Source of the DNA: Nesterenkonia sp. E16_10
GTDB lineage: Bacteria; Actinomycetota; Actinomycetes; Actinomycetales; Micrococcaceae
DNA length: 64,000 nucleotides
Direction: 5' to 3'
NCBI RefSeq assembly: GCF_017347085.1
Contig: NZ_JADPSA010000042.1
Span: 62,001-126,000, forward strand
Below, piece after piece: positions 1 through 64,000 of this stretch. The stretch's first letter is position 1; every line of letters begins with the position of its first letter. Below the pieces are notes generated by a model, which was given only the letters and a program-made list of their open reading frames with translations, was not told where the DNA came from and did not search any database. A program made the translations under genes and the position numbers.

Positions 1-1185
1 TTCAAGAAGTTCGACTTCAACGCCTCCCGCCGCAGGCTGGCCGCGGCGCTGACCATCGAGGACCTGCATAAGATCGCCAAGCGGCGCACCCCCAAGGCCG
101 CGTTCGACTACACCGACGGCGCCGCGGAGGGTGAGTTCTCGCTGACCCGGGCCCGGGAGGCGTTCCAGGACATCGAGTTCAACCCCTCGATCCTGCGCGA
201 CGTCTCGGAGGTCGACACCTCGTGTGAGATCTTCGGCGGACGCTCCGCGCTGCCCTTCGGGATCGCCCCGACCGGGTTCACCCGGCTGATGCAGACCGAG
301 GGAGAGATCGCCGGGGCCACCGCGGCCGGGGCCGCCGGGATCCCGTTCACGCTCTCCACGCTGGGGACCACCAGCATCGAGGCGGTCAAGGAGGCGAATC
401 CGGCCGGACGCAACTGGTTCCAGCTCTATGTGATGAAGGACCGCGAGATCTCCTATGACCTCACCGAGCGGGCCGGCAAGGCAGGGTTCGACACGTTGTT
501 CTTCACCGTGGACACCCCGGTGGCCGGGGCCCGGCTGCGGGATAAGCGCAACGGGTTCTCGATCCCGCCGCAGCTGAGCCTGGGCACCGTTCTCAACGCG
601 ATCCCGCGGCCCTGGTGGTGGTATGACTTCCTGACCACCCCGCCGCTGGAGTTCGCCTCACTGACCTCCACCGGAGGCACGGTGGGGGAGATGCTGGACA
701 AGGCGATGGATCCCTCGATCAGCTTCGAGGACCTGAAGATCATCCGGGGACTGTTCCCCGGGAAGCTGGTGGTCAAGGGGGTGCAGAACGTCGAGGACGC
801 GAAGAAGCTCGCCAGCCTCGGAGTGGACGGGATCGTGCTCTCCAACCACGGCGGCCGGCAGCTGGACCGCGCGCCGGTGCCGTTCCACCTGCTGCCCGAG
901 GTGGTCCGTGAGGTCGGGGAGGACCTCGAGGTCACCATCGACACCGGGATCATGAACGGAGCCGACATCGTGGCCTCGATCGCGCTGGGCGCGAAGTTCA
1001 CCCTGATCGGGCGGGCGTATCTCTATGGGCTCATGGCCGGCGGCCGGGCCGGGGTGGATCGGACGATCGAGATCCTGGCCGATCAGGTGGAGCGCACGAT
1101 GAAGCTGCTGGAGGTCCCGAACCTCGCAGAGCTGACACCTAAGCACGTGACCCAGCTGGAACGCCTGGTCCCCCGCGCCCGCTGA
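1..1185 (+). CDS. FMN-dependent alpha-hydroxy-acid oxidase/dehydrogenase, 5' end outside window
   Basis: The reading frame is open from base 1, so the start lies upstream; 394 residues are visible, close to the family length of about 400-420. The family oxidises L-lactate or similar 2-hydroxy acids with FMN in a TIM barrel. Visible motifs are the FDYTDGAAE segment near the N terminus, the [10 protein letters not shown] segment with the catalytic His at fragment residue 283, and GRAYLYGL near the C terminus. The usual DGGIRxG stretch reads DTGIMNG, so the second conserved Arg is absent, which may alter substrate choice. The substrate cannot be read from context. It ends in a strong hairpin shared with the convergent gene. 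Confidence 0.85.
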
Positions 1186-1195
1186 CCTCCGTTTA

Positions 1196-1253
1196 CCTGG
1201 GTGGTTGAGTAATCCGGCGGTGACGTTCCGACCGGATTACTCAACCACCCAGG
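1196..1253. terminator. 22-bp perfect inverted repeat, bidirectional terminator
   Basis: Arms at 1196-1217 and 1232-1253 are perfectly complementary over 22 bp with a 14-nt loop. It lies between two convergent genes. There is no T tract, which is common for actinobacterial hairpin terminators. Confidence 0.8.
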
Positions 1254-1266
1254 AAGGCGGGGCGGC

Positions 1267-2181
1267 TCAGCGCTTGGACGCGCGGTAGCCCGCGTTCCGG
1301 GCGCCGGCCGTGGTGGCGAAGCACTCTTCGGGCTTGGTCGCCTTGTAGTACGCCCCGTTGGGCACGTGGTAGATCCCGGAGTTGGCGTTGCCCTTGACCG
1401 GGTAGCCCTTCGGGCAGTTGAAGGTCGAGGACGTGATCTTCACGCTGGTCGGCTTCTTCACCGGGGCCGGCGACTTCACCGCAGCGGTCGATGCCGAGCT
1501 GCGGGTCAGCGTGGTGTGTCCGGACTTCTTGCCGGTCACCACCACCGAGATCCGCTTGCCCTTATGGGCGTTGGCGACCTTATAGGTCCGGCTGGTCGCG
1601 CCCTTGATCGAGGTGCCGTTGGCGCGCCACTGGTAGGAGAACGATGTCGAGGATGTCCAGGTCCCGACGCTGGCCGAGAGGGTCTTCCCGGTCGTCGCCG
1701 AGCCGGTGATCTTCGGGGTGGAGGACCGCGCCACCTTCAGCGTGGCCGCCGAGGTCTTCGAGGCGGTGGCGTAGCCGGAGCGTTTCCCCGTCACCTGCAC
1801 GGTGATCCGCTTGCCCTGCTGTGCGGTGCTCGGGGTGAAGGTGCTGCGCGTGGCGCCGCTGATCGCCTTTCCGTCGGCGGACCACCGGTAGCTGCGAGCG
1901 GTCCCGCTGGTCCAGGTGCCCGGCTTCGCGGTGAGCTTCGCGCCCACGGCGGCGGCGCCGGAGATCGTCGGGGTGGGAGCGCGCAGGGTCTTCAGTGCGG
2001 CGCGGCTCGTGGTGAGATCGACGCCGGCTGAGCCGGCGGGCGCTGAGGCGCTGATCACGGAATGGGTGAGCGGCGTCGTCCTAGGCTCTGGGGGTGGCGC
2101 GGAGGCGCCGATCAGAGTGGCGGCCAGAACGGTGGTGGTCAGGACCGTGGTGATGGTCCGCCAATGCTGGGAGGTCCCCAT
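1267..2181 (-). CDS. Secreted Ig-like-repeat protein with C-terminal sunset-type domain
   Basis: 304 residues. The ATG at 2181 is chosen because GGAG precedes it and it opens directly into a signal peptide (TVLTTTVLAATLIGASA). Two similar repeats of about 85 residues follow, each running from a PxISG strand through GTWTS and YxWxADG/YQWRANG to a KRSGY/KKSGH turn, typical of bacterial Ig-like wall proteins. The last 50 residues (CPKGYPVKGN, SGIYHVP, EECFAT, AGYRASKR) match the sunset-domain pattern of actinobacterial surface proteins. Probably exported and wall-associated; binding partner unknown. It is monocistronic and faces a convergent terminator. Confidence 0.7.
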   Translation of the reverse strand: MGTSQHWRTITTVLTTTVLAATLIGASAPPPEPRTTPLTHSVISASAPAGSAGVDLTTSRAALKTLRAPTPTISGAAAVGAKLTAKPGTWTSGTARSYRWSADGKAISGATRSTFTPSTAQQGKRITVQVTGKRSGYATASKTSAATLKVARSSTPKITGSATTGKTLSASVGTWTSSTSFSYQWRANGTSIKGATSRTYKVANAHKGKRISVVVTGKKSGHTTLTRSSASTAAVKSPAPVKKPTSVKITSSTFNCPKGYPVKGNANSGIYHVPNGAYYKATKPEECFATTAGARNAGYRASKR

Positions 2182-2254
2182 GGCATTCGTCTCCAGTGTG
2201 AGGCGTCCGCTGCGCGGGACGGGACGGCACCAGGATCTGCTCCTGAACAGTGTG

Positions 2255-2282
2255 ATCATATAGCGGAACATGCCGATGTCCA
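2255..2282 (-). promoter_or_regulatory. Candidate promoter for the sunset-domain protein
   Basis: On the minus strand TGGACA (2282-2277) and TATGAT (2260-2255) are separated by 16 nt, about 75 nt upstream of the start at 2181. Confidence 0.45.
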
Positions 2283-2406
2283 CCGCCCCGGCCGGGCCTG
2301 GGACCGGTGTCGCAGTGCTTCACGACCCTGCCAGGCGCGGCGTTTCATGCGACCATGGAAAAGGTCTGTTTCTCCATACATCTCGAGAGTGAGGCGGGAG
2401 CACCGC

Positions 2407-3222
2407 ATGGCGAATGCACCCCTGCACATCATCACCCTGGTCAAGTGGGTCCCCGATGCCCAGCTGGAGCGCCGGTACAACGCCGAGGGGCGCATCGACC
2501 GCGCCGAGGGCGTGCTCAGCGAACTCGACGAGTACCCGCTGGAGGCCGCCCTGCAGCTGCGTGAGGCCGCGGCGGACCGGGAGGTGCGGGTCACCGCGCT
2601 GACCATGGGCCCCGCCGGAGCCAGCACCGCCGCGAAGAAGGCCCTGCAGATCGGCGCCGACGACGCCTACCAGCTCACCGATGAGGCCCTGATCGGGGCG
2701 GACATCTGGGCCAGCTCGGTGGCGCTGAGGGCCGCCGTGGAGGCCGTGGCTGGCGCCGGAGAGTTCGACTCCGGTGAGCCCGAGTACCTGGTGCTCACCG
2801 GCATGGCCTCTGAAGAGGGTGAATCCGGGGCGATCCCCGCCCAGCTGGCCGAGCGCCTCGGCGCCCACGTGGTCACCTACGCCACCGGCCTGGAGCTGAC
2901 GCCGGACCGTCTCGTGGTCACCCGCTCCGGAGGCACCGAGTCGCAGAAGGTCGCGGTGGCGATGCCCGCCGTCGTCTCGGTCACCGATCAGGCCAACGAC
3001 CCGCGCTACCCCAACTTCAAGGCCATCATGGCCGCGAAGAAGAAGCCGCTGACCCGGCTCAGCCTCGCCGATATCGGGCTGCGCCCCGAAGAGGTCACCG
3101 CGAAGGTCCGGGTGCTGAGCACCACCGCGCGTCCGCCGCGCACCGCCGGAGAGATCATCACCGATGAAGGGGACGCCGGTCTGAAGGTCGTCGAATTCCT
3201 CGCGAAGGAGCGTCTGCTGTGA
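2407..3222 (+). CDS. etfB: Electron transfer flavoprotein beta subunit
   Basis: 271 residues starting at ATG 2407 with GCGGGAG upstream. It is the AMP-binding small subunit that with EtfA carries electrons from acyl-CoA dehydrogenases to the quinone pool. The IxxLVKWVPD start, the LSELDEYPLEAALQLRE segment, the TMGP and ALQIGADDAYQLTDE strand, and the late TDQANDPRYPNFKAIMAAKKK segment are diagnostic. Its stop overlaps the EtfA start by 4 bp, so the two are translationally coupled. It heads a four-gene run with a CoA-ester lyase and an acyl-CoA dehydrogenase homologue. Confidence 0.95.
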   Translation: MANAPLHIITLVKWVPDAQLERRYNAEGRIDRAEGVLSELDEYPLEAALQLREAAADREVRVTALTMGPAGASTAAKKALQIGADDAYQLTDEALIGADIWASSVALRAAVEAVAGAGEFDSGEPEYLVLTGMASEEGESGAIPAQLAERLGAHVVTYATGLELTPDRLVVTRSGGTESQKVAVAMPAVVSVTDQANDPRYPNFKAIMAAKKKPLTRLSLADIGLRPEEVTAKVRVLSTTARPPRTAGEIITDEGDAGLKVVEFLAKERLL

Positions 3223-4178
3223 GCAATGTCCTGGTCTTCTTCGATGTGCTCGGCGAGGCGCTGAGCCCGACCCAGCGCGAGCTGATCGCGCAGGCCCAGT
3301 CGCTGGGCGAGGTCCATGTCGCCGTCGGCGCCTACCAGGGCGACCCCACCCCGGCGCTGGCCCTCGCCGGCCTCGGTGAGGTCTATCTCGCCGAGACCAG
3401 CCTGCCCGCTCCCGAGGTCGCCGTCGTGGACCTGCTCGAGACCGCCGTCGCGGAATGCGAGGCAGAGGTCATCCTGGGCTCCTCCACCGCGGACATCACC
3501 GACGCCCTGGCCCGGCTCGCCGTGCGCCTGGACACCGGGATCATCTGCGGGGTCGCGGGGCTCAACGGTGAACTCGTCGCCACCAAGTCGGAGCTGGCCG
3601 GGTCCTATACGACGACCTCGCAGCTGATCCCGGCCCCGGGCCGGCCGCTGGTCGCGACCTTCAAGCCCAACAGCCTCGACCCGCAGCGGGTCGACGCGCT
3701 CCTGGACGCCGGGGACCAGCCCGACGGCACCGTGCTGCCGGTGCGCCCCTCCGAGGGGGGCGTCGAGGTCCTCGAACGCACCGCCCTGAAGGTCTCCGCC
3801 CGTCCAGCCCTGGCGGAGGCGCGCGTGGTCGTCGCCGGCGGTCGCGGCGTCGACGGAGACTTCACCCCGCTGGAGGACCTCGCCGATGAGCTCGGCGCCG
3901 GACTGGGCGCCTCCCGGGCGGCCACCGACGCCGGCTGGATCGAACACGCCGCCCAGGTGGGCCAGACCGGGGTCACCGTCTCCCCGCAGCTCTACATCTC
4001 CGCCGGGATCTCCGGCGCGATCCAGCAGCGCGCGGGCATGCAGACCGCCGGCACCATCGTGGCGATCAACAAGGACGAGGACGCTCCGGTCTTCGAGATC
4101 GCCGACTTCGGCGTGGTGGGGGACCTGCACGAGGTCATTCCGCAGATGATCGAGGAGCTGCGCCGCCGCAAGGGGTGA
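3219..4178 (+). CDS. etfA: Electron transfer flavoprotein alpha subunit
   Basis: 319 residues, GTG start inside the stop of etfB (GTGA overlap). The C-terminal FAD domain shows the family signatures [57 protein letters not shown] and ADFGVVGDL. The position normally Lys in QVGQTGK is Val here. It forms the heterodimeric ETF with the preceding gene in the cytoplasm. The companion dehydrogenase may be the downstream homologue, although that one lacks its catalytic base. Confidence 0.95.
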
Positions 4179-4233
4179 CCCTGCGCATCGACACCACCCC
4201 GCTCACCACGCCGACCACTCTCGGAGGAGACAC

Positions 4234-5145
4234 ATGCCTCACCCCACGGCCCGCTTCGCGCTGGGCCCCGCCCTGATCTTCTGCCCGGCCAGCCGGCCGG
4301 AGCTCTTCGCCAAGGCCGCCGGCGCCGCGGATGCGGTGATCATCGACCTTGAGGACGCGGTGATCTCGGGAGAGAAGGACATCGCCCGGAACAATATGGT
4401 GCAGGCGCTGAACTGGGGCGACCGGTCCATGGACCCGAGGCGGACCCTGGTGCGGGTCAACGCTCCGGGCTCGGGCGAGCTGGAGGCGGACCTGCGCGCG
4501 CTCTCGGGCACCGAGATCAGCTATGTCGTCGTGGCCAAGGCCGAACGGACCGAGATCCTGGACCAGGTGGCCGCCGCCCTGCCCGGCGTCGGGCTGATCC
4601 CGCAGATCGAGACCCCGGTGGGGGTGCTCAATGACCTCGCCCTGGCGCAGCACCCGGCCACCGTGGCGCTGATCTGGGGGACCGAGGATCTCATCGCCGG
4701 CATCGGCGGCACCACCTCACGCAACAACGACGGCTCGCAGCGTGAGATCATCCGGTTCACCCGCAACCGGCTGCTGCTCACCGCCGGCGCCGTGGGCGTG
4801 CCGATCATCGACGCGGTCTTCACCCGGGTCCCGGACCTGCAGCGGCTGGCGGTGGAGACCGAGGACGCCTGCGCCTCCGGGTTCATCGGCAAGGCGTGCA
4901 TCCACCCCAAGCAGATCGACCCGATCCGGCAGGCCTACACGCCCACCGCCAGCGATCTGGAATGGGCCAAGGGGGTCATCGCCGCCTTCGAGAACGCCGC
5001 AGGCCTGGCACCCGGCGCCGGACATCGTGCCGACCCGGACCTGGCCGGCGCGTTCAGCTTCCGCGGTGAGATGATCGACATGCCGGTGATCACCCAGGTC
5101 CAGCGCATCCTCACCCGCTTCGAGTCCATCGGCAAGGTCGTCTGA
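4234..5145 (+). CDS. HpcH/HpaI (CitE-like) CoA-ester lyase
   Basis: 303 residues; ATG preceded by CGGAGGAG. The family cleaves citramalyl-CoA, malyl-CoA or related 3-hydroxyacyl-CoA esters in a Mg-dependent TIM barrel. Supporting segments are FCPASRPELFAKA, DAVIIDLEDAV (Mg site), RVNAPGSGE, IPQIETPVGVLN (catalytic-face Glu) and the late GFIGKACIHPKQID that binds CoA in CitE proteins. It lies 55 nt after etfA and 133 nt before an acyl-CoA dehydrogenase homologue. The substrate is not defined; citramalyl-CoA or a beta-hydroxyacyl-CoA are the likeliest guesses. Confidence 0.88.
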   Translation: MPHPTARFALGPALIFCPASRPELFAKAAGAADAVIIDLEDAVISGEKDIARNNMVQALNWGDRSMDPRRTLVRVNAPGSGELEADLRALSGTEISYVVVAKAERTEILDQVAAALPGVGLIPQIETPVGVLNDLALAQHPATVALIWGTEDLIAGIGGTTSRNNDGSQREIIRFTRNRLLLTAGAVGVPIIDAVFTRVPDLQRLAVETEDACASGFIGKACIHPKQIDPIRQAYTPTASDLEWAKGVIAAFENAAGLAPGAGHRADPDLAGAFSFRGEMIDMPVITQVQRILTRFESIGKVV

Positions 5146-5214
5146 GCCGCACTCCACGCGGACCCAGCGCCGCACGCCACGCGGACCCAGCGCCGCACGC
5201 CACGCGGACCCAGC
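5146..5214. repeat. Three tandem copies of a 23-bp unit
   Basis: Units at 5146-5168, 5169-5191 and 5192-5214 differ at one base. The array starts directly after the lyase stop codon and is followed by a GCCTGCG/CGCAGGC hairpin at 5226-5245. It is not in an open gene. Confidence 0.85.
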
Positions 5215-5278
5215 GCCGCTCGCTCGCCTGCGCCCCAGCGCAGGCTCCCCGCACCGCCCGAAAGGTGACCCACTCACG

Positions 5279-6445
5279 ATGTTTGCCGGTTTCTATGAGG
5301 AGATCCACGAGGAGTTCCGCGAGGTGGTGCGCGAGTTCGTCGCCCGCGAGGTCACCCCGCACTACCAGGCGTGGGAGTCTGCGCACATGATGGACCGCTC
5401 GCTGTGGCTCGCCGCCGCCGAGAACGGGCTGCTCGGCCTCGCCGTGGGCGAGGAGCATGGGGGCATGGGGCTGGGGGACTACCGGTTCCGGATGATCCTC
5501 GACGAGGAGCTGGCCCGCGCCGACGCGCTCGCGGTCTCCCTGGCCCTCCACCTCCATGACGACTGGGTGCTCCCGGCGCTGCTGAAGTTCGGCTCTGCCG
5601 AGCAGCAGGCGGCCTGGCTGCCCCGCTTCATGGACGGCTCCTTCGTCTCCTCGGTCGCGTTCACCGAGCCCGGCGCCGGCTCGGACCTGCGCGCGGTGCG
5701 CACCAAGGCGGTCAGGAACGACGACGGCGGCTGGACCCTCGACGGGCAGAAGACCTTCATCGGCAACGGCATCTCCGGCGACGGCGCCCTGGTGCTGGCC
5801 CGGACCGACGGCTCCGACGTGCGCCAGCGCGGCACCGAGAGCTCCTTCAGCCTCTTCCTGGTCGAGAAGCAGGACAACCCCGGCTATCAGCCCGGCCGGC
5901 AGCTGGAGAAGATGGGCCTGAAGGCCTCCGACACCGCCGAGCTGTTCTTCGCCGGGGTGCAGATCCCTCACGCGAACCTGATCGGGGAGCAGGGCCGCGG
6001 CCTGGACTACGCCAAGGCGATCCTGCCGCAGGGCCGGCTCGGGATCGCCACCTCTGCCGCGGCGATCACCGCCGAGGTGCTGCGCCAGACGCTGAGCTAC
6101 GTGGCGCAGCGGCAGACCTTCGGTCACTCGGTGAGCGAATATCAGAACACCCGGTTCCAGCTCGCTGAGCTGCAGGTGGGGCTGGAGGCCACGCAGCGCT
6201 ACGTCGCGGCGGCCGTAGACGGCTTCAACGCCGGGGAGCTGGACCTGGTGGCCGCGTCGAAGGCGAAGCTCTTCGCCAGCGAACGGGCGAAGGCCTCGGT
6301 GGACGCCTGCCTGCAGCTCCACGGCGGCTATGGCTACATCCTGGACTACCCGGTGGCCCAGGCCTACCTCGCGGTGCGCCTGCTCACGATCTTCGGCGGC
6401 ACCAGCGAGATCCTGAAGGAGACCATCGCCGCGGAGCTGGGCTGA
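5279..6445 (+). CDS. Acyl-CoA dehydrogenase homologue (long-chain type) lacking the catalytic Glu
   Basis: 388 residues with the full ACAD fold: N-terminal helices, AFTEPGAGSDL (flavin/substrate loop, about 127-137), the FAD-binding QRQTFG segment (about 277-282), LQLHGGYGY and FGGTSEI. It aligns end to end with long-chain dehydrogenases, in which the base is the Glu of LPQERL. Here that stretch reads LPQGRL (Gly252). The alternative MCAD position just before GT is also Gly (Gly373). Either a non-classical residue serves as base, or the protein has another role. It is last in the etfB-etfA-lyase run and its stop abuts a convergent gene. Confidence 0.88.
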   Translation: MFAGFYEEIHEEFREVVREFVAREVTPHYQAWESAHMMDRSLWLAAAENGLLGLAVGEEHGGMGLGDYRFRMILDEELARADALAVSLALHLHDDWVLPALLKFGSAEQQAAWLPRFMDGSFVSSVAFTEPGAGSDLRAVRTKAVRNDDGGWTLDGQKTFIGNGISGDGALVLARTDGSDVRQRGTESSFSLFLVEKQDNPGYQPGRQLEKMGLKASDTAELFFAGVQIPHANLIGEQGRGLDYAKAILPQGRLGIATSAAAITAEVLRQTLSYVAQRQTFGHSVSEYQNTRFQLAELQVGLEATQRYVAAAVDGFNAGELDLVAASKAKLFASERAKASVDACLQLHGGYGYILDYPVAQAYLAVRLLTIFGGTSEILKETIAAELG

Positions 6446-6454
6446 TCAGCCCAG
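6437..6454. terminator. 18-bp perfect palindrome across two convergent stop codons
   Basis: CTGGGCTGATCAGCCCAG contains the TGA of the plus-strand gene and, on the other strand, the TGA of the acetyltransferase. It has no loop, so it is weak as a terminator; the function is inferred only from position. Confidence 0.35.
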
Positions 6455-6910
6455 TACCCGGGTCATGAACACGCTGTTCGGATCCGGGGTGTAGCGCCCG
6501 AACGGCGGGCACTGCGTGAACCCATGCCGCGCATAGAGCCTGCGCGCCGCGGCGAAGTAATCCTCCACCCCGGTCTCCAGACTCAGCCTGGTGTAGCCGC
6601 GAGCACTCGCCACCGCCAGCAGATGGGCCAGCATCCGGGCCGCCACACCCTGCCCGCGCGCGGCGGCCGAGGTGCGCATGGTCTTGATCTCCCCGTGCTC
6701 AGGGTCCAGCTCCTTGAGCGCCGCGCATCCGGCCAACACCTCGGCGGGCTCGAACCAGGCGCTGAAGAACGCCATCCCGGGTCCGGCCAGCGCCTCGAGG
6801 TCCAGCGCGTGGATGCTCTCCGGCGGCGAGGTGGCGTGCATGTCCTGCAGGTGCTCGACGATGAGCGCCCGCACGGCCGGATGATCCAGGGTCCCCTCGG
6901 TGATGCGCAT
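6446..6910 (-). CDS. GNAT-family N-acetyltransferase
   Basis: 154 residues, the normal single-domain GNAT length. The acetyl-CoA pyrophosphate loop is seen as RGQGVAARMLAHLL (about residues 89-102), preceded by the IKTMRTSAAA beta strand and followed by GYTRLSLETG and the RRLYARHGF motif typical of the YjdJ/ElaA-like amino-group acetyltransferases. The ATG at 6910 sits close behind a GAATAT box on the minus strand, so the transcript may be leaderless. The acceptor is unknown. It is divergent from the sugar transporter. Confidence 0.85.
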   Translation of the reverse strand: MRITEGTLDHPAVRALIVEHLQDMHATSPPESIHALDLEALAGPGMAFFSAWFEPAEVLAGCAALKELDPEHGEIKTMRTSAAARGQGVAARMLAHLLAVASARGYTRLSLETGVEDYFAAARRLYARHGFTQCPPFGRYTPDPNSVFMTRVLG

Positions 6911-7010
6911 GCTCGATATTCTGCCACCGGTGGCGGCACGGACTAGTCTGTCCTTCGTTGCCTGCGCAGGTCAGCGTCTGGGAACTGGAGCAGCAGGAGA
7001 GCGGAACACC

Positions 7011-8390
7011 ATGAGCACAGCAGCACCCACGGCCACGCAACGACGCCGCGGCTCCACCCTGATCTACCTCTTCGGCGCCCTTGGTGGGCTGAACTGGGGC
7101 TATGACACCGGAGTGATCTCTGCGGCGCTGGTGTACCTGCGTCGGGACTTCGAGCTGAGCAGCTGGGCCGAAGGTGGGATCGTCACCGGGCTGATGATCG
7201 GCGCCGCCATCGGGGCCTGCCTGGGCGGCGGGCTCTCCGACCGCTATGGCCGGCGGGCGGTGCTGCTGATCACCGCCGCGCTGTTCCTGGTCGCTCCGCT
7301 GGGGATGGCCTTCGCGCCCAACGCCGAGGTGCTCTTCGCCGCCCGGCTGGTGGTCGGGCTCGGCACCGGCCTGGCCGCCGTCGTGCTCCCGGTGTATCTC
7401 TCCGAGATCGCTCCGGCGCGGATCCGTGGCAGGGTCACCGCCTCCTATGTGATGGCGATCGTGATCGGGCAGTTCCTCGGGTTCGTGGTCGGGGTGGCCT
7501 TCGCCCCGGTGGAGTCCTGGCGCTGGATGCTGGGCCTCTCGGTGATCCCCTCGGTGCTCTTCGCGCTGGGGCTCACCGTGGTGCGTGAGACCCCGCGCTG
7601 GCTGGTCCACCGCGGCCGGGAGGCCGAGGCCGAGGCGATGCTGCTGCGCGACCGGACCCCCGAGGAGGCCCGCCGGGAGCTCGGTGAGATCCACGAGGTC
7701 CACGAGGTGGAACAGCGCGAGGGCGTCACCGGTCTGCGCGCGCTGCGTCGGCCCTGGGTGCTCTCGATCCTCGGGGTGGGCTTCGGGCTCGGGGTCTACC
7801 AACAGGTCATGGGCATCAATGCGGTGCTCTACTACGCGCCCACCACCTTGCAGAACGTCGGCTTCTCCGATGAGGGAGCGATCGGCTCCAACCTGATCAT
7901 CGGGGCGCTGAACATCGCCGCGGTCTGGATCGCGATCCGCTACACCGACCGCTGGGGACGGCGCCCGATGCTGCTGATCGGTGCCCTGGGCACCTCGCTG
8001 GCGCTCGCGGTGCTCGCCGTGGTGAACCTGGCCATGCCGGCCCCCGAGGGGCTCGGTGCGCTGGGCATCGCCACCCTGTCCTGCCTGGCCGTGTTCATCT
8101 TCATGTTCCAGGTCAGCTGGGGGGCTCTGGTCTGGGTGGTGCTCGGAGAGATCTTCCCGCTGGGTGTCCGGGCCGCCGCGATGGGCGTGGTCACCACGGC
8201 GCACTGGCTGGCCAACGGTCTGGTCTCGCTGCTGTTCCCGACCGCACTCGCCGCCTTCGGCGTGGGCTGGATCTTCGCCGGGTTCTCCCTGATCTGCTTC
8301 ACTGCCTTCCTCTTCACCTGGAAGAAAGTCCCGGAGACCAAGGAGCGCACGCTGGAACAGATCGAGACCGCGTTCCGCCGGGCCGGCTGA
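7011..8390 (+). CDS. MFS sugar porter (proton-coupled)
   Basis: 459 residues, 12 predicted membrane segments. ATG 7011 is preceded by AGGAGAG. Sugar-porter signatures are all present: GGLNWGYDTGVISAAL in helix 1, GGGLSDRYGRR, PVYLSEIAPARIRGR, RETPRWLVHRGR, QQVMGINAVLYYAPT in helix 7, DRWGRRPMLLIG, GEIFPLGVRAAAMG, and PETKERTLEQIE after helix 12. It imports a hexose, pentose or polyol in symport with protons. The substrate cannot be assigned; it stands alone before the hydroquinone operon. Confidence 0.9.
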   Translation: MSTAAPTATQRRRGSTLIYLFGALGGLNWGYDTGVISAALVYLRRDFELSSWAEGGIVTGLMIGAAIGACLGGGLSDRYGRRAVLLITAALFLVAPLGMAFAPNAEVLFAARLVVGLGTGLAAVVLPVYLSEIAPARIRGRVTASYVMAIVIGQFLGFVVGVAFAPVESWRWMLGLSVIPSVLFALGLTVVRETPRWLVHRGREAEAEAMLLRDRTPEEARRELGEIHEVHEVEQREGVTGLRALRRPWVLSILGVGFGLGVYQQVMGINAVLYYAPTTLQNVGFSDEGAIGSNLIIGALNIAAVWIAIRYTDRWGRRPMLLIGALGTSLALAVLAVVNLAMPAPEGLGALGIATLSCLAVFIFMFQVSWGALVWVVLGEIFPLGVRAAAMGVVTTAHWLANGLVSLLFPTALAAFGVGWIFAGFSLICFTAFLFTWKKVPETKERTLEQIETAFRRAG

Positions 8391-8458
8391 ACCCCCGAGA
8401 GGTCGACGCTGACCAGCACCGACGCCCGGAACCAGCGGTGCTCTCAACCGCCGAACCC

Positions 8459-8489
8459 TTGACAGTGAATATGGCCTCCACCACATAAT
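8459..8489 (+). promoter_or_regulatory. Promoter of the maleylacetate reductase operon
   Basis: TTGACA at 8459-8464 and CATAAT at 8484-8489, spacer 19 nt. The palindromic operator begins 6 nt after the -10 box, at the expected transcription start. Confidence 0.6.
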
Positions 8490-8495
8490 GGCCCT

Positions 8496-8509
8496 CGGAC
8501 AGCTGTCCG
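8496..8509. promoter_or_regulatory. Operator box 1: CGGAC-AGCT-GTCCG
   Basis: Perfect palindrome (16 bp if the flanking T and A are counted) just downstream of the -10 box. The same half-sites and 4-nt spacing recur at 12805, 15148 and, with one change, 15026. Confidence 0.7.
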
Positions 8510-8570
8510 AATCTTGCGGCGCCCTTGCAGCGTCGGCAGTCCCGACTCCGCCGCGAGAGGAGAGGTCCCT

Positions 8571-9674
8571 ATGACCATGAGCTTCAGCCACCAGACCCTG
8601 GGTCAGCGGGTCTGCTTCGGCGCCGGAAACCTGACCACCGATGTGCGCGGCGAGACGAAGCGTCTCGGCGCCCAACAGATCCTGCTGATCGCCTCCGGCA
8701 GTGCGCAGCGCGCGGCCGATGAGCTCCATGCCACGCTGCGCATCGCCCACCGGCTCGACGGCGCCCGGCAGCACGTCCCGGTGGAAGAGGTGGAGCTGGC
8801 CTGTGATGCCGCGACCCAGGCCGAGGCGGATCTGATCCTGTGCGTGGGCGGGGGCTCCGCCATCGGGCTCGGCAAGGCCGTCGCCCTGAAGACCCGGGTC
8901 CCGATCCTGGCGGTGCCCACCACCTACGCGGGCTCGGAGGCGACCAATGTCTGGGGCGTCACCGAGGCCGGTGCCAAGGCCACCGGAGCCGACGACGTGG
9001 TCCTGCCGAGAACCGTGGTCTACGACGCCGAGCTGGTGCGTGACCTTCCGGCCGAGCTGGCCAGCGCCTCGGGGATGAATGCGCTGGCCCACTGCATCGA
9101 CTCCTTCTGGGCTCCCCATGCGGATCCGCTGAACCGCCTGGCGGCGGAGGAAGCCATCCGGGCCCTGAGCCGGGGGATGGCACAGTCCGCCGCGGCCCCG
9201 AGCCGCAGCCTCGAAGCGAGCCAGCAGCTGCAGTACGGCGCCTATCTCGCCGCCACGGCCTTCGCCTCGGCCGGCTCGGGTCTGCACCACAAGATCTGCC
9301 ATGTGCTGGGCGGATCCTTCGGCCTGCCGCACGCGCAGACCCACGCCGTGATGCTGCCCCATGTGCTCGCCTTCAATCTGGGGTCAGCCCCGGAGGCCGG
9401 GGAGCGCATCGCGGCGGCGCTGGGAGCCGCAGACCCGCTCGAGGGGCTCACCGGGCTGCGCGCCCAGATCGGAGCCCCGCACGCGCTGCGCGACCACGGA
9501 CTCAAGGAGGCGGACCTCGAGCGCGCCGCAGAGCTGATCCTCGGCGTCGTCCCGGCCAGCAACCCGCGCGAGATGACCCTCGAGGACGCCGCTCAGCTGA
9601 TCCGCGCCGCATGGGCCGGCGGTGACCCCGCCACAGATCTCTTCAGTCACAGATCGCAGCAGTCACTTCTATAG
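8571..9674 (+). CDS. Maleylacetate reductase (iron-containing alcohol dehydrogenase family)
   Basis: 367 residues; ATG 8571 follows AGAGGAGAGG. Reduces maleylacetate to 3-oxoadipate with NAD(P)H, the step after ring cleavage of hydroxyquinol or chlorohydroquinones. Seen: FGAGNLTTDV at the N terminus, nucleotide loop CVGGGSAIGLGKAVAL, AVPTTYAGSEATNVWGVTE, the metal/active-site ASGMNALAHCIDSFWAPHADP, and GSGLHHKICHVLGGSFGLPHAQTHAVMLPHVLAFN, which in this subfamily replaces the classical iron ligands. First gene of an operon with a PcpA/MhqO-type dioxygenase (12-nt gap) and an MhqD-like hydrolase, which strongly supports the call over a generic alcohol dehydrogenase. Confidence 0.9.
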   Translation: MTMSFSHQTLGQRVCFGAGNLTTDVRGETKRLGAQQILLIASGSAQRAADELHATLRIAHRLDGARQHVPVEEVELACDAATQAEADLILCVGGGSAIGLGKAVALKTRVPILAVPTTYAGSEATNVWGVTEAGAKATGADDVVLPRTVVYDAELVRDLPAELASASGMNALAHCIDSFWAPHADPLNRLAAEEAIRALSRGMAQSAAAPSRSLEASQQLQYGAYLAATAFASAGSGLHHKICHVLGGSFGLPHAQTHAVMLPHVLAFNLGSAPEAGERIAAALGAADPLEGLTGLRAQIGAPHALRDHGLKEADLERAAELILGVVPASNPREMTLEDAAQLIRAAWAGGDPATDLFSHRSQQSLL

Positions 9675-9686
9675 AAGGGCACCATC

Positions 9687-10646
9687 ATGACGTATCTGCT
9701 CGGCTCCCACCACGTGACGCTCTCCGTGGGCAAGGCCCAGGAGGACGTGGACTTCCACACCAAGGTCTTGGGCATGCGGTTCATCAAGAAGACCGTGCTC
9801 TACGACGGCTCCATCCCGATCTATCACCTCTACTATTCCAACGCCAACGGTGATCCCTCCGCCGTGGTCACCACGTTCCCCTGGGCGCAGCAGGGCCGCT
9901 TCGGCACCCGGGGCACCAACCAGGCCCGCGAGGTGATGCTCGCGGTGCCTGCCGGCTCACTGGACTTCTGGGCGCAGCGACTGGGCTCGATGCAGATCGA
10001 GCATCAGCAGTCGGAGCTCTTCGGCGAACGACGCCTGGCGTTCAACCACCCCTGCGGACTCGAGTACGTGCTGGTGGGCGTGCACGGGGACACCCGGGTG
10101 GGACACCCCGGTCATGGGGTACCGCCGGAGCACGCGGTGCATGGGATCTACGGGATGGGCATCCACGTCTACGACCAGGACCGGATGGTCGACTTCGCCA
10201 AGGACGTGTTCTTCCTCGGCGGGGAGATCGCCGAAGCCGGCGACGTGGCTCGGTTCAAGGTCGGCTCCGATGAGTTCGGCAACTGGGTCCAGCTGCGCGG
10301 CAACCGCACCGATGACCAGGGCACCTGGCGCTTCGCCGCGGGCACCTACCACCACTTCGCCTGGAACTTCGACACCCTGGAGAACCAGGAGGCCTCGAAG
10401 TTCGAGATCGAGGGTGCCGGCTACACCGACATCTCCGAGCTGAAGGACCGCACCTACTTCAAATCCCACTATGTGCGCACCCCCGGCGGGGCGCTGTTCG
10501 AGCTCGCGGTGACCCACGCCGACGGCGGCTGGGACTGCGACGAGTCCCCCGAAGAGCTCGGCCAGAAATTCATGCTGCCTCCGCAGTTCGAGCACGAGCG
10601 CGAGCACATCATGTCCCAGCTCGAACCGCTGAGCGTGGACGACTGA
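9687..10646 (+). CDS. mhqO: Ring-cleaving hydroquinone dioxygenase, VOC superfamily (PcpA/LinE/MhqO type)
   Basis: 319 residues made of two glyoxalase/VOC modules. Likely Fe(II) ligands are His9 (SHHVTLSV), His223 (TYHHFAWNF) and Glu272 (GALFELAV), near the published PcpA positions 11, 227 and 276. PcpA and LinE split (chloro)hydroquinones to acyl chlorides or maleylacetate; Bacillus MhqO handles methylhydroquinone and quinone stress. Being directly after maleylacetate reductase points to catabolism of a hydroquinone rather than to detoxification alone. RBS AGAAGGG. The gene is coupled to the hydrolase 6 nt downstream. Symbol by family resemblance only. Confidence 0.85.
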   Translation: MTYLLGSHHVTLSVGKAQEDVDFHTKVLGMRFIKKTVLYDGSIPIYHLYYSNANGDPSAVVTTFPWAQQGRFGTRGTNQAREVMLAVPAGSLDFWAQRLGSMQIEHQQSELFGERRLAFNHPCGLEYVLVGVHGDTRVGHPGHGVPPEHAVHGIYGMGIHVYDQDRMVDFAKDVFFLGGEIAEAGDVARFKVGSDEFGNWVQLRGNRTDDQGTWRFAAGTYHHFAWNFDTLENQEASKFEIEGAGYTDISELKDRTYFKSHYVRTPGGALFELAVTHADGGWDCDESPEELGQKFMLPPQFEHEREHIMSQLEPLSVDD

Positions 10647-10652
10647 TCCGCC

Positions 10653-11300
10653 GTGCCCACCCATGACCAGCTTGCTCTGGTGCACCACGGTGTCGCCGCC
10701 GAGGACGCCCGCATCGTGGTGTACGGGGTCCACGGTCGCACCCAGAGTCCCCAGTTCTTCATCGACCTCGCCGCACGCCTGGAGCTGGAGGGGGTCTGCT
10801 GGTGGCTGCCCGCCGCAGCCGACCACTCCTGGTATCCGGGGAAGTTCATGGAACAGCTGGAGGCCAACCAGCCGCAGCTGGACCAGGCGCTGGGGGTGAT
10901 ACAGGACCAGCTCTCCCAGCTGCTCCAGGCGCGCGACGCCGGAGGCGCCCCGGTGGTCGTCTTCGGCTTCTCCCAGGGTGCGTGCCTGCTGGCCGAGCAC
11001 CTGCTGGTCTCACAGCCCGGGGTCGACGGCGCCCTGCTGCACACCGGCGGCTACCTGGGCCCGAGGCCGCGCAGCTTCGCTCCGGCGCCCGACCCTGGGC
11101 TCAGCGGACTCGCGGTGGAGCTGTTCTGCGCCGACGAGGACCCCTGGGTGCCGCTGCACCGGGTCAAGGACACCGCCGCGGCGTTCGAGGGTCTGGCCGG
11201 AGTGACCACGCTGAGCGTGTACCGCGACGAAGAGCATCACATCACCGAGGACGCAGCCGCCCGGATCCGCGAGTACCTCACCCGGCGCGCCCGGGCCTGA
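10653..11300 (+). CDS. mhqD: MhqD-like alpha/beta hydrolase (phospholipase/carboxylesterase family)
   Basis: 215 residues from GTG 10653, 6 nt after the dioxygenase stop. Nucleophile Ser107 lies in GFSQGACL; Asp follows in FCADEDPWVP and His in RDEEHHITED, the usual triad of the YpfH/MhqD esterase group. In Bacillus mhqO and mhqD form an operon induced by hydroquinones. Here it may hydrolyse a ring-cleavage ester, acyl chloride or lactone; the substrate is not known. No good Shine-Dalgarno is seen, so translation probably depends on the preceding gene. Confidence 0.8.
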   Translation: MPTHDQLALVHHGVAAEDARIVVYGVHGRTQSPQFFIDLAARLELEGVCWWLPAAADHSWYPGKFMEQLEANQPQLDQALGVIQDQLSQLLQARDAGGAPVVVFGFSQGACLLAEHLLVSQPGVDGALLHTGGYLGPRPRSFAPAPDPGLSGLAVELFCADEDPWVPLHRVKDTAAAFEGLAGVTTLSVYRDEEHHITEDAAARIREYLTRRARA

Positions 11301-11331
11301 GCCCGCGGGTTCCTGGTGCCTCGGCGGGCTC
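11299..11331. terminator. Convergent terminator hairpin GAGCCCGC/GCGGGCTC
   Basis: 8-bp arms at 11299-11306 and 11324-11331, 17-nt loop, overlapping the stop codons of both convergent genes. Confidence 0.55.
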
Positions 11332-12310
11332 AGCGCAGCTCGTGCGCCAACCGCTGGATCGCCGCCGGGCCCACCAGGTCCCCGGAGAGCAGCGGCAGCC
11401 TGTCCACCGGCACCCCGGGCATCAGCTCGGTCAGGGAATCAAGGTGCCGCTGCTCCTGGGCTCGGCGCTGCGCCAGGTACTCCCCGGCGTCGGTGGGGGA
11501 GAGCCGATTGACCACCAGCCCACCGACCTCCACGCCGGCCTCGCGCAGCTGGGCGCAGAGCGCCACCGATTCCAGGACCGGCAGCCGCTCGGGGGTCAGG
11601 ACGATCACGAAGCTGCAGGTCTTCGGGTCGGAGAGGACCTCGCGCATCATCTCAAACCGCGCCTTCCGCCGGGTCAGCACCTGACGGATCCGCTGGTCGC
11701 GGTTGCTCGGAGAGGTCTTGGCGGGGTCGTCCTCACCGTCGAGGACCCGCACCGCGGCCCCGAAGCGCTCGGCCTTGCTGCGCCGGGTCAGCAGCCCCGA
11801 CATCCAGGTGGACATGATCTCCGGAAGCGCCATCAGCCGGGCGGTATGCCCGGAGGGCGCGGTGTCGAACACGATCAGGTCGTGGGAGTCCAGGCCGTAT
11901 TCGATCAGCACCGCGATCCGTTCCAGGATGGCTGACTCATGGGTGCCCGGTGACTGGGCGGAGAGCTTCAGGTGCGCGGCGACCTGGGGGTGGAGGTGCT
12001 CGGGCATGAAATCGCGCAGGTTGGCTCCGACCTCGGCGAGATGTTCATCGATGGTGCGCTGCGGGTCGATCTCGATGCCGCGCAGGACTCCGCCGGAGCA
12101 CTCGCTGCGGTAGAGCTCCACCGGGTCATCGCCCACGGTCTGGTCCCACAGGTGGCCCAGGTTGTGCGCGGGGTCGGTGGAGACCAGCAGCACCCGTCGG
12201 CCGGCGGCCGCCTGGTGCAGCGCCACGGCCGAGGCGGTGGCCGTCTTGCCCACCCCGCCCTTGCCGCCGAGGAACAGCACCCGGCGTCGTTCAATCAGGT
12301 CCAGCAGCAT
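11330..12310 (-). CDS. ArsA/GET3-family anion-transport ATPase
   Basis: 326 residues, single ATPase domain. Deviant Walker [13 protein letters not shown] (about 15-26), switch [13 protein letters not shown] and [16 protein letters not shown] are all present. ATG 12310 has AAAGGA upstream. It directly follows a cory-CC-star gene, an arrangement known from other actinobacteria, where the pair's role is unknown. No arsB or arsR is nearby, and the Cys triad of true arsenite ArsA proteins is not evident. Membrane-protein targeting or anion-coupled transport are both possible. Confidence 0.85.
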
Positions 12311-12325
12311 CGGTACCGAGTCCTT

Positions 12326-12682
12326 TCAGCAGCAGCCGAGTCCGTCCATCGGGGAGCGCTCCAGCCCCTGACGGGTGTGCCATTCATGCATCCGGTCGAG
12401 CATCTCGGGCAGCAGCTCCAGGGTCATCCCGGAGGCGGGGTTCGGCAGGCCCAGCGCCTCGGAGAGCACCAGCATCATGAACAGGTCCTCCTCGTCGCGC
12501 TTGGCGCGGGCGAAGACCCGGCGATAGGGGGCGACGTAGAACTCATGGAGCCCGGCGTTGAATCGCTTCCACAGGCTCGCCGACTCGCCGACCCTGGCCC
12601 CAGAGGAGCTGGGATCCCGTGGTCGCTGGTGCTGTGGTCGCGGATCCTGCGGAGGAGGGTCCTGCCCGGCTGAGCTTGAGAC
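12326..12682 (-). CDS. cory-CC-star protein with no canonical start codon
   Basis: The frame ends in GLGCC and stop, the hallmark of the family. Conserved EFYVAPYRR, DEEDLFMMLVLSEALGLPNPAS, TLELLPEMLDRMHEWH and ERSPMDG all read in one frame. The frame is open back to the TGA at 12712-12710, but no ATG, GTG or TTG occurs upstream of the conserved core. An ideal ribosome site (AAAGGGG) stands 6 nt before a GTC codon at 12682-12680, exactly where GTG would be expected. Either GTC replaces GTG, or there is a base error or frameshift. About 118 residues. Same operon as ArsA, 15-nt gap. Confidence 0.75.
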   Translation of the reverse strand, partial: VSSSAGQDPPPQDPRPQHQRPRDPSSSGARVGESASLWKRFNAGLHEFYVAPYRRVFARAKRDEEDLFMMLVLSEALGLPNPASGMTLELLPEMLDRMHEWHTRQGLERSPMDGLGCC

Positions 12683-12766
12683 GGTGTTCCCCTTTCCCGC
12701 ATGAACCGGTCATCTCGTGTGAGGCACCTCATGCTACGCCAGAGCGGTCAGCCGGTGCTGAAATCC

Positions 12767-12795
12767 TTGACGCGGGAAGCCGCCAGGGTGACACT
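12767..12795 (+). promoter_or_regulatory. Promoter of doxX
   Basis: TTGACG at 12767-12772 and GACACT at 12790-12795, spacer 17 nt. The operator palindrome begins 9 nt after the -10 box. Confidence 0.5.
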
Positions 12796-12804
12796 GGACT
12801 CCAT

Positions 12805-12818
12805 CGGACACGCGTCCG
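12805..12818. promoter_or_regulatory. Operator box 2: CGGAC-ACGC-GTCCG
   Basis: Same 5-bp arms and 4-nt spacing as box 1, between the doxX -10 box and its start codon, the same geometry as at 8496. Confidence 0.65.
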
Positions 12819-12835
12819 CATGATGAAAGGTGATC

Positions 12836-13357
12836 ATGGACATCGGTCTGCTGCTGTTGCGCCTGGTGCTGGCGCTGATCCTCTTCACCCATGCCGCCCA
12901 GAAGCTCACCGGCTGGTTCGGCGGCAACGGGCTGCGCCGCCAGGGGGAGATCTTCGCCTCCCTGGGCCTGCATCCGGGCCGCGGAATGGTCCTGGCGGCG
13001 GGCCTCTCCGAGCTCATCGCCGGCGGCCTGCTGCTGCTGGGACTGCTCACTCCGGTCGGGGCGCTGCTCGCGACCGCGACCATGCTGGTGGCCGGGGTGA
13101 CCCTGCAGCTGAACTCCGGGAACTTCTGGAACGTCGCGGGAGGCGGGGAGTACCCCTACGTGCTGGCCGCGGCCGCCGCCGTGCTGGGATTCACCGGGGC
13201 CGGAGCCTATTCGCTGGACGCCGCGCTGAACGGAGCCGCGTGGGCCACGCTGGTCCAGGAGCCCGCCGCCTGGGTGGGCATCCTGGTGGTGCTCGCGGCG
13301 CTGGCGGGGGCGACGCCCTTTGCTCTGGTGGTCCGCCGCGCCGCCGGCGCCCGCTGA
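12836..13357 (+). CDS. DoxX-family membrane protein
   Basis: 173 residues, four or five membrane segments. ATG 12836 is preferred over the in-frame GTG at 12830 because AAAGG lies 5 nt before it. Typical DoxX pieces are LLLRLVLALILFTHAAQKLTGWFGG, GLxPGRGMVLAAGLSELIAGGLLLLGLLTP and GEYPYVLAAAAAVLGFTGAGAYSLDA. DoxX proteins often accompany quinone or thiosulfate chemistry, and one role is in membrane detoxification of oxidants. It shares an operator with the hydroquinone operon, suggesting a part in the same response. Confidence 0.85.
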   Translation: MDIGLLLLRLVLALILFTHAAQKLTGWFGGNGLRRQGEIFASLGLHPGRGMVLAAGLSELIAGGLLLLGLLTPVGALLATATMLVAGVTLQLNSGNFWNVAGGGEYPYVLAAAAAVLGFTGAGAYSLDAALNGAAWATLVQEPAAWVGILVVLAALAGATPFALVVRRAAGAR

Positions 13358-13367
13358 CCCGCGGGCC

Positions 13368-13435
13368 GGCAGCACCGCACGGCTGGCAACACCGCACGGC
13401 TGGCAACACCGCACGGCTGGCAACACCGCACGGCG
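13368..13435. repeat. Four tandem copies of a 17-bp unit
   Basis: Units at 13368-13384, 13385-13401, 13402-13418 and 13419-13435 (core GGCAACACCGCACGGCT, one or two changes in the outer copies). It lies between convergent doxX and the amidohydrolase. Confidence 0.85.
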
Positions 13436-13477
13436 GGCCGCACCGCCACCGCCACCGCAGCCCGCCGCACCGCCGGC

Positions 13478-14968
13478 TCAGGCCTCCGGGCCTCTGCCCT
13501 GGGCGGTGTGGGTCTTCTCGGTGCGGTATTCGGTGTAGGTGTACGGGTTGTCCAGGATCTTGGTCTCCGGGACGTCGGGGCTCATGCCGGCCTCCCACTC
13601 AGCCTGTCCCAGCTCGGAGGCGATGTGATCCACCGTCGCCTCCACGGTGCGGCGCACCTTGGCCAGGTCCACGTCCACCAGCTTGTGCTGATGCTTCACG
13701 ATCCGGCCGTTGACCATCACGGTGTGCACATCCCCGCGCTGAGCCTGAAAGACCACGTGGCCGTGCGGGTTCAGGATCGGGAACATCGCCGGGGAGTCGT
13801 CGTTCTTGATCAGCACGATGTCGGCCTTCTTGCCGACCTCCAGGGAGCCGATGGACTTCTCCATCCCGAGCGCCTCGGCGCCGCCATGGGTGGCCCAGCC
13901 GACCACCTGGTCGGCGCGCAGGCCCAGGTTGGTGCAGGTCTCTCCGGTGGCGTGATGCTCGAAGTGCTCGCGCGCCCTGTCCGAGCTGAGCGTGGAACGC
14001 ATCGCTGCGAACGGATCTGCGCTCCACCAGACCGAGGTGTCCACCGAGAGTGAGACCGGGATCCCGTGCCTGCGCAGCTGCCAGGACGAGGGATAGCCCT
14101 GCCCGCAGCTGGACTCGGACTCCGCCGAGACCGAGGCCGAACCTCCGGTGGCGGCGATGCGCTGATAGGAGTCCTGGTTCAGCGTCGCGGCGTGGACGTA
14201 GACGGTCTTCTCGTTCATGAATCCGTGCTCGTGCATGAGTCGGATGCCGTCGTCGTTGGTCGCGCCCCAGACCCCGGCGTGGGTGGTGACGCCTACGCCC
14301 AGGTCTCGGGCGACCTCGAAGGCCTTCTGCTCCGGGAACTCCGGGTCGCCGGTGACGTCGAAGGCCATCTGGAAGCCGAGCATGTCATCGCCGAGCTGGC
14401 CGCCCGAGCGCGGGATCCGGCGGTCCACGAAGTCGCGGAACTCACGCGAGGCGGACCATTCCCAGGGTCCTGCGTGGATGTTGCCATAGGCGAAGACGAA
14501 GCGGCCGGCGACCTCTTGGAGCGCGTCCACGGCCGCATCGGCGTGGTCCACGGTGGAGAGTCCGTGAGACCAGTCCACCGAGGTGGTGACCCCGGAGTCG
14601 ATGGCCTCCACCGCGGAGAGCAGGTTACCGGCGTAGATGTCCTCGGGGCGGAACCTCTTGCCGTGTTCGAGGTAGTTCCAGACGAAGTACTGGGTCAGCG
14701 TCCAGTCCGCGCCGTAGCCCCGCATGGCGGTCTGCCACATGTGCCGGTGCGTGTCGATGAAGCCTGGAGTGATCATCCCGCCCTCGGCGTCGATCACCTG
14801 GGCGTGCTCGGGTGCCTGGAGATCCGGGCCGATGGCCGCGATGGTGTCACCCAGGACCAGGACGTCGCCCCTGGTCAAGACGCTGTGCTGCTTGTCCATG
14901 GTCAGCACGATCCCGTTCTTGAACAGGACGGGCGCGCCGGTGCCATTGGATGCGGCTTCAGAACTCAT
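13478..14968 (-). CDS. Metal-dependent amidohydrolase/deaminase (TRZ/ATZ-like)
   Basis: 496 residues. ATG 14968 is chosen over ATG 14980 because GGAGG lies 6 nt before it. The fold is a TIM barrel with a small beta domain (LFKNGIVLTMD at the start, KADIVLIKNDD and VMVNGRIVKHQHKL at the end). Metal ligands: HRH in DTHRHMWQT, His in TTHAGVWG, His in YVHAATLN, Asp in SLSVDTS. Related enzymes deaminate or dechlorinate heteroaromatics, or open cyclic amides. It is divergent from the CaiB/dioxygenase operon and carries the same operator type, so it may feed that pathway. The substrate is unassigned. Confidence 0.85.
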   Translation of the reverse strand: MSSEAASNGTGAPVLFKNGIVLTMDKQHSVLTRGDVLVLGDTIAAIGPDLQAPEHAQVIDAEGGMITPGFIDTHRHMWQTAMRGYGADWTLTQYFVWNYLEHGKRFRPEDIYAGNLLSAVEAIDSGVTTSVDWSHGLSTVDHADAAVDALQEVAGRFVFAYGNIHAGPWEWSASREFRDFVDRRIPRSGGQLGDDMLGFQMAFDVTGDPEFPEQKAFEVARDLGVGVTTHAGVWGATNDDGIRLMHEHGFMNEKTVYVHAATLNQDSYQRIAATGGSASVSAESESSCGQGYPSSWQLRRHGIPVSLSVDTSVWWSADPFAAMRSTLSSDRAREHFEHHATGETCTNLGLRADQVVGWATHGGAEALGMEKSIGSLEVGKKADIVLIKNDDSPAMFPILNPHGHVVFQAQRGDVHTVMVNGRIVKHQHKLVDVDLAKVRRTVEATVDHIASELGQAEWEAGMSPDVPETKILDNPYTYTEYRTEKTHTAQGRGPEA

Positions 14969-15025
14969 GTCGGCCTCCATTGAAGATCTCTGTGATGGTG
15001 CTCACGATAGCGGCCGTTCGCACAG

Positions 15026-15039
15026 TGGACAAGGGTCCG
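15026..15039. promoter_or_regulatory. Operator box 3: TGGAC-AAGG-GTCCG
   Basis: One change from the CGGAC-N4-GTCCG palindrome. On the minus strand it lies between a TCGACA and a CACTGT box that could drive the amidohydrolase gene. Confidence 0.5.
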
Positions 15040-15103
15040 TTTACCTGTCGAGGTTGATCGCGAGGGGTTCATTCTAGGGACTTCCGGCCAGGTGGGCCTG
15101 GGG

Positions 15104-15133
15104 TTGACGGCCGCGCGCATGCGGTGTGAAACT
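15104..15133 (+). promoter_or_regulatory. Candidate promoter of the CaiB/LigAB operon
   Basis: TTGACG at 15104-15109 and GAAACT at 15128-15133, spacer 18 nt, 15 nt upstream of operator box 4. Confidence 0.4.
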
Positions 15134-15147
15134 GGTCACGAGATAAG

Positions 15148-15161
15148 CGGACGAGTGTCCG
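15148..15161. promoter_or_regulatory. Operator box 4: CGGAC-GAGT-GTCCG
   Basis: Perfect 5-bp arms with 4-nt spacing, upstream of the CoA-transferase start at 15223. Fourth member of the shared operator set. Confidence 0.65.
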
Positions 15162-15222
15162 TATGACGACGCATTCGGGCGTGACGTGGCCTGTGTGGGA
15201 CTCGCAGAAGGAGAACTCCGAG

Positions 15223-16512
15223 ATGAGCCAGCACCATCCAGAGGAGACCGGCGCCGGAGGTGCCCGGCCCGGAAGCGATGCCGGCGCACAGGCCGAGCAG
15301 GCGCATCGGGCCGGGCAGTCAGGCGGGAGCCTGCCGCTGGAGGGAATCCTGATCGCGGACTTCTCCCGGGTGCTCGCCGGTCCCTACGCCACCATGCTGC
15401 TCGCGGACCTCGGCGCCGAGGTGATCAAGGTCGAGGGCACCGGTGGAGACGACACCCGGACCTGGGTCCCGCCCCGGCGTCCGGACGGGGTCTCCACCTA
15501 CTACGCCTCGATCAATCGCAATAAGAAGTCGATCGTGCTGGACTTCAAGGACACCGAGGACCTCGCCGCCGCCCAGGCCCTGGCGCAGCGCGCCGACGTC
15601 GTGATCGAGAACTTCAAGCCCGGCGGACTCAAGAAGTTCGGCCTGGACTACGACTCGGTGGCCAAGGCCAACCCGCAGGTCATCTACTCCTCGATCACCG
15701 GCTTCGGCACCGAGGGTGAGGGGGCGAAGTACCCCGGCTATGACCTGATCGTCCAAGCCATGTCCGGGCTGATGAGCCTCACCGGCTCACCGGACGGCCC
15801 GCCCTACCGTGCTGGGATCAGCGTCTTCGATGTGATGGCCGGGCTGCATTCGACCATCGGCATCCTCGCCGCGCTGCGCCAGCGCGACCGCACCGGCGAG
15901 GGCGCCCACGTCGAGGCGTCCCTGATGGCCTCGGCCATGTCCGGGCTGGTGAACCAGACTCACGCCTACGTGGGCGGCGGCACCACCCCGATGCGGATGG
16001 GCAACGCCCACCCCTCGCTCTACCCCTATGAGGCCATGCCCACCGCCGACGACGACGTGATCATCGCGGCCGGCAACAACACCCAGTTCAGCAGGCTCTG
16101 CACGGTGCTGGGGATCCCAGAGATCGCCCAGGACGAGCGTTTCGCCGAGGTCGGAGACCGCACCGACCGCCGTGACGAGCTGCGCCCGATCCTGGAGGCC
16201 GAGCTGGCCAAGCACACCGCCCAGGAGCTCTTTGAGAAGCTCAACGACGTCGGGGTGCCCTGCGGACCGATCAACACCATCAAGCAGGGGGTCGAATACG
16301 CCGAGGCGCTGGGCCTGCGGCCGGTGGTGCAGGTGGGCACGGGAGACAGCGCCGTCCCCGGGGTCCGGCACCCGCTGAGCTTCAACACCATGACCCCGCG
16401 CTATGACCTGGCCCCGCCGGAGCTGGGGGAGCACACCGAGGAGATCAAGGCCTGGCTGAAGCAGCCGGCGCCCACGCGCAGCGGGCAGGGCCCCGCCGAG
16501 AGGACCCGATGA
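15223..16512 (+). CDS. CaiB/BaiF (type III) CoA-transferase
   Basis: 429 residues. ATG 15223 has GAAGGAGA upstream. Transfers CoA between carboxylic acids through an aspartyl-CoA adduct; the nucleophile should be Asp174 in KYPGYDLIVQAMSGLMSLTG. Also seen: DFSRVLAGPYATMLLADLGAEVIKVE near the N terminus, NRNKKSIVLDFK, and GVPCGPINTI. The first 35 residues are Ala/Gly/Glu-rich and probably disordered. It overlaps the next gene by 4 bp. Next to a citryl-CoA-lyase-like gene, it probably makes the CoA ester that the lyase splits. Confidence 0.9.
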   Translation: MSQHHPEETGAGGARPGSDAGAQAEQAHRAGQSGGSLPLEGILIADFSRVLAGPYATMLLADLGAEVIKVEGTGGDDTRTWVPPRRPDGVSTYYASINRNKKSIVLDFKDTEDLAAAQALAQRADVVIENFKPGGLKKFGLDYDSVAKANPQVIYSSITGFGTEGEGAKYPGYDLIVQAMSGLMSLTGSPDGPPYRAGISVFDVMAGLHSTIGILAALRQRDRTGEGAHVEASLMASAMSGLVNQTHAYVGGGTTPMRMGNAHPSLYPYEAMPTADDDVIIAAGNNTQFSRLCTVLGIPEIAQDERFAEVGDRTDRRDELRPILEAELAKHTAQELFEKLNDVGVPCGPINTIKQGVEYAEALGLRPVVQVGTGDSAVPGVRHPLSFNTMTPRYDLAPPELGEHTEEIKAWLKQPAPTRSGQGPAERTR

Positions 16513-17348
16513 TGAGCACCCCAGCACACGAGGATCAGACACCGAGCTACCCCACCTCGCTGGGAACCTCCACCACCGAGGAGATCAGCCTGATGGGGCA
16601 GTCCCTCTCGGAGGATCTGATGGGCAAGGTCGGATTCGCCGAGCTGGCCTTCTGGATGACCGCCACCCGCCGGCCCACCCCCGGTGAGCTGCGGACCTTC
16701 GAGGCGGTGCTGGTCGCGCTGGCCGATCACGGCTTCACCCCCACGGCCATCGCCGCCCGGCTGACCTACCTCTCGGCCCCGGAGTCCATCCAGGGCGCCA
16801 TCGCCGCCGGACTGCTCGGCGGCGGCTCCCGCTTCCTCGGGGTCACCGAGGACACCGGGAAGTTCCTGCACCAGGTGCTCGAGGCCGACGACGGCGAGCG
16901 CAGCACCGAGGCGGACTACGACGCCCTGGCGCGTGAGGCGATCACCCGGGCACGGGCCGCGAAGCAGATCGTTCCCGGCCTGGGCCATCCGGTGCACAAA
17001 CAGGGTGACCCGCGCACCCCACGGCTGATCCAGATCGCTGAGGAGGGCGGGACCCGCGGCGAGCACCTGCGCCTCTTCGAGGCCATGGGCCGGGTCAGCG
17101 AGGAGGTGCTGGGCAAGAAGCTTCCACTCAACGGCGCCGGGGTCTGCGGTGCGGCCCTTGCTGACCTGGGGCTTCCGGTGGACTTCCTGCGCGGCTTCGC
17201 GCTGCTCGCCCGCACCGCCGGGCTGCTGGGGCAGATCGCCGAAGAGCGGCGGAACCCGATCGCGAACGACATCTATATGCATGTGGACCGCAACGCCAGG
17301 TTCGTCCCGCCGACCGGCGAGGACGCCGGCGAGTCGAAGGGGAACTGA
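16509..17348 (+). CDS. Citryl-CoA lyase-like protein (citrate synthase superfamily)
   Basis: 279 residues, roughly the C-terminal two thirds of a citrate synthase, as in stand-alone citryl-CoA lyases. Active-site-like segments: LADHGFTPTAIAARLTYLSAPESIQGAIAAGLLGGGSRFLG (substrate His), PGLGHPVHKQGDPRTPRL, and NGAGVCGAALADLGLPVDFLRGFALLARTAGLLGQIAEE. It would split citryl-CoA or an analogous tricarboxylic CoA ester to a 2-oxo acid and acyl-CoA. ATGA overlap with the CoA-transferase, 2 nt before the LigB gene. The placement suggests it works on a ring-fission product, an inference. Confidence 0.8.
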   Translation: MMSTPAHEDQTPSYPTSLGTSTTEEISLMGQSLSEDLMGKVGFAELAFWMTATRRPTPGELRTFEAVLVALADHGFTPTAIAARLTYLSAPESIQGAIAAGLLGGGSRFLGVTEDTGKFLHQVLEADDGERSTEADYDALAREAITRARAAKQIVPGLGHPVHKQGDPRTPRLIQIAEEGGTRGEHLRLFEAMGRVSEEVLGKKLPLNGAGVCGAALADLGLPVDFLRGFALLARTAGLLGQIAEERRNPIANDIYMHVDRNARFVPPTGEDAGESKGN

Positions 17349-17350
17349 AC

Positions 17351-18322
17351 ATGGCAGAGCTGACCGCGGTGCTGGCGAGCACCCACCACCCGTTCTACTA
17401 CAAGGCCACCACCTCCCCGGAAGACCAGCGACCGCCCTATGCCGCGGACTGGCAGCGCAAGGTCGAGGCCTACCGCGAGACGCTCACCGCCGCGGAGCCC
17501 GACATCCTGGTCATGGTCGGGGCGGATCACTTCCACCAGCTCTGGCTGGACAACTATCCGCAGTTCCTGATCGGCAAGCAGGAGAGATACGACGCGACCT
17601 TCTACAACGAGGAGCGCGAGTTCGGGATCCCGAAGTACACCCTCGCCGGGGACATCGAGCTCTCCCGCTATATGCACGAAGAGCTGCTGGGCAAGGACTT
17701 CGACTTCGCGGTCAGTCACGAGCTGAAGATCGATCACTCGATCATCTGCCCGATCATCACGGTCCGTCCCGAGGCGGACCTGCCGATCGTGCCGATCTAC
17801 ACGAACATCTTCGTGCCCCCGCTGCCCTCCCCGCGCCGGTTCTACCAGGTGGGACGGGCCATCCGGGAGATCATCGACAGCTTCCCCAGCGATAAGAAGG
17901 TCGCCGCCATCGGCACCGGACACCTCTCGCTGGAGCTCGGCGGACCCCGCCAGTTCGGCGAGCACGGACCCGATCCGCTCTTCGACGCCGACGCGATCGA
18001 ATGGCTCTCCACCGGCAACATCGACGCGATCCTGACCAATGTCACCCACGAGTCAATGGCCGGGGCCGGCAACGCCACCCACGGATTCATGGACCTGCTG
18101 CTGATGATGGGCATCGCCGGCCCCGGGGTCCACGCCGACTACGTCGATCACCTGGATCTGTTCCACACCCGGGAGATGTACATGACCTGGTACCCGAACA
18201 AGACCAGGGGTCAGCTCGACGCGGCTGCCCGGGCCGCGGCGACCGCGCGGGCCAGCACCGGTCCGATCTACGCCACCGACCCGGCCTGGGAGAAGTTCCG
18301 CGTGAATCAGGAGCAGGCATGA
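17351..18322 (+). CDS. Class III extradiol ring-cleavage dioxygenase, catalytic (LigB-type) subunit
   Basis: 323 residues; AAGGGG lies 7 nt before the ATG. LigB-type proteins bind Fe(II) through two N-terminal His and a Glu and open catecholic rings next to the hydroxyls. Seen: ASTHHPFYY (His12/His13), MVGADHFHQLWLDNYP, SHELKIDHSIICPI (catalytic His region), PIVPIYTNIFVPPLPSPRRFYQVG, IGTGHLSLELGGPR and NATHGFMDLL. The small LigA-like subunit follows with a 4-bp overlap, as in protocatechuate 4,5-dioxygenase. The exact ring substrate is unknown. Confidence 0.88.
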   Translation: MAELTAVLASTHHPFYYKATTSPEDQRPPYAADWQRKVEAYRETLTAAEPDILVMVGADHFHQLWLDNYPQFLIGKQERYDATFYNEEREFGIPKYTLAGDIELSRYMHEELLGKDFDFAVSHELKIDHSIICPIITVRPEADLPIVPIYTNIFVPPLPSPRRFYQVGRAIREIIDSFPSDKKVAAIGTGHLSLELGGPRQFGEHGPDPLFDADAIEWLSTGNIDAILTNVTHESMAGAGNATHGFMDLLLMMGIAGPGVHADYVDHLDLFHTREMYMTWYPNKTRGQLDAAARAAATARASTGPIYATDPAWEKFRVNQEQA

Positions 18323-18684
18323 GCAAGTACTACGTCAACAAGTTTCTCTTCACCATCGATCGGGACCCCGAATGGGTGGCCCGCTATCGCGAGGACCCCC
18401 GGGCCACCGTGGTCCGCTGGGAGAAGGAGATCGGGCGCTGGCTGAATCCGGTCGAGCAGACCAGCTGGCTGGAGTTCACGCATCAGGAGCGCGAGGCGCT
18501 GGCCACCCACGACTACGTGTGGCTCTTCGAGCATGGCGCCCATTTCTTCCTGAACCTGACCCTGTTCATCGCGCTCTTCGACGAGGAGTACGCCGCCGCG
18601 AAGGGGCCGCTGGCGTTCCAGACCGAGATGGTGCGGAAGCTGGGCCACTGGACCGGAAGGGACTACCCCTCGGTGGCGATGTGA
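18319..18684 (+). CDS. LigA-like small subunit of extradiol dioxygenase
   Basis: 121 residues, ATG overlapping the LigB stop (ATGA). All-helical. It shares the LigA order: an N-terminal YYVNKFLFTIDRDPEWVARYREDP helix pair, then LTxxER-type FTHQEREALATHDYVWLFEHGAHFFLNLTLF corresponding to the LigA stretch that caps the active site. Slightly shorter than LigA (about 139). It probably closes the active site and sets specificity of the preceding subunit. Confidence 0.75.
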   Translation: MSKYYVNKFLFTIDRDPEWVARYREDPRATVVRWEKEIGRWLNPVEQTSWLEFTHQEREALATHDYVWLFEHGAHFFLNLTLFIALFDEEYAAAKGPLAFQTEMVRKLGHWTGRDYPSVAM

Positions 18685-18727
18685 GCCGCCGGCCCTGAGC
18701 CGGGCACCACTGCGGATCGGGCCAGGC

Positions 18728-19579
18728 TCACTCCTGCGGTGAGGCCAGCAGCGGGAGGCGCCCGAGGTCTGCGGAGTCGCGCTCGCGGGTGTGGCGGGGC
18801 AGCGACTGCCAGCGGGTCCAGTCCGCGGTGACCGCAGCGGCGGCCTCGCGCAGCGGGGGCAGGTGCTTGCTCAGCAGCGTCTCCACGCTGGTCTCCGCCG
18901 CGTGGACCGTGGTGTTCATCGAGGCCAGCACCCGGCCGTAGGCATCCCGGACCGGCACGGCGATGGACCGGATGCCCCGGGCCAGCTCCTCATCGGCCAG
19001 AGCGTAGCCCTGCCGCTGCACCCGGTCGAGCTCCTCGAGGAAGGACTTCTGGTCCCACTGCACCACCGGGACCACCGAGGAGCGTGACGGGTCGGAGAGC
19101 CGCTGCAGGATCTCCCGGCGCTCCATATCGGCCAGCAGCACCTTGCCCTGGGAGGTCGGCGGCGCCGGGAAGCGGGTACCGATGTCCACCCGCAGGCCGA
19201 TCAGCTTGGGCACCGCGACACGGGCCACGTAGACGATGTCGGGGCCGTCCAGCTGGGACATCGAGGCCGATTCATGGGTGTGGGTCACCAGCGACTCCAG
19301 GTGCGGCTTCGCCACGTCCCAGAGCCCCAGCGAGCTCACATAGGCCATGCCCAGCTCCATCACGCGGGGGGTGAGCGAGAAGAGCCCGTCGTCGGAGCGC
19401 ACGTAGTCCAACTCTTGAAGCGTCATCAGGATTCGCCGCGCGGTCGGACGCGCCAGGTCGGTGGCCTTGGCCACCTGGCTCAGGGTCAGGCCTGCGGGGT
19501 ACTCCGGGGTGAATGCCTTGATGACGGACAGCCCGCGGGAGATGGCTTCGATGAACTCGGGGCTTCGCTCCGGTGACAT
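18728..19579 (-). CDS. IclR-family transcriptional regulator (PcaR/PobR-like)
   Basis: 283 residues; ATG 19579 follows AAAGGA. Winged helix at about 10-75 (SRGLSVIKAF, LTLSQVAKATDLARPTARRILMTLQELDYV), then the IclR effector domain (TSQGKVLLADM, GYALADEELARGIRSIAVPVRDAYGRVLASMN). Regulators of this branch respond to aromatic acids and control their catabolism. It is convergent with the LigAB operon and 10 nt downstream of the GntR gene, so both regulators are one transcript. The likely target is the CaiB/LigAB operon or its neighbours. Confidence 0.88.
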   Translation of the reverse strand: MSPERSPEFIEAISRGLSVIKAFTPEYPAGLTLSQVAKATDLARPTARRILMTLQELDYVRSDDGLFSLTPRVMELGMAYVSSLGLWDVAKPHLESLVTHTHESASMSQLDGPDIVYVARVAVPKLIGLRVDIGTRFPAPPTSQGKVLLADMERREILQRLSDPSRSSVVPVVQWDQKSFLEELDRVQRQGYALADEELARGIRSIAVPVRDAYGRVLASMNTTVHAAETSVETLLSKHLPPLREAAAAVTADWTRWQSLPRHTRERDSADLGRLPLLASPQE

Positions 19580-19589
19580 CTGGTTCCTT

Positions 19590-20282
19590 TCAGTGGAGCT
19601 GGGTCTGCTGCTGGTCGGCACGGGCTTCACGCAGTCGGGTCCAGGTCCGCACGAGCTGGCTGAACTCCTTGACCTGCACCAGGACATGGTCCCGGGCGGT
19701 GTTCTCCGCGGTCTCGCCGTCACCGGTGCTGATCGCATTCACGATCGCGAGGTGCTCGGCCAGGGAACGGCGCATCCGGTCCGGGGCGCGGAGCTGGAGT
19801 CGTCGGTAGGGCTGCAGCACGCGGCGCAGGTGGTGGGCCTGCTGGCGCAGGTACCCGTTGCCGCAGGAGTCATAGATGATCCCGTGGAACCAGGCATTGG
19901 CGTAGTAGTAGCCGTCGGCGTCGCCCAGGGCCTCGAATCGTTCGCATTCCTTCAGCGCCTTGCCGAGTTCGGCCAGGGGCTCACGCTCGATGCGCCGTGA
20001 GGCCAGTCGGGCCGCCATGCCCTCCAGCTCGGCCATCAGCTCGAAGCGCTCGGCCAGCTCGGGCAGGCTCAGCTCGGTGACATAGGTGCCCTGCTTGGGG
20101 CGGATGCGCACCAGCCCAGAACGCTCCAGGGCCTGCAGCGCCTCGCGCACCGGGGTGCGCGAGCAGCCGAACTCCTGCTGCAGCTTGGCAGGGTCCAGCC
20201 GCTCGCCGGGACCGTACTGCCCGTCGACGATGGCGTTCTCCAGCGCATCGCGCACGCGCTGGGATTCCGGGACTCTGACCAT
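19590..20282 (-). CDS. GntR-family (FCD) regulator, probably of malonate use (MatR-like)
   Basis: 230 residues. ATG 20282 is preceded by AGGAGGTGCC; the upstream in-frame ATG at 20303 has no ribosome site. N-terminal winged helix (VRDALENAIVDGQYGPGERLDPAKLQQEFGCSRTPVREALQALERSGLVRI) and a C-terminal all-helical FCD effector domain with His-bearing helices (NAWFHGIIYD, AEHLAIVNAI). Divergent from the malonyl-CoA decarboxylase/synthetase operon, as matR is from matABC in rhizobia, so it most likely senses malonate or malonyl-CoA. Confidence 0.85.
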   Translation of the reverse strand: MVRVPESQRVRDALENAIVDGQYGPGERLDPAKLQQEFGCSRTPVREALQALERSGLVRIRPKQGTYVTELSLPELAERFELMAELEGMAARLASRRIEREPLAELGKALKECERFEALGDADGYYYANAWFHGIIYDSCGNGYLRQQAHHLRRVLQPYRRLQLRAPDRMRRSLAEHLAIVNAISTGDGETAENTARDHVLVQVKEFSQLVRTWTRLREARADQQQTQLH

Positions 20283-20353
20283 GGCACCTCCTGTGACGAG
20301 CATATCGCCAGCGGCAAGGTGTGGCCTGGATCACGTTCTTGCTCTATAGTTCC

Positions 20354-20385
20354 TGTTATATACATCACAGGCACTGATATACACG
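20354..20385. promoter_or_regulatory. Two ATATACA-type boxes, candidate GntR operator
   Basis: TGTTATATACA (20354-20364) and TGATATACACG (20375-20385) are repeated with a 21-nt period, two helical turns, between a TATAGT box (20345-20350) and the malonate operon start. The second resembles the rhizobial MatR site as I recall it (TCTTGTATACACGA). Confidence 0.55.
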
Positions 20386-20397
20386 TAGGGAGGGATC

Positions 20398-23346
20398 ATG
20401 GCGAGCACTCAGGGCGGGCTCCTGGCCGATCTGCTGCGCGGCCTCGGCGGGCACAGGTCCGAGTCCGAGTCCGATGCCGGCACCGCGGCCCCGGCACCGC
20501 TGGATCAGCTCACCGCGGCCTGCGCCGTGCTGATGGGGGACCTCGGGGAGGCGTCCATACGGGCCGTGGCCGAGCGGGCCCTGGCCACCTACCGGGGGCT
20601 CGACGACGACGCCCGGACCGAGTTCTTCACGCATCTGTTGCAGGCCTACTCCGTGGAACCGGAGGCGCTGCGCCGCGCCTACGCGGCCTGGGACTCCAGC
20701 GAGGCCCAGGCCGATCTGGCGGATCTCTTCGAGGCCAGCGAACCTCGGCGCCAGGCGCTGCTGCGCCGGCTCAACCACGCCCCGGACGGCACGCTGCACC
20801 TGGTCAACATGCGCGCTGATCTGCGCCGGATCCTGCGCGACCGAGAAGATCTGGCACCGCTGGACCGCGACTTCCGGCACCTCCTGAGCTCCTGGTTCAA
20901 CCGCGGATTCCTGCGCATGGAACAGCTCGGCTGGGACGCGCCCCGGGAGATGAAGAACCACCTGCTGCGCTACGAGAAGGTCCACCCGATGCGGGACCTG
21001 AATGATCTCAAGCGCCGGCTCCGGCCGAAGGACCGCACCTGCTACGCGTTCTTCCACCCCGCCACCGGGGACCTCCCGCTGATCTTCGTCGAAGTGGCGC
21101 TGGTCAAGGGGATCCCCGGGGCGGTGGAGCCTCTGCTGAGCCCGACCGAGGCGCTCGCCCCGGCCAAGGCTGACACCGCGGTGCTGTATTCGATCAACAA
21201 CTCCCTAGACGGCCTGGCCGGGATCTCCTTCGGCAGCCTGCTGATCAAGCAGGTCATCGACCAGGTCTCCACCGAGCTGCCGCATCTCGAACACTTCGTC
21301 ACGCTCTCCCCGATCCCGGGGTTCCGAGGCTGGCTGCGCGAGCAGGCCCGCACCGCGAGCTCCCCGGAGCTCACCGCGCTGCAGCTGGACCTTGCTGAAC
21401 TTCACGGGCCTGCAGACCTTCACGGGCCCGCAGAGCTCGCCGGATCGGCCGACGCAGGACGGCCCGGGGCGCAGACGCTGCATGGCCGGCTCTGCGCCGC
21501 GCTCGCCCGCTACATCGCTCTCGAACGTCGGGCGGACGGGCAGCCACTGGACCCGGTGGCCCGATTCCACCTGGGCAACGGCGCCACCGCCTGGCAGCTG
21601 CACTGGCCGGCCAGCAGCGCGGACTACATGTGGGACCAGTCCTACGGGGCGATGATCACCTACCGCTATGACCCGTCCCTGGTAGAGCAGCGCCACGAGA
21701 ACTACGTCCGGCACGGAACCATCGCTGCAGGGGACCAGGTCACGGGCCTGCTTCCAGACAGCACAGCAGACACTCACAGCACAACAGACATCCGCAGCGA
21801 GAAGGGAACCGCACCAGTGGAGAACCACGTCGAGGGCATCTACCAGGGCTTCATCCAGCAGGCACAGACGCACCCGGAGAAGCCGCTGTTCCACCTCTCC
21901 GGCGGGCGCACCCTGCGCTACGGGCAGGTGCTGCACACCTCGCGGCGGATCGCCGCGAAGCTGATCGGCGACGGCGTCCTCCCCGGTGACCGGGTGGCCG
22001 CCCAGGTGGAGAAGTCCCCGGAGGCCATCGCGCTGTATCTGGCGACCCTGCAGGTCGGTGGGGTGTACCTGCCGCTGAACACCGCCTACACAGGCGCCGA
22101 GATGGATTACTTCATGTCCGACGCCGCCCCACGGGTGCTGGTCTGTGACCCGAGCCAGGCCGCGGCGCACGTGGCGCGCGGCAAGGACGGGATCGTCGTG
22201 GAGACCCTCGGCACGATGGGGGAGGGCACGCTGCTCGCCGCCGAGCAGGAACACACCGAGATCGCCCCGCTGCGCGCCTCAGATCCCGGCGCGATCCTCT
22301 ACACCTCCGGGACCACCGGCCGCTCCAAGGGTGCCGTGCTGACCCAGGGCAACCTCGCCGCGAACTGCGCCTCGCTGATCCAGTCCTGGGAGTACACCTC
22401 CGAGGACGTGTTGATCCACGCACTGCCGATCTTCCACATCCACGGACTCTTCGTGGCGGTCAACATGACCCTGGTCTCCGGCGGTTCGATGATCTGGTTG
22501 CCCAAGTTCGACCCCGACGCGGTGCTCGACGCGATGCAGGACTCCGCCGCGGGTGCGACGGTGCTGATGGGGGTGCCCACCTTCTACACCCGGCTGCTCG
22601 GCTCCGAGCGGCTCAGCGCCGAGGCCTGCACCGGAATCCGGCTCTTCGTCTCCGGCTCGGCCCCGCTGCTGGCCAGCGACCACGAGGCCTTCGAGGCCCG
22701 CACCGGGCACGTCATCCTGGAGCGCTATGGGATGACCGAGACCGGGATGAACACCTCGAACCCCTACCGCGGCGGCCCGCGCCGGCCTGGCACCGTGGGG
22801 CACCCGCTGCCCGGCGTCGAGGTGCGGATCGTGGACCGGGAGACCCAGGCGACGCTGCCCCAGGGTGAGGTCGGCATCATCGAGGTCCGCGGCGGCAACG
22901 TGTTCGCCGGGTACTGGAACATGCCGGAGAAGACCGCCGAGGAGTTCCGCGAGGACGGGTTCTTCGTCACCGGGGACCTCGGGGTGATCGATGAGCAGGG
23001 CTACCTGAGCATCGTGGGCCGCGACAAGGACCTGGTGATCTCCGGAGGCTTCAACATCTACCCCAAGGAGGTCGAGGGACTCATCGATGATCACCCCGGG
23101 GTCTCCGAGTCCGCCGTGATCGGGGTGCCGCACCCGGACCTGGGCGAAGGACTGGTCGCCGTGGTGGTCCCCGCGGGCGACGGCGCCCCGGACGAGACCA
23201 CGATCCTGCAGGCGCTCGCCGGTGAGCTGGCCCGCTTCAAGCAGCCCCGCGCCGTCCGCTTCGTCGAGGCGCTGCCGCGCAACGTGATGGGCAAGGTGCA
23301 GAAGGCCGAGCTGCGCAAGCAGTACACAGAACTCTTCAGCCGCTGA
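20398..23346 (+). CDS. Fused malonyl-CoA decarboxylase (MatA) and malonyl-CoA synthetase (MatB)
   Basis: 982 residues in one uninterrupted frame. Residues 1-450 are malonyl-CoA decarboxylase: VLYSINNSLDGLAGISFGSLLIKQV, HFVTLSPIPGFRGWL and DPVARFHLGNGA with the active-site His. A Thr/Ser/Asp-rich linker (about 451-473) leads to malonyl-CoA synthetase: LYTSGTTGRSKGAVL, ERYGMTETGMNTSNPY, TGDLGVIDEQGY, GRDKDLVISGGFNIYPKEVE, and the PRNVMGKVQK catalytic Lys loop. Together: malonate to malonyl-CoA to acetyl-CoA plus CO2. These are normally two genes. A ribosome-site-like AGAAGGGAA and an in-frame GTG at 21817 remain at the junction. Followed by madL and madM. Confidence 0.93.
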   Translation: MASTQGGLLADLLRGLGGHRSESESDAGTAAPAPLDQLTAACAVLMGDLGEASIRAVAERALATYRGLDDDARTEFFTHLLQAYSVEPEALRRAYAAWDSSEAQADLADLFEASEPRRQALLRRLNHAPDGTLHLVNMRADLRRILRDREDLAPLDRDFRHLLSSWFNRGFLRMEQLGWDAPREMKNHLLRYEKVHPMRDLNDLKRRLRPKDRTCYAFFHPATGDLPLIFVEVALVKGIPGAVEPLLSPTEALAPAKADTAVLYSINNSLDGLAGISFGSLLIKQVIDQVSTELPHLEHFVTLSPIPGFRGWLREQARTASSPELTALQLDLAELHGPADLHGPAELAGSADAGRPGAQTLHGRLCAALARYIALERRADGQPLDPVARFHLGNGATAWQLHWPASSADYMWDQSYGAMITYRYDPSLVEQRHENYVRHGTIAAGDQVTGLLPDSTADTHSTTDIRSEKGTAPVENHVEGIYQGFIQQAQTHPEKPLFHLSGGRTLRYGQVLHTSRRIAAKLIGDGVLPGDRVAAQVEKSPEAIALYLATLQVGGVYLPLNTAYTGAEMDYFMSDAAPRVLVCDPSQAAAHVARGKDGIVVETLGTMGEGTLLAAEQEHTEIAPLRASDPGAILYTSGTTGRSKGAVLTQGNLAANCASLIQSWEYTSEDVLIHALPIFHIHGLFVAVNMTLVSGGSMIWLPKFDPDAVLDAMQDSAAGATVLMGVPTFYTRLLGSERLSAEACTGIRLFVSGSAPLLASDHEAFEARTGHVILERYGMTETGMNTSNPYRGGPRRPGTVGHPLPGVEVRIVDRETQATLPQGEVGIIEVRGGNVFAGYWNMPEKTAEEFREDGFFVTGDLGVIDEQGYLSIVGRDKDLVISGGFNIYPKEVEGLIDDHPGVSESAVIGVPHPDLGEGLVAVVVPAGDGAPDETTILQALAGELARFKQPRAVRFVEALPRNVMGKVQKAELRKQYTELFSR
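21800..21819 (+). promoter_or_regulatory. Internal ribosome site and in-frame GTG at the MatA-MatB junction
   Basis: AGAAGGGAA is followed by GTG at 21817 (residue Val474), where a free-standing MatB would begin. It may be a fossil start or may give extra MatB alone. Confidence 0.5.
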
Positions 23347-23388
23347 ATGCTGGCTCAAGACACTTCAACCGCAAGTCAGGAGTAGACG

Positions 23389-23790
23389 ATGGTTCTCTAT
23401 GGAGTCGCAGCGCTGGCGCTGTGCATGCTCGTGGGAATGCTGATCGGTGATGTCCTCGGGGTCGCCGTAGGAGTCGACGCGAACGTCGGCGGGGTCGGCT
23501 TCGCCATGATCCTGCTGGTCGTGGCCACCGACCGGCTGCGCAAGCGAGGCCTGTTCCCGAAGCCCACCGAACAGGGCGTGCTGTTCTGGTCCGCGCTGTA
23601 CATCCCGATCGTGATCGCCATGGCGTCCACGCAGAACGTCGCCGAAGCGATCGGCGGCGGACCGATGGCCGCGATCGCCGGCCTGGGGGCGCTCGCCGCG
23701 GGCGCCGCCCTGGTGCCGGTGATCTCACGCATCGGAGGACAGTCTGAACCGCTGCCCGCGATGACCGAGGCAGAGAAGGCGGAGGCCTGA
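23389..23790 (+). CDS. madL: Malonate transporter subunit MadL
   Basis: 133 residues, four membrane helices, AGGAG before the ATG. MadL and MadM together make the sodium- or proton-dependent malonate carrier. Seen: LALCMLVGMLIGDVLGVAVGVDANVGGVGFAMILL, FWSALYIPIVIAMASTQNVAEAIGGGPMAAIAG, both typical of MadL. 42 nt after the fused MatAB gene and 1 nt before madM, so one operon. Confidence 0.92.
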   Translation: MVLYGVAALALCMLVGMLIGDVLGVAVGVDANVGGVGFAMILLVVATDRLRKRGLFPKPTEQGVLFWSALYIPIVIAMASTQNVAEAIGGGPMAAIAGLGALAAGAALVPVISRIGGQSEPLPAMTEAEKAEA

Positions 23791-23791
23791 G

Positions 23792-24553
23792 ATGGACATC
23801 ATCGCTGATGTGCTTGAACGCAACGGCCTGCTCTTCGCCTTCGTGGTGGTCGGTGGCCTGATGATGATCTCAGGCTGGCTCTCCAAGACGCTGACCCGAG
23901 GACGCCTCCAGGGCTCCGCGATCGCGATCATGCTCGGTCTGGTGCTGGCCTACTTCGGCGGCATCCAGACCGGTGGAGAATCCGGGCTCGCCGATATCGC
24001 GATCTTCAGCGGCCTGGGCCTGATGGGCGGAGCCATGCTGCGCGACTTCGCCATCGTCGCCACCGCCTACGGCGTGGACCTCCAGGAGATCAAGAAGTCC
24101 GGCGCTGCAGGGGTGCTGGCCCTGCTGGCCGGCATCGTGGTCTCCTTCATCGTCGGCGCCGCCGTGGCCGCCGCATTCGGCTACACCGACCCGGAGTCGA
24201 TGGCCACCATCGGAGCCGGCGCCGCGACCTACATCGTGGGACCGGTCACCGGCACCGCCATCGGCGCCAGCTCCGAGGTGATCGCGCTCTCGGTGGCCGC
24301 CGGCCTGATCAAGGCGGTGGTGGTGATGGTCTGCACCCCGCTGATCGCGCCGTTCATCGGATTGAACAACCCGAAGTCGGCCATGGCCTACGGGGGACTG
24401 ATGGGCACCACCTCGGGCGTGGCCGGGGGACTGGCCGCCACGGACAAGCGCCTGGTGCCCTACGGCGCGATGACCGCGACCTTCTACACCGGACTGGGCT
24501 GCCTGCTCGGCCCCTCGGTCTTCTACTTCGCCCTGGTCGGGCTCTTCGGCTGA
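23792..24553 (+). CDS. madM: Malonate transporter subunit MadM
   Basis: 253 residues, about eight to nine membrane segments. The ribosome site GGAGG lies in the end of madL. Typical MadM segments: GLMGGAMLRDFAIVATAYGVDLQEIKKSG, GAGAATYIVGPVTGTAIGASSEVIALSVAAGLIKAVVVMV and KSAMAYGGLMGTTSGVAGGLAATDKRLVPYGA. Pairs with MadL to import malonate for the upstream enzymes. Last gene before a strong terminator. Confidence 0.92.
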   Translation: MDIIADVLERNGLLFAFVVVGGLMMISGWLSKTLTRGRLQGSAIAIMLGLVLAYFGGIQTGGESGLADIAIFSGLGLMGGAMLRDFAIVATAYGVDLQEIKKSGAAGVLALLAGIVVSFIVGAAVAAAFGYTDPESMATIGAGAATYIVGPVTGTAIGASSEVIALSVAAGLIKAVVVMVCTPLIAPFIGLNNPKSAMAYGGLMGTTSGVAGGLAATDKRLVPYGAMTATFYTGLGCLLGPSVFYFALVGLFG

Positions 24554-24572
24554 GACGCCCCATCCACCCCGT

Positions 24573-24628
24573 GCACGACGACGGCGGCCGTTCACCTCAG
24601 CAGAGGCGGGCGGCCGCCGTCGTCGTGC
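24573..24628. terminator. 18-bp inverted repeat, bidirectional terminator
   Basis: Arms 24573-24590 and 24611-24628 pair perfectly; outer CCACCCC/CGGGTGG extend the stem. Between convergent madM and the MinD-like gene. Confidence 0.8.
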
Positions 24629-24646
24629 TGCGGGTGGACCGCTGAG

Positions 24647-25756
24647 CTATCGGTATCCGTCCACCATGGCCGCCGCGATGGTCATATACGCCCGGCGGGT
24701 CTCCTCCTGGAGCATGTCCAGGTTGATCCGGTCCCCGTCCACCACGGCCCGGTCGAAGGGCACCACCACCAGCCTGCCGCAGGAGCCGCGCAGGCTCTCC
24801 TGGATGGCTTCCTTGTCCACCCGGTCCGAGACGCGCTCCTTATCGGTGATCACCACGATGGATTCCCGGGCCAGGCGCTCATAGCCGTGGTTGGCCAGCC
24901 AGTTCAGCGTCTGCAGCGCACGCTGGGCGCCGGAGACCGCGAAGCCGGCGGCGATCACGATGTTGTCTGCGGTGTGCAGGATCCCCTTCATGGCGTTGTG
25001 GGTGACCCCGGTGCCGCAGTCGGTGACGATCACCGGGTAGTACTTGGCGAACTCCGCGTGGATCCGGCGCCACTCCTCGGCGGTGAGGCTGTCCGAGAGG
25101 GCCGGGTCCTGCTCGCCGGCGAGCACGTGCAGCCGTCCGGCCTGCTGCAGATAGCCCTGCAGCGCGGTCAGCGAGTCGACCTGATCGAGCCTCTCGAGCA
25201 GATCGGTGATGCTCGGCGGCTGGTGCGCCTGGGTGGCCCGCTCACCCAGGGCCCGCTCCACCAGGTCCCCGGAGTCCGGGTTGGCGTCGATCGCGCAGGG
25301 AATGTCACCACGGTGCCGGGCCAGCGCCATGCCGATCCCCACCGTGGTGGAGGTCTTCCCGATGCCGCCCTTGAGTGAGAGCACCGCGGTGTTGTGGCTG
25401 CCCTGCAGCGGCCGGGCGATCCGCTCGATCAGCTCCTGCTCCTGCAGCTCCTTCTGGCTGGGGCCGATGTTGATCACCCCACCGCTGGCCGTATACAGGA
25501 ACCGGCGCAGGCCGCCCTGTGGCTTCTCCGGCGCCACCGAGATGAAGGGCCGGCCGGCTTCGGCGAGACGCCGGCGTTCGGCCCGGGTCGGGAGGTCCAT
25601 GGCCTCACCCTCCAACGATGCGGGGAAGACCCCCTCCGGTGGCAGCTCGGCGCCCTGGCCGGCAGCGCCGTCCGCGACCCCGTCTGCAGGTTCTGCGCGC
25701 CCCGGCGTGGGGGCGACGGCGGCTGCGCCGGGGTGCTCGGCTGGACTCTGCGACAT
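24647..25756 (-). CDS. MinD/ParA-family P-loop ATPase with disordered N terminus
   Basis: 369 residues; GGGAGGG before ATG 25756. Residues 1-90 are Ala/Pro/Gly/Glu-rich and probably disordered. The ATPase core begins at about 118 with deviant Walker A LKGGIGKTSTTVGIGMAL, then IDANPDSGDLVERALG and VTDCGTGVTHNAMKGIL, ending in FAVSGAQRALQTLNWL and VITDKERVSDRVD. Similar proteins occur near type VII secretion loci and as orphan membrane-associated MinD homologues. No ParB, MinC or Esx gene is nearby, so the role is open. Confidence 0.8.
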   Translation of the reverse strand: MSQSPAEHPGAAAVAPTPGRAEPADGVADGAAGQGAELPPEGVFPASLEGEAMDLPTRAERRRLAEAGRPFISVAPEKPQGGLRRFLYTASGGVINIGPSQKELQEQELIERIARPLQGSHNTAVLSLKGGIGKTSTTVGIGMALARHRGDIPCAIDANPDSGDLVERALGERATQAHQPPSITDLLERLDQVDSLTALQGYLQQAGRLHVLAGEQDPALSDSLTAEEWRRIHAEFAKYYPVIVTDCGTGVTHNAMKGILHTADNIVIAAGFAVSGAQRALQTLNWLANHGYERLARESIVVITDKERVSDRVDKEAIQESLRGSCGRLVVVPFDRAVVDGDRINLDMLQEETRRAYMTIAAAMVDGYR

Positions 25757-26078
25757 GGGGAACCCTCCCGCTCAATGGTGTGACACCTGAGGATTCCCGG
25801 TCCGTGCACCCTGCTGAAGCATGTTTCTGCACGTGGTGTGGAATCGGGCGGAGACAGCTTTCGAACAGCTGAACAGACGTAGTAGACCCTGTCCACACCC
25901 TACGGGAATTCCTGGTTTCCGGAAGGGGTACGGCAGGGAGATCCCGCCCGTTCAACCGGGCCCCGACGCCATCTGTGAAACCGACGGCCCACCCGGGGAA
26001 GCCGGGCGGGCCGTCGTCGTTCCTGCTGTTCTGGTGTCCCCAGCCGGCCAGACCGCAGCCCGGGCGGGCCGTCGCGGC
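25757..26078. other. 322-bp gene-free interval
   Basis: It contains the upstream region of the MinD-like gene (minus strand), a GAACAG direct repeat near 25862-25877, and a terminator hairpin at 25983-26015. No open frame with coding character or ribosome site is seen. Confidence 0.6.
25983..26015. terminator. Terminator hairpin of the GH65 gene
   Basis: 14-bp arms (25983-25996 and 26002-26015) with one mismatch and a 5-nt loop. A second copy of the right-arm sequence occurs at about 26059-26074. Confidence 0.6.
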
Positions 26079-29000
26079 TCAGACCTCGGCGGGCTGGCGC
26101 TGATGCACGCGGGCCGAGTGGGCCAGCTTCACCGTCCAGGTCTCGCCCGGAGCCATGGTCTTCGGGGTGCCCTCGACGTTGACGTCGATCGGTTCCGCCG
26201 AACCCTCGGAGAGCTTCAGCTCGACCTCATCGTGGTTGATCGAGACCACGATGGGCTGGTTGCGGTAGCGCATCCGGAAGGTCAGCGAGGGCAGCTCGTC
26301 GGGCAGCAGCGGGTGCAGCCACAGCGCGTCGGAGCGGGTCTCCACGCCGCCGTAGCAGCGCAGCACCATGTCCACGGTGCCGGCCATCGCGCCCAGGTGC
26401 ACGCCCTCGCGGGTGGTCCCGCCCTGGGTGTCGGCGAGGTCAGCCTCGAGTGCCTCCTTGAACAGGTTCCAGGAGCCGGAGCGGTCGAACCGGGCCGCGA
26501 CCCAGCCGTGGACCAGCCGGGAGAGCGTGGAGCCGTGGGAGGACCGGGCCAGGTAGTACTCGACCGTGCGGCCGAAGTCCTCCATGGAGAGCGTGTAGCC
26601 CATATGGTCCAGGGTCTCGACGAGCTCGTCGGCGGAGAAGATGTAGCACAGCATCAACACGTCGGCCTGCTTGGAGAGCTTGTACCGGTTGGTCGAGTCG
26701 CCCTCGGCCTGCAGGATCAGGTCGAGCCGGCCGATGTTGCCGTACTTCGCCCGGTAGCCCTCCCAGTCGAACTCCTCCAGCGCCTCGTAGCCCTCGAACT
26801 GGCTGATCACGTTGTCCTCGTGGAAGGGCACGTGCAGCCGCTTGGCGATGTGCTCCCAGTGGTCCAGCTCGTCTTCGAAGATGTCGAGCCACTCCGAGAG
26901 CGGGTCATCACGGCCGTCGAGGTCGCGCACCAGCCGGGAGGTGTGGCGCAGCATCCAGGAGGTCAGCACGTTGGTGTACGCGTTGTCGCGCAGGCCCGTA
27001 CCGGGGGCCTCGGCGGTGCCGTCGTGGTACTCGTCCGGGCCCATCACGCCGTCGATGCTGAACCGGTCGGCCTCGGCGTCGTAGGTGGTCATCGAGACGA
27101 AGAACCGGGAGATCTCCACCAGGATCTCGGCCCCGTAGTCGGCCAGGAAGGTGTAGTCCTGCGTGGTCTCGAAGTACTGCAGCACCGAGTAGGCGATGGC
27201 CAGCGAGACGTGGCGCTGACGGTGGGAGTTGTCCGGCATCCACATCCCGGAGCGCGGGTTCCACAGCTCGGTGGGGGTCTCCTCGCGGCCGTCGGAGCCA
27301 GCCTGCCAGGGGAACATCGCGCCGTCGTAGCCCTCGCTGCGGGCCATCGAGCGGGCCTCGCTGAGCCGCCGGTAGCGGTAGAGCAGCAGCCCGCGGGTCA
27401 GCTCGGGACGGCGCAGCGTGAGCATCGGGTACATGAACATCTCGTCCCAGAAGAGATGCCCACGGTAGCCCTCTCCGGTGAGTCCGCGCGCCGGAAGCGT
27501 CGCATCCAGGTCATGGCGGGCGCCGAACGCGGTCTGCAGCACGTGGAAGGTGTGCAGGTTCAGCGCCATCTGCTGGCGGGAGGCGTTGTCCCCGATGGAG
27601 ACCGCGAAGCGGTGCCAGAGCACGCCCCACATCTCCTCGTGGTAGGTCAGCATGGTGCGGAAGCTGGAGGCCCGCTGGACCTTCTTGACCGCGTTGTGCC
27701 AGACCGTGGAGATGGCCTGGTCGTGGGAGTTCGAGACCGCCGCGATCTTCTCCAGGATCACCGGCTTCCCGGATTGCAGCGCCAGGGAGATGTCGTGGCC
27801 GGCGACCAGTTCGCCTTCGTGGATGGCGCGCCGCATCGGGTTGCTGGTCCCGGAGGTGGTCACCGAGGTGCGGGTCGCCAGGGCGATGCGGACCTCGGAC
27901 TGGTTGGTCTGGGTCTCCAGCAGCACCGTCTCACCGTCGACCTCCCGGGACTGCACCGGGTCCAGGTGGTTGCCGGCGAGCTCGCGGTCGGCGTCGACGT
28001 TGCGGTTGGCCACCCGGCCATCGATCATCGAGCGCACATTGACGTTGCCGGACCAGTTCTCGGCCTCGATCTTCATCTCCAGCGCGGCGATCTGCACCCC
28101 GGCCAGGGACTGGAACTGGCGCACGGTGACCTTGGTCCGGCGCCCATGGAGGTCCTGATAGCGGGCGATCCGGGTGACCACGCCGCGGCGCATGTCGAGT
28201 TCCTGGTGGTAGTGGATCAGCTCGGGCGAGCCCGGCAGCAGCGGGGTGCCGGCATCCGGGGTCACCTGCAGGAAGGTCCAGTCCGGCACGTTGACCATGT
28301 GCTCGGTCTCGACGGTCTTGCCCATCAGGTCGGTCTTGAGCCGGTTGAACACGCCGGCGATGTAGCTGCCCGGGTAGTGCGTGGCATCGGCCGCGGTGCC
28401 CGGGTAGTGCCCGCGGGTGCCCCAGTAGCCGTTGGCCATGGCCATCAGCACCTCGCGGGTGGGCTCCAGCTTCGGATCGAACCCGTCGTAGGAGAGCACC
28501 CAGTCCGAGTCGTAGGGGCGGGTGGTGCGGGTGGAGAGGTTCATCACGGCGAGATCGGTGACCACGACGTCGGCGCCGGCCTCCTTCAGCCGGGCCGGGT
28601 CCTGGCCGCGGTTGAGTCCCACGACCATCCCGAAGTCTCCGGCGCGTCCGGCCTGGACCCCTGAGGCCGCATCCTCGATCACGATCGTGTCCTGGGGCTC
28701 CACGCGCAGCAGCTCGGCGGCGTGGAGGAACATATGCGGGTTCGGCTTGCCGGGCAGGCCCAGCTCCAGCGCGTCGGAGCCGTCGACGATCACGGTGAAC
28801 GCGTCGAGCAGCCCCGCGATGGTGAGCACCTCGCGGCCGTTGCGCGAGGAGGTCACCAGGGCGGTGGGGATCCCGTCCTTGCGCAGCTGTTCGATCAGCT
28901 CCACGGTGGTGTGGAAGACCTCCACGCCGTCCCGGGCGAGCACGGACTCGAAATAGCCCTGCTTGCGCGCGGCGAGCCCATTGACGGTCAGCGAGTTGGG

Positions 29001-29300
29001 GGCGTCATCCGGCCTGCCCTCGGGCAGGTCGAGGCCGCGCGCCTTCAGCAGCGAGCGCACCCCGTCCTCCCGGGGCCGGCCGTCGACGAAGTTCAGGTAG
29101 TCCTCTTCGGTGAACTCCGGCTGCGGGGAGCCGGCGATCTCCGGCAGGGCAGTGTCGAAGAGTTCCTTCCATGCGCGCGTGTGCACCCCGGCGGTGTCGG
29201 TGACGACCCCGTCCATATCGAAGATCACGGCACGGAAATGACGCAGCGCATGGCGCTTGGCTTCAGCGCTGTGTCGGAACGGATTCTCAAAGGGGTGCAT
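26079..29300 (-). CDS. Fusion of beta-phosphoglucomutase-type HAD and GH65 disaccharide phosphorylase
   Basis: 1073 residues. ATG 29300 opens just before the HAD domain. Residues 20-250 are a beta-phosphoglucomutase: FDMDGVVTDT (Asp28/Asp30), TSSRNG, GKPNP (Lys185), EDAASG. Residues about 265-1065 are GH65: GYWGTRG, FWDEMFMYP and GPDEYHDG with general acid Glu757, ending in a C-terminal beta sandwich. GH65 splits maltose, trehalose or kojibiose with phosphate to beta-glucose-1-phosphate, which the fused mutase turns into glucose-6-phosphate. Which disaccharide is not visible. Mycobacterial relatives keep these as neighbouring genes. Divergent from the thioesterase. Confidence 0.92.
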   Translation of the reverse strand: MHPFENPFRHSAEAKRHALRHFRAVIFDMDGVVTDTAGVHTRAWKELFDTALPEIAGSPQPEFTEEDYLNFVDGRPREDGVRSLLKARGLDLPEGRPDDAPNSLTVNGLAARKQGYFESVLARDGVEVFHTTVELIEQLRKDGIPTALVTSSRNGREVLTIAGLLDAFTVIVDGSDALELGLPGKPNPHMFLHAAELLRVEPQDTIVIEDAASGVQAGRAGDFGMVVGLNRGQDPARLKEAGADVVVTDLAVMNLSTRTTRPYDSDWVLSYDGFDPKLEPTREVLMAMANGYWGTRGHYPGTAADATHYPGSYIAGVFNRLKTDLMGKTVETEHMVNVPDWTFLQVTPDAGTPLLPGSPELIHYHQELDMRRGVVTRIARYQDLHGRRTKVTVRQFQSLAGVQIAALEMKIEAENWSGNVNVRSMIDGRVANRNVDADRELAGNHLDPVQSREVDGETVLLETQTNQSEVRIALATRTSVTTSGTSNPMRRAIHEGELVAGHDISLALQSGKPVILEKIAAVSNSHDQAISTVWHNAVKKVQRASSFRTMLTYHEEMWGVLWHRFAVSIGDNASRQQMALNLHTFHVLQTAFGARHDLDATLPARGLTGEGYRGHLFWDEMFMYPMLTLRRPELTRGLLLYRYRRLSEARSMARSEGYDGAMFPWQAGSDGREETPTELWNPRSGMWMPDNSHRQRHVSLAIAYSVLQYFETTQDYTFLADYGAEILVEISRFFVSMTTYDAEADRFSIDGVMGPDEYHDGTAEAPGTGLRDNAYTNVLTSWMLRHTSRLVRDLDGRDDPLSEWLDIFEDELDHWEHIAKRLHVPFHEDNVISQFEGYEALEEFDWEGYRAKYGNIGRLDLILQAEGDSTNRYKLSKQADVLMLCYIFSADELVETLDHMGYTLSMEDFGRTVEYYLARSSHGSTLSRLVHGWVAARFDRSGSWNLFKEALEADLADTQGGTTREGVHLGAMAGTVDMVLRCYGGVETRSDALWLHPLLPDELPSLTFRMRYRNQPIVVSINHDEVELKLSEGSAEPIDVNVEGTPKTMAPGETWTVKLAHSARVHQRQPAEV

Positions 29301-29462
29301 ATCTGCCTCACGCTGAGATGGTTCTAAGGTCGGATGGCTGCCCAGGAACGGGTGCTGCTCCGTCTGGATACGGTGCCCCATCCTAGGTCTCTTGGGTTAA
29401 CGATATACACCCGTCCTGTTACGACCTATGGCGCAGGTCTCCTGCGCGGGGGTGCTAGCGTC

Positions 29463-30413
29463 ATGGGCATGGCGCGGCGAAGCAGCATCGAACTGACTTT
29501 TCGAGAGGTGGCGGGCCCCTCTCCGGACTCCTATGTGGCCGCCGGCACGGTGGTGGACTGGATCGATAAGACCGCCTACGCCTGCGCCGCCTCCTGGACC
29601 CGGACCGACTGCGTGACCTCCTATGTGGGCAATATGCACTTCACCGTGCCGGTCCCGCGCGAGACGCCGGTCACGGTGCAGGCCCGGGTGGTCCACACCG
29701 GGCGCACCTCGGTGCACATTCAGACCCGGGTGCTGATCCGCAAGGAGGAGGGCTGGGTGGTCTGCACCGAGTGCTTCATGATCTACGTGGCCGTGGGCGA
29801 CGACGGGGAGCCCGCCGCCGCCGCCGGGTTCGAGCCGCAGACCGAGCTGGAGCGGCGACGAGACCTCGATGCCTCCCAGCGGATGGTCTACCGCCGGCAG
29901 ATGGAGGAGACCATCCAGTCGCTGCCTGAGGGCATGGGCAGCTCCGAGGCGCTGACCCTGCGCTTCCTGGCCGACACCGATGAGCGCTACCCCGATGGGA
30001 AGATCCGTGGCGGCGCGGTGATGAAGTGGATCGATAAGACCGCTGAGATCTGCGCCGAGCGCTACAGCGGCCATGAGGTCGCCGCCGTGCTCACCGGAGG
30101 GGTCCGGTTCTACCGCCCGGTGACCGTGGGGGACCTGGTGGAGGTCGATGCCCGGCTGGTGCTCACCGGCTCCAAGTCCATGCACGTGCTGGTCCGGGTC
30201 CGCGCCGGGGACCGCCGGGTGAAACACCCCGAGGTGGTGGCCTATGGGCTTCCGGTGATGGTCGCCCCGGACGGCACCGGGTCCGCCCGGCCGATCGCAC
30301 CCTGGGAGCCGATCACCGATGAGGACCATGCGGTGGCGGCTCAGGCGCGCAAGCTGCGTGACCTGCGCAACGCCACCCTGTTGACGCCGAGCCCGATCAC
30401 CTCGCAGAACTGA
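29463..30413 (+). CDS. Double-hotdog acyl-CoA thioesterase
   Basis: 316 residues built of two hotdog domains, each with the BACH-type pattern: GTVVDWIDKTAYACAASW near residue 30 and GGAVMKWIDKTAEICAERYSG near 185, each followed by HFTVPVPRETPV or RFYRPVTVGDLV. Hydrolyses acyl-CoA to free acid and CoA. ATG 29463 has a G-rich stretch before it; ATG 29469, 7 nt after TAGCGT, would be a leaderless alternative. Divergent from the GH65 fusion. Confidence 0.85.
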   Translation: MGMARRSSIELTFREVAGPSPDSYVAAGTVVDWIDKTAYACAASWTRTDCVTSYVGNMHFTVPVPRETPVTVQARVVHTGRTSVHIQTRVLIRKEEGWVVCTECFMIYVAVGDDGEPAAAAGFEPQTELERRRDLDASQRMVYRRQMEETIQSLPEGMGSSEALTLRFLADTDERYPDGKIRGGAVMKWIDKTAEICAERYSGHEVAAVLTGGVRFYRPVTVGDLVEVDARLVLTGSKSMHVLVRVRAGDRRVKHPEVVAYGLPVMVAPDGTGSARPIAPWEPITDEDHAVAAQARKLRDLRNATLLTPSPITSQN

Positions 30414-30438
30414 CCCTGTCACTTCACGGAACTAAGCT
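30410..30438 (+). promoter_or_regulatory. Promoter for leaderless CPBP gene
   Basis: CTGACC (30410-30415), 17 nt, TAAGCT (30433-30438); the ATG at 30447 follows after 8 nt with no ribosome site, so the mRNA is probably leaderless. Confidence 0.55.
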
Positions 30439-30446
30439 GGTACGCG

Positions 30447-31532
30447 ATGACTCAGCCTCCGCAGAACCCCTATGGCCACGACCCGCGCTACCCGGCGCCC
30501 GATGTCTACGGCCCCGGGGCCGGCCTCTACGGCCAGCCCCCGCAGGAGCACGCCCAGCCCGCGTACCCCTACGGCCAGCCGCCGCAGCCTGGCCCGCCGC
30601 AGCAGCCCGGTCAGCCGGGCCAGGGCGGGTGGCCGCCGGCGTCGTACCCGCCGCGCAAGCGGCAGCGCGACTCGGAGCCCGGCCGGTTCGTCTGGGGAGA
30701 TCTCATCGCGGTGCTGGCCTACGTGGTCGTCATGCTGGTCGGCGGGGTGAGCCTGCTGGCCCTGGTCCCGCCGTTCTCCACGATGCTGGGCTCCGGGGTC
30801 GAGCAGCAGGAGCAGCAGGCGCTGTTCCTGATCAACGTCATCGGCTACGGCGTGATGGTGGTCATCGCGCTCGCGCTCTCCGCAAAGGCCCTGTGGCGCT
30901 CGGTGCGCGCCTTCGGTCATCTGTGGTGGCTGAAGCTGCTGCTGGTGCCCGTGGCCTGGGTGGGCACGCTGATCCTCACCGCGCTGGTGGTGCTGAGCCT
31001 GGGCGGGGAGCCGGAGACCTCGGAGAACCAGCTCGCGATCGAGTCGATGCTGGCCTTCGTGCCGTTTCTGGCCGCGGTGCTGGTGATGGGGCTGCTGGGC
31101 CCCTATGTGGAGGAATACTTCTTCCGCCACCTGCTCATCGGCAAGCTCTCCCGGTATATCAACATCTGGATCTGCGGGGTCATCTCGGTGATCACGTTCC
31201 CGCTGCTGCACTTCATCCCGGCCCTGGTGCTGATGCTGGCCGACCCCAGCGCCCCCACGGATCTGACCGTGATCTCGGTGGTGCCCTACGTGGTGATGGG
31301 CTCGGTGTTCACCCTGGCCTACATCCTCACCGGGCGCTCGCTGATCTATGCCTGGCTGCTGCATGCCTTCAACAACGTCATGGCCCTGGTGATGGCCTAC
31401 TTCGTCCAGCCCCAGCTCGAGCAGTTCCTCGAGGACAGCGGGATCGACGACGTCGGCGGCCTGGTCGCGCACACCGGTGCGGTGCTGCGGGTGCTCACCG
31501 AGACCACCCTGGCGCTGACCGGCGGCAAGTGA
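30447..31532 (+). CDS. CPBP-family intramembrane metalloprotease
   Basis: 361 residues. The first 75 are Pro/Gln/Tyr/Gly-rich and cytoplasmic. Then about eight membrane helices carrying the CPBP motifs: VEEYFFRHLL (paired Glu and Arg), PLLHF, and HAFNN, which form the intramembrane active site of Rce1/Abi proteases. Bacterial members cut membrane peptides or act in bacteriocin immunity. Start is leaderless by position. The MATE gene follows 16 nt later, probably co-transcribed. Confidence 0.88.
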   Translation: MTQPPQNPYGHDPRYPAPDVYGPGAGLYGQPPQEHAQPAYPYGQPPQPGPPQQPGQPGQGGWPPASYPPRKRQRDSEPGRFVWGDLIAVLAYVVVMLVGGVSLLALVPPFSTMLGSGVEQQEQQALFLINVIGYGVMVVIALALSAKALWRSVRAFGHLWWLKLLLVPVAWVGTLILTALVVLSLGGEPETSENQLAIESMLAFVPFLAAVLVMGLLGPYVEEYFFRHLLIGKLSRYINIWICGVISVITFPLLHFIPALVLMLADPSAPTDLTVISVVPYVVMGSVFTLAYILTGRSLIYAWLLHAFNNVMALVMAYFVQPQLEQFLEDSGIDDVGGLVAHTGAVLRVLTETTLALTGGK

Positions 31533-31548
31533 ACCAGCAGCACCCCTG

Positions 31549-32910
31549 ATGCCCTCGACCCCTGAATCTGAGTCTGCGCCCGCGCGCGATCCGCGCCCCC
31601 TGGGTCGGCAGATCCTGGCCCTGGCGGTCCCCGCCCTCGGGGCGCTGGTGGCCGAGCCGCTGTTCCTGCTGGCGGACACCGCGATCATCGGACGGCTCGG
31701 TGTGGAGGAGCTCGCGGGTGCGGCGCTGGGCATCACCGTGATGCACACCGTCACCGGGCTGATGATCTTCCTGGCGTACTCGACCACACCGGCGGTGGCG
31801 CGCTTCGTCGGCGCCGGTCGGCTCTCCCGGGCGCTCGCCGCGGGCCGCGACGGGCTCTGGCTCGCGGTGATGCTCGGAGCGGTGCTGGCCTTCGCCGGAC
31901 TGGCCTTCGGTGAGCAGCTGCTGCTGGCCATGGGCAGCTCCGGAGAGGTGCAGGTCCACGCCTGGAACTACCTGCTCTGGTCGCTGCCAGGGGTCCCGGC
32001 GATCCTGCTGGTCTTCGCCGCCGTCGGGATGCTGCGCGGACTCCAGGACACCAAGACCCCGCTGGTCGTGGCCGCCGTGGGCTTCGGCGCGAACATCGTG
32101 CTGAACCTGATCCTGGTGCACCCGCTGGGGCTGGGCACCGCCGGCGCCGCCCTCGGCACCTCGATCGCCCAGTGGGGGATGGCGATCACCTACCTGGTGA
32201 TGCTCCTGCCCCGGATGCGCGCCGCCGGAGTTCCCCTGGGGGTGGACCCGATCGCGCTGCGCCAGGCGGCCAGCGTGGGGTCCTGGATGATGCTGCGCAC
32301 GGTCTCGCTGCGCGCCGCCATCGTGGCCACGGTCCTGGTCGCCACCGACCTGGGGGCCCACACCCTCGCGGCGCACCAGGTGGCCTTCACCATCTTCTCC
32401 ACCCTGGCCTTCGTGCTCGATGCCCTGGCCATCGCGGCGCAGGCGCTGATCGGCAAGGAGCTCGGCGCCTCCCGGGTGACGGCGGCCAAGGCGATGACCC
32501 GCACGATGATCCGCTGGGGCCTGGGATTCGGCGTGATCACCGGCGGGCTGATCGCGCTGGCCGCCCCGTTCGCCCCGGTGCTGTTCACCCCGAATGAGCG
32601 GGTCGCCGCCGGGATCACCGCCGCGCTGCTCGTGATGGCGGTGGCTCAGCCGCTCGCCGGCTTCGTGTTCGTGCTCGACGGGGTGCTCATGGGCGCCGGG
32701 GACGTGCGCTATCTCGCCGTCGCCGGCCTGGTCAACCTTGCGGTGTACCTGCCGCTGCTCTGGTGGATCGCCGGCGCCGGGTTCACCGGAGCCGAGGCGA
32801 TCGTGTGGCTCTGGTCCGGGTTCGCGGTGGTCTTCATGGGCGCCCGCGGGGTCACGCTCGGGGTCCGCGCCTACGGGGAACGCTGGATGATCCCCGGCGA
32901 ACACCGGTGA
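31549..32910 (+). CDS. MATE-family efflux transporter (DinF-like)
   Basis: 453 residues, twelve membrane helices in two homologous halves. MATE markers: ILALAVPALGALVAEPLFLLADTAIIGRLG at the N terminus, the loop QDTKTPLVVAAVG, and QALIGKELGA in the second half, all DinF-type. Exports drugs or metabolites against sodium or protons. It has no clear ribosome site and starts 16 nt after the CPBP gene, so translation is probably coupled. Confidence 0.9.
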   Translation: MPSTPESESAPARDPRPLGRQILALAVPALGALVAEPLFLLADTAIIGRLGVEELAGAALGITVMHTVTGLMIFLAYSTTPAVARFVGAGRLSRALAAGRDGLWLAVMLGAVLAFAGLAFGEQLLLAMGSSGEVQVHAWNYLLWSLPGVPAILLVFAAVGMLRGLQDTKTPLVVAAVGFGANIVLNLILVHPLGLGTAGAALGTSIAQWGMAITYLVMLLPRMRAAGVPLGVDPIALRQAASVGSWMMLRTVSLRAAIVATVLVATDLGAHTLAAHQVAFTIFSTLAFVLDALAIAAQALIGKELGASRVTAAKAMTRTMIRWGLGFGVITGGLIALAAPFAPVLFTPNERVAAGITAALLVMAVAQPLAGFVFVLDGVLMGAGDVRYLAVAGLVNLAVYLPLLWWIAGAGFTGAEAIVWLWSGFAVVFMGARGVTLGVRAYGERWMIPGEHR

Positions 32911-32958
32911 GCCGCCGGGGCGGGCCCCTGGTGGGGTCGGTCCTCCGGGGCGCAGCGG

Positions 32959-32964
32959 TAGACT
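32959..32964 (+). promoter_or_regulatory. -10 box TAGACT of a leaderless gene
   Basis: 7 nt before the GTG at 32972, no ribosome site between. Confidence 0.55.
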
Positions 32965-32971
32965 CTGCTGC

Positions 32972-33541
32972 GTGCCTGTGAAGAAGACCCCCGCCACCAC
33001 CGCCGAAGAGCTGACCCGCCCGGTCTGGCTGCGCGCGGTCATCACCGTCGCCTTCGCCGTGGTCGCGATCTTCTGGCAGGGAGAGACCGTCACCCTGCTG
33101 AAGTTCTCGATCGCCGGGTACTTCGTGCTCGGCGCCACGGCCGTCTGGGACTACGCCAAGGTCGAGGCGGTGCCGCTCACTCTGCGCGGCCCGCTGGCCA
33201 TGGGCGCCGCGGCGTGGGTGCTCTCAGGAGTGGCGGTGATCTTCGTGGACACCGCCGCCGCGGCAGCCGTGGTGGCGGCCATCGGATTCGCCGCCATGGG
33301 GGCAGCCGAGCTCGTCGGAGGCTTCCGGGCCCGGCATGACTTCGTGCCGGCTCGGGACCAGATCATCCTGGGCGCCGTGGGCCTGCTCACCGCGATCGGT
33401 CTCGCGATCGGGCTCCAGCTGGACCCGCATGGGATTCTCGGAGTCGCGGGCATGGGCGTGGTCATCATGGCGGTGGTGCTGTTGATCAGCGGTTCCGGGC
33501 TGCTCCACGACGCCAAGCGGGGACGTGCCTCGACTCGTTGA
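32972..33541 (+). CDS. HdeD/DUF308-like membrane protein
   Basis: 189 residues, six membrane segments of about 20 residues each with short loops, Ala/Val/Gly-rich, with a basic tail (KRGRASTR). The repeat-like pattern of paired helices resembles the acid-resistance membrane protein HdeD and DUF308 proteins. Start is GTG 32972, leaderless behind TAGACT. Function unknown; nothing in the neighbourhood points to one. Confidence 0.65.
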   Translation: MPVKKTPATTAEELTRPVWLRAVITVAFAVVAIFWQGETVTLLKFSIAGYFVLGATAVWDYAKVEAVPLTLRGPLAMGAAAWVLSGVAVIFVDTAAAAAVVAAIGFAAMGAAELVGGFRARHDFVPARDQIILGAVGLLTAIGLAIGLQLDPHGILGVAGMGVVIMAVVLLISGSGLLHDAKRGRASTR

Positions 33542-33655
33542 GTCGCCGAATCAGCACCGTTCTACTACAGCACGTAGAATTGATCCGAGGGCCCCGCGCC
33601 GCAGGCGCGGGCCGGCACAGACCACACATCGATGCTCAGGAACGAGGAACTCCCA

Positions 33656-34069
33656 GTGGCTGAAGACGATAAGGGGCGCCGTTCTCTGCTCGAGACGGTC
33701 AAGGCTCCGCTGATCTTCTCCTTCGCCATGGGATTCGTGGCGGGCTTCGTGACGCTGATCACCGCCTCCGGCGGCACCGACAACCCGGCACGGCTGGATC
33801 TGGGGCTGATCGCGTTCGGGATCGGCTTCATCGCGACGCTGCTGGTGATCTCGATGCTGCACCTGGCTTCGCGGGAGAACCCGGAGGAGCTCGCCGAGGG
33901 CTCGGGCGTGAATCGGAACTCCGAAGAGCTCTACCGCCAGCAGGTGGCGACGCGCCGCGAAGCGGCACGCCGCAAGAAGGCCGATGAAGCGGCCAAGGCG
34001 CGGCGCGAGGCCGGGGAGCCTGAGGGCGACGACGAGCCCACCTACGGGCGCCGCAACGACCGCGACTGA
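33656..34069 (+). CDS. Small two-helix membrane protein with charged C-terminal tail
   Basis: 137 residues from GTG 33656, with GAGGAAC upstream and a TAGAAT box at 33575-33580. Two membrane helices (about 20-40 and 55-75) and a highly charged Arg/Lys/Glu/Ala tail (RREAARRKKADEAAKARREAG), probably helical and cytoplasmic. I do not recognise the family; similar small proteins are common in Micrococcales. A 15-bp tandem repeat array starts 18 nt after its stop. Confidence 0.7.
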   Translation: MAEDDKGRRSLLETVKAPLIFSFAMGFVAGFVTLITASGGTDNPARLDLGLIAFGIGFIATLLVISMLHLASRENPEELAEGSGVNRNSEELYRQQVATRREAARRKKADEAAKARREAGEPEGDDEPTYGRRNDRD

Positions 34070-34087
34070 GCCCGAACTGGCTGCACG

Positions 34088-34192
34088 CGGACGTGCAGAA
34101 TCCCGACGTGCACAATGCGGCCGTGCAGAATGCGGACGTGCAGAATCCCGACATGCGGCGCCCCGATATGCAGAACCCGGACCGGCTGAATC
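34088..34192. repeat. Seven tandem copies of a 15-bp unit
   Basis: Units of the type CGGACGTGCAGAATC at 34088, 34103, 34118, 34133, 34148, 34163 and 34178, the last three diverged. 15 bp is five codons; in the +1 frame it reads DVQNP-type pentapeptides to a stop, on the minus strand SGFCT-type. No start or ribosome site supports either. Confidence 0.85.
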
Positions 34193-34292
34193 TGGTGCAG
34201 CAGCACCAACCTCAGCCGACCCGGGTTCTCCCGTCCTGACCGATAAGTACGTCACAGCCTCCTGTTTTCCGTGACGGCCCTCGGTCCAGCGG

Positions 34293-35126
34293 TTATTTCT
34301 TGGCCTTCTTCTCCTTCTTCAGCTTCTTGGCCGATTTCTTCTGGCGCTTCTCCATCAGCTCATCGCGCATCCGGTCCCTGAACTCCTTGGCCGCGACGGC
34401 GGACTGAGAGGTGGGCACTTCGATCTGTGCCGCCTTCTCGGCCGCGCTAGGCTTGACCAGTCGCGGACTCTCCAACGTGTCCGTGGGAGCGTCCATGTGG
34501 TGCCGCGTCGAGGTTCCTGCGGCGACATGCGCCTCGGGTGCGCTGGAGAAGGTCCTGCGCTGCGCCGCCTGACGAGCCCGGTAGGCGCGTACATGAGCGC
34601 GGTTGGCGCAGTTGCCGAAGTCGCAGAACAGTCGCGAGCGATTGCGTGTGAGGTCGATGATGACCGCATCACAGCCTTCGCCCTTGCAGGTGCGCATCCG
34701 TGCCGTCTCATCGCGCACCACCAGGTGCTGGATGGCGGTGGCCACGCTGGCTGTCATGACATCTGCGAGATCCTTCGAGGCCGGCACCGGTTCAGCCCGG
34801 TAGTCCCCGTCTGAACCGCGAGCGACCCGGAGCCCCACTCCGTGCAGAAGCTCGTTGAGCACCCGGACCGGGGCGTCGGACTCGATCGGAGCCGCGCTCC
34901 AGATCCGCTGAACCTTTTCCCGCAGGTCCTGCACCTTCTCCAACTGCGCGCGATCAGCACCAGACGGCGGCCAGCGCATGTCTGGAGCTCGCGCACTGAG
35001 ATACTCCTTGAGCTGCGTCACCGTCGTGAGCTGGTCCAGTCCTGGCGTGGCGCTGCGCAGTCCCGCACTGGTGTTGACCAGATCGGCTGCCGCTACGAGG
35101 GTTCGGTCAGTATCTACATCGAACAT
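34293..35126 (-). CDS. CGNR zinc-finger protein (stress/ABA-type regulator)
   Basis: 277 residues. Residues 1-130 form the helical ABATE domain typical of the family (LVAAADLVNTSAGL near the start). The zinc finger is RTCKGEGC, RLFCDFGNCANRAHVRAYRARQ at about 145-185; the final motif reads CANR in place of CGNR. The C terminus is unusually Lys-rich (KKSAKKLKKEKKAKK), which may bind nucleic acid. Probably a transcription regulator; targets unknown. GAGATG-type ribosome site before the ATG. Confidence 0.85.
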   Translation of the reverse strand: MFDVDTDRTLVAAADLVNTSAGLRSATPGLDQLTTVTQLKEYLSARAPDMRWPPSGADRAQLEKVQDLREKVQRIWSAAPIESDAPVRVLNELLHGVGLRVARGSDGDYRAEPVPASKDLADVMTASVATAIQHLVVRDETARMRTCKGEGCDAVIIDLTRNRSRLFCDFGNCANRAHVRAYRARQAAQRRTFSSAPEAHVAAGTSTRHHMDAPTDTLESPRLVKPSAAEKAAQIEVPTSQSAVAAKEFRDRMRDELMEKRQKKSAKKLKKEKKAKK

Positions 35127-35245
35127 GCATCTCCTCTCCCGAGGTCATAGCACCCGTCCGAAATCCGCGGCCTCGCGGCGGCGGGCGCTGGTGTGCGGCT
35201 AATGCTAGTCCATCACGGGCGCAGATCTCAGGTCCGAGAGGCTGC

Positions 35246-35782
35246 TCAAGCGTCAGGGGTGAACCGTCGCTGCAGCCTGGAGAGCGAGGCTTCGATCCCG
35301 CGGCCGTTGCGGGAGTAGACCCTCGAGGCCGTCAGGACCGCTCGTATGGGTCGGAACTGAGCGCGCGCGTCGTAGGACTCGGTGACCACGGTGCGGTCGA
35401 CACCGGGCTCCGAGGCGGTCATCTCCCAGCGCCAACGGTGCCCCGTGGGCTGGACCCACTCCAGCACCCCGGGCCGCTGCGCGGTCGGCGGCTGTGCGAT
35501 CGACACCCGCAGCCGCAGTCGATAGGGGATGCCGAAGACGCGCATCCGGACGCTGAACCGGTCCCCGGTGCTCAGCCTGTGCGGTCCGGTGGCCTGGTTC
35601 TGCACAGTGCCAGACCCGTCGAGCTCATGGTGCCGATGCGGATCGGCGACCAGTGCGAAGATCTCCTGTGCCGGGGCGGCGACCTCGGCGCGCAAGGCCA
35701 CCACGTGCTCGCCCAGGTCCACTCGCTGAGGAGGGCGCGGGGCCTCTCGAGGTCCGTCAACGGCAGGTCTCGGTGTGCTCAT
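35246..35782 (-). CDS. SRPBCC (START/Bet v1-like) protein
   Basis: 178 residues. ATG 35782 is leaderless behind TAGACT, so I prefer it to the in-frame TTG at 35791. After an N-terminal Pro/Arg stretch the domain shows the SRPBCC order: VVALRAEVAAPAQEIFALVADPHRHHELDGSG, SVRMRVFGIPYRLRLRVSI, VLEWVQPTGHRWRWEMTA and VTESYDARAQ. Likely binds a hydrophobic ligand in its central cavity; no enzymatic role is visible. Confidence 0.8.
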   Translation of the reverse strand: MSTPRPAVDGPREAPRPPQRVDLGEHVVALRAEVAAPAQEIFALVADPHRHHELDGSGTVQNQATGPHRLSTGDRFSVRMRVFGIPYRLRLRVSIAQPPTAQRPGVLEWVQPTGHRWRWEMTASEPGVDRTVVTESYDARAQFRPIRAVLTASRVYSRNGRGIEASLSRLQRRFTPDA

Positions 35783-35790
35783 GGGCGCCA

Positions 35791-35796
35791 AGTCTA
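35791..35796 (-). promoter_or_regulatory. -10 box TAGACT of the SRPBCC gene
   Basis: On the minus strand, 8 nt before ATG 35782; the same hexamer and near-same spacing as at 32959. Confidence 0.5.
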
Positions 35797-35881
35797 GGCC
35801 GCGCGTCCCGAGGCGGAGGGTCCGCTCGCTGGGAGTTCACCGCGCCAGCTTGCAAGAAGACCCCCCTGCGGCAAGGCTTAG

Positions 35882-37144
35882 GTGGTGACCAGATCCCCCT
35901 CCACCCATGGCATGGCCCGCCGGCTCGCGGCGCAGGCCGCGGTGGAGGAGGCCTCCCATCCTGCCGAGACCACCCGATCCCAGGCCGAGACCCAGGCCCG
36001 GCTTCAGGTGCTCATCGAGTCCCGCGCGATCTGGTGCGCCATCGGTGGTGCGCTCATCGGGCTGGGACTGGGATTCCTCGTCTTCACCGACCACCGGCCC
36101 CCGCTGGCCGGAGACGGATCCATCCAGGTCTTCGGCTCCATCGTCGGCGGGGTCACTGCGGGGCTCGCCTTCCTGCTGGGCTTCTCGCTGAACACCCGGT
36201 TGGCGAACATCTGGCTGGGTCAGCGACCACGCATCCGTCAGGTGATGGACACCCTGGCGCTGCTGGTGGTGCATGCCTCGATCGCCGTGATGGTTGCGCT
36301 GGGCCTCTTCCGGGTCTTCCAGGAGGCGTTCATCGGGCTGACCGTGGACCATATCGCCGGCGCGGTGCTGCTGGCCATCGTCGGCGGGACCTCCGGCTAT
36401 TTCAGCTTCAACTCCGGGGCGCGGATCAATGCGTTCACCCTCTCCACGCTGCTGGCGCTGTTCACCGCCTCCGGGGTGCTGGTCTCGATGATCTTTGCCG
36501 AGAACCCGTTCTGGTGGCACGTGATGTTCTCCGAACTGGGCACCGGCCAGGCCGGGCTGACCTCCTTCTGGACCTTCAACACCACGTTGGTGGTCTCCGG
36601 AACGATCATCACCACCCTGACCGCGTTCATCACCCGGGATCTGGAGATCTGGTCCGATCACATCACCGGCACTCGCGATGAGGCGCTGGAACAGCGGCAG
36701 GCGGGACGACGGCGCGGCGACGGCAGCCTGCCCCTGGTCGCGCGGATCAGCGCCGGGTTCAGCCGCCGCGTCTCCAGGCCGCGGATCGGCATGATCCGGG
36801 CGGTGATGATCAGCATGGGCGTCTGTCTCGCCGGGGTCGGGCTGGTGCCGATCAGCCTGCACCATGACATCCACGTGCTCTTCACCGCCGGCTTCGGTCT
36901 GTCCTTCCTGATCCTGCTGATCGGGATGCCGTTCCTGCTGCCCGGGTTCCCGCGCACCTTCTACCTGATCAGCTACCTGGCCGCCGCGGCCGTGGCAGGC
37001 GCCGCGGCGCTGTGGGAGCCCATCGGCTATTACAACCTGACGTCCCTGGAGCTCATCGGCGCCGCCGTGCTGTTCTCCTGGATGGTCGTGTTCATCCGCA
37101 ACATCGCCGCCCTGGTCGCCCAATTGAAAGGTCCCCTCTCATGA
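35882..37144 (+). CDS. Multi-pass membrane protein of unknown function
   Basis: 420 residues, about nine membrane helices after a 45-residue soluble start. Recognisable stretches are GGALIGLGLGFLVFTDH, ASGVLVSMIFAENPFWWH and LGTGQAGLTSFWTFNTTLVVSG; the paired Gly-rich helices resemble DUF998-type proteins but I cannot name a family. Start GTG 35882. It overlaps the next gene by 4 bp, so it is co-translated with an oxidoreductase of the phytoene-desaturase type. Confidence 0.65.
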   Translation: MVTRSPSTHGMARRLAAQAAVEEASHPAETTRSQAETQARLQVLIESRAIWCAIGGALIGLGLGFLVFTDHRPPLAGDGSIQVFGSIVGGVTAGLAFLLGFSLNTRLANIWLGQRPRIRQVMDTLALLVVHASIAVMVALGLFRVFQEAFIGLTVDHIAGAVLLAIVGGTSGYFSFNSGARINAFTLSTLLALFTASGVLVSMIFAENPFWWHVMFSELGTGQAGLTSFWTFNTTLVVSGTIITTLTAFITRDLEIWSDHITGTRDEALEQRQAGRRRGDGSLPLVARISAGFSRRVSRPRIGMIRAVMISMGVCLAGVGLVPISLHHDIHVLFTAGFGLSFLILLIGMPFLLPGFPRTFYLISYLAAAAVAGAAALWEPIGYYNLTSLELIGAAVLFSWMVVFIRNIAALVAQLKGPLS

Positions 37145-38721
37145 TGCGAGCCGCCGTCGTAGGGTCCGGTCCCAATGGACTGACCGCCGCCTGCCTGCTG
37201 GCCCAGGCCGGCTGGGAGGTCACCGTCTACGAGGCGGCCGACGCCCCCGGTGGGGCGATGCGCTCGGCGCAGCTGTTCGCCGGGGAGCTCGGTTCGAGCG
37301 GCCCGGGAGGTGCGGTGCCCGGTGGGGAGGGCGTGATCAGCGACCTGGGAGCCAGCGTGTTCCCCTTCGGTCCGCCACCGGTCCCCGGACTGGCCCGGCA
37401 TGGCCTGGAGTACCTGCACGCTCCGATCCCCGCGGCCCATGGGCTCGACGACGACGCCGCACCGGCCCTGCTGCACTCCTCGGTGCGCGCCACCGCCGAG
37501 GGGCTGGGTCCCGACGGTGCGGCCTGGACCCGGGTCTTCGGGCCGGTGGCGAGGGACTGGGACCAGGTGCTGCGCGCCGGAATGACCCCGATCACCGCGC
37601 CGTGGTCCAATCTGCAGTCCGACACCGCCGCGCGACGACTGCAGTCCCTGGCGCAGATCGGGGTCCGCGGGGCCTGGCCTTCGACCTGGTTGCAGCAGAT
37701 CTTCGCCCAGGACCCGGCGAAGGCGCTCTTCGCCGGACTGGCCGCGCATGCGACCACGGATCTTCGCCGCCCCTTGACCTCGGCATTCGGGCTGCTGCTG
37801 GGTGCCGCCGCGCAGGTCAACGGCTGGCCGGTGGCCCGGGGCGGCTCCGGTGCGGTGGTCCGCGCGCTGGTGGCGGAGCTGGAATCCCATGGCGGCAGGG
37901 TGCTCACCGGCCGCAGGATCACCGGGCTGGATGATCTGCGTGAACCCGGGAGCACCGGTGTCACGAGCCACGCCCCTGACGCGGTGCTGCTGGATCTGAC
38001 CCCGGCGCAGCTGCGCAGCTTCGGCGGGCTGCGACTGCCGCGCGGATACTCGCGGGCGCTGCGTCGGTGGAACTACGGCACCGGCATCGTGAAGGTCGAC
38101 TATCTGTTGGAAGGTCCGATCCCGTGGCGGCATCGGTCGATGGGCCGGGCCGGGACGATCCACCTCGGCGGCGGAGCGCGGCAGATGGCGAACGCGGAGG
38201 CCGCAGCGGTGCGCGGCACCCTGCCCGGGCGGCCCTATGTGCTGCTGACCCAGCCCAGTGTGGCGGATCCCTCCCGGACCCCGGATGAGCGCACCGTGGC
38301 CTGGGCCTACGCACATGTCCCCGGCGGGCTCGGCGAGCCTGCCTCGGCCCGCACGGCGACGATGATCGAAGCCGAGATCGAGTCCCAGGCCCCTGGATTC
38401 GGCGGCTCCGTCCAGGCCCGGAAGGTGTGGAGCCCCGCGGCCCTGCAGGAGTGGAACCCCAACCTGGTGGGTGGTTCGATCAGCGCCGGCGCCCCGACGC
38501 TGCGCCAGTTCCTGGCCCGCCCAGCGCCGCGCGCAGATCCCTACCGGGTGCCGCGGGCCGGGGATGCGGCGCCGGGCACCCCCGAGGGCGTCCCGCACGG
38601 GCTGCTCGACGGGGCCCAGTACCCGGAGGTCTACCTCTGTTCTGCCGCCACGCCACCGGGAGGTGGAGCCCACGGCATGGCCGGGTTCCACGCCGCCCAA
38701 TCGGTGCTGCGCCGGCACTGA
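37141..38721 (+). CDS. Phytoene-desaturase-like FAD-dependent oxidoreductase
   Basis: 526 residues. N-terminal Rossmann FAD motif VVGSGPNGLTAACLLAQAGWEVTVYEAADAPGGAMRS, then the GASVFPFGPPPVPG substrate-domain entry and a C-terminal AHGMAGFHAAQSVLR flavin segment. Family members (CrtI-like, PDH-like, COG1233) desaturate, saturate or isomerise isoprenoids or other lipids. No carotenoid genes are nearby. Start ATG 37141 overlaps the membrane-protein stop; GAAAGG lies upstream. Substrate unknown. Confidence 0.85.
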   Translation: MMRAAVVGSGPNGLTAACLLAQAGWEVTVYEAADAPGGAMRSAQLFAGELGSSGPGGAVPGGEGVISDLGASVFPFGPPPVPGLARHGLEYLHAPIPAAHGLDDDAAPALLHSSVRATAEGLGPDGAAWTRVFGPVARDWDQVLRAGMTPITAPWSNLQSDTAARRLQSLAQIGVRGAWPSTWLQQIFAQDPAKALFAGLAAHATTDLRRPLTSAFGLLLGAAAQVNGWPVARGGSGAVVRALVAELESHGGRVLTGRRITGLDDLREPGSTGVTSHAPDAVLLDLTPAQLRSFGGLRLPRGYSRALRRWNYGTGIVKVDYLLEGPIPWRHRSMGRAGTIHLGGGARQMANAEAAAVRGTLPGRPYVLLTQPSVADPSRTPDERTVAWAYAHVPGGLGEPASARTATMIEAEIESQAPGFGGSVQARKVWSPAALQEWNPNLVGGSISAGAPTLRQFLARPAPRADPYRVPRAGDAAPGTPEGVPHGLLDGAQYPEVYLCSAATPPGGGAHGMAGFHAAQSVLRRH

Positions 38722-38790
38722 GCCCTGAGCTGCGCTGAGCCTGGCGCCGGCACTGCGCCCTGCGCGGCGCTGAGCCCGGCGCCGCCGGGG

Positions 38791-39477
38791 TCAGAAGCCG
38801 CTGAACGCCAGCAGCCCGGCGACCACCAGCATGATGGCGCCGACGAAGATGTCGAGCACCTGCCAGGTGCGTGGCCGGTTCAGCCACTTGGAGAGCACCG
38901 CGCCGCCCAGGGCCAGCGAGCTGAACCAGAGGATCGAGGCGATCACTGCGCCGGCCGCGAAGAGCCAGCGCTGATCCCCGAAGGTGTTGGCCATGGTGCC
39001 CAGCACCACCATCGTGTCCACCCAGGCGTGCGGATTCAGGATGCTCACGCTGAGCCCGGTGGCGGCGATCGAGGAGATCCGAGTGACCTGGACCTGCTGC
39101 GCCTGCTTCAGGGCGGTGCCGCCCGAGCCGGAGGGGGAGGGCGCGTCGTCGTCCTGGCTGGAGAGTTCGACGTGAACTCCGGGCTTCAGCGCCTGCCCGG
39201 CGTGGCGGGCGGAGCGGAAGGAGCGGTAGGCGAACCAGGTCAGATAGGACACGCCCAGCCAGCGCAGCACCTCCATCAGCCAGGGCGCATGATCGAGCAC
39301 CGCGCCGACGCCGGCGGTGCCCAGCGCGATCAGCGCGATGTCGCCAAAGACGCAACAGGCCACCGCCAGCAGCACGCGGTCGCGGCGCAGGCCCTGGCGC
39401 AGCAGCCAGGCGCTCTGCGGGCCGATCGCGACGATGAGGGCCAGGCAGGTCAGGAGTCCGGTGAGCAGGATGGTCAT
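38791..39477 (-). CDS. lysE: LysE/ArgO-type basic amino-acid exporter
   Basis: 228 residues, six membrane helices. ATG 39477 preceded by GGATGGAG. Family motifs: LIVAIGPQSAWLLRQGLRRDR at helix 1, LGVSYLTWFAYRSFRSARH, and SVSILNPHAWVDTMVVLG after a polar loop of about 40 residues. Exports L-lysine or L-arginine. The divergent neighbour is its usual LysR partner, which strengthens the call. Confidence 0.92.
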   Translation of the reverse strand: MTILLTGLLTCLALIVAIGPQSAWLLRQGLRRDRVLLAVACCVFGDIALIALGTAGVGAVLDHAPWLMEVLRWLGVSYLTWFAYRSFRSARHAGQALKPGVHVELSSQDDDAPSPSGSGGTALKQAQQVQVTRISSIAATGLSVSILNPHAWVDTMVVLGTMANTFGDQRWLFAAGAVIASILWFSSLALGGAVLSKWLNRPRTWQVLDIFVGAIMLVVAGLLAFSGF

Positions 39478-39533
39478 GACTCCATCCTGGGCCTCGCGGC
39501 ACCATCCGCACCAGCTCATGATCCTTCACTATC

Positions 39534-39548
39534 TGAAGCAACACTTCA
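39534..39548. promoter_or_regulatory. Palindrome TGAAG-N5-CTTCA, candidate ArgP/LysG operator
   Basis: In the 94-bp region between divergent lysE and its LysR regulator. Just downstream TAGCCT (39560-39565) stands 6 nt before the regulator's ATG. Confidence 0.45.
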
Positions 39549-39571
39549 TATTAGGAGGGTAGCCTGAGGGC

Positions 39572-40465
39572 ATGAACACTGATCACCTGCGGGCCTTCGT
39601 CGCGGCGGTGGATGAGGGGACCTTCGATGCCGCCGCCGCACTGCTGCAGATCTCCGGCTCCGCCTTCTCCCAGCGGATCAAGGCGCTGGAGCGGGAGGTG
39701 GGCCACGTGCTCGTCACCCGCACTGTTCCGGTGGTGCCCACGGAGTCCGGGGCGGAGCTGCTGCGCATCGCTCGGCAGACCGTGATGCTCGAAGACGAGG
39801 CGCGGCGCAGCCTGGGTTTCCACCGGATTCCCGGGGAGCCGGCCCCGACGGTGACCCTTTCGGTGGCCGTGAACGCAGACTCCCTGGCCAGCTGGTTCCT
39901 GCGGGTGCTGCAGGAGGCCGCCACCTGGGATGACGTGGAGCTGCACTTCTACGCGGAGGACCAGGAGCACACCCATGAGCTGCTGCGCAACGGCACCGTG
40001 TCGGCGGCGGTGGCCGAGAATCCCGCACCGGTCTCCGGGTGCCGCTCCACCGTGCTGGGCGTCATGCGCTACTGGCCGGTGGCCAGCACTGAGCTGCTGG
40101 ACCGGCACCGGTCGGCCTCCGGGACGGTGGACTGGCATCGGGTCCCGCTGGTGGAGTACGGCATCCGCGACTCGCTCCAGCGCACCGGACTGCGCCGGCT
40201 GGGCGTCACCGGGACTCCGACGACGCATATGGTCCCCTCGGTGGAGGCCTATAACGCGGCCGTGGGCTACGGGCTGGGCTGGGGCATGATCCCTGAGTCG
40301 ATGATGCCGCCCGGGGTGAAGGAAGGGACTCACCGTGATCTGGCGGTCGTCGAGGAGATCGGGCTGCAGGAGACCACGTTGCACTGGCAGCACTGGTCCA
40401 GCACCACCTCCGCGATGGACCGGCTGAGCGCGGCGGTGCGCCGGGCTGCCGCGCGGATGCGCTGA
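39572..40465 (+). CDS. ArgP/LysG LysR-family activator of lysine/arginine export
   Basis: 297 residues. N-terminal LysR winged helix (MNTDHLRAFVAAVDEGTFDAAAALLQISGSAFSQRIKALEREVGHVLVTRT) closely follows the ArgP pattern, and the effector domain has SVAVNADSLASWF, a marker of the ArgP/LysG group that binds Lys or Arg. Divergent from lysE. The ATG stands 6 nt after TAGCCT, so it may be leaderless. Confidence 0.9.
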   Translation: MNTDHLRAFVAAVDEGTFDAAAALLQISGSAFSQRIKALEREVGHVLVTRTVPVVPTESGAELLRIARQTVMLEDEARRSLGFHRIPGEPAPTVTLSVAVNADSLASWFLRVLQEAATWDDVELHFYAEDQEHTHELLRNGTVSAAVAENPAPVSGCRSTVLGVMRYWPVASTELLDRHRSASGTVDWHRVPLVEYGIRDSLQRTGLRRLGVTGTPTTHMVPSVEAYNAAVGYGLGWGMIPESMMPPGVKEGTHRDLAVVEEIGLQETTLHWQHWSSTTSAMDRLSAAVRRAAARMR

Positions 40466-40546
40466 GCGGGAAGGCGGAGGCGAGGAAATCTCTAAGTCCT
40501 TCAAATTTTGAGGAATGGAGTGGGAGTCATCGGTGTTGCACCAGCC

Positions 40547-41620
40547 ATGACCATCAGCACAGAGCGCCACAGCGACCAGTTCGAACTCGGCCTGCACACC
40601 TTCGGGGACGTCACCAAGACCCTCGACGGCGAGCGGGACGTGCCGCAGCCCCAGGTGCTGCGCAATGTCCTGGCGGAGGCCAAGATGGCCGACGCCTCGG
40701 GGGTCGATGTGATAGGCATCGGCGAGCATCACCGTCCCGACTACGCGATCTCGGCACCCGATGTGGTGCTCTCCGCGATCGGCGCGGCCACGGAGCGGAT
40801 CAAGCTCACCTCCGCGGTCACCGTGCTCTCCTCCGATGACCCGGTCCGCGTCTACCAGCGCTTCGCCACCATCGACGGGCTCACCAACGGTCGCGCCGAG
40901 GTCTCCCTGGGCCGCGGCTCGTTCATCGAGTCCTACCCGCTCTTCGGCTACGACCTCTCCGACTACGAGCAGCTCTTCGAGGAGAAGGTCGAGCTGTTCA
41001 ACCGGCTGCGCTCCGAGGGCCCGATCAGCTGGCAGGGCAAGACCCGTGGCTCGCTGAAGAACCAGGAGATCTACCCCAAGACCGATCACGAACATGGTCT
41101 GCCCACCTGGATCGCCGTGGGCGGCACCCCCAATTCGGTGGTCCGAGCCGCCCGCCACGGGCTCGGCCTGGAGCTGGCGATCATCGGTGGAGCCCCGGAG
41201 CGCTTCAGGCCGCTGGCCCAGCTCTACCAGAAGGCGCTCGATGAGTTTGGTCACAGCGGCAACCGCCGGATCGCGGTGCACTCCCACGGATTCGTGGCAC
41301 CCACCGACGCGGAGGCGCTGGACGTCTTCTACCCGTCCTGGGCCGAGTCGATGGCGAAGCTCGGCCGCGAGCGCGGCTGGGGCAACGGCCACCCTTCCCG
41401 GGCGCAGTTCGAGCAGGAGGTCCACCAGGGAGCCCTGTATGTGGGCTCTCCCGAGACGGTGGCCAGGAAGATCGCACGGACCCAGAAGCTGCTGGGCAAC
41501 AGCCGCTTCGGCATGAAGTACGGCAACGCCAGCCTGGCCCACGAGCACATGATGAGCGCCGTGGAGCTCTACGGCACCCAGGTCAAGCCCCTGGTGCTGG
41601 ACATGCTCAGCGAGTCCTGA
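40547..41620 (+). CDS. LLM-class F420/FMN-dependent oxidoreductase (Atu2307/SP_0267 group)
   Basis: 357 residues. Luciferase-like TIM barrel: FELGLHTFGDVT, GVDVIGIGEHHRPDYAISAPDVVLSAIGAATERIKLTSAVTVLSSDDPVRVYQRFATIDGLTNGRAEVSLGRGSF and IAVGGTPNSVVRAARHGLGLELAIIGG. The EHHRPDY element and SSDDPVRVYQ are typical of the FMN-type subgroup. ATG 40547 is chosen from homologue-like N terminus; no good ribosome site is seen, and TTG 40508 or GTG 40520 upstream are possible. Substrate unknown. Confidence 0.85.
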   Translation: MTISTERHSDQFELGLHTFGDVTKTLDGERDVPQPQVLRNVLAEAKMADASGVDVIGIGEHHRPDYAISAPDVVLSAIGAATERIKLTSAVTVLSSDDPVRVYQRFATIDGLTNGRAEVSLGRGSFIESYPLFGYDLSDYEQLFEEKVELFNRLRSEGPISWQGKTRGSLKNQEIYPKTDHEHGLPTWIAVGGTPNSVVRAARHGLGLELAIIGGAPERFRPLAQLYQKALDEFGHSGNRRIAVHSHGFVAPTDAEALDVFYPSWAESMAKLGRERGWGNGHPSRAQFEQEVHQGALYVGSPETVARKIARTQKLLGNSRFGMKYGNASLAHEHMMSAVELYGTQVKPLVLDMLSES

Positions 41621-41624
41621 GCGC

Positions 41625-41675
41625 GTTCCGAGGTGGTGTCCCGGCCCACTGAGGGTCCGGACACCACCTCGGAAC
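41625..41675. terminator. 17-bp perfect hairpin after the LLM gene
   Basis: Arms 41625-41641 and 41659-41675 (GTTCCGAGGTGGTGTCC and its complement). The right arm lies where the next gene's -35 region should be. Confidence 0.7.
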
Positions 41676-41682
41676 GGGACGG

Positions 41683-41688
41683 TACTGT
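41683..41688 (+). promoter_or_regulatory. -10 box TACTGT of a leaderless gene
   Basis: 6 nt before ATG 41695, no ribosome site. Confidence 0.5.
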
Positions 41689-41694
41689 GGTTCC

Positions 41695-42861
41695 ATGGCA
41701 GCGCAGGAGACGCATGAGGATGCGCAGGAAGAACCCGGCACCGGAACGGCCCCAGGGCAGCAGGACACCCAGAACCAGGGACAGGTCGATCAGTACTCCG
41801 AGACAGACCTGCCGGTCCGCGACGGCAGCATCGTGGTCTACTCCGATCCGGGACGAACCTCGCTGCTGGTGCGCAAGATGCTCCAGCGGCCCGAGCGCGG
41901 CCGCAACTCCGGCTGGGCGCGCGGGGCCGAGGTCACCCAGGAGCAGGTGCTGCTCCCGCTGCGCGAGGACGCCACCCTGGACCTGGTGGTGGCCAAGCGC
42001 TGGGCCCGGGAATCCGAGGCCGATATGACGGTGATCGTCACCGAGATCCCCCGCATGGCCGGGGAGCGGCCCAAGACCGCGGAGCTGCACTTCTCGGAGC
42101 GACTGGCGATCATCTCGCTGCCCGCGCTGGGACCGACCTTCATCATGCACTCGCTGCGCCGTGAGCTGTACCGAGTCGTCACCGCCCTGCTGAACGAGTC
42201 CGTGGACGCCGCGCGTCAATACGGCGGGTACTACGCGCATGTCGAGGAGCAGAAGGGCGACGACACCTTCTTCATCTCCCCGGGGATGCTCTTCCCCGGC
42301 CGGTTGTGGATGACCCTGGGAATGGTCGCGGCCAACGAGCCGCTCTGGTCCCTGCCCAAACTCTCCGGCGTCTTCGCCGCCGCGGCCGCCACCGGCGCCT
42401 TCGGCGTCTTCTTCACCACGATCTGGGAGATGGCGAACTTCCTGCCGCACTGGCGCCTGGCCATCGTCTCGGTGGCCGCCGTGAGCATCGTCAGCGCCTG
42501 GCTGATCATCAGCAATCGGCTCTGGGACCGATCCGCCGCCGTCGGAGGCGCCCGAGAAGCGGCGATGTACAACATCTCCACCGTGGTGAGCCTGCTGACC
42601 AGCGTCACCGCGCTCTACCTGGTGCTCTTCAGCTCGATCCTGGTGGTCGGGCTGCTGCTGATCGAGCCGGGGTTCATGGCCGAGATCCTGGGGGAGGGCA
42701 CCCGGTTCATGAACTATGTGGAGATCGCCTGGCTCTCGGCGTCGCTGGGCACCTTCGCCGGCGCCATCGGGGCGAACTTCGATGACAGCGTGGACCTGAA
42801 GAATCTCACTCAGGGGTCCCGCGAGCTGCAGCGCTACCCCAAGGACGCCGAGCAGCGCTGA
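41695..42861 (+). CDS. Four-helix membrane protein with soluble N-terminal half, unknown family
   Basis: 388 residues. Residues 1-45 are Glu/Gln-rich, 45-210 a soluble alpha/beta region (SIVVYSDPGRTSLLVRKMLQRPE, DATLDLVVAKRWAR, FSERLAIISLPALGPTFIMHSL), then four membrane helices at about 225-345 and a short cytoplasmic tail. I do not recognise the family. It is monocistronic and convergent with a small exporter gene. Confidence 0.65.
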   Translation: MAAQETHEDAQEEPGTGTAPGQQDTQNQGQVDQYSETDLPVRDGSIVVYSDPGRTSLLVRKMLQRPERGRNSGWARGAEVTQEQVLLPLREDATLDLVVAKRWARESEADMTVIVTEIPRMAGERPKTAELHFSERLAIISLPALGPTFIMHSLRRELYRVVTALLNESVDAARQYGGYYAHVEEQKGDDTFFISPGMLFPGRLWMTLGMVAANEPLWSLPKLSGVFAAAAATGAFGVFFTTIWEMANFLPHWRLAIVSVAAVSIVSAWLIISNRLWDRSAAVGGAREAAMYNISTVVSLLTSVTALYLVLFSSILVVGLLLIEPGFMAEILGEGTRFMNYVEIAWLSASLGTFAGAIGANFDDSVDLKNLTQGSRELQRYPKDAEQR

Positions 42862-42881
42862 GTCCTGCTGGTCTGGTCCGG

Positions 42882-43418
42882 CTAGCCGAGGAAGGTGAGT
42901 CCCCAGATCGCGAGCAGGCCGAACCCGGCGCCCCAGAGGATCACCGAGACCAGCATCCAGGCCATGACTGCGTGCCGTGAAGCCCCGAAGGAGACCATCA
43001 GCGGGGCGGTGAACTGGCTGGGCAGTGCGAGCGGTCCCAGGATCGAGACCCCCGGCACGCCGAAGCGATCGAAGATCCTCCTGACCTTCTCGCGCTTGGA
43101 AGACTTCTCCGGGTCCATCTGCTGCGGTCGCTTGTGCAGGATCGCGGTGCGCACCCAGTGGGCCACGTAGACGACCAGGATCAGCGAGAGCATGTTGCCG
43201 ATGACGGCGGCGAGGATCGCCACGGCCGGGTGCATCCCGGCCAGGATCCCGATCGGGGCGCCGAAGAAGGACTCCACAAAAGGAATGGCGGAGACCAGGA
43301 TGACCCCAAGCCACTGAAGCGCCGGTGGCATGCCCTGGGTCCACTCCTGCAGGCCGAGGACCCAGTTGTCCTCCCCGGTGGAGGCGAGCTCTGTGGCAAG
43401 TGTGAGTGATTCAAGCAT
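42882..43418 (-). CDS. Small multidrug-export-type membrane protein (COG2426)
   Basis: 178 residues from ATG 43418 (TGGAG before it), four or five membrane helices. Family pieces: LVSAIPFVESFFGAPIGILAGMHPAVAILAAVIGNMLSL, the charged KSSKREKVRRIFDRFGVPGVSILGPLALPSQFTAPLMVSFGASR. The F-G-x-PG-x-S-x-LGP core is typical. Often annotated as a small multidrug exporter, though the evidence for that name is thin. Divergent from the TetR/DHA2 pair and close to its operators. Confidence 0.75.
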   Translation of the reverse strand: MLESLTLATELASTGEDNWVLGLQEWTQGMPPALQWLGVILVSAIPFVESFFGAPIGILAGMHPAVAILAAVIGNMLSLILVVYVAHWVRTAILHKRPQQMDPEKSSKREKVRRIFDRFGVPGVSILGPLALPSQFTAPLMVSFGASRHAVMAWMLVSVILWGAGFGLLAIWGLTFLG

Positions 43419-43504
43419 TGCTCCAGTATTTCGCAGAACCGCGCGGGTCACGTCAGCCCGAGGGGTGACCTGCGCATGCGCCCGGATGCGTACAGGGGCG
43501 TATG

Positions 43505-43516
43505 TGCACTTGTGCA
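43505..43516. promoter_or_regulatory. TetR operator 1: TGCAC-TT-GTGCA
   Basis: 12-bp palindrome, 33 nt (about three turns) from an almost identical one at 43538. Confidence 0.6.
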
Positions 43517-43532
43517 AATGTGTACCGATGCA

Positions 43533-43544
43533 TAAGATGCACTG

Positions 43545-43549
<5 letters not shown>
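43533..43549. promoter_or_regulatory. -10 box TAAGAT and TetR operator 2: TGCAC-TG-GTGCA
   Basis: TAAGAT at 43533-43538; the palindrome at 43538-43549 overlaps the GTG start at 43545. A bound repressor would block transcription start, which indicates autoregulation. Confidence 0.6.
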
Positions 43550-45760
<2,211 letters not shown>

Positions 45761-45797
45761 GCCGGAGGGCTGGTCCCGCGCCCCTCTCTCGCCCGCC

Positions 45798-45864
45798 CCG
45801 CCCATCCGCCGGGTCGCCCCAGCCCGCCCATCCGCCGGGTCGCCCCGGTCCGCCCATCCGCCGG
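45798..45864. repeat. 26-bp tandem repeat, about 2.6 copies
   Basis: CCGCCCATCCGCCGGGTCGC begins the copies at 45798, 45824 and (truncated) 45850. Directly after the exporter gene. Confidence 0.8.
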
Positions 45865-45872
45865 CCATCCAT

Positions 45873-45931
45873 TGTGCAATTTGAGCGCCGCAACGCCCGG
45901 ATTCCGAGGAGAAACCTGCACGAATTGCACA
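45873..45931. repeat. 59-bp palindromic element, copy 1
   Basis: Ends TGTGCAATT (45873-45881) and AATTGCACA (45923-45931) pair perfectly. A gapless second copy, about four fifths identical, is at 46978-47036. Confidence 0.75.
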
Positions 45932-45940
45932 CTCGATGTC

Positions 45941-46414
45941 TCAGAGGTGATCTGGGTCCACCGCGCGCGGAGCTCCGGGTCTCCGGATCCGCCGGAGGAC
46001 GCTCTCCACTGCGCCGGTGACGCCGAGGATCGCTGCCGTTCCCAGGCTGCTGCCGATGAGCACCATGACTGCGCCGACCATCCAGAGCCCGGTCATGTCC
46101 TCCGCGGCGGCGGTCACGCTCCAGGCCAGGGTGAACGACGGCGGCAGCAGCAGCGCCGCCTTCCAGTGCCGCCCCCAGGAGGCCGGCACCGCGACGGCCA
46201 GCAGCGTGATGCCGCAGCCGATCACCTGCCAGGCCTCATAGGGGCCGGACGCCAGCCCGGTCACCGGGTCCACCTGATACTCCTGGTCCCATCCCATCCA
46301 CGCGAACCAGGCGCCGGCGGAACCGAGGATCACGAAGACCGCCCAGGCCAGGAAGCGCGGGCTTCGCCATGAGTGGCGCCGCCCAGTGGGTCCCGGCGGC
46401 GAAGCAGTCGTCAT
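45941..46414 (-). CDS. Small four-helix membrane protein, paralogue A
   Basis: 157 residues, four membrane helices. Paralogous to the next upstream gene: both share FLAWAVFVILGSAGAWF-type helix 1, YxxDPxTGxxxGP, LLLPPSxTLAWSVTAxxEDxTGLWxVGA and a final VLG(V/I)T helix. ATG 46414 stands 6 nt after CATACT, so leaderless. No known family recognised. Confidence 0.75.
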   Translation of the reverse strand: MTTASPPGPTGRRHSWRSPRFLAWAVFVILGSAGAWFAWMGWDQEYQVDPVTGLASGPYEAWQVIGCGITLLAVAVPASWGRHWKAALLLPPSFTLAWSVTAAAEDMTGLWMVGAVMVLIGSSLGTAAILGVTGAVESVLRRIRRPGAPRAVDPDHL

Positions 46415-46420
46415 CGCGTC

Positions 46421-46426
46421 AGTATG
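46421..46426 (-). promoter_or_regulatory. -10 box CATACT of paralogue A
   Basis: Preceded by TCGAA; 6 nt to the ATG. Nearly the same sequence and spacing as for paralogue B. Confidence 0.5.
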
Positions 46427-46438
46427 TTCGAGACCTCG

Positions 46439-46921
46439 TCAGTCGAGGCCCGACACGCTGGCGCCACCGTCGAAGGGAGACTTCGGCAGCGCGTGCTCCG
46501 GCCTGGCGAATCTCGTGATGCCCAAGACCACGAGCGTCCCCATGACGCTGCCGATGGCCATGAAGCCCGCCCCCACGAGCCAGAGGCCGGTGATGTCTTC
46601 GTTGCTGGCGGTCACGCTCCACGCCAGAGTCAGCGACGGCGGCAGCAGCAGCACCGTGGGCCAGTACCGGTTCCAGGATGTCACCACCGCGATCCCAAGG
46701 AGCAGGACGCCGCAGACCAGGAACTGCCAGGGCACCGGCGGGCCGTGTTCCACCCCGGTTGCCGGGTCATAGGTGTAGCCCAAGTGCCAGGGCAGCAGGG
46801 CGAGGGTCCCGAACCAGGACCCGGCCGTGCCCAGGACGACGAACCCCGACCATGCCGCCGTGCGACGCAGGCGTGCCGGCCAGGAATGGCGGGCCGCTGC
46901 CGCTTCTGGAGGGATCTTCAT
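46439..46921 (-). CDS. Small four-helix membrane protein, paralogue B
   Basis: 160 residues, four membrane helices, tandem duplicate of the neighbouring gene with about half the residues conserved over the full length. Ends in a Pro/Gly/Ser-rich tail (KSPFDGGASVSGLD) lacking in A. ATG 46921 lies 6 nt behind CATAAT (leaderless). Function unknown; the conserved Glu-Asp before TGLW within the membrane region is a feature to note. Confidence 0.75.
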   Translation of the reverse strand: MKIPPEAAAARHSWPARLRRTAAWSGFVVLGTAGSWFGTLALLPWHLGYTYDPATGVEHGPPVPWQFLVCGVLLLGIAVVTSWNRYWPTVLLLPPSLTLAWSVTASNEDITGLWLVGAGFMAIGSVMGTLVVLGITRFARPEHALPKSPFDGGASVSGLD

Positions 46922-46927
46922 GGCGCC

Positions 46928-46933
46928 ATTATG
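46928..46933 (-). promoter_or_regulatory. -10 box CATAAT of paralogue B
   Basis: TCGAACATAAT then 6 nt then ATG, matching paralogue A. Confidence 0.5.
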
Positions 46934-46977
46934 TTCGACCCTGACGTGGCCCCTCGGTCCGCCACCCCGCTATCGAG

Positions 46978-47036
46978 TGTGCAATATGAACGCCACTGCG
47001 CGCGGATCCGGGCCGAGAACCTGCACGAATTGCACA
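46978..47036. repeat. 59-bp palindromic element, copy 2
   Basis: Same length and ends as copy 1 (TGTGCAATA at 46978, AATTGCACA at 47028-47036). Together the copies bracket the two paralogous genes. Confidence 0.75.
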
Positions 47037-47134
47037 ATGGATGGGGGAGGCCCCCAGCAAGCATCGACCCACCCCACGGCGTTTCTACGCCCTGTAGTAG
47101 ACTCACCCGCATCAGCCGAGGGAAGGGGTCTTCT

Positions 47135-47815
47135 GTGGTCAATGCCGCGGACTTCGACCCTTCGCCGCGCCGCGTGGCCGGCCCCGCGCGGCTGACCCGA
47201 GGCCTGCTGGCCGCCGCGCTGGCCATCGGCTCCGCAGCGGTCTCCCACACCGCCGCCGGGCATCACATGCCGCACTGGATCGTGCTGACCCTCGCGCTCG
47301 CGGTGAGCCTGCCCGTCTGCGCCTCCCTCGTGGCGGTCCGGCTGAGCCGCGTCAGGCTCGGCGCCGCCGTCGTGTTCAGCCAGGCGGTGCTGCACGGGCT
47401 CTTCGCTCTTTTCCCGGCCGCCGGCGCTTCCGATGGCGCCGCAGAGCCCAGCGGCCCAGCAGCAGAGGCTGCAGCCCAGACCGGACATGCGGCGCACGAT
47501 CACAGCCTCACCATCACTGCGGTGGCGGACTCCAGCACGACCGCCCAGGTGCTGCCCGACGCGCCGATGCTCCTCGCCCACGCCCTGGCGGCACTCTTCA
47601 CCTTCGCGGTGTTCCGCCGCGGCGAACTGATCCTGCAGGCACTCAGCGCCCTGCTGCTGCTTCGCCCGATCTTCCTGCTGTTCCTGCACCCGATCGCGCA
47701 GACCGGGCCTCGCGCCATCTGCGCGCACAACTCCTTCACCACCGTCATCCTGCAGGACCTCTGGCTCGGAGGCGGCGCGCAGACACTGCGCGGTCCGCCG
47801 GTCCTCGTGAGCTGA
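47135..47815 (+). CDS. His-rich membrane protein linked to CopC
   Basis: 226 residues from GTG 47135 (AAGGGG upstream). About five membrane helices. Two His clusters, GHHMPHW after helix 1 and GHAAHDH in a central Ala/Pro/Gly loop, are likely metal contacts on the outside face. The large open frame upstream is not coding. It precedes CopC by 68 nt, so a role in copper handling is likely but inferred. I do not recognise a named family. Confidence 0.7.
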   Translation: MVNAADFDPSPRRVAGPARLTRGLLAAALAIGSAAVSHTAAGHHMPHWIVLTLALAVSLPVCASLVAVRLSRVRLGAAVVFSQAVLHGLFALFPAAGASDGAAEPSGPAAEAAAQTGHAAHDHSLTITAVADSSTTAQVLPDAPMLLAHALAALFTFAVFRRGELILQALSALLLLRPIFLLFLHPIAQTGPRAICAHNSFTTVILQDLWLGGGAQTLRGPPVLVS

Positions 47816-47883
47816 GACCACCCTGTGGTCCCCACGGCACGACGCCGGGGACCAGTCACTTCACGACGGAAAGCACCGAACTC

Positions 47884-48630
47884 ATGTCATCCTGCGTACC
47901 CACAGCCCGCAACGCCACGACCGGTCGCCAGCGCGCCGGTCGCATCACCGCGCTCTCCGCCACGGCCGCCCTCGGCCTGGCGGTCACCACTATGGCCGCC
48001 CCCGCCTGGGCCCACGATTCACTCATCGCCTCCTCCCCTGAGGCAGACGCGGTGCTTCAGGAGAGCCCCGAAGAGATCACTCTGGAGTTCTCCGGCGGCG
48101 GCCTGACCACCGGGGACTCCATCACCAATGTCATCGTGGTCACCGATGAGGGCGGTGAGAACTGGGAGGGCGAGACCGAGGTCGAGGGCGCGACCCTGTC
48201 CACCGAGCTCGCTGAAGAGCTTCCCGGAGGGGACTACACGGTGGCCTATCGGGTGGTCTACTCCGATGGGCACGCCGAGGAGCAGTCCTTCGGCTTCGAA
48301 GTCGCTGAATCCGAGGCGGAGCCCACCCCGGGAGCCTCTCCGGAATCCACTGCTGAGGCTCCAGATCCGGAGGAGACTGAAGCGGAGGCTGAGACCGAGA
48401 CCGAATCTGCCGCGCCGGCAGAGGACGAGGACGCCGACTCCACCCCCGATTCCAGCGCCGCTGACACTGATGAGGCGGAGGAGCCGGTCGCAGGGGACAC
48501 CGCTGCTGACACGCAGCAGGATTCCGGTCTGCCGGTCTGGGCGGTCGTCGTCGGTGGCATCGTCGTGGTCGGACTGCTCGCCGCGATCGCGACCGCTGTG
48601 CTGCGCGGGCGCAAGAACCCTCGCGCCTGA
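47884..48630 (+). CDS. copC: CopC-type copper-binding protein with C-terminal membrane anchor
   Basis: 248 residues. Signal peptide cut at AWA before His44 (AHDSLIASSP), giving the N-terminal His that CopC uses to bind Cu(II); the partner Asp128/His130 lie in YSDGHAEEQSFGFEV. A 90-residue Glu/Thr/Ser/Ala-rich acidic spacer follows, then one membrane helix (PVWAVVVGGIVVVGLLAAIATAVL) and RGRK. So it is anchored in the membrane with the copper domain outside. The acidic spacer is longer than usual. Confidence 0.9.
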   Translation: MSSCVPTARNATTGRQRAGRITALSATAALGLAVTTMAAPAWAHDSLIASSPEADAVLQESPEEITLEFSGGGLTTGDSITNVIVVTDEGGENWEGETEVEGATLSTELAEELPGGDYTVAYRVVYSDGHAEEQSFGFEVAESEAEPTPGASPESTAEAPDPEETEAEAETETESAAPAEDEDADSTPDSSAADTDEAEEPVAGDTAADTQQDSGLPVWAVVVGGIVVVGLLAAIATAVLRGRKNPRA

Positions 48631-48712
48631 CTCGGTGCCGTTCCTCGGGATCTTGAGAGGACCAGTCCAGCTGCCCTTCTGAGTGTTCCGTCGGATGCTA
48701 TTGAATAGAGAG

Positions 48713-49132
48713 ATGAACTCTATGATCTCCACGATTCTCAATGTCATCTGGCTTCTCTTCGGCGGCCTGTGGCTGGCCCTGGGCTACTTCCTCGCCGGGA
48801 TCGTCTGCTGTCTGCTGATCATCACGATCCCCTTCGGCATCGCGTCCTTCCGAATCGGGGTCTACGCACTGTGGCCCTTTGGCCGCACGATCGTGGACCG
48901 CAGCCCTCGAGGTGCGGGGCCGTTGACCACGATCGGCAACGTGATCTGGGTCCTGGTGGCAGGGATCTGGATCGCCATCGGCCACGTGCTCACCGCGATC
49001 CCGATGTTCGTCAGCATCATCGGGATCCCGCTGGGCATCGCGAACCTGAAGCTGATCCCGGTCTCGCTGATGCCGCTGGGCAAGGTCATCGTGCCTTCCA
49101 ACGCGGTGCTGCCGACCTACCGCCACGCCTGA
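48713..49132 (+). CDS. YccF-domain membrane protein
   Basis: 139 residues, two YccF repeats each with a hairpin of membrane helices. Repeat 1: LNVIWLLFGGLWLALGYFLAGIVCCLLIITIPFGIASFRIGVYALWPFGRTI; repeat 2: IGNVIWVLVAGIWIAIGHVLTAIPMFVSIIGIPLGIANLKLIPVSLMPLGKVI. The GIPxGIANxKL signature is that of YccF. ATG 48713 (TAGAGAG before it); a second ATG is three codons later. Function of the family is not known. Confidence 0.9.
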   Translation: MNSMISTILNVIWLLFGGLWLALGYFLAGIVCCLLIITIPFGIASFRIGVYALWPFGRTIVDRSPRGAGPLTTIGNVIWVLVAGIWIAIGHVLTAIPMFVSIIGIPLGIANLKLIPVSLMPLGKVIVPSNAVLPTYRHA

Positions 49133-49189
49133 GCCCTCGGTGGCCAAGGTCGACGGCGGGTCGCCGGCGCCGCGCGCCGGGCCCCGGCC

Positions 49190-50620
49190 TCAGCCCTTGA
49201 GCAGGATCTTGCGCATGCCCCAGGAGATCGGGGCCTTCGCCAGCCGGGTCGGGTCGAAGCCGGGCAGCTTGCGCAGCACCCCGCGCTCGTGGCTGAAGGT
49301 CGCCACGCTGTACTCCCCGTGGTAGCGGCCCATGCCGCTGGCGCCGACTCCACCGAAGGGCAGGGTGGACACCGCAAGCTGCGTCATCACGGTGTTGAAG
49401 GTGATGCCACCGGATGAGGTCTGCGCGAGAAAGTCCTCGCGCACCTCGTCCCGCTCGGTGAAGACGTAGAGTGCCAGCGGCTTCGGTCGTGCATTGATGA
49501 ACTCGATGGCGCTCTGGTGATCGGCCACCGTGAGGATCGGCAGGATCGGACCGAAGATCTCCTCCTGCATCACCGCGGAGTCGGGTTCGACGTCGAGCAG
49601 CACCGTGGGTGCGACGTAGCGGTCTGAGGCCTCCGCGGTGCCGCCGATGATCGCCCGTCCGGAGTCCAGCAGCCCGGCGAGGCGCTGGGCATGACGCTCA
49701 TTGATGATCCGGCCGTAGTTCTCGGCGCTGGCCGGTTCCTTGCCGAAGGCGCGGCGGGTGACCCGGGCGATCTCCTGAGCCAGCGGCTCGGCGAGCTCCG
49801 GGGTGGTCAGCAGGTAGTCCGGGGCGACGCAGGTCTGGCCGCAGTTGCTGAACTTGCCCCACACCAGCGCCTCGGCAGCGGCGGTGAGATCGGCCGAAGA
49901 GTCGATCCACACCGGGGACTTGCCGCCGAGCTCCAGCGTCACCGGGGTCAGGTGCTTGGCCGCGGCGGCCATCACGATCGCGGCCACCGTGCCGTTGCCG
50001 GTGTAGAAGATGTGGTCGAAGGGGTGCTCCAGCAATCGGGTGGTCTCCTCGACTCCGCCCTCGATGACCTGCACCGCCTCGGCGTCGAGGTACTGCGGAA
50101 TCAGCTCCGCCACGGTCGCCGAGACTGTCGGTGCCAGCTCGCTGGGCTTGAGCACCACGGAGTTCCCTGCCGCCAGTGCGCCGATCAGCGGCATCAGGAG
50201 CAGGTGGAACGGGTAGTTCCAGGGCCCGATGATCAGCACGGTGCCCAGCGGCTGGCGCTGCACATGCGCCCGAGCGCTGCCCACGATGAACGGGACCGAG
50301 GTGCTGCGATCCCGTGTCCACCGTTCAAGGTGCTTCAACGCCTGCTTGACCTCGGACTTCACCGAAAGGACCTCGGTGAGGTGAGCGTCGACGTCGTTCT
50401 TCCCCAGGTCCGCCGCCATGGCCGCATGGATCACCGGTGCCTGCTCTTCCAGCAGCCGCAGGATGCCCTGCAGCTGAGCGCGGCGCCAGTCCAGTGACCG
50501 GGTGCGGCCGGTGGTGAAGGCCGCCTTCGCCTCGGTGACGCAGGCGTCCACGGCGGCCGTCGGGGTGGAGATCTGCTGGGCGGGAGTGCTGCGCACCTCG
50601 GCTGGGATGTATGGCGTCAT
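49190..50620 (-). CDS. Aldehyde dehydrogenase (class 3-like, NAD(P)-dependent)
   Basis: 476 residues; GAGAGG before ATG 50620. Oxidises an aldehyde to the acid. Seen: GPWNYPFHLLLMPLIGALAAGNSVVLKPSE, the cofactor-binding YTGNGTVAAIVMAAAAKHLTPVTLELGGKSPVWI (catalytic Glu), SNCGQTCVAPDYLL (nucleophilic Cys) and EIFGPILPI. Shorter than class 1/2 enzymes and missing their N-terminal extension, which fits the fatty-aldehyde/ALDH3 group; the C-terminal SHERGVLRKLPGFD matches that group too. Substrate unknown. Confidence 0.92.
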   Translation of the reverse strand: MTPYIPAEVRSTPAQQISTPTAAVDACVTEAKAAFTTGRTRSLDWRRAQLQGILRLLEEQAPVIHAAMAADLGKNDVDAHLTEVLSVKSEVKQALKHLERWTRDRSTSVPFIVGSARAHVQRQPLGTVLIIGPWNYPFHLLLMPLIGALAAGNSVVLKPSELAPTVSATVAELIPQYLDAEAVQVIEGGVEETTRLLEHPFDHIFYTGNGTVAAIVMAAAAKHLTPVTLELGGKSPVWIDSSADLTAAAEALVWGKFSNCGQTCVAPDYLLTTPELAEPLAQEIARVTRRAFGKEPASAENYGRIINERHAQRLAGLLDSGRAIIGGTAEASDRYVAPTVLLDVEPDSAVMQEEIFGPILPILTVADHQSAIEFINARPKPLALYVFTERDEVREDFLAQTSSGGITFNTVMTQLAVSTLPFGGVGASGMGRYHGEYSVATFSHERGVLRKLPGFDPTRLAKAPISWGMRKILLKG

Positions 50621-50824
50621 GGAGCGAACCTCTCGGGGCTGGGGTGCTCTCCACCCTACAGATCCCGAGCACGCGCGTATCCGGATTTCGACAGGAGCTA
50701 ACACCCTGGTGACTCACATTGCGTTAGGCGCACTAATAGTTGTATTTTCTAACAGTAAGGTCGATGAAGACGGACGTGCGTGACTGCAACATGGGGCAGG
50801 CGCCACAGGGTATGGAGAGATCAG

Positions 50825-51202
50825 ATGAGTGCACAACGAGTCCCCAGCAGCATGATGACGCCGACACACGCGGCTCCGCAGCCCCTCGAAGATCGGACAC
50901 GTGGCACCGCGGCCCCCGAGGCGGCCCGCCGACTGCGCTGCACGCGCTATGACCAGATGGCCAAGGCGGCCTCCGCCGGGCTGATGGCGCACCCGCACGT
51001 GGAATCCGCGATCGTCGAGATCTCCGGCGACGACGCCGACCTGGTCTTCCACCTGAACTGCACGATCAAGGCCGATTCCGATCCCTCCGATCTGATGGAG
51101 ACGGTCTCGAATGGTGTGATCTCGAACATCGAGCGCATGCTCGGCACCGAGTTCGCCTCCCGACGCCTCCAATTCAACCGCAGCCTCTACAGCGCCGCCT
51201 GA
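50825..51202 (+). CDS. Small protein, possibly Asp23/Gls24-like
   Basis: 125 residues from ATG 50825 (GGAGAG upstream). First 45 residues are polar and likely disordered; residues 45-125 (YDQMAKAASAGLMAHPHVESAIVEISGDDADLVFHLNCTIKADSD, LMETVSNGVISNIERMLG) have the alternating helix-strand pattern of Asp23-type envelope-stress proteins, but the match is weak. The upstream 80 bp is AT-rich (50725-50760). Followed 51 nt later by a one-helix peptide gene. Confidence 0.55.
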   Translation: MSAQRVPSSMMTPTHAAPQPLEDRTRGTAAPEAARRLRCTRYDQMAKAASAGLMAHPHVESAIVEISGDDADLVFHLNCTIKADSDPSDLMETVSNGVISNIERMLGTEFASRRLQFNRSLYSAA

Positions 51203-51253
51203 GCCGGATCCCAGGGCAGCGATGCCCCGCCACACCACTTCGAGGAGCCTGCC

Positions 51254-51424
51254 ATGGAGACCATGCTGATCCAGACGTTCAACGCCTTCTTTCTGGCCGC
51301 CGTGGTGCTCTCCGTGCCCGTGCTGATCATCGCCGGGATCTGGGTGGCAGCCGTGGAGCTCCGCCGCCCGGACCGCGCTGCGGCAGAGCTTCGGCCCGGG
51401 ACTCGGACGGCCAGCCAGTCCTGA
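51254..51424 (+). CDS. Single-helix small membrane protein
   Basis: 56 residues. ATG 51254 is preceded by GAGGAG at good spacing. One membrane helix (FFLAAVVLSVPVLIIAGIWVAAVEL, residues 11-35), then an Arg/Ala/Glu-rich cytoplasmic tail ending SQS. Its stop is 2 nt from that of the convergent gene. In the same transcript as the Asp23-like gene, resembling the small anchor proteins (AmaP/DUF2273-like) that accompany Asp23; this is an inference. Confidence 0.65.
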   Translation: METMLIQTFNAFFLAAVVLSVPVLIIAGIWVAAVELRRPDRAAAELRPGTRTASQS

Positions 51425-51426
51425 GC

Positions 51427-52896
51427 TCAGTGCAGGAACTCGGTCTGCGCCACGCTTGGAGTGGCTGGGCCAAGGACATCGATCAGCATGTCGCGATCCT
51501 CATAGCTGCCATGCAGGATCCACTCGGGCACGGCCCGCAGGTCTGCCCGGATCTGCTGCGCTGAACGGAACGCCTGCGCATCGGGGTGTCGCCAGTGCAC
51601 CGACACCAGATGCCCGCCGGACTCCAGGCTCTTCGCCGCGCGCCCCCGGACGGCCGCCCATTGGGCGTCGTTGAGGTAGTAGGCCAGCTCGCTGATCAGG
51701 ATCAGGTCGATCGCCCCGGAGGGCCAATCCTCGATGCTGGACTGCTGGAATGTCACATTCTCGGCCCCGACCCGCTGCGCCGCCGTGTGCAGCGCTGCGC
51801 CCGAGATGTCGGTGGCCAGGACCTCGTCGCAGCGCTGCGCGAGCAGCTCGGTGATCCCACCGATGGAGCACCCCGGTTCGAAGGCGCGGCGGTAGCGAGC
51901 TCGGGGGAGCACTGCCATGGTCAGCGCGTATTTGCGCTGTTCGTACCAGCGGCTGGTCACTCCCCAGGGGTCCCGATCCTGAGCGTGCAGACCTTCGAAG
52001 TCCAGCGGCGTTCCCGGAAACACGATCTGGCGGTCCCGCAGCACGGTCTCGAGCATGCTTGCGGTGAGCACCGGCTCTCCGGGGCTCCGGTCTGCCGGGG
52101 TGCCGTGCTCGGTCCCCAGCTGGGACACGAAGGCGGCCACGGCGCGGTCCCGGGCCTGGGCCAGCTCGGCGTCGATCGGGATGGAGCGCGCCGCGGACCA
52201 GGAGATCTTCGACTCCGCCGGGCTCGATGGGGTCATCGGCTCCGACTCCTCCGAGGGGTGCGACCCTGGCGGCGTGCTGTGCAGCCAGAGCCACACCGGA
52301 TACTGCACCAGAGGCGCGTTGTGCTGCGAGGCCGCGGCCACGGCGGCCTCGCCACAGGCGTCGTGATCGGGATGTCCGTCATGAGAGAGCGGAGCCGCCA
52401 GGACGGTGCCGTGGGGCATCTGTTTCAGCGCCGCACCGATCGCCGCGGTGAGCGGTGCCCGGTGGTCGGTGAGCGCGCCGTCGGGCAGGCGCAGCCGTTG
52501 GCGCTGCAGGCTTCCCGAGCCGCCCGGGCCCGGCGTGAGGCAGCGCAGCTCCTCCAAGGCCGCCTCGGACTCGGCGGTGCGGATCTCGGCGAGCCGTTCT
52601 GGAGATATGGCCTGAGGTGGATGCGAACCGGTGCCGTCGCTGGCGGCCAGGATCTGCACCGGGGAGCCGCTGCGCAGAGCGGCCGCGATCAGCGCCGCGG
52701 CGCCGAGGATCTCATCATCCGGGTGTGGGGCCAGCACCAGCAGTCCGGGCAGGTCGTGCGGGATCCAGCGCCCCTCAGGGTCGACCTCGCCGATGCCCCA
52801 TTCTGAGATTCCGGCATCGTAGCGATCCAGAGCGGCACGGGTGTTGCGGGGGGTCTGGGCGCCGTGAAAGGTCGCCGCGGTCTCACCAGGTGTCAT
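51427..52896 (-). CDS. Bifunctional PIG-L deacetylase / NodS-like SAM methyltransferase
   Basis: 489 residues. N-terminal half: PIG-L/LmbE deacetylase with LVLAPHPDDEILGAA (zinc ligands His58, Asp61) and LSHDGHPDHDACGEA. C-terminal half (about 320-489): methyltransferase with motif I AFEPGCSIGGITELLAQRCDEVLATDIS and SELAYYLNDAQW, resembling NodS N-methyltransferases. So one protein could deacetylate an N-acetyl amino sugar and methylate the free amine. It overlaps the upstream acyl-CoA-dehydrogenase-like gene by 14 bp. Product not known. Confidence 0.88.
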   Translation of the reverse strand: MTPGETAATFHGAQTPRNTRAALDRYDAGISEWGIGEVDPEGRWIPHDLPGLLVLAPHPDDEILGAAALIAAALRSGSPVQILAASDGTGSHPPQAISPERLAEIRTAESEAALEELRCLTPGPGGSGSLQRQRLRLPDGALTDHRAPLTAAIGAALKQMPHGTVLAAPLSHDGHPDHDACGEAAVAAASQHNAPLVQYPVWLWLHSTPPGSHPSEESEPMTPSSPAESKISWSAARSIPIDAELAQARDRAVAAFVSQLGTEHGTPADRSPGEPVLTASMLETVLRDRQIVFPGTPLDFEGLHAQDRDPWGVTSRWYEQRKYALTMAVLPRARYRRAFEPGCSIGGITELLAQRCDEVLATDISGAALHTAAQRVGAENVTFQQSSIEDWPSGAIDLILISELAYYLNDAQWAAVRGRAAKSLESGGHLVSVHWRHPDAQAFRSAQQIRADLRAVPEWILHGSYEDRDMLIDVLGPATPSVAQTEFLH

Positions 52897-53965
52897 GGCC
52901 GTCCCCGATCAGTTGCTCCCAGCCGAGTTCGTGCTCGGCCATGACCGCCGGCAGCGCCGCCTCGTCGGTCTCGGCATGGCACTGACGGATGTAGACGCTG
53001 AGGTCGGCGACCCGCTGGGCATGGATCGCATCCGAGGCGAGCGGGCCCGGTCCGAGGGCGCGCCCGGTGCGGTCGATGATCTCTGCGGCCAACCGATCGA
53101 TGTAGGTGCGCACCGCGAAAGCCTGTGCCTTGGCCAGCGGCAGGTTGCGCGGATCGGCGTCCACGGCGCGGGCGACGCTGCTCAGCAGCGACCAGCCCGC
53201 GGTGAGCCCGGCGGCCGCGGCCCCGGCATGGGCCCGCAGCAGCGGGGAGGCCTTTGGTGTGGCGGCACGACTGAGCAGAGGTGCGGCGACGGCGCGGGCG
53301 GCGCCGAACCAGCAGGCCGCCACTCCGATGCCGCCGTGCCAGAAGCCGGCACGTTCCAGGTAGTCCGCGTGGGTGCCCAGCGCGGTCGCGGGCACCTGTT
53401 CGAAGGACACCCAGCCCGAGTCGCTGGCCGCCATCCCGACCGCATGCCAGGTCTCGGGAACCGGGGCGACACCGGGGGAGGAGAGGTTCACCGCGAAGAG
53501 CAGCTTCTGCGCCGCTGCGCCCGGCGGACGCTCGGCCGGCCCGGCAGACGCCGGGCCCGCGGAGCCCGGCACTGCAGACGCTGGGTCCGCGGAGACCGGC
53601 CCTGCGGAGTCCGGCGACACGGTCGCGGTGACCAGCGCGTGGCTGCACATCGAGGCCCCGGAGCACCAGGCTTTGGTGCCGCTCAGGATCCAGCCCGCGC
53701 TGCTGCGCGTCGCGGTGAGCACCGGCGTCGGCGGCTCTGCGGCCCAGACGCCCCAGAGCTCACCGGTGGAGACCAGCTCGGGGCGGCCCAGGTCGGTGCT
53801 GATCGCGACCGCGTCGGCGTGGGCCTCATAGAGCCGACCCACCACGGTGTTCTGCGCGGTGATTCCGGCCAGCCGGCGCCAGCGCGCCTCCGTGTCACCA
53901 CGCCCGGGCAGTCCGGGAAGGGGCTCACGGAGCTGCTCGTGCACTGCGTGCAGAAGATCGGTCAT
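52883..53965 (-). CDS. Acyl-CoA-dehydrogenase-like protein, short and repeat-bearing
   Basis: 360 residues. ACAD middle and C-terminal folds are recognisable (STGELWGVWAAEP, GWILSGTKAWCSGASMCSHALVTA, LPLAKAQAFAVRTYIDRLAAEIIDRTGRALG), but the final GGTxEI segment with the usual base is absent. Residues about 115-145 carry Ala/Ser/Gly/Pro pentapeptides (SAGPA-type) from a 30-bp DNA repeat. It overlaps genes on both sides (ATGA with the GT2 gene), so is part of a tight three-gene unit. May bind an acyl chain or have another flavin reaction. Confidence 0.75.
   Translation of the reverse strand: MTDLLHAVHEQLREPLPGLPGRGDTEARWRRLAGITAQNTVVGRLYEAHADAVAISTDLGRPELVSTGELWGVWAAEPPTPVLTATRSSAGWILSGTKAWCSGASMCSHALVTATVSPDSAGPVSADPASAVPGSAGPASAGPAERPPGAAAQKLLFAVNLSSPGVAPVPETWHAVGMAASDSGWVSFEQVPATALGTHADYLERAGFWHGGIGVAACWFGAARAVAAPLLSRAATPKASPLLRAHAGAAAAGLTAGWSLLSSVARAVDADPRNLPLAKAQAFAVRTYIDRLAAEIIDRTGRALGPGPLASDAIHAQRVADLSVYIRQCHAETDEAALPAVMAEHELGWEQLIGDGHDTW
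53544..53615. repeat. 30-bp coding repeat inside the acyl-CoA-dehydrogenase-like gene
   Basis: Copies at 53544-53573 and 53574-53603 plus a partial third; in frame, giving the SAGPA/SADPA-type peptide stretch. Confidence 0.7.
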
Positions 53966-54696
53966 GCGTGCAGGGCTCCCAGGGTCTGAGCGAATCCGCG
54001 CGGAGCGCGGCCGGTGGTGCGCCGGGAGGTCATCACCGGCATATCGGTGGCCGTGACGAGCACGGCGTCGCTGCGGCGCAGCCTGGTCACCAGATCGACG
54101 TCCTCATCATCGGCCAGGCTGCGGAACCCGTTCACCGCTCGGTAGGCCCGGGCGGTGAACGCCAGATTCGCGCCGTGGATGTGGCTGTGTCGGCTGCCGG
54201 TGATGTGCTGTGCATAGTCAGCCGCCCAGGCGTGACCCACCGGGTCTGCCCCGAGGACCGGAGCCAGGATCACCGTGCCGAGCACGACGTCGGCGCCTCG
54301 GTCCCGATGCTCGGCCTGCCGGGAGAACCAGTCCAGTGGGACCTGGCTGTCGGCGTCCGTGGTGGCGAGCCACGGCTCGCCTGCGGGTGTCGAGGCGTCG
54401 GTGGCCGTCGGTGAGGCACTGGGGTCTGCCGGTCGGTCCAGCGCGTGAGCGAATCCGGCGGCGCGTGCCGCACCGACGTTGTTGGCGTCGATCGTGAGCA
54501 CCTCGGCCCCTGCTGAGCGTGCGAGCCTCGCGGTTCCGTCGGTGCACGCGTCAGCCACGACGATCAATCGAAGCCATATGCCGGCATGGCGTGCGGATGC
54601 TCGCACCGCACTCAGTGCGGCCTCGATGGTTTCGGCCTCATCATGGGCAGGCATCACCACGATCACGGACGGGCTCTGCGCGGAAGGGTCGGTCAC
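53962..54696 (-). CDS. Family 2 glycosyltransferase
   Basis: 244 residues, GT-A fold only and no membrane helices. Nucleotide-sugar pieces: VIVVMPAHDEAETIEAAL, LIVVADACTDGTARLARSAGAEV, TTDADSQVPLDWF (the DxD motif, here DAD), GANLAFTARAYRAVNGF and ADDEDVDLVTRLR. GTG 54696 lies 6 nt after TAGAAT, so leaderless. First of the GT2/ACAD-like/PIG-L-NodS unit. Acceptor and donor unknown. Confidence 0.88.
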   Translation of the reverse strand: MTDPSAQSPSVIVVMPAHDEAETIEAALSAVRASARHAGIWLRLIVVADACTDGTARLARSAGAEVLTIDANNVGAARAAGFAHALDRPADPSASPTATDASTPAGEPWLATTDADSQVPLDWFSRQAEHRDRGADVVLGTVILAPVLGADPVGHAWAADYAQHITGSRHSHIHGANLAFTARAYRAVNGFRSLADDEDVDLVTRLRRSDAVLVTATDMPVMTSRRTTGRAPRGFAQTLGALHA

Positions 54697-54702
54697 AGAT
54701 TG

Positions 54703-54708
54703 ATTCTA
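54703..54708 (-). promoter_or_regulatory. -10 box TAGAAT of the GT2 operon
   Basis: 6 nt before the GTG start on the minus strand; TGACTC stands about 18 nt upstream as a possible -35. Confidence 0.55.
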
Positions 54709-54729
54709 GGCTCATGAGAGACGTCGGAG

Positions 54730-55758
54730 TCACCGCTGTTTGGAGCTTAGGTCCTGGCTTTGGATCGGATCGCCCGGGGTGCCGAAGACCGGTTCACTCC
54801 GGTGCAGGCGCAGCAGCTCGGCCTCTTCGTCGAGGCTGAGCCCGGATCGACGTGGCCGCAGGAGCCCGCGCAGCCGCTCATCTTCAAGTACCCGGACAGT
54901 GGTGTGGCTCCAAGGTCTGAGCGTGCCGCCGGCCCGCAGAAATGCTGCGTTGCTGCGCCGGGCGAAAGCGACATCGGCCCGCGGCAGCCACAGCGGCAGA
55001 GACCGTGGCCCGGCCCAATGCCGCACATCGTTCTCGCGCAGCCACTCGTCCGTCGCGCTCACCAGTGTGGTGCCCGCCGGGGCGGCGGACCCCAGTTCGG
55101 TGAAGAACTCTTCGAGGCTGATGCTGTGCCCGACGGCGTTGAGCTCTCCGCCGGTCCTGGTGGAGCTCGCAAGCAGGATAAAGCCGGCGAGGTCGGACAC
55201 GTCGATCGTCTGCACCCAGCGCCCCGCAGCCTCGGGGACCAGGATCGGCCCACCGCGCTGAAAGCGTGCGGGCCAATACCCGAACCGGTCGCTCGGATCG
55301 CGAGGTCCGCTGATCAACCCGGGCCGGATGATCAGCAGCCGTTCCCCCAGCCGGGCACGAGAGATGCGCTCGGCGTGCACCTTCGCATCGGCGTAGTCCT
55401 GAAGGTCCCGAGGCTCCACGAGCTGGGCCGTCTCATCGGCGTCGGGCTGATCGTTGCGCGCGTAGACCGACACGCTGGAGATCAGCGTCCAGTGCCGGGC
55501 GTGCCCGGCGAGAACCTCTAGTGCTGACTCCACCAACGGCGGCGCGCAGGAGAGTTCGATGACCTCATCCCACGCGTGCTGCACCTGGTCATACGCCCCA
55601 GGCTCGGTGCGGTCAGCCCGGATCAGCCGCACACCTTCAGGCGTGACCCCGGAGGACCCACGAGCCAAGGCCGTCACCTCATGGCCCTCCTCGAGGGCGG
55701 CAGTCGCGATCTCGCGGCCGAGCCACCCGGTGCCGCCGAGGATCAAGATCTGTCCCAT
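54730..55758 (-). CDS. NAD-dependent epimerase/dehydratase-type (extended SDR) protein
   Basis: 342 residues from ATG 55758; a TTG at 55770 is the alternative. Rossmann motif LILGGTGWLGREIATAALEEGHEVTALARG, then TLISSVSVYAR, YADAKVHAER (active-site YxxxK reads YADAK) and IIRPGLISGPRDPSDRF. Resembles nucleoside-diphosphate-sugar epimerases and plant-type reductases. Same strand as the GT2 operon, 33 nt upstream of its start, but that operon has its own promoter. Confidence 0.82.
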   Translation of the reverse strand: MGQILILGGTGWLGREIATAALEEGHEVTALARGSSGVTPEGVRLIRADRTEPGAYDQVQHAWDEVIELSCAPPLVESALEVLAGHARHWTLISSVSVYARNDQPDADETAQLVEPRDLQDYADAKVHAERISRARLGERLLIIRPGLISGPRDPSDRFGYWPARFQRGGPILVPEAAGRWVQTIDVSDLAGFILLASSTRTGGELNAVGHSISLEEFFTELGSAAPAGTTLVSATDEWLRENDVRHWAGPRSLPLWLPRADVAFARRSNAAFLRAGGTLRPWSHTTVRVLEDERLRGLLRPRRSGLSLDEEAELLRLHRSEPVFGTPGDPIQSQDLSSKQR

Positions 55759-55848
55759 GGGCCGATCCAACGCGAAGACCCGTGGAGGGACAACAGTGTT
55801 TCGCTCTCAGCGGCAGCTCAGCATCGAATGAAGCCGATGCCGGGTCCT

Positions 55849-56145
55849 TCAGCCCTGGTCTTCCAGGAGCGCCTTGAGTGCCTCCTTGTGCGCGAGATAC
55901 GCCTCACGTCCGGCAGGGGTCAGGGCGAGCATCAACCGGGATCGGCCCTGGAAGACGAAGGGCTCTTCGCTGAGGTATCCGGCGTCGGTGAGCTGAGTCA
56001 GATGTTTGCTCAGCGCCGACTTGGAGAGCCCGGTGCGCTCTTGGATCTCGCCGAACTCGATGCTCGAGGCTTGGGAGAGCATCGCGCAGATCCGTAACCG
56101 ATGCGGGGCGTGGATCAGCGCGTCGAAGGCCGGCTCAGGCGCCAC
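55849..56145 (-). CDS. Winged-helix transcriptional regulator (ArsR/MarR-like)
   Basis: 98 residues from GTG 56145, a one-domain winged helix: FDALIHAPHRLRICAMLSQASSIEFGEIQERTGLSKSALSKHLTQLTDAGYLSEEPFVFQGRSRLMLALTPAGREAYLAHKEALKALL. It overlaps the upstream membrane-protein gene by 11 bp, so translation is coupled. No effector domain, so the membrane partner may supply the signal. A double palindrome before the membrane gene is its likely binding site. Confidence 0.85.
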   Translation of the reverse strand: MAPEPAFDALIHAPHRLRICAMLSQASSIEFGEIQERTGLSKSALSKHLTQLTDAGYLSEEPFVFQGRSRLMLALTPAGREAYLAHKEALKALLEDQG

Positions 56146-56587
56146 GATGCCGCCGCTGATAGGGGATGCCGACGGCGAGGATCCCCGCAGCGAGGATGGC
56201 GCCGGCCACCAGCCAGACCCAGGAGCCCAGGGCGTCATCCAGGAGGATCGCGGCGATCGGCACTGCTCCTGCCGCCAGGCCTCCCGCGCAGACCTTGCCC
56301 CAGGGCACGCGGACCCCCTGGTAAGCAGGTTCACGGACACTCACCACACCTGCAATCGCGCCCATCCCTGCGGCGAGCAGCACGATGAGGGCGACCTGGA
56401 GAATGCGCATCGGCACACCGAGGCCTTCGATCGCGTTGGAGCCGGCGATCGTGAACGCCGTAAGGGCGAGGCTCGGGAAGTACCAGGCGGGAACCGGCCG
56501 GTTGATGGTGGCCTGCTCCTCCTGCTCGGCCGCGTCCAGGGCGCGACGGGCCTCCTCCGGGGTCGGGCCTGACCGTTGTGTTTCCAT
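56135..56587 (-). CDS. Four-helix membrane protein paired with winged-helix regulator
   Basis: 150 residues from ATG 56587. A Glu/Ala/Arg-rich cytoplasmic start (about 40 residues), then four membrane helices, ending in IPYQRRHRGA. I do not know the family. The start codon lies within the first GTTTCC-N5-GGAAAC palindrome. The downstream regulator overlaps it. Divergent from an SDR gene. Confidence 0.75.
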   Translation of the reverse strand: METQRSGPTPEEARRALDAAEQEEQATINRPVPAWYFPSLALTAFTIAGSNAIEGLGVPMRILQVALIVLLAAGMGAIAGVVSVREPAYQGVRVPWGKVCAGGLAAGAVPIAAILLDDALGSWVWLVAGAILAAGILAVGIPYQRRHRGA

Positions 56588-56621
56588 ATGGGAAACACTA
56601 ACGAGTTTCCTGCATGGAAAC
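56578..56621. promoter_or_regulatory. Double operator GTTTCC-N5-GGAAAC
   Basis: Palindrome 1 at 56578-56598 (8-bp arms GTGTTTCC and GGAAACAC); palindrome 2 at 56605-56621 (6-bp arms), 25 nt between centres. It lies between the divergent membrane protein/regulator pair and the SDR gene, and palindrome 1 covers the ATG at 56587. Confidence 0.65.
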
Positions 56622-56700
56622 AAGAGGTGGGCCGATGTGTCTCGGCTCTCCCTCCCAGGTCCAGGGGAATTTCTTCGGTCCTGGCCGGCTTCCACCGGGC

Positions 56701-57798
56701 ATGACTTCCACTGCAGAATCCACCGCTGCCACCGCCCGGACAGCACTGATCGTCGGGGCCTCCGGGATCACCGGTTCGGCGATCGCCCGCCAGCTCATCG
56801 AGGAAGACTGGGAGGTCATCGCGCTCTCACGCAGCGCCTCCTCCGCCCCGGGCATCCGCGGGGTCGCCGCAGACCTGCGCGACCCGCAGAGCCTGCGCGC
56901 CGCGCTGGCCGACGAGCGCCCCACACATGTCTTCTTCACCGCCTGGCAGAAGCAGGACTCCGAGGCCGAGAACATCGCGGTCAACGGCGGCATGCTGCGC
57001 GACCTGCTGGCCGCCCTGGCGCATGCGCCGCTGCAGCACGTGGCGCTGGTGACCGGGCTCAAGCACTACCTCGGACCCTTCGAGGCCTACGCCGCCGGAG
57101 AGACTCCCGATACGCCCTTCCACGAGGAGGAGCCGCGCCTGGAGACCCCCAACTTCTATTACGCGCAGGAGGACGAGCTCTTCGCCGCTGCGTCCACGCA
57201 GGGCTTCCACTTCTCGGTGCACCGTGCACACACGATCATCGGCCACGCCGTGGGCAATGCCATGAACATGGGACTGACCATCGCCGTGCAGGCCACGCTG
57301 GCCAAGGAGCTCGACCTCGACTTCGTCTTCCCGGGCAGTGAGCAGCAGTGGAACGGTCTCACCGACATGACCGACGCCGGACTGCTCGCCGAACAGATGA
57401 TCTGGGCCTCCACTGATCCGGCCGGGTCCGACGAGGCGTTCAACATCGTCAACGGCGACGTGTTCCGCTGGCGCTGGATGTGGCCCCGGCTCGCCGCAGA
57501 TCTCGGCGTGCCAGCCGAGCGCGTCGTCGGCTACGCCGAGGCGCCGCGACCGCTGGAGCAGCAGATGGCCCCGCATGAGGCGGCCTGGCCGGGCATCGCG
57601 GAGAAGCACGGACTCGTGGAATCCGACATCGGCCGGCTCGCCTCCTGGTGGCATACCGACGCCGATCTGGGCCGGGACATGGAGGTCGTCACCGATATGG
57701 GCAAGAGCCGAAACGCCGGATTCCTCTCCCACCGCCGCACCGAGCAGGCGTTCAAGGATCTCTTCGCCCGGTACCGCGCGGATCGCGTCATCCCCTGA
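56701..57798 (+). CDS. PRISE-like SDR (progesterone 5-beta-reductase/iridoid synthase type)
   Basis: 365 residues. ATG 56701 is chosen since the Rossmann motif ALIVGASGITGSAIARQL follows closely; ATG 56614 is possible but its first 29 residues look non-coding. PRISE markers: VALVTGLKHYLGPF (with Lys), NFYYAQEDELF (Tyr) and VHRAHTIIGHAVGNAMNMGLTIAVQA. Family members reduce enones with NADPH. Bacterial roles unknown. It shares a control region with the double operator, so probably regulated by the neighbouring winged-helix protein. Confidence 0.85.
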   Translation: MTSTAESTAATARTALIVGASGITGSAIARQLIEEDWEVIALSRSASSAPGIRGVAADLRDPQSLRAALADERPTHVFFTAWQKQDSEAENIAVNGGMLRDLLAALAHAPLQHVALVTGLKHYLGPFEAYAAGETPDTPFHEEEPRLETPNFYYAQEDELFAAASTQGFHFSVHRAHTIIGHAVGNAMNMGLTIAVQATLAKELDLDFVFPGSEQQWNGLTDMTDAGLLAEQMIWASTDPAGSDEAFNIVNGDVFRWRWMWPRLAADLGVPAERVVGYAEAPRPLEQQMAPHEAAWPGIAEKHGLVESDIGRLASWWHTDADLGRDMEVVTDMGKSRNAGFLSHRRTEQAFKDLFARYRADRVIP

Positions 57799-57853
57799 TC
57801 TGATGCGCCCGCTGAGCTGGGTGATCGGTTGAGCCGAGCATCCAGCAGCGCGG

Positions 57854-58261
57854 TCAGTCCCGCACCGCGGCCACGGCCTCGATCTCCACGAGCTGCGCAT
57901 CGTAGCCGAGCACCGTCACACCGAGGAGCGTGCTGGGTGGATCGTGGTCACCGAAGGTCTCGCGCACCACGCGCCAGGCGGTGACCAGGTCCGCCTGGCG
58001 GGTGGAGGCGACCAGCACCCGGGTGCTCACCACGTCGTGGAGCCCAGCCCCGGCCTCACCCAATGCGGTGCGCAGGTTCGCCACGCACTGCTCCGCCTGG
58101 GCCGCGTAGTCGCCGACGCCCACGGTGACGCCCTCCCGGTCCAGCGGGCACGCCCCGGCCAGGAAGATCAGCCGTGCATCGGCGGGGGCTGTGGCCGCAT
58201 AGGCGTACTCCACGGACTCCGCGAGCGAGGGCGACCTGATGAGTGTGACGGCGGTCGGCAA
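57854..58261 (-). CDS. RidA-family protein (enamine/imine deaminase-like)
   Basis: 135 residues. TTG 58261 is preferred: GAAGGAG lies 7 nt before it, while ATG 58288 and ATG 58306 in frame have none. RidA fold: SVEYAYAATAPADARLIFLAGACPLDREG, QAEQCVANLRTALGEAGAGLHDVVSTRVLVAS and PPSTLLGVTVLGYDAQLVEIEAVAAV. The usual catalytic Arg (ARxxV) reads TRVLVA then STLLGV. Related to YjgF proteins that hydrolyse reactive enamines. Confidence 0.85.
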   Translation of the reverse strand: MPTAVTLIRSPSLAESVEYAYAATAPADARLIFLAGACPLDREGVTVGVGDYAAQAEQCVANLRTALGEAGAGLHDVVSTRVLVASTRQADLVTAWRVVRETFGDHDPPSTLLGVTVLGYDAQLVEIEAVAAVRD

Positions 58262-58302
58262 GGGGTGGCTCCTTCGGTGAGGCTGCATGGGCCGTGTCGG
58301 CG

Positions 58303-61083
58303 TCATGCCGAGCTGTGTGGCGAGCTGCGAGGGTCCGAGGCGCGGCCCGCGTAGAGCGCGAGCTTCAGCAACTCGGTGAGCACCAGGACCAGCACCCCTG
58401 AACTGAGCGTGATCAGCAGGTAGAACGGGTCCAGCACCGCGGTGTCGAAGATCGTGTGCAGCCAGGGCAGGTAGATGAACCCGACCTGCAACAGGGTCAG
58501 CGCCGCGACCATCAGCCAGGCGAGCCTGTTCTTGAACAAGACCGCGGGCCTCAGGCTGAACTTCTCCAGGGACTTCACGCTGAAGAGGTAGAAGACCTGA
58601 CAGACCACCAGCACCGTGGTGGCCAGGGTGCGGGCCACCTCGAGATCGTCGCCGGCGTCGATGCGCCAGCGGAACACGATGATCGTCACCGCGGCGATCA
58701 GCAGCGAGACCACCGCGATCTGCACCACGTGCCGGGTATCCACGATTCCGGCGTCGGGGTCACGGGGCCTGCGTCGCATGATGCCGTCCTCGGCGGGCTC
58801 GAAGGCGAACGCGAAGGCCAGCGTGACACCGGTGACCATATTGACCCAGAGCACCTGCAGCGGGGTCAGCGGCAGGGTCCAGCCGAAGGCCACCGCAAGG
58901 AGCACCACCGTGGCCTGGGCGCCGTTGGTGGGCAGCAGGAAGACCAGCGCCTTGCGCAGATTGTCATAGATCCGGCGGCCCTCCTCCACCGCTGCCTCGA
59001 TGGTGGTGAAGTTGTCGTCGGCGAGGACCACCTCGGCGGCGTCCTTGGTGACTTCGGTGCCCTTGAGGCCCATGGCGATGCCGACGTCGGCCCGGCGCAG
59101 CGCGGGGGCGTCGTTGACGCCGTCGCCGGTCATCGCGACCACTTCACCCTCGGCCTGCAGGGCGCGGACCAGTCGCAGCTTGTGCTCAGGGGAGGTGCGG
59201 GCGAACACGTGGTGGCGCTGGGCCAGCGTCCGCAGCCCCTCGTCGTCGGTGGCCTCGAGCTCGGCGCCGGAGATGGCGCCCTGACCGTTGTCGATGCCCA
59301 TCTGCAGCGCGATCGCGGTGGCGGTGCCGGCATGGTCGCCGGTGATCATCTTCACCTGGATTCCGGCGTCGTGGCAGACCTTGATCGCGTCGATGGCCTC
59401 CTGCCGGGGAGGATCCACGATCCCGACCACGCCGACGAAGATCAGCTCCTCACCGAGGGATTCCATGGTCAGCGACTCGCGGTCCTGGGTGTGGGCGGGG
59501 CGGCAGGCGGCGGCCAGGACGCGCAGACCATCCGCAGAGAGGGCGTCGATGTGTGCGTTCCATGCCTCGGCGTCGAGCGCAGCGGTCTGGCCCTGCGCGG
59601 TGAGCTGGCTGGTGGAGCGGGCCAGCAGCCGGTCCGGAGCGCCCTTGATCAGCACGAAGGTCTCGCCCTCAGGCAGCGCCGCCGTGGTGGCCATGAGCTT
59701 GTTCTCGGAGCTGAACGGCAGAGTGGCCAGTCGTGAGGCCGAGTCGTCGTCGAAGGAGAGCTTGCCCGCCAGGGATTTCAGCGCGCCCTCGGTGGGCTCC
59801 CCGGCGATGGTCCAGCTGCCGGCCTCGTTGCGAATCAGCTCGGTGTCATTGGTCAGGCTCATGATCTCCACGAAGCGACGCAGCCCGGAATGCTCCAGGG
59901 TGACCTGCTGACCCTGCAGGGTGACCTCGCCCTCCGGGATGTAGCCGGTCCCGGAGATCTCGAAGGTCTCATCGGCGAGGACGAGGCGCTCGGCAGTCAT
60001 CTCGTTCTTGGTCAGCGTGCCGGTCTTGTCCGAACAGATGGTGGTCACGCTGCCCAGGGTCTGCACGGCGGAGAGCTTGCGGGTGATCGCGTGGCGCCTG
60101 GCCATGGTCTGCACGCCGAGCGCCAGGGTGATGGTGATCAGCGCCGGCAGGCCCTCCGGGATCGCGGCCACGGCGAACCCGGCGGCGGCCTGGAGCAGCT
60201 CGGCGATCGGGGTGCCGTGCAGGCCCCAGCCCAGACCCACCAGCAGCAGCGTCAGCACAAGCACGCCCAGGGAGAGCACCTTGCCGAATCGAGCGATCTG
60301 CCGGGTCAGCGGAGTCTCCAGGGTCTCAACCTCGGACATCATCGTGTTGATGCGCCCGATCTCGGTGTTCTCGCCGGTGCCGACGACGACGCCGGTCGCG
60401 GTCCCCGAGGTCAGCATGGTGCCGGAGAACGCCATGGAGGTGCGGTCCCCCAGAGGGGCGCCCTGTTCGCTGGCCTCGGTGGTCTTCTCGGAGGGGACGG
60501 ATTCACCGGTGAGCGCCGATTCCTCGATGGCGAGGTCGGCGGTGTGGATGAGGCGGACATCGGCGGGGACCTTGTCCCCGGTCCGCAGCCGGACGATGTC
60601 TCCGGGAACGACCAGCTCGGCGTCCACCGTGGCCCAGGAGCCCTCGCGGCGGACATCTGCCCTGGGAGAGAGCATGTCCCGGATGCCCTCCAGGGCGCGC
60701 TCGGCGCGGCCCTCCTGCAGGAAGCCCACGACTGCGTTGATCACGACCACCAGCAGGATCACGATGGTGTCGGCCCAGTGCTGCAGCAGCGCGGTGAGTC
60801 CGGCGGCGCCGATGAGCACGTAGATCAACACGTCGTTGAAGTGCTTGATGAACCGGATGAAGGGGTGGTCCTGCACCGGGTCCGGCAGCCGGTTCGGGCC
60901 GTGCTGTTCCAGGCTCGCCGCGACCGCCTCCGAGCTGAGTCCCCGTTCGGGGTCGACCTTCAGGCGGCGCAGGACTTTCTGGTGTTCCACCGCGTAGGCC
61001 GAGGCGACGTCTTCGATGGAGGCGGCTGCGACGTCGGCTCCCGTGGTCTCGTGCGTGGACGGTGTCTGGGCGGGTGATCTCAC
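58303..61083 (-). CDS. P2-type cation-transporting ATPase
   Basis: 926 residues from GTG 61083 (GAAGGAA upstream). P-type order: N-terminal cation-ATPase domain, TGES in the A domain, AIPEGLPA in M4, phosphorylation motif SDKTGTLTKNE, KGAPDRLL in the N domain, TGDGVNDAPAL in the P domain and a C-terminal six-helix block. PEGLP and the long C-terminal transmembrane half indicate the P2 class (calcium, sodium or mixed monovalent). Ion not determinable. No cysteine-rich metal domain, so not a P1B copper pump. Confidence 0.93.
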   Translation of the reverse strand: MRSPAQTPSTHETTGADVAAASIEDVASAYAVEHQKVLRRLKVDPERGLSSEAVAASLEQHGPNRLPDPVQDHPFIRFIKHFNDVLIYVLIGAAGLTALLQHWADTIVILLVVVINAVVGFLQEGRAERALEGIRDMLSPRADVRREGSWATVDAELVVPGDIVRLRTGDKVPADVRLIHTADLAIEESALTGESVPSEKTTEASEQGAPLGDRTSMAFSGTMLTSGTATGVVVGTGENTEIGRINTMMSEVETLETPLTRQIARFGKVLSLGVLVLTLLLVGLGWGLHGTPIAELLQAAAGFAVAAIPEGLPALITITLALGVQTMARRHAITRKLSAVQTLGSVTTICSDKTGTLTKNEMTAERLVLADETFEISGTGYIPEGEVTLQGQQVTLEHSGLRRFVEIMSLTNDTELIRNEAGSWTIAGEPTEGALKSLAGKLSFDDDSASRLATLPFSSENKLMATTAALPEGETFVLIKGAPDRLLARSTSQLTAQGQTAALDAEAWNAHIDALSADGLRVLAAACRPAHTQDRESLTMESLGEELIFVGVVGIVDPPRQEAIDAIKVCHDAGIQVKMITGDHAGTATAIALQMGIDNGQGAISGAELEATDDEGLRTLAQRHHVFARTSPEHKLRLVRALQAEGEVVAMTGDGVNDAPALRRADVGIAMGLKGTEVTKDAAEVVLADDNFTTIEAAVEEGRRIYDNLRKALVFLLPTNGAQATVVLLAVAFGWTLPLTPLQVLWVNMVTGVTLAFAFAFEPAEDGIMRRRPRDPDAGIVDTRHVVQIAVVSLLIAAVTIIVFRWRIDAGDDLEVARTLATTVLVVCQVFYLFSVKSLEKFSLRPAVLFKNRLAWLMVAALTLLQVGFIYLPWLHTIFDTAVLDPFYLLITLSSGVLVLVLTELLKLALYAGRASDPRSSPHSSA

Positions 61084-61188
61084 AACGATTCCTTCGTCCC
61101 GGGGTCAACGAGTGCTCTCCAGCCTACGGGTGCTTCATGGACAGCGTGCTCGGGGGCCGCTCGGCCCAAGAGAGTCCTCCCTACGACA

Positions 61189-61236
61189 AACGCCCCGCCA
61201 CGCGGAGCTTGAGAGCTCCTGGCGGGGCGGGGCGTT
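61189..61236. terminator. Terminator of the alcohol dehydrogenase gene
   Basis: AACGCCCCGCC (61189-61199) pairs with GGCGGGGCGTT (61226-61236), with an inner GGAGCT/AGCTCC stem. On the minus strand the stem is followed by TTTGTC. Confidence 0.65.
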
Positions 61237-61280
61237 CATCGTCGCGGGCGCTGCGGGGTTCCCCGAAGCGTCCAGCGCGA

Positions 61281-62345
61281 TCAGGCGGCGGCGTCGGCCT
61301 TGTCCAGGGACGCGATGTCGATGACGGCGCGGTAGCGCACGTCACCGGAGACGACCTTCTCGTAGTACTCGTCCACCTGGTCGGCGTTGATCAGCTCGAT
61401 CGTGGAGGTGATGCCGTGCTCGGCGCAGAAGTCCAGCATCTCTTGGGTCTCGGGCAGCCCGCCGACCATGGAGCCGGCGTAGTTGCGGCGCATGGCGAGC
61501 AGCGAGAACATCTGGAAGGACTGCTCCTCGCTCGGGGCGCCGAGGTTGACCATGGTGCCGCCGCGGCCCAACAGGCCGAGGAAGGAGTCCAGGCTGACCG
61601 AGGCACCGACGGTGTTGATGATCAGGTCGAAGCTGCCGGCGAGGTCCTTGAACGCCGAGCCGTCTTCGGTGGCGCGGTAGGCGGTGGCGCCGAAGGCCAG
61701 GCCGTCTTCCTTCTTGCTGTCGGTGCGGCTGAGCACGGTGACCTCGGCGCCCATGGCGGCGGCGATCTTCACGGCCACGTGGCCGAGTCCGCCCATGCCG
61801 ATGACGCCGACCTTGACGCCGGGGCCGGCGCCGTAGCGCTTGAGCGGCGCGTAGGTGGTGATCCCGGCGCAGAGCAGCGGGGTGGCCGCGGCGGGGTCGA
61901 GGCTCTCGGGAACGCTGAGCACGAAGTGATCGCGCACCACGATCTGCTGGCTGTAGCCGCCGTGGGTGGTCTCGCCGTCCTTGTTCTGACCGTTATAGGT
62001 CGCGACGACGCCCTGGCTGCAGAACTGTTCCTCACCGTCCTTGCAGGCCTCGCACTCCATGCAGGAGTCCACGAAGCAGCCGACGCCGACGGTGTCGCCG
62101 ACCTTGAACTTCGAGACATCGGCACCGACCTCGACGACGTCGCCGACGATCTCGTGACCCGGGGTGATCGGGAAGGAGGTGCCGCCCCACTCGTCGCGGA
62201 CCTGGTGGATGTCGGAGTGGCAGATGCCGGCGTAGCGGATGGCGATCCGGACATCATCGGTGGCCAGGCTGCGGCGCTCGAGCGTGCGGGTGGTGAAGCT
62301 GGACTCCGCGCTGTCGGCCTGGAGCGCTGTGATCGTTGTGGTCAT
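61281..62345 (-). CDS. Zinc-dependent alcohol dehydrogenase (YahK/CAD-like)
   Basis: 354 residues. Catalytic zinc Cys42 (GICHSDIH), His64/Glu65 (PGHEIVG) and the distal Cys; structural zinc Cys95, 98, 101 and 109. Cofactor motif GMGGLGHVAVKIAAAMGAEVTVLSRTDSKKED has Ser-Arg after the second strand, favouring NADPH. The CAD group reduces or oxidises aldehydes and alcohols. Part of a stress block on the same strand as OsmC and the hydrolase. Confidence 0.92.
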   Translation of the reverse strand: MTTTITALQADSAESSFTTRTLERRSLATDDVRIAIRYAGICHSDIHQVRDEWGGTSFPITPGHEIVGDVVEVGADVSKFKVGDTVGVGCFVDSCMECEACKDGEEQFCSQGVVATYNGQNKDGETTHGGYSQQIVVRDHFVLSVPESLDPAAATPLLCAGITTYAPLKRYGAGPGVKVGVIGMGGLGHVAVKIAAAMGAEVTVLSRTDSKKEDGLAFGATAYRATEDGSAFKDLAGSFDLIINTVGASVSLDSFLGLLGRGGTMVNLGAPSEEQSFQMFSLLAMRRNYAGSMVGGLPETQEMLDFCAEHGITSTIELINADQVDEYYEKVVSGDVRYRAVIDIASLDKADAAA

Positions 62346-62463
62346 GAAACGTGTTTCCTTAGGGGAAGTAGAAAGAGGGGGACACGGCGCAGGGCCGCAG
62401 CGAGCATGAGATGCGCGCCGCGACCCTGCAGAAGTGTGGTGGGCCCGGGTGGGCCCGCGAGGA

Positions 62464-62904
62464 TCAGCTCTCGAGGGTGGCGTCCAGGGTGATCTCGACC
62501 CCGGTGAGCGCCTTGCTGACCGGGCAGCCGGTCTTGGCGGCCTCGGCGGACTTCACGAAGGTGTCCTCGTCGATGCCGCTGACCTTGCCGTTGACCGTGA
62601 CCTTGATCCCGGTCAGCTTGAAGCCGCCCGACTGGTCTGGGCCCATGGAGACATCAGCGCGGACGTCGAGGGTCTCGACGGTGCCACCGGCGTTGGTGAG
62701 CTCGGCGGAGAGCTGCATGGCGAAGCAGGAGGAGTGCGCTGCCGCGATGAGCTCCTCCGGGCTGGTGCTGCCGTCGGCGTCGTCGGCCGCGCGCTTCGGG
62801 AAGGACACCCCGTAGGTGCCGATCTTGGAGCTGCTGAGCTCGACCTCGCCGGAGCCCTCTTCGAGTGATCCGTTCCAGGCGGTGCGTGCTGTGCGTGTAG
62901 GCAT
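62464..62904 (-). CDS. osmC: OsmC-family peroxiredoxin
   Basis: 146 residues. Redox pair Cys60 (SSCFAMQL) and Cys127 (TGCPVSKAL), with SPEELIAAAHSSC and KISGxDxxTFVKSAEAAK-type helix. Reduces organic hydroperoxides. Standard OsmC length and pattern, not the longer Ohr. A palindromic operator lies upstream of the next gene on the same transcript. AAGGAG ribosome site. Confidence 0.92.
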   Translation of the reverse strand: MPTRTARTAWNGSLEEGSGEVELSSSKIGTYGVSFPKRAADDADGSTSPEELIAAAHSSCFAMQLSAELTNAGGTVETLDVRADVSMGPDQSGGFKLTGIKVTVNGKVSGIDEDTFVKSAEAAKTGCPVSKALTGVEITLDATLES

Positions 62905-62974
62905 ATCTGTTCTCCTTGAATGGGTGGGTTCAGCGTCAGTCTTGCGGCTGTGTCCGGATGCTTCCTGGACGTGA

Positions 62975-63894
<920 letters not shown>

Positions 63895-64000
63895 GTACAC
63901 TGGGATGACGGCACCATGAAAAGCGCGGAAACGCGAGGGTGCGCAAGGCTTTGGGTCACCGAGGCACCGTGATCCTGAAACACCGCGATATTCAAACTCA
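63895..64000. other. Right-edge segment without a supported gene
   Basis: No frame with coding character and ribosome site is complete. ATG 63916 gives only 18 codons. A regulator read to the right could start beyond 64000. Confidence 0.4.

Follow-up and report, generated by a model that had tools for sequence, protein, structure and literature searches.

Four palindromes in a catabolic island of Nesterenkonia sp. E16_10 are very probably the operators of a PobR/PcaU-like IclR protein encoded beside them, which, judged from sequence, is predicted to repress four transcription units until an aromatic ligand releases it. The window analysed here is a 64,000-nucleotide stretch of this genome. 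From the computed sites, their conservation, a third operator box and the co-occurrence of sites with the regulator, we infer binding, the sign of regulation, the ligand and the order of events. With no inducer, the IclR protein would sit on or just past the core promoter and block transcription of the CaiB/citryl-CoA lyase/LigBA genes, the amidohydrolase gene, doxX, and the maleylacetate-reductase-like/mhqO/mhqD operon. The releasing ligand would be aromatic, with a hydroxybenzoate-type substrate or an intermediate of ring cleavage as the probable choice. A common inducer for the units is plausible as a candidate; since PobR/PcaU-type proteins sense hydroxybenzoates or protocatechuate, hydroquinone is only one of the compounds to consider. 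The initial annotation had joined these apparently separate operons, and its grouping stands: one putative operator type occurs at all four transcription units, in the placement usual for repressor sites.

Palindromes and operator architecture

Copies in the window: all four boxes that had been claimed were found at their coordinates, starting at 8496, 12805, 15148, and 15026. The exact palindrome, CGGACNNNNGTCCG (CGGAC-N4-GTCCG), occurs three times; shuffles gave a mean of 0.36 and a maximum of 2, with three or more copies in 0 of 100. The earlier remark that no further copy was noticed holds for exact matches in the window, where several other one-mismatch matches are present. A position matrix built on 117 sites in other genomes, among them close relatives but not the window itself, ranked the four boxes first to fourth, with 20.1 bits at 8496, 19.9 at 15148, 18.8 at 12805, and 13.5 at 15026; the fifth-ranked match scores 10.5 bits. 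Because looser patterns in the window are not above chance (79 matches with up to two mismatches against 102.9 expected; CGGACRNNYGTCCG at up to one mismatch found 4 times, a number reached by 23 of 100 shuffles), the signal lies in the exact sites and their conservation. A one-mismatch match at 20448 (7.7 bits) is located 145 bp before the GntR gene, within a coding frame, and the IclR gene has no clear box of its own in the window.

Three-box operator: in many relatives the full operator reads CGGACA-N2-TGTCCG-N5-CGGNCA, with boxes alternating in direction, and the palindrome corresponds to boxes 1 and 2. The loci compared are the best 80 of 139, some ended by contig ends, and their counts lean to close relatives and ignore phylogeny. 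Of 69 regions upstream of CaiB in other genomes, 59 have the exact palindrome; among 29 permuted palindromes sought in the same regions, the best reached 16 and all others at most 1, and control spacers of 0-3 and 5-8 gave at most 1 each. When whole loci are counted, CGACG palindromes outnumber this one (159 vs 119). Of 116 sites in relatives, 43 have a perfect third box at +19 and at most 4 have one at any other offset from 14 to 44; this comparison of offsets is the only control for the box, because the CGGNCA pattern was derived from the very sites tested. At CaiB-proximal palindromes the third box was found downstream in 28 of 59 cases and upstream in 6; at amidohydrolase-proximal ones the counts are 33 of 48 upstream and 4 downstream, so that the geometry differs between the two genes. 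Sites of relatives thus display the three-box arrangement of IclR operators, in which a group 2 pair with a short spacer is joined by another box that makes up a group 1 pair. In the window this arrangement is lacking at the mhq and doxX sites and weak at CaiB and the amidohydrolase.

The four transcription units

Mhq operon: putative operator 1, CGGACAGCTGTCCG (8496..8509), precedes the maleylacetate-reductase-like/mhqO/mhqD operon and has two boxes, the third being absent. The operon, on the plus strand, encodes an iron-containing alcohol dehydrogenase family protein (8571..9674; PF00465, PF25137; start by eye), an mhqO-like glyoxalase-superfamily protein (9687..10646; PF00903, 34.8 bits; without an NCBIfam match), and an mhqD-like phospholipase/carboxylesterase-family hydrolase (10653..11300; PF02230, 28.4 bits). 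The names maleylacetate-reductase-like, for the first, and mhqO are those of the initial annotation. Candidate promoter 1 (8459..8489, plus strand), read from the sequence, would consist of TTGACA (8459-8464), a 19-bp spacer, and CATAAT (8484-8489); beside the mhq box of L029-L032, CATAAT is kept and TTGACA is not visible.

DoxX and amidohydrolase: putative operator 2, CGGACACGCGTCCG (12805..12818), where the third box is again absent, stands before the gene of a DoxX family membrane protein (12836..13357, plus strand; PF07681). Putative operator 4, CGGACCCTTGTCCA (15026..15039, minus strand), has a weak third box, CGAACG (3/5), towards its gene, which encodes an amidohydrolase of the PRK08204 subfamily (13478..14968, minus strand; PF01979; NCBIfam NF006056, 401.5 bits, cutoff 391). 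The TTGTCC of this operator can be read as the -35 element of TTGTCC-N17-TATCGT (15004-15009), and TGGACAAGRGTCCG is kept there in 8 of 9 Nesterenkonia loci, L034 being without it.

CaiB operon: putative operator 3, CGGACGAGTGTCCG (15148..15161), precedes the CaiB/citryl-CoA lyase/LigB/LigA genes; its third box is eroded (CGACGC, 2/5), and the CaiB third box is perfect (CGGTCA) in L033, L035, and L036. The genes, on the plus strand, encode a CaiB-type (family III) CoA-transferase (15223..16512; PF02515), a citryl-CoA lyase family protein (16509..17348; NCBIfam NF004868, 294.5 bits, cutoff 193), a LigB-type class III extradiol dioxygenase (17351..18322; PF02900), whose best solved match is gallate dioxygenase 3wku (E 2.3e-20), and a LigA-like small subunit (18316..18684), an open frame with PF07746 LigA at 20 bits, under the cutoff of 25.3, whose family occurs in 30 of the best 80 of 139 loci. 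CaiB likely starts at 15223, not 15163, as AGAAGGAG, judged by eye, precedes 15223. Candidate promoter 3 (15104..15133, plus strand), again read from the sequence, would combine TTGACG (15104-15109), 18 bp, and GAAACT (15128-15133). As to the promoters, -10-like hexamers were recognized by eye before three of the boxes (CATAAT 6 nt before 8496, GACACT 9 nt before 12805, GAAACT 14 nt before 15148); a strict sigma-70 scan of 8380-15300 found no promoter.

The linked IclR protein as proposed owner of the boxes

The proposed owner is an IclR-family regulator (18731..19579, minus strand; N-terminal HTH, PF09339, 47.9 bits, cutoff 22; C-terminal effector domain, PF01614, 113.8 bits, cutoff 24), whose ORF is open to 19738 and whose likely start is 19579. 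Its best NCBIfam model is TIGR02431 pcaR_pcaU at 255.6 bits, under the cutoff of 284.75, and for this reason we call the protein PobR/PcaU-like without filing it as a member. Among 17 solved relatives, the Pca-regulon regulator 8eju ranks third (E 5.1e-46).

Three features lead us to the linked IclR protein as owner. First, the operators of relatives have the three-box architecture: in PMC8222616, IclR operators are of group 1, group 2, or three-box type, the last in 32 orthologous groups, and the three-box sites of Suvorova and Gelfand 2021 (32 orthologous groups, in a set of 181) share the alternating boxes and the group 2 plus group 1 pairs. Second, the PobR site of Acinetobacter in PMC8222616, TTGTCCGATSATCGGACAR, contains TGTCCG-N5-CGGACA, which corresponds to boxes 2 and 3 of the operator described here. 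Third, regulator and motif co-occur. Of the 65 loci whose IclR match reaches 45%, 58 have the exact site. It is found at none of the 5 loci whose sole IclR is distant and at 3 of the 10 that have no IclR in the fetched stretch; 58/65 against 3/15 gives a Fisher p of 2.8e-7 with relatedness ignored, and 6 of those 15 loci are shorter than 14 kb. Among the seven IclR-match loci lacking the exact site, L049, L054, and L069 have a one-mismatch site before CaiB or IclR, L057 has one before IclR, L059 and L061 carry a CGGAAC variant, and L034, where CaiB is lost, has no site. L067 has a site but no IclR above 31% in its MAG, and the IclR of L045 (58%), which lies on a contig equal in length to that of the locus, has no site in the 14 kb around it. 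Within Nesterenkonia, the IclR orthologue (at least 69% identity) and LigB (at least 81%) occur in the same 13 of 30 genomes.

Sign of regulation: that the IclR protein owns the boxes as an activator, or acts with opposite signs at different promoters, is unlikely. The best named model is PcaR/PcaU/PobR, and PobR and PcaU activate hydroxybenzoate/protocatechuate genes in Acinetobacter, according to titles in the reference list of PMC8222616; the side of the third box also differs between CaiB-proximal and amidohydrolase-proximal sites. Two arrangements that usually accompany repression speak against this: the -10-like ANACT stands at -30..-2 in 37 of 59 CaiB-proximal sites (6 of 59 for the opposite side), and box 4 shares bases with a -35-like hexamer. 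At amidohydrolase-proximal sites ANACT is not enriched (3 of 48, against 6 on the other side).

Other owners: the initial annotation had favoured an unlinked TetR- or MarR-type repressor, which we now consider improbable and which is not needed to explain the palindromes. A lone short perfect palindrome is compatible with many regulator families, and our survey of regulators covered the fetched stretches only; a conserved third box at +19 and a half-site identical to that of PobR (PMC8222616) are IclR features. Across the best 80 of 139 loci, IclR (53 loci by clustering) is the one regulator family that exceeds 6 loci; the next, a Cro/C1-HTH cupin protein, is in 6 of 80. Among the 22 most widespread families listed for these loci, those given a family search include no TetR or MarR. 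Of the two linked regulators that the initial annotation did not see as obvious owners, GntR is set aside here for its malonate neighbours and narrow distribution; architecture and co-occurrence point to IclR.

Chance copies: it is just as improbable that the mhq and doxX boxes arose by chance, which would leave the CaiB and amidohydrolase boxes as the sole operators. The two boxes lack the third box and were seen in Nesterenkonia alone, but their outer bases stay while N4 varies, and both adjoin -10-like strings. All five relatives L028-L032 keep the doxX box exact, each around its own N4, and the mhq box is exact in all 8 Nesterenkonia genomes that have both mhqO and an IclR orthologue, a count that takes in the genome of the window. 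In 2 of 2 mhqO genomes without the orthologue the mhq box is not exact; both are weak controls, G015 having a completeness of 62% and an mhqO broken into three pieces, and G018 an mhqO split between contigs. Ownership by the GntR/FCD protein (19590-20303), whose gene is the immediate upstream neighbour of the window's IclR gene, is hardly credible: it adjoins a malonate operon (malonyl-CoA decarboxylase, MadL, MadM), homologues of at least 80% occur in 6 of 9 Nesterenkonia loci and no other locus (elsewhere, five matches of 27-34%) whereas the boxes are widespread, and L034 has GntR without a box, though CaiB is also lost there.

The palindrome across the genome

The exact palindrome occurs at 10 places genome-wide, and the reversed-pattern control at 24. 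For the 7 copies outside the island, a heuristic ORF caller gave a coding position throughout; read individually, the copy at G000:C24:24900 lies 47 bp before the likely ATG of a Gfo/Idh/MocA oxidoreductase, and we therefore count 6 coding copies (heuristic only) and 4 intergenic ones. Of the 4 intergenic exact copies, 3 belong to the island. The oxidoreductase site, a fifth candidate beside the four boxes, has the exact palindrome in 8 of the 9 genomes of the clade and one mismatch in the ninth, and is absent in 9 more distant orthologues scanned (L179-L187), 2 of them in IclR-orthologue genomes. The intergenic element around it has a second copy ~4.4 kb away, in which the palindrome is decayed, and a second palindrome, AGAC-N4-GTCC/T, adjoins it in 8 of 9 clade genomes; on these grounds another factor may own it, and we left it out of the regulon. 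A candidate at C5:49161, intergenic by the heuristic, lies inside a 314-codon ORF and was dropped; further candidates of that scan are in C16 and at C42:33603 (L017, L022). Six more Nesterenkonia genomes hold 9 exact sites that are heuristically intergenic, beyond the island and oxidoreductase sites. The three examined, at an ATPase-domain protein (L229), a sigma factor (L232), and a protein with no Pfam match (L236), show no evident connection with the island; the other six are L202, L209, L216, L233, L235, and L237.

Relation to known systems and growth of the regulon

The regulon, with its predicted binding, sign, and inducer, would be new, and its kind (IclR/PobR-type operators) is already known; it is not named among the literature matches listed, a scope that leaves out most subscription journals. 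The closest likeness is to PobR and PcaU of Acinetobacter baylyi, IclR-family proteins of aromatic catabolism whose operators add one box to a palindrome; PcaU needs this third box to bind (PMC8222616). Unlike those systems, the genes here are LigB, CoA-transferase, citryl-CoA lyase, amidohydrolase, and mhq genes, regulation is probably repression, and the third box is largely decayed in the window. PcaR of Corynebacterium glutamicum is likewise an actinobacterial IclR regulator of aromatic catabolism, but its GTTCGC-N3-GCGAAC (PMC8222616) has another half-site and spacing.

The MhqR regulon of Firmicutes also controls mhq-type genes, under a MarR rather than an IclR protein.

The gene set recurs from Nesterenkonia to Geodermatophilus, Nocardioides, Streptomyces, and Micromonospora, and the present analysis assigns a regulator and an operator code to this recurrent aromatic-catabolism set. 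Its distribution suggests stepwise growth of the regulon. The CaiB and amidohydrolase sites, common to many actinobacteria, would be the old core; doxX, on the same strand as and next to the amidohydrolase in some relatives, has its own box in the window's clade; and the mhq operon, in part of Nesterenkonia, would be a later recruit. Tentatively, a PobR-like actinobacterial regulon may control an undescribed route of LigAB-type cleavage, CoA transfer (CaiB), and citryl-CoA-lyase-type cleavage, to which Nesterenkonia might have added a hydroquinone-type mhq branch with two-box operators. Because the operator is distinctive, it can serve as a search key for further pathway genes, and two-box versus three-box binding by IclR proteins becomes testable on natural sites within one genus.

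A conserved palindrome upstream of CaiB

The initial annotation placed exact copies of CGGAC-N4-GTCCG at 8496 (box 1, mhq operon), 12805 (box 2, doxX), and 15148 (box 3, CaiB), and a one-mismatch copy before the amidohydrolase gene at 15026-15039 (box 4); all four coordinates proved correct on re-inspection. The three exact copies compare with a shuffle mean of 0.36, and none of 100 shuffles contained three. At up to one mismatch, CGGACRNNYGTCCG is found four times in the window, a number reached by 23 of 100 shuffles, and at up to two mismatches the 79 matches fall below the chance mean of 102.9. Loose matches are thus not above chance and, by count alone, the signal is confined to the exact sites. 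With a matrix trained on 117 sites from other genomes, the four boxes take the top four ranks in the window.

In the 3.3 Mb assembly, the exact palindrome occurs at 10 places and a reversed control pattern at 24. An ORF heuristic put all seven exact sites outside the catabolic island in coding sequence; against that call, C24:24900 (on contig C24) lies by reading 47 bp upstream of the probable start codon (ATG) of an oxidoreductase gene. Taking it as intergenic gives six coding copies, by heuristic, and four intergenic ones, three of which fall within the island's 6.7 kb. Intergenic copies are therefore not frequent at random sites genome-wide, and the earlier proposal of a palindrome shared by the island's operons survives on this point.

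Relatives were collected by a LigB search, and the best 80 of 139 were used as loci. The footprint set comprises 69 loci in which a CaiB homologue (50% identity or higher) is preceded by sufficient sequence; their CaiB upstream regions contain the exact palindrome in 59 cases, a one-mismatch copy in four, and neither in six. Among 29 other palindromes of the same letters, CGACG reaches 16 and the remainder at most one each, as does the CGGAC palindrome with spacers of 0-3 and 5-8. Across whole loci, CGACG palindromes are commoner than CGGAC (159 versus 119), so the specificity of CGGAC resides in the upstream regions. Exact-site loci among these best 80 of 139 relatives include Nesterenkonia, Arthrobacter, Occultella, Microbacteriaceae, Geodermatophilus, Modestobacter, Nocardioides, Streptomyces, Micromonospora, and Kribbella. 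Sixty-three loci encode an amidohydrolase at 60% identity or above; a site precedes the gene in 48 of them, and in 44 it is not the one nearest CaiB. A gene for a CstA-like carbon starvation protein (L033:5995-7719) separates the amidohydrolase gene from its operator in N. alba.

The linked IclR gene

The proposed owner of the palindrome is the IclR-family gene at 18731-19579 (minus strand). Three observations bear on this assignment. First, both IclR domains are found in its product, whose best NCBIfam model is pcaR_pcaU (255.6 bits, below the cutoff of 284.75). Second, IclR is the sole regulator family in more than 6 of the 80 loci, being present in 53 by clustering and in 65 when tblastn matches are counted from 45% identity upward; the other families at this frequency are LigB, CaiB/lyase, amidohydrolase, a LigA-like subunit, zinc-binding dehydrogenase, DoxX, and a family on a LigA-antisense frame that matches no Pfam entry. 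A Cro/C1-HTH cupin regulator occurs in six. Third, the exact site is present in 58 of the 65 loci with an IclR match of at least 45%, versus 3 of the 15 without (none of five with a distant IclR, three of ten with no IclR in the fetched stretch; Fisher p 2.8e-7, uncorrected for relatedness).

The three loci in the latter group are L045, L067, and L085. The genome of L045 encodes a 58% IclR match beyond the fetched stretch, on a contig equal in length to that of the locus, with no site within the surrounding 14 kb. The MAG of L067 yields no IclR above 31%. Exact sites are missing from seven IclR-positive loci. Of these, L049, L054, and L069 carry a site with one mismatch ahead of CaiB or IclR, as does L057 ahead of IclR; L059 and L061 have CGGAACACTGTTCG upstream of CaiB, and in L034 the CaiB gene is lost. 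Of 30 Nesterenkonia genomes, the 13 that encode the IclR orthologue are also the 13 that encode LigB.

Predicted operator architecture

Alignment of the sites revealed an additional conserved box, CGGNCA, at +19 to +24. A perfect copy stands at +19 in 43 of the 116 sites, and no other offset between 14 and 44 has more than four; with four of five letters, the counts are 73 and at most 13. The letters were derived from the sites tested, hence the comparison of offsets serves as the control. Because this third box is conserved at +19, the predicted operator is CGGACA-N2-TGTCCG-N5-CGGNCA. According to PMC8222616, IclR-family operators comprise group 1 pairs (GKTYCRYW3-4RYGRAMC) and group 2 pairs (TGRAACAN1-2TGTTYCA), three alternating boxes are described for operators of 32 orthologous groups, and the PobR site TTGTCCGATSATCGGACAR contains TGTCCG-N5-CGGACA. 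The first and second boxes of the present operator share the group 2 arrangement, and the second and third share that of group 1, with the PobR half-site. Three-box IclR regulons of aromatic catabolism are an already known kind; this one is unnamed among the matches listed in a literature search.

In the window, the third box is poorly matched or absent (two of five letters at CaiB, three at the amidohydrolase, one each at mhq and doxX) and is intact at CaiB in L033, L035, and L036. In two Agrococcus MAGs, CGGAACACTGTTCG before CaiB (L059:6353 and L061:5586) is a variant closer to the group 2 consensus.

Promoter geometry

By eye, -10-like hexamers precede boxes 1, 2, and 3 by 6, 9, and 14 nt, and on the minus strand box 4 covers a -35-like TTGTCC that is followed after 17 bp by TATCGT; a strict scan found no promoter around the boxes. 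ANACT occurs within 30 nt upstream of 37 of the 59 CaiB-proximal sites and on the other side of six. These positions favour repression by occlusion at CaiB; the sign of regulation and the ligand are inferred. ANACT does not stand out at the amidohydrolase-proximal sites (3 of 48, versus 6 on the other side), and the mode of control there appears more open than at CaiB.

History of the mhq and doxX boxes

MhqO is encoded in 10 of 30 Nesterenkonia genomes, and all eight that also encode IclR carry the exact box. Two genomes with mhqO and no IclR orthologue are weak controls owing to assembly quality: G015 retains a remnant with two mismatches, and G018 carries a different palindrome, CGAACAGTTGTTCG, near mhqO (L164:239-252, contig C89), its one-mismatch match lying solely at the far side of the other mhqO piece. 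The neighbours of mhqO on that contig encode an intradiol dioxygenase, an iron-containing alcohol dehydrogenase, and an FAD hydroxylase. Because the mhq operon is confined to part of the genus, its box looks like a recruitment. DoxX adjoins the amidohydrolase gene on the same strand in L033, L035, and L036, and both lie downstream of LigB in L040. The window's clade has a separate doxX box; its outer bases are constant across five relatives, each of which has a different N4.

Other elements

In 8 of 9 genomes of the clade, the palindrome 47 bp before the ATG of the Gfo/Idh/MocA oxidoreductase (G000:C24:24900-24913, in the window's own genome; L003:1501-1514) is exact and its N4 varies. Beside it, a second palindrome, AGAC-N4-GTCC/T, is present in 8 of 9, and the element recurs ~4.4 kb away with its palindrome decayed. 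In the window, a malonate operon (20398-24553) encodes a fused malonyl-CoA decarboxylase/AMP-binding protein, MadL, and MadM, with a divergent GntR gene; a one-mismatch match, CGGGCACAGGTCCG (20448-20461, 7.7 bits), lies 145 bp before the GntR start, within the malonate gene's frame. Tandem repeats span the 3' end of an HpcH/HpaI-family gene and beyond (5146-5223, period 23, 3.4 copies) and the DNA immediately 3' of doxX (13364-13446, period 17, 4.9 copies).
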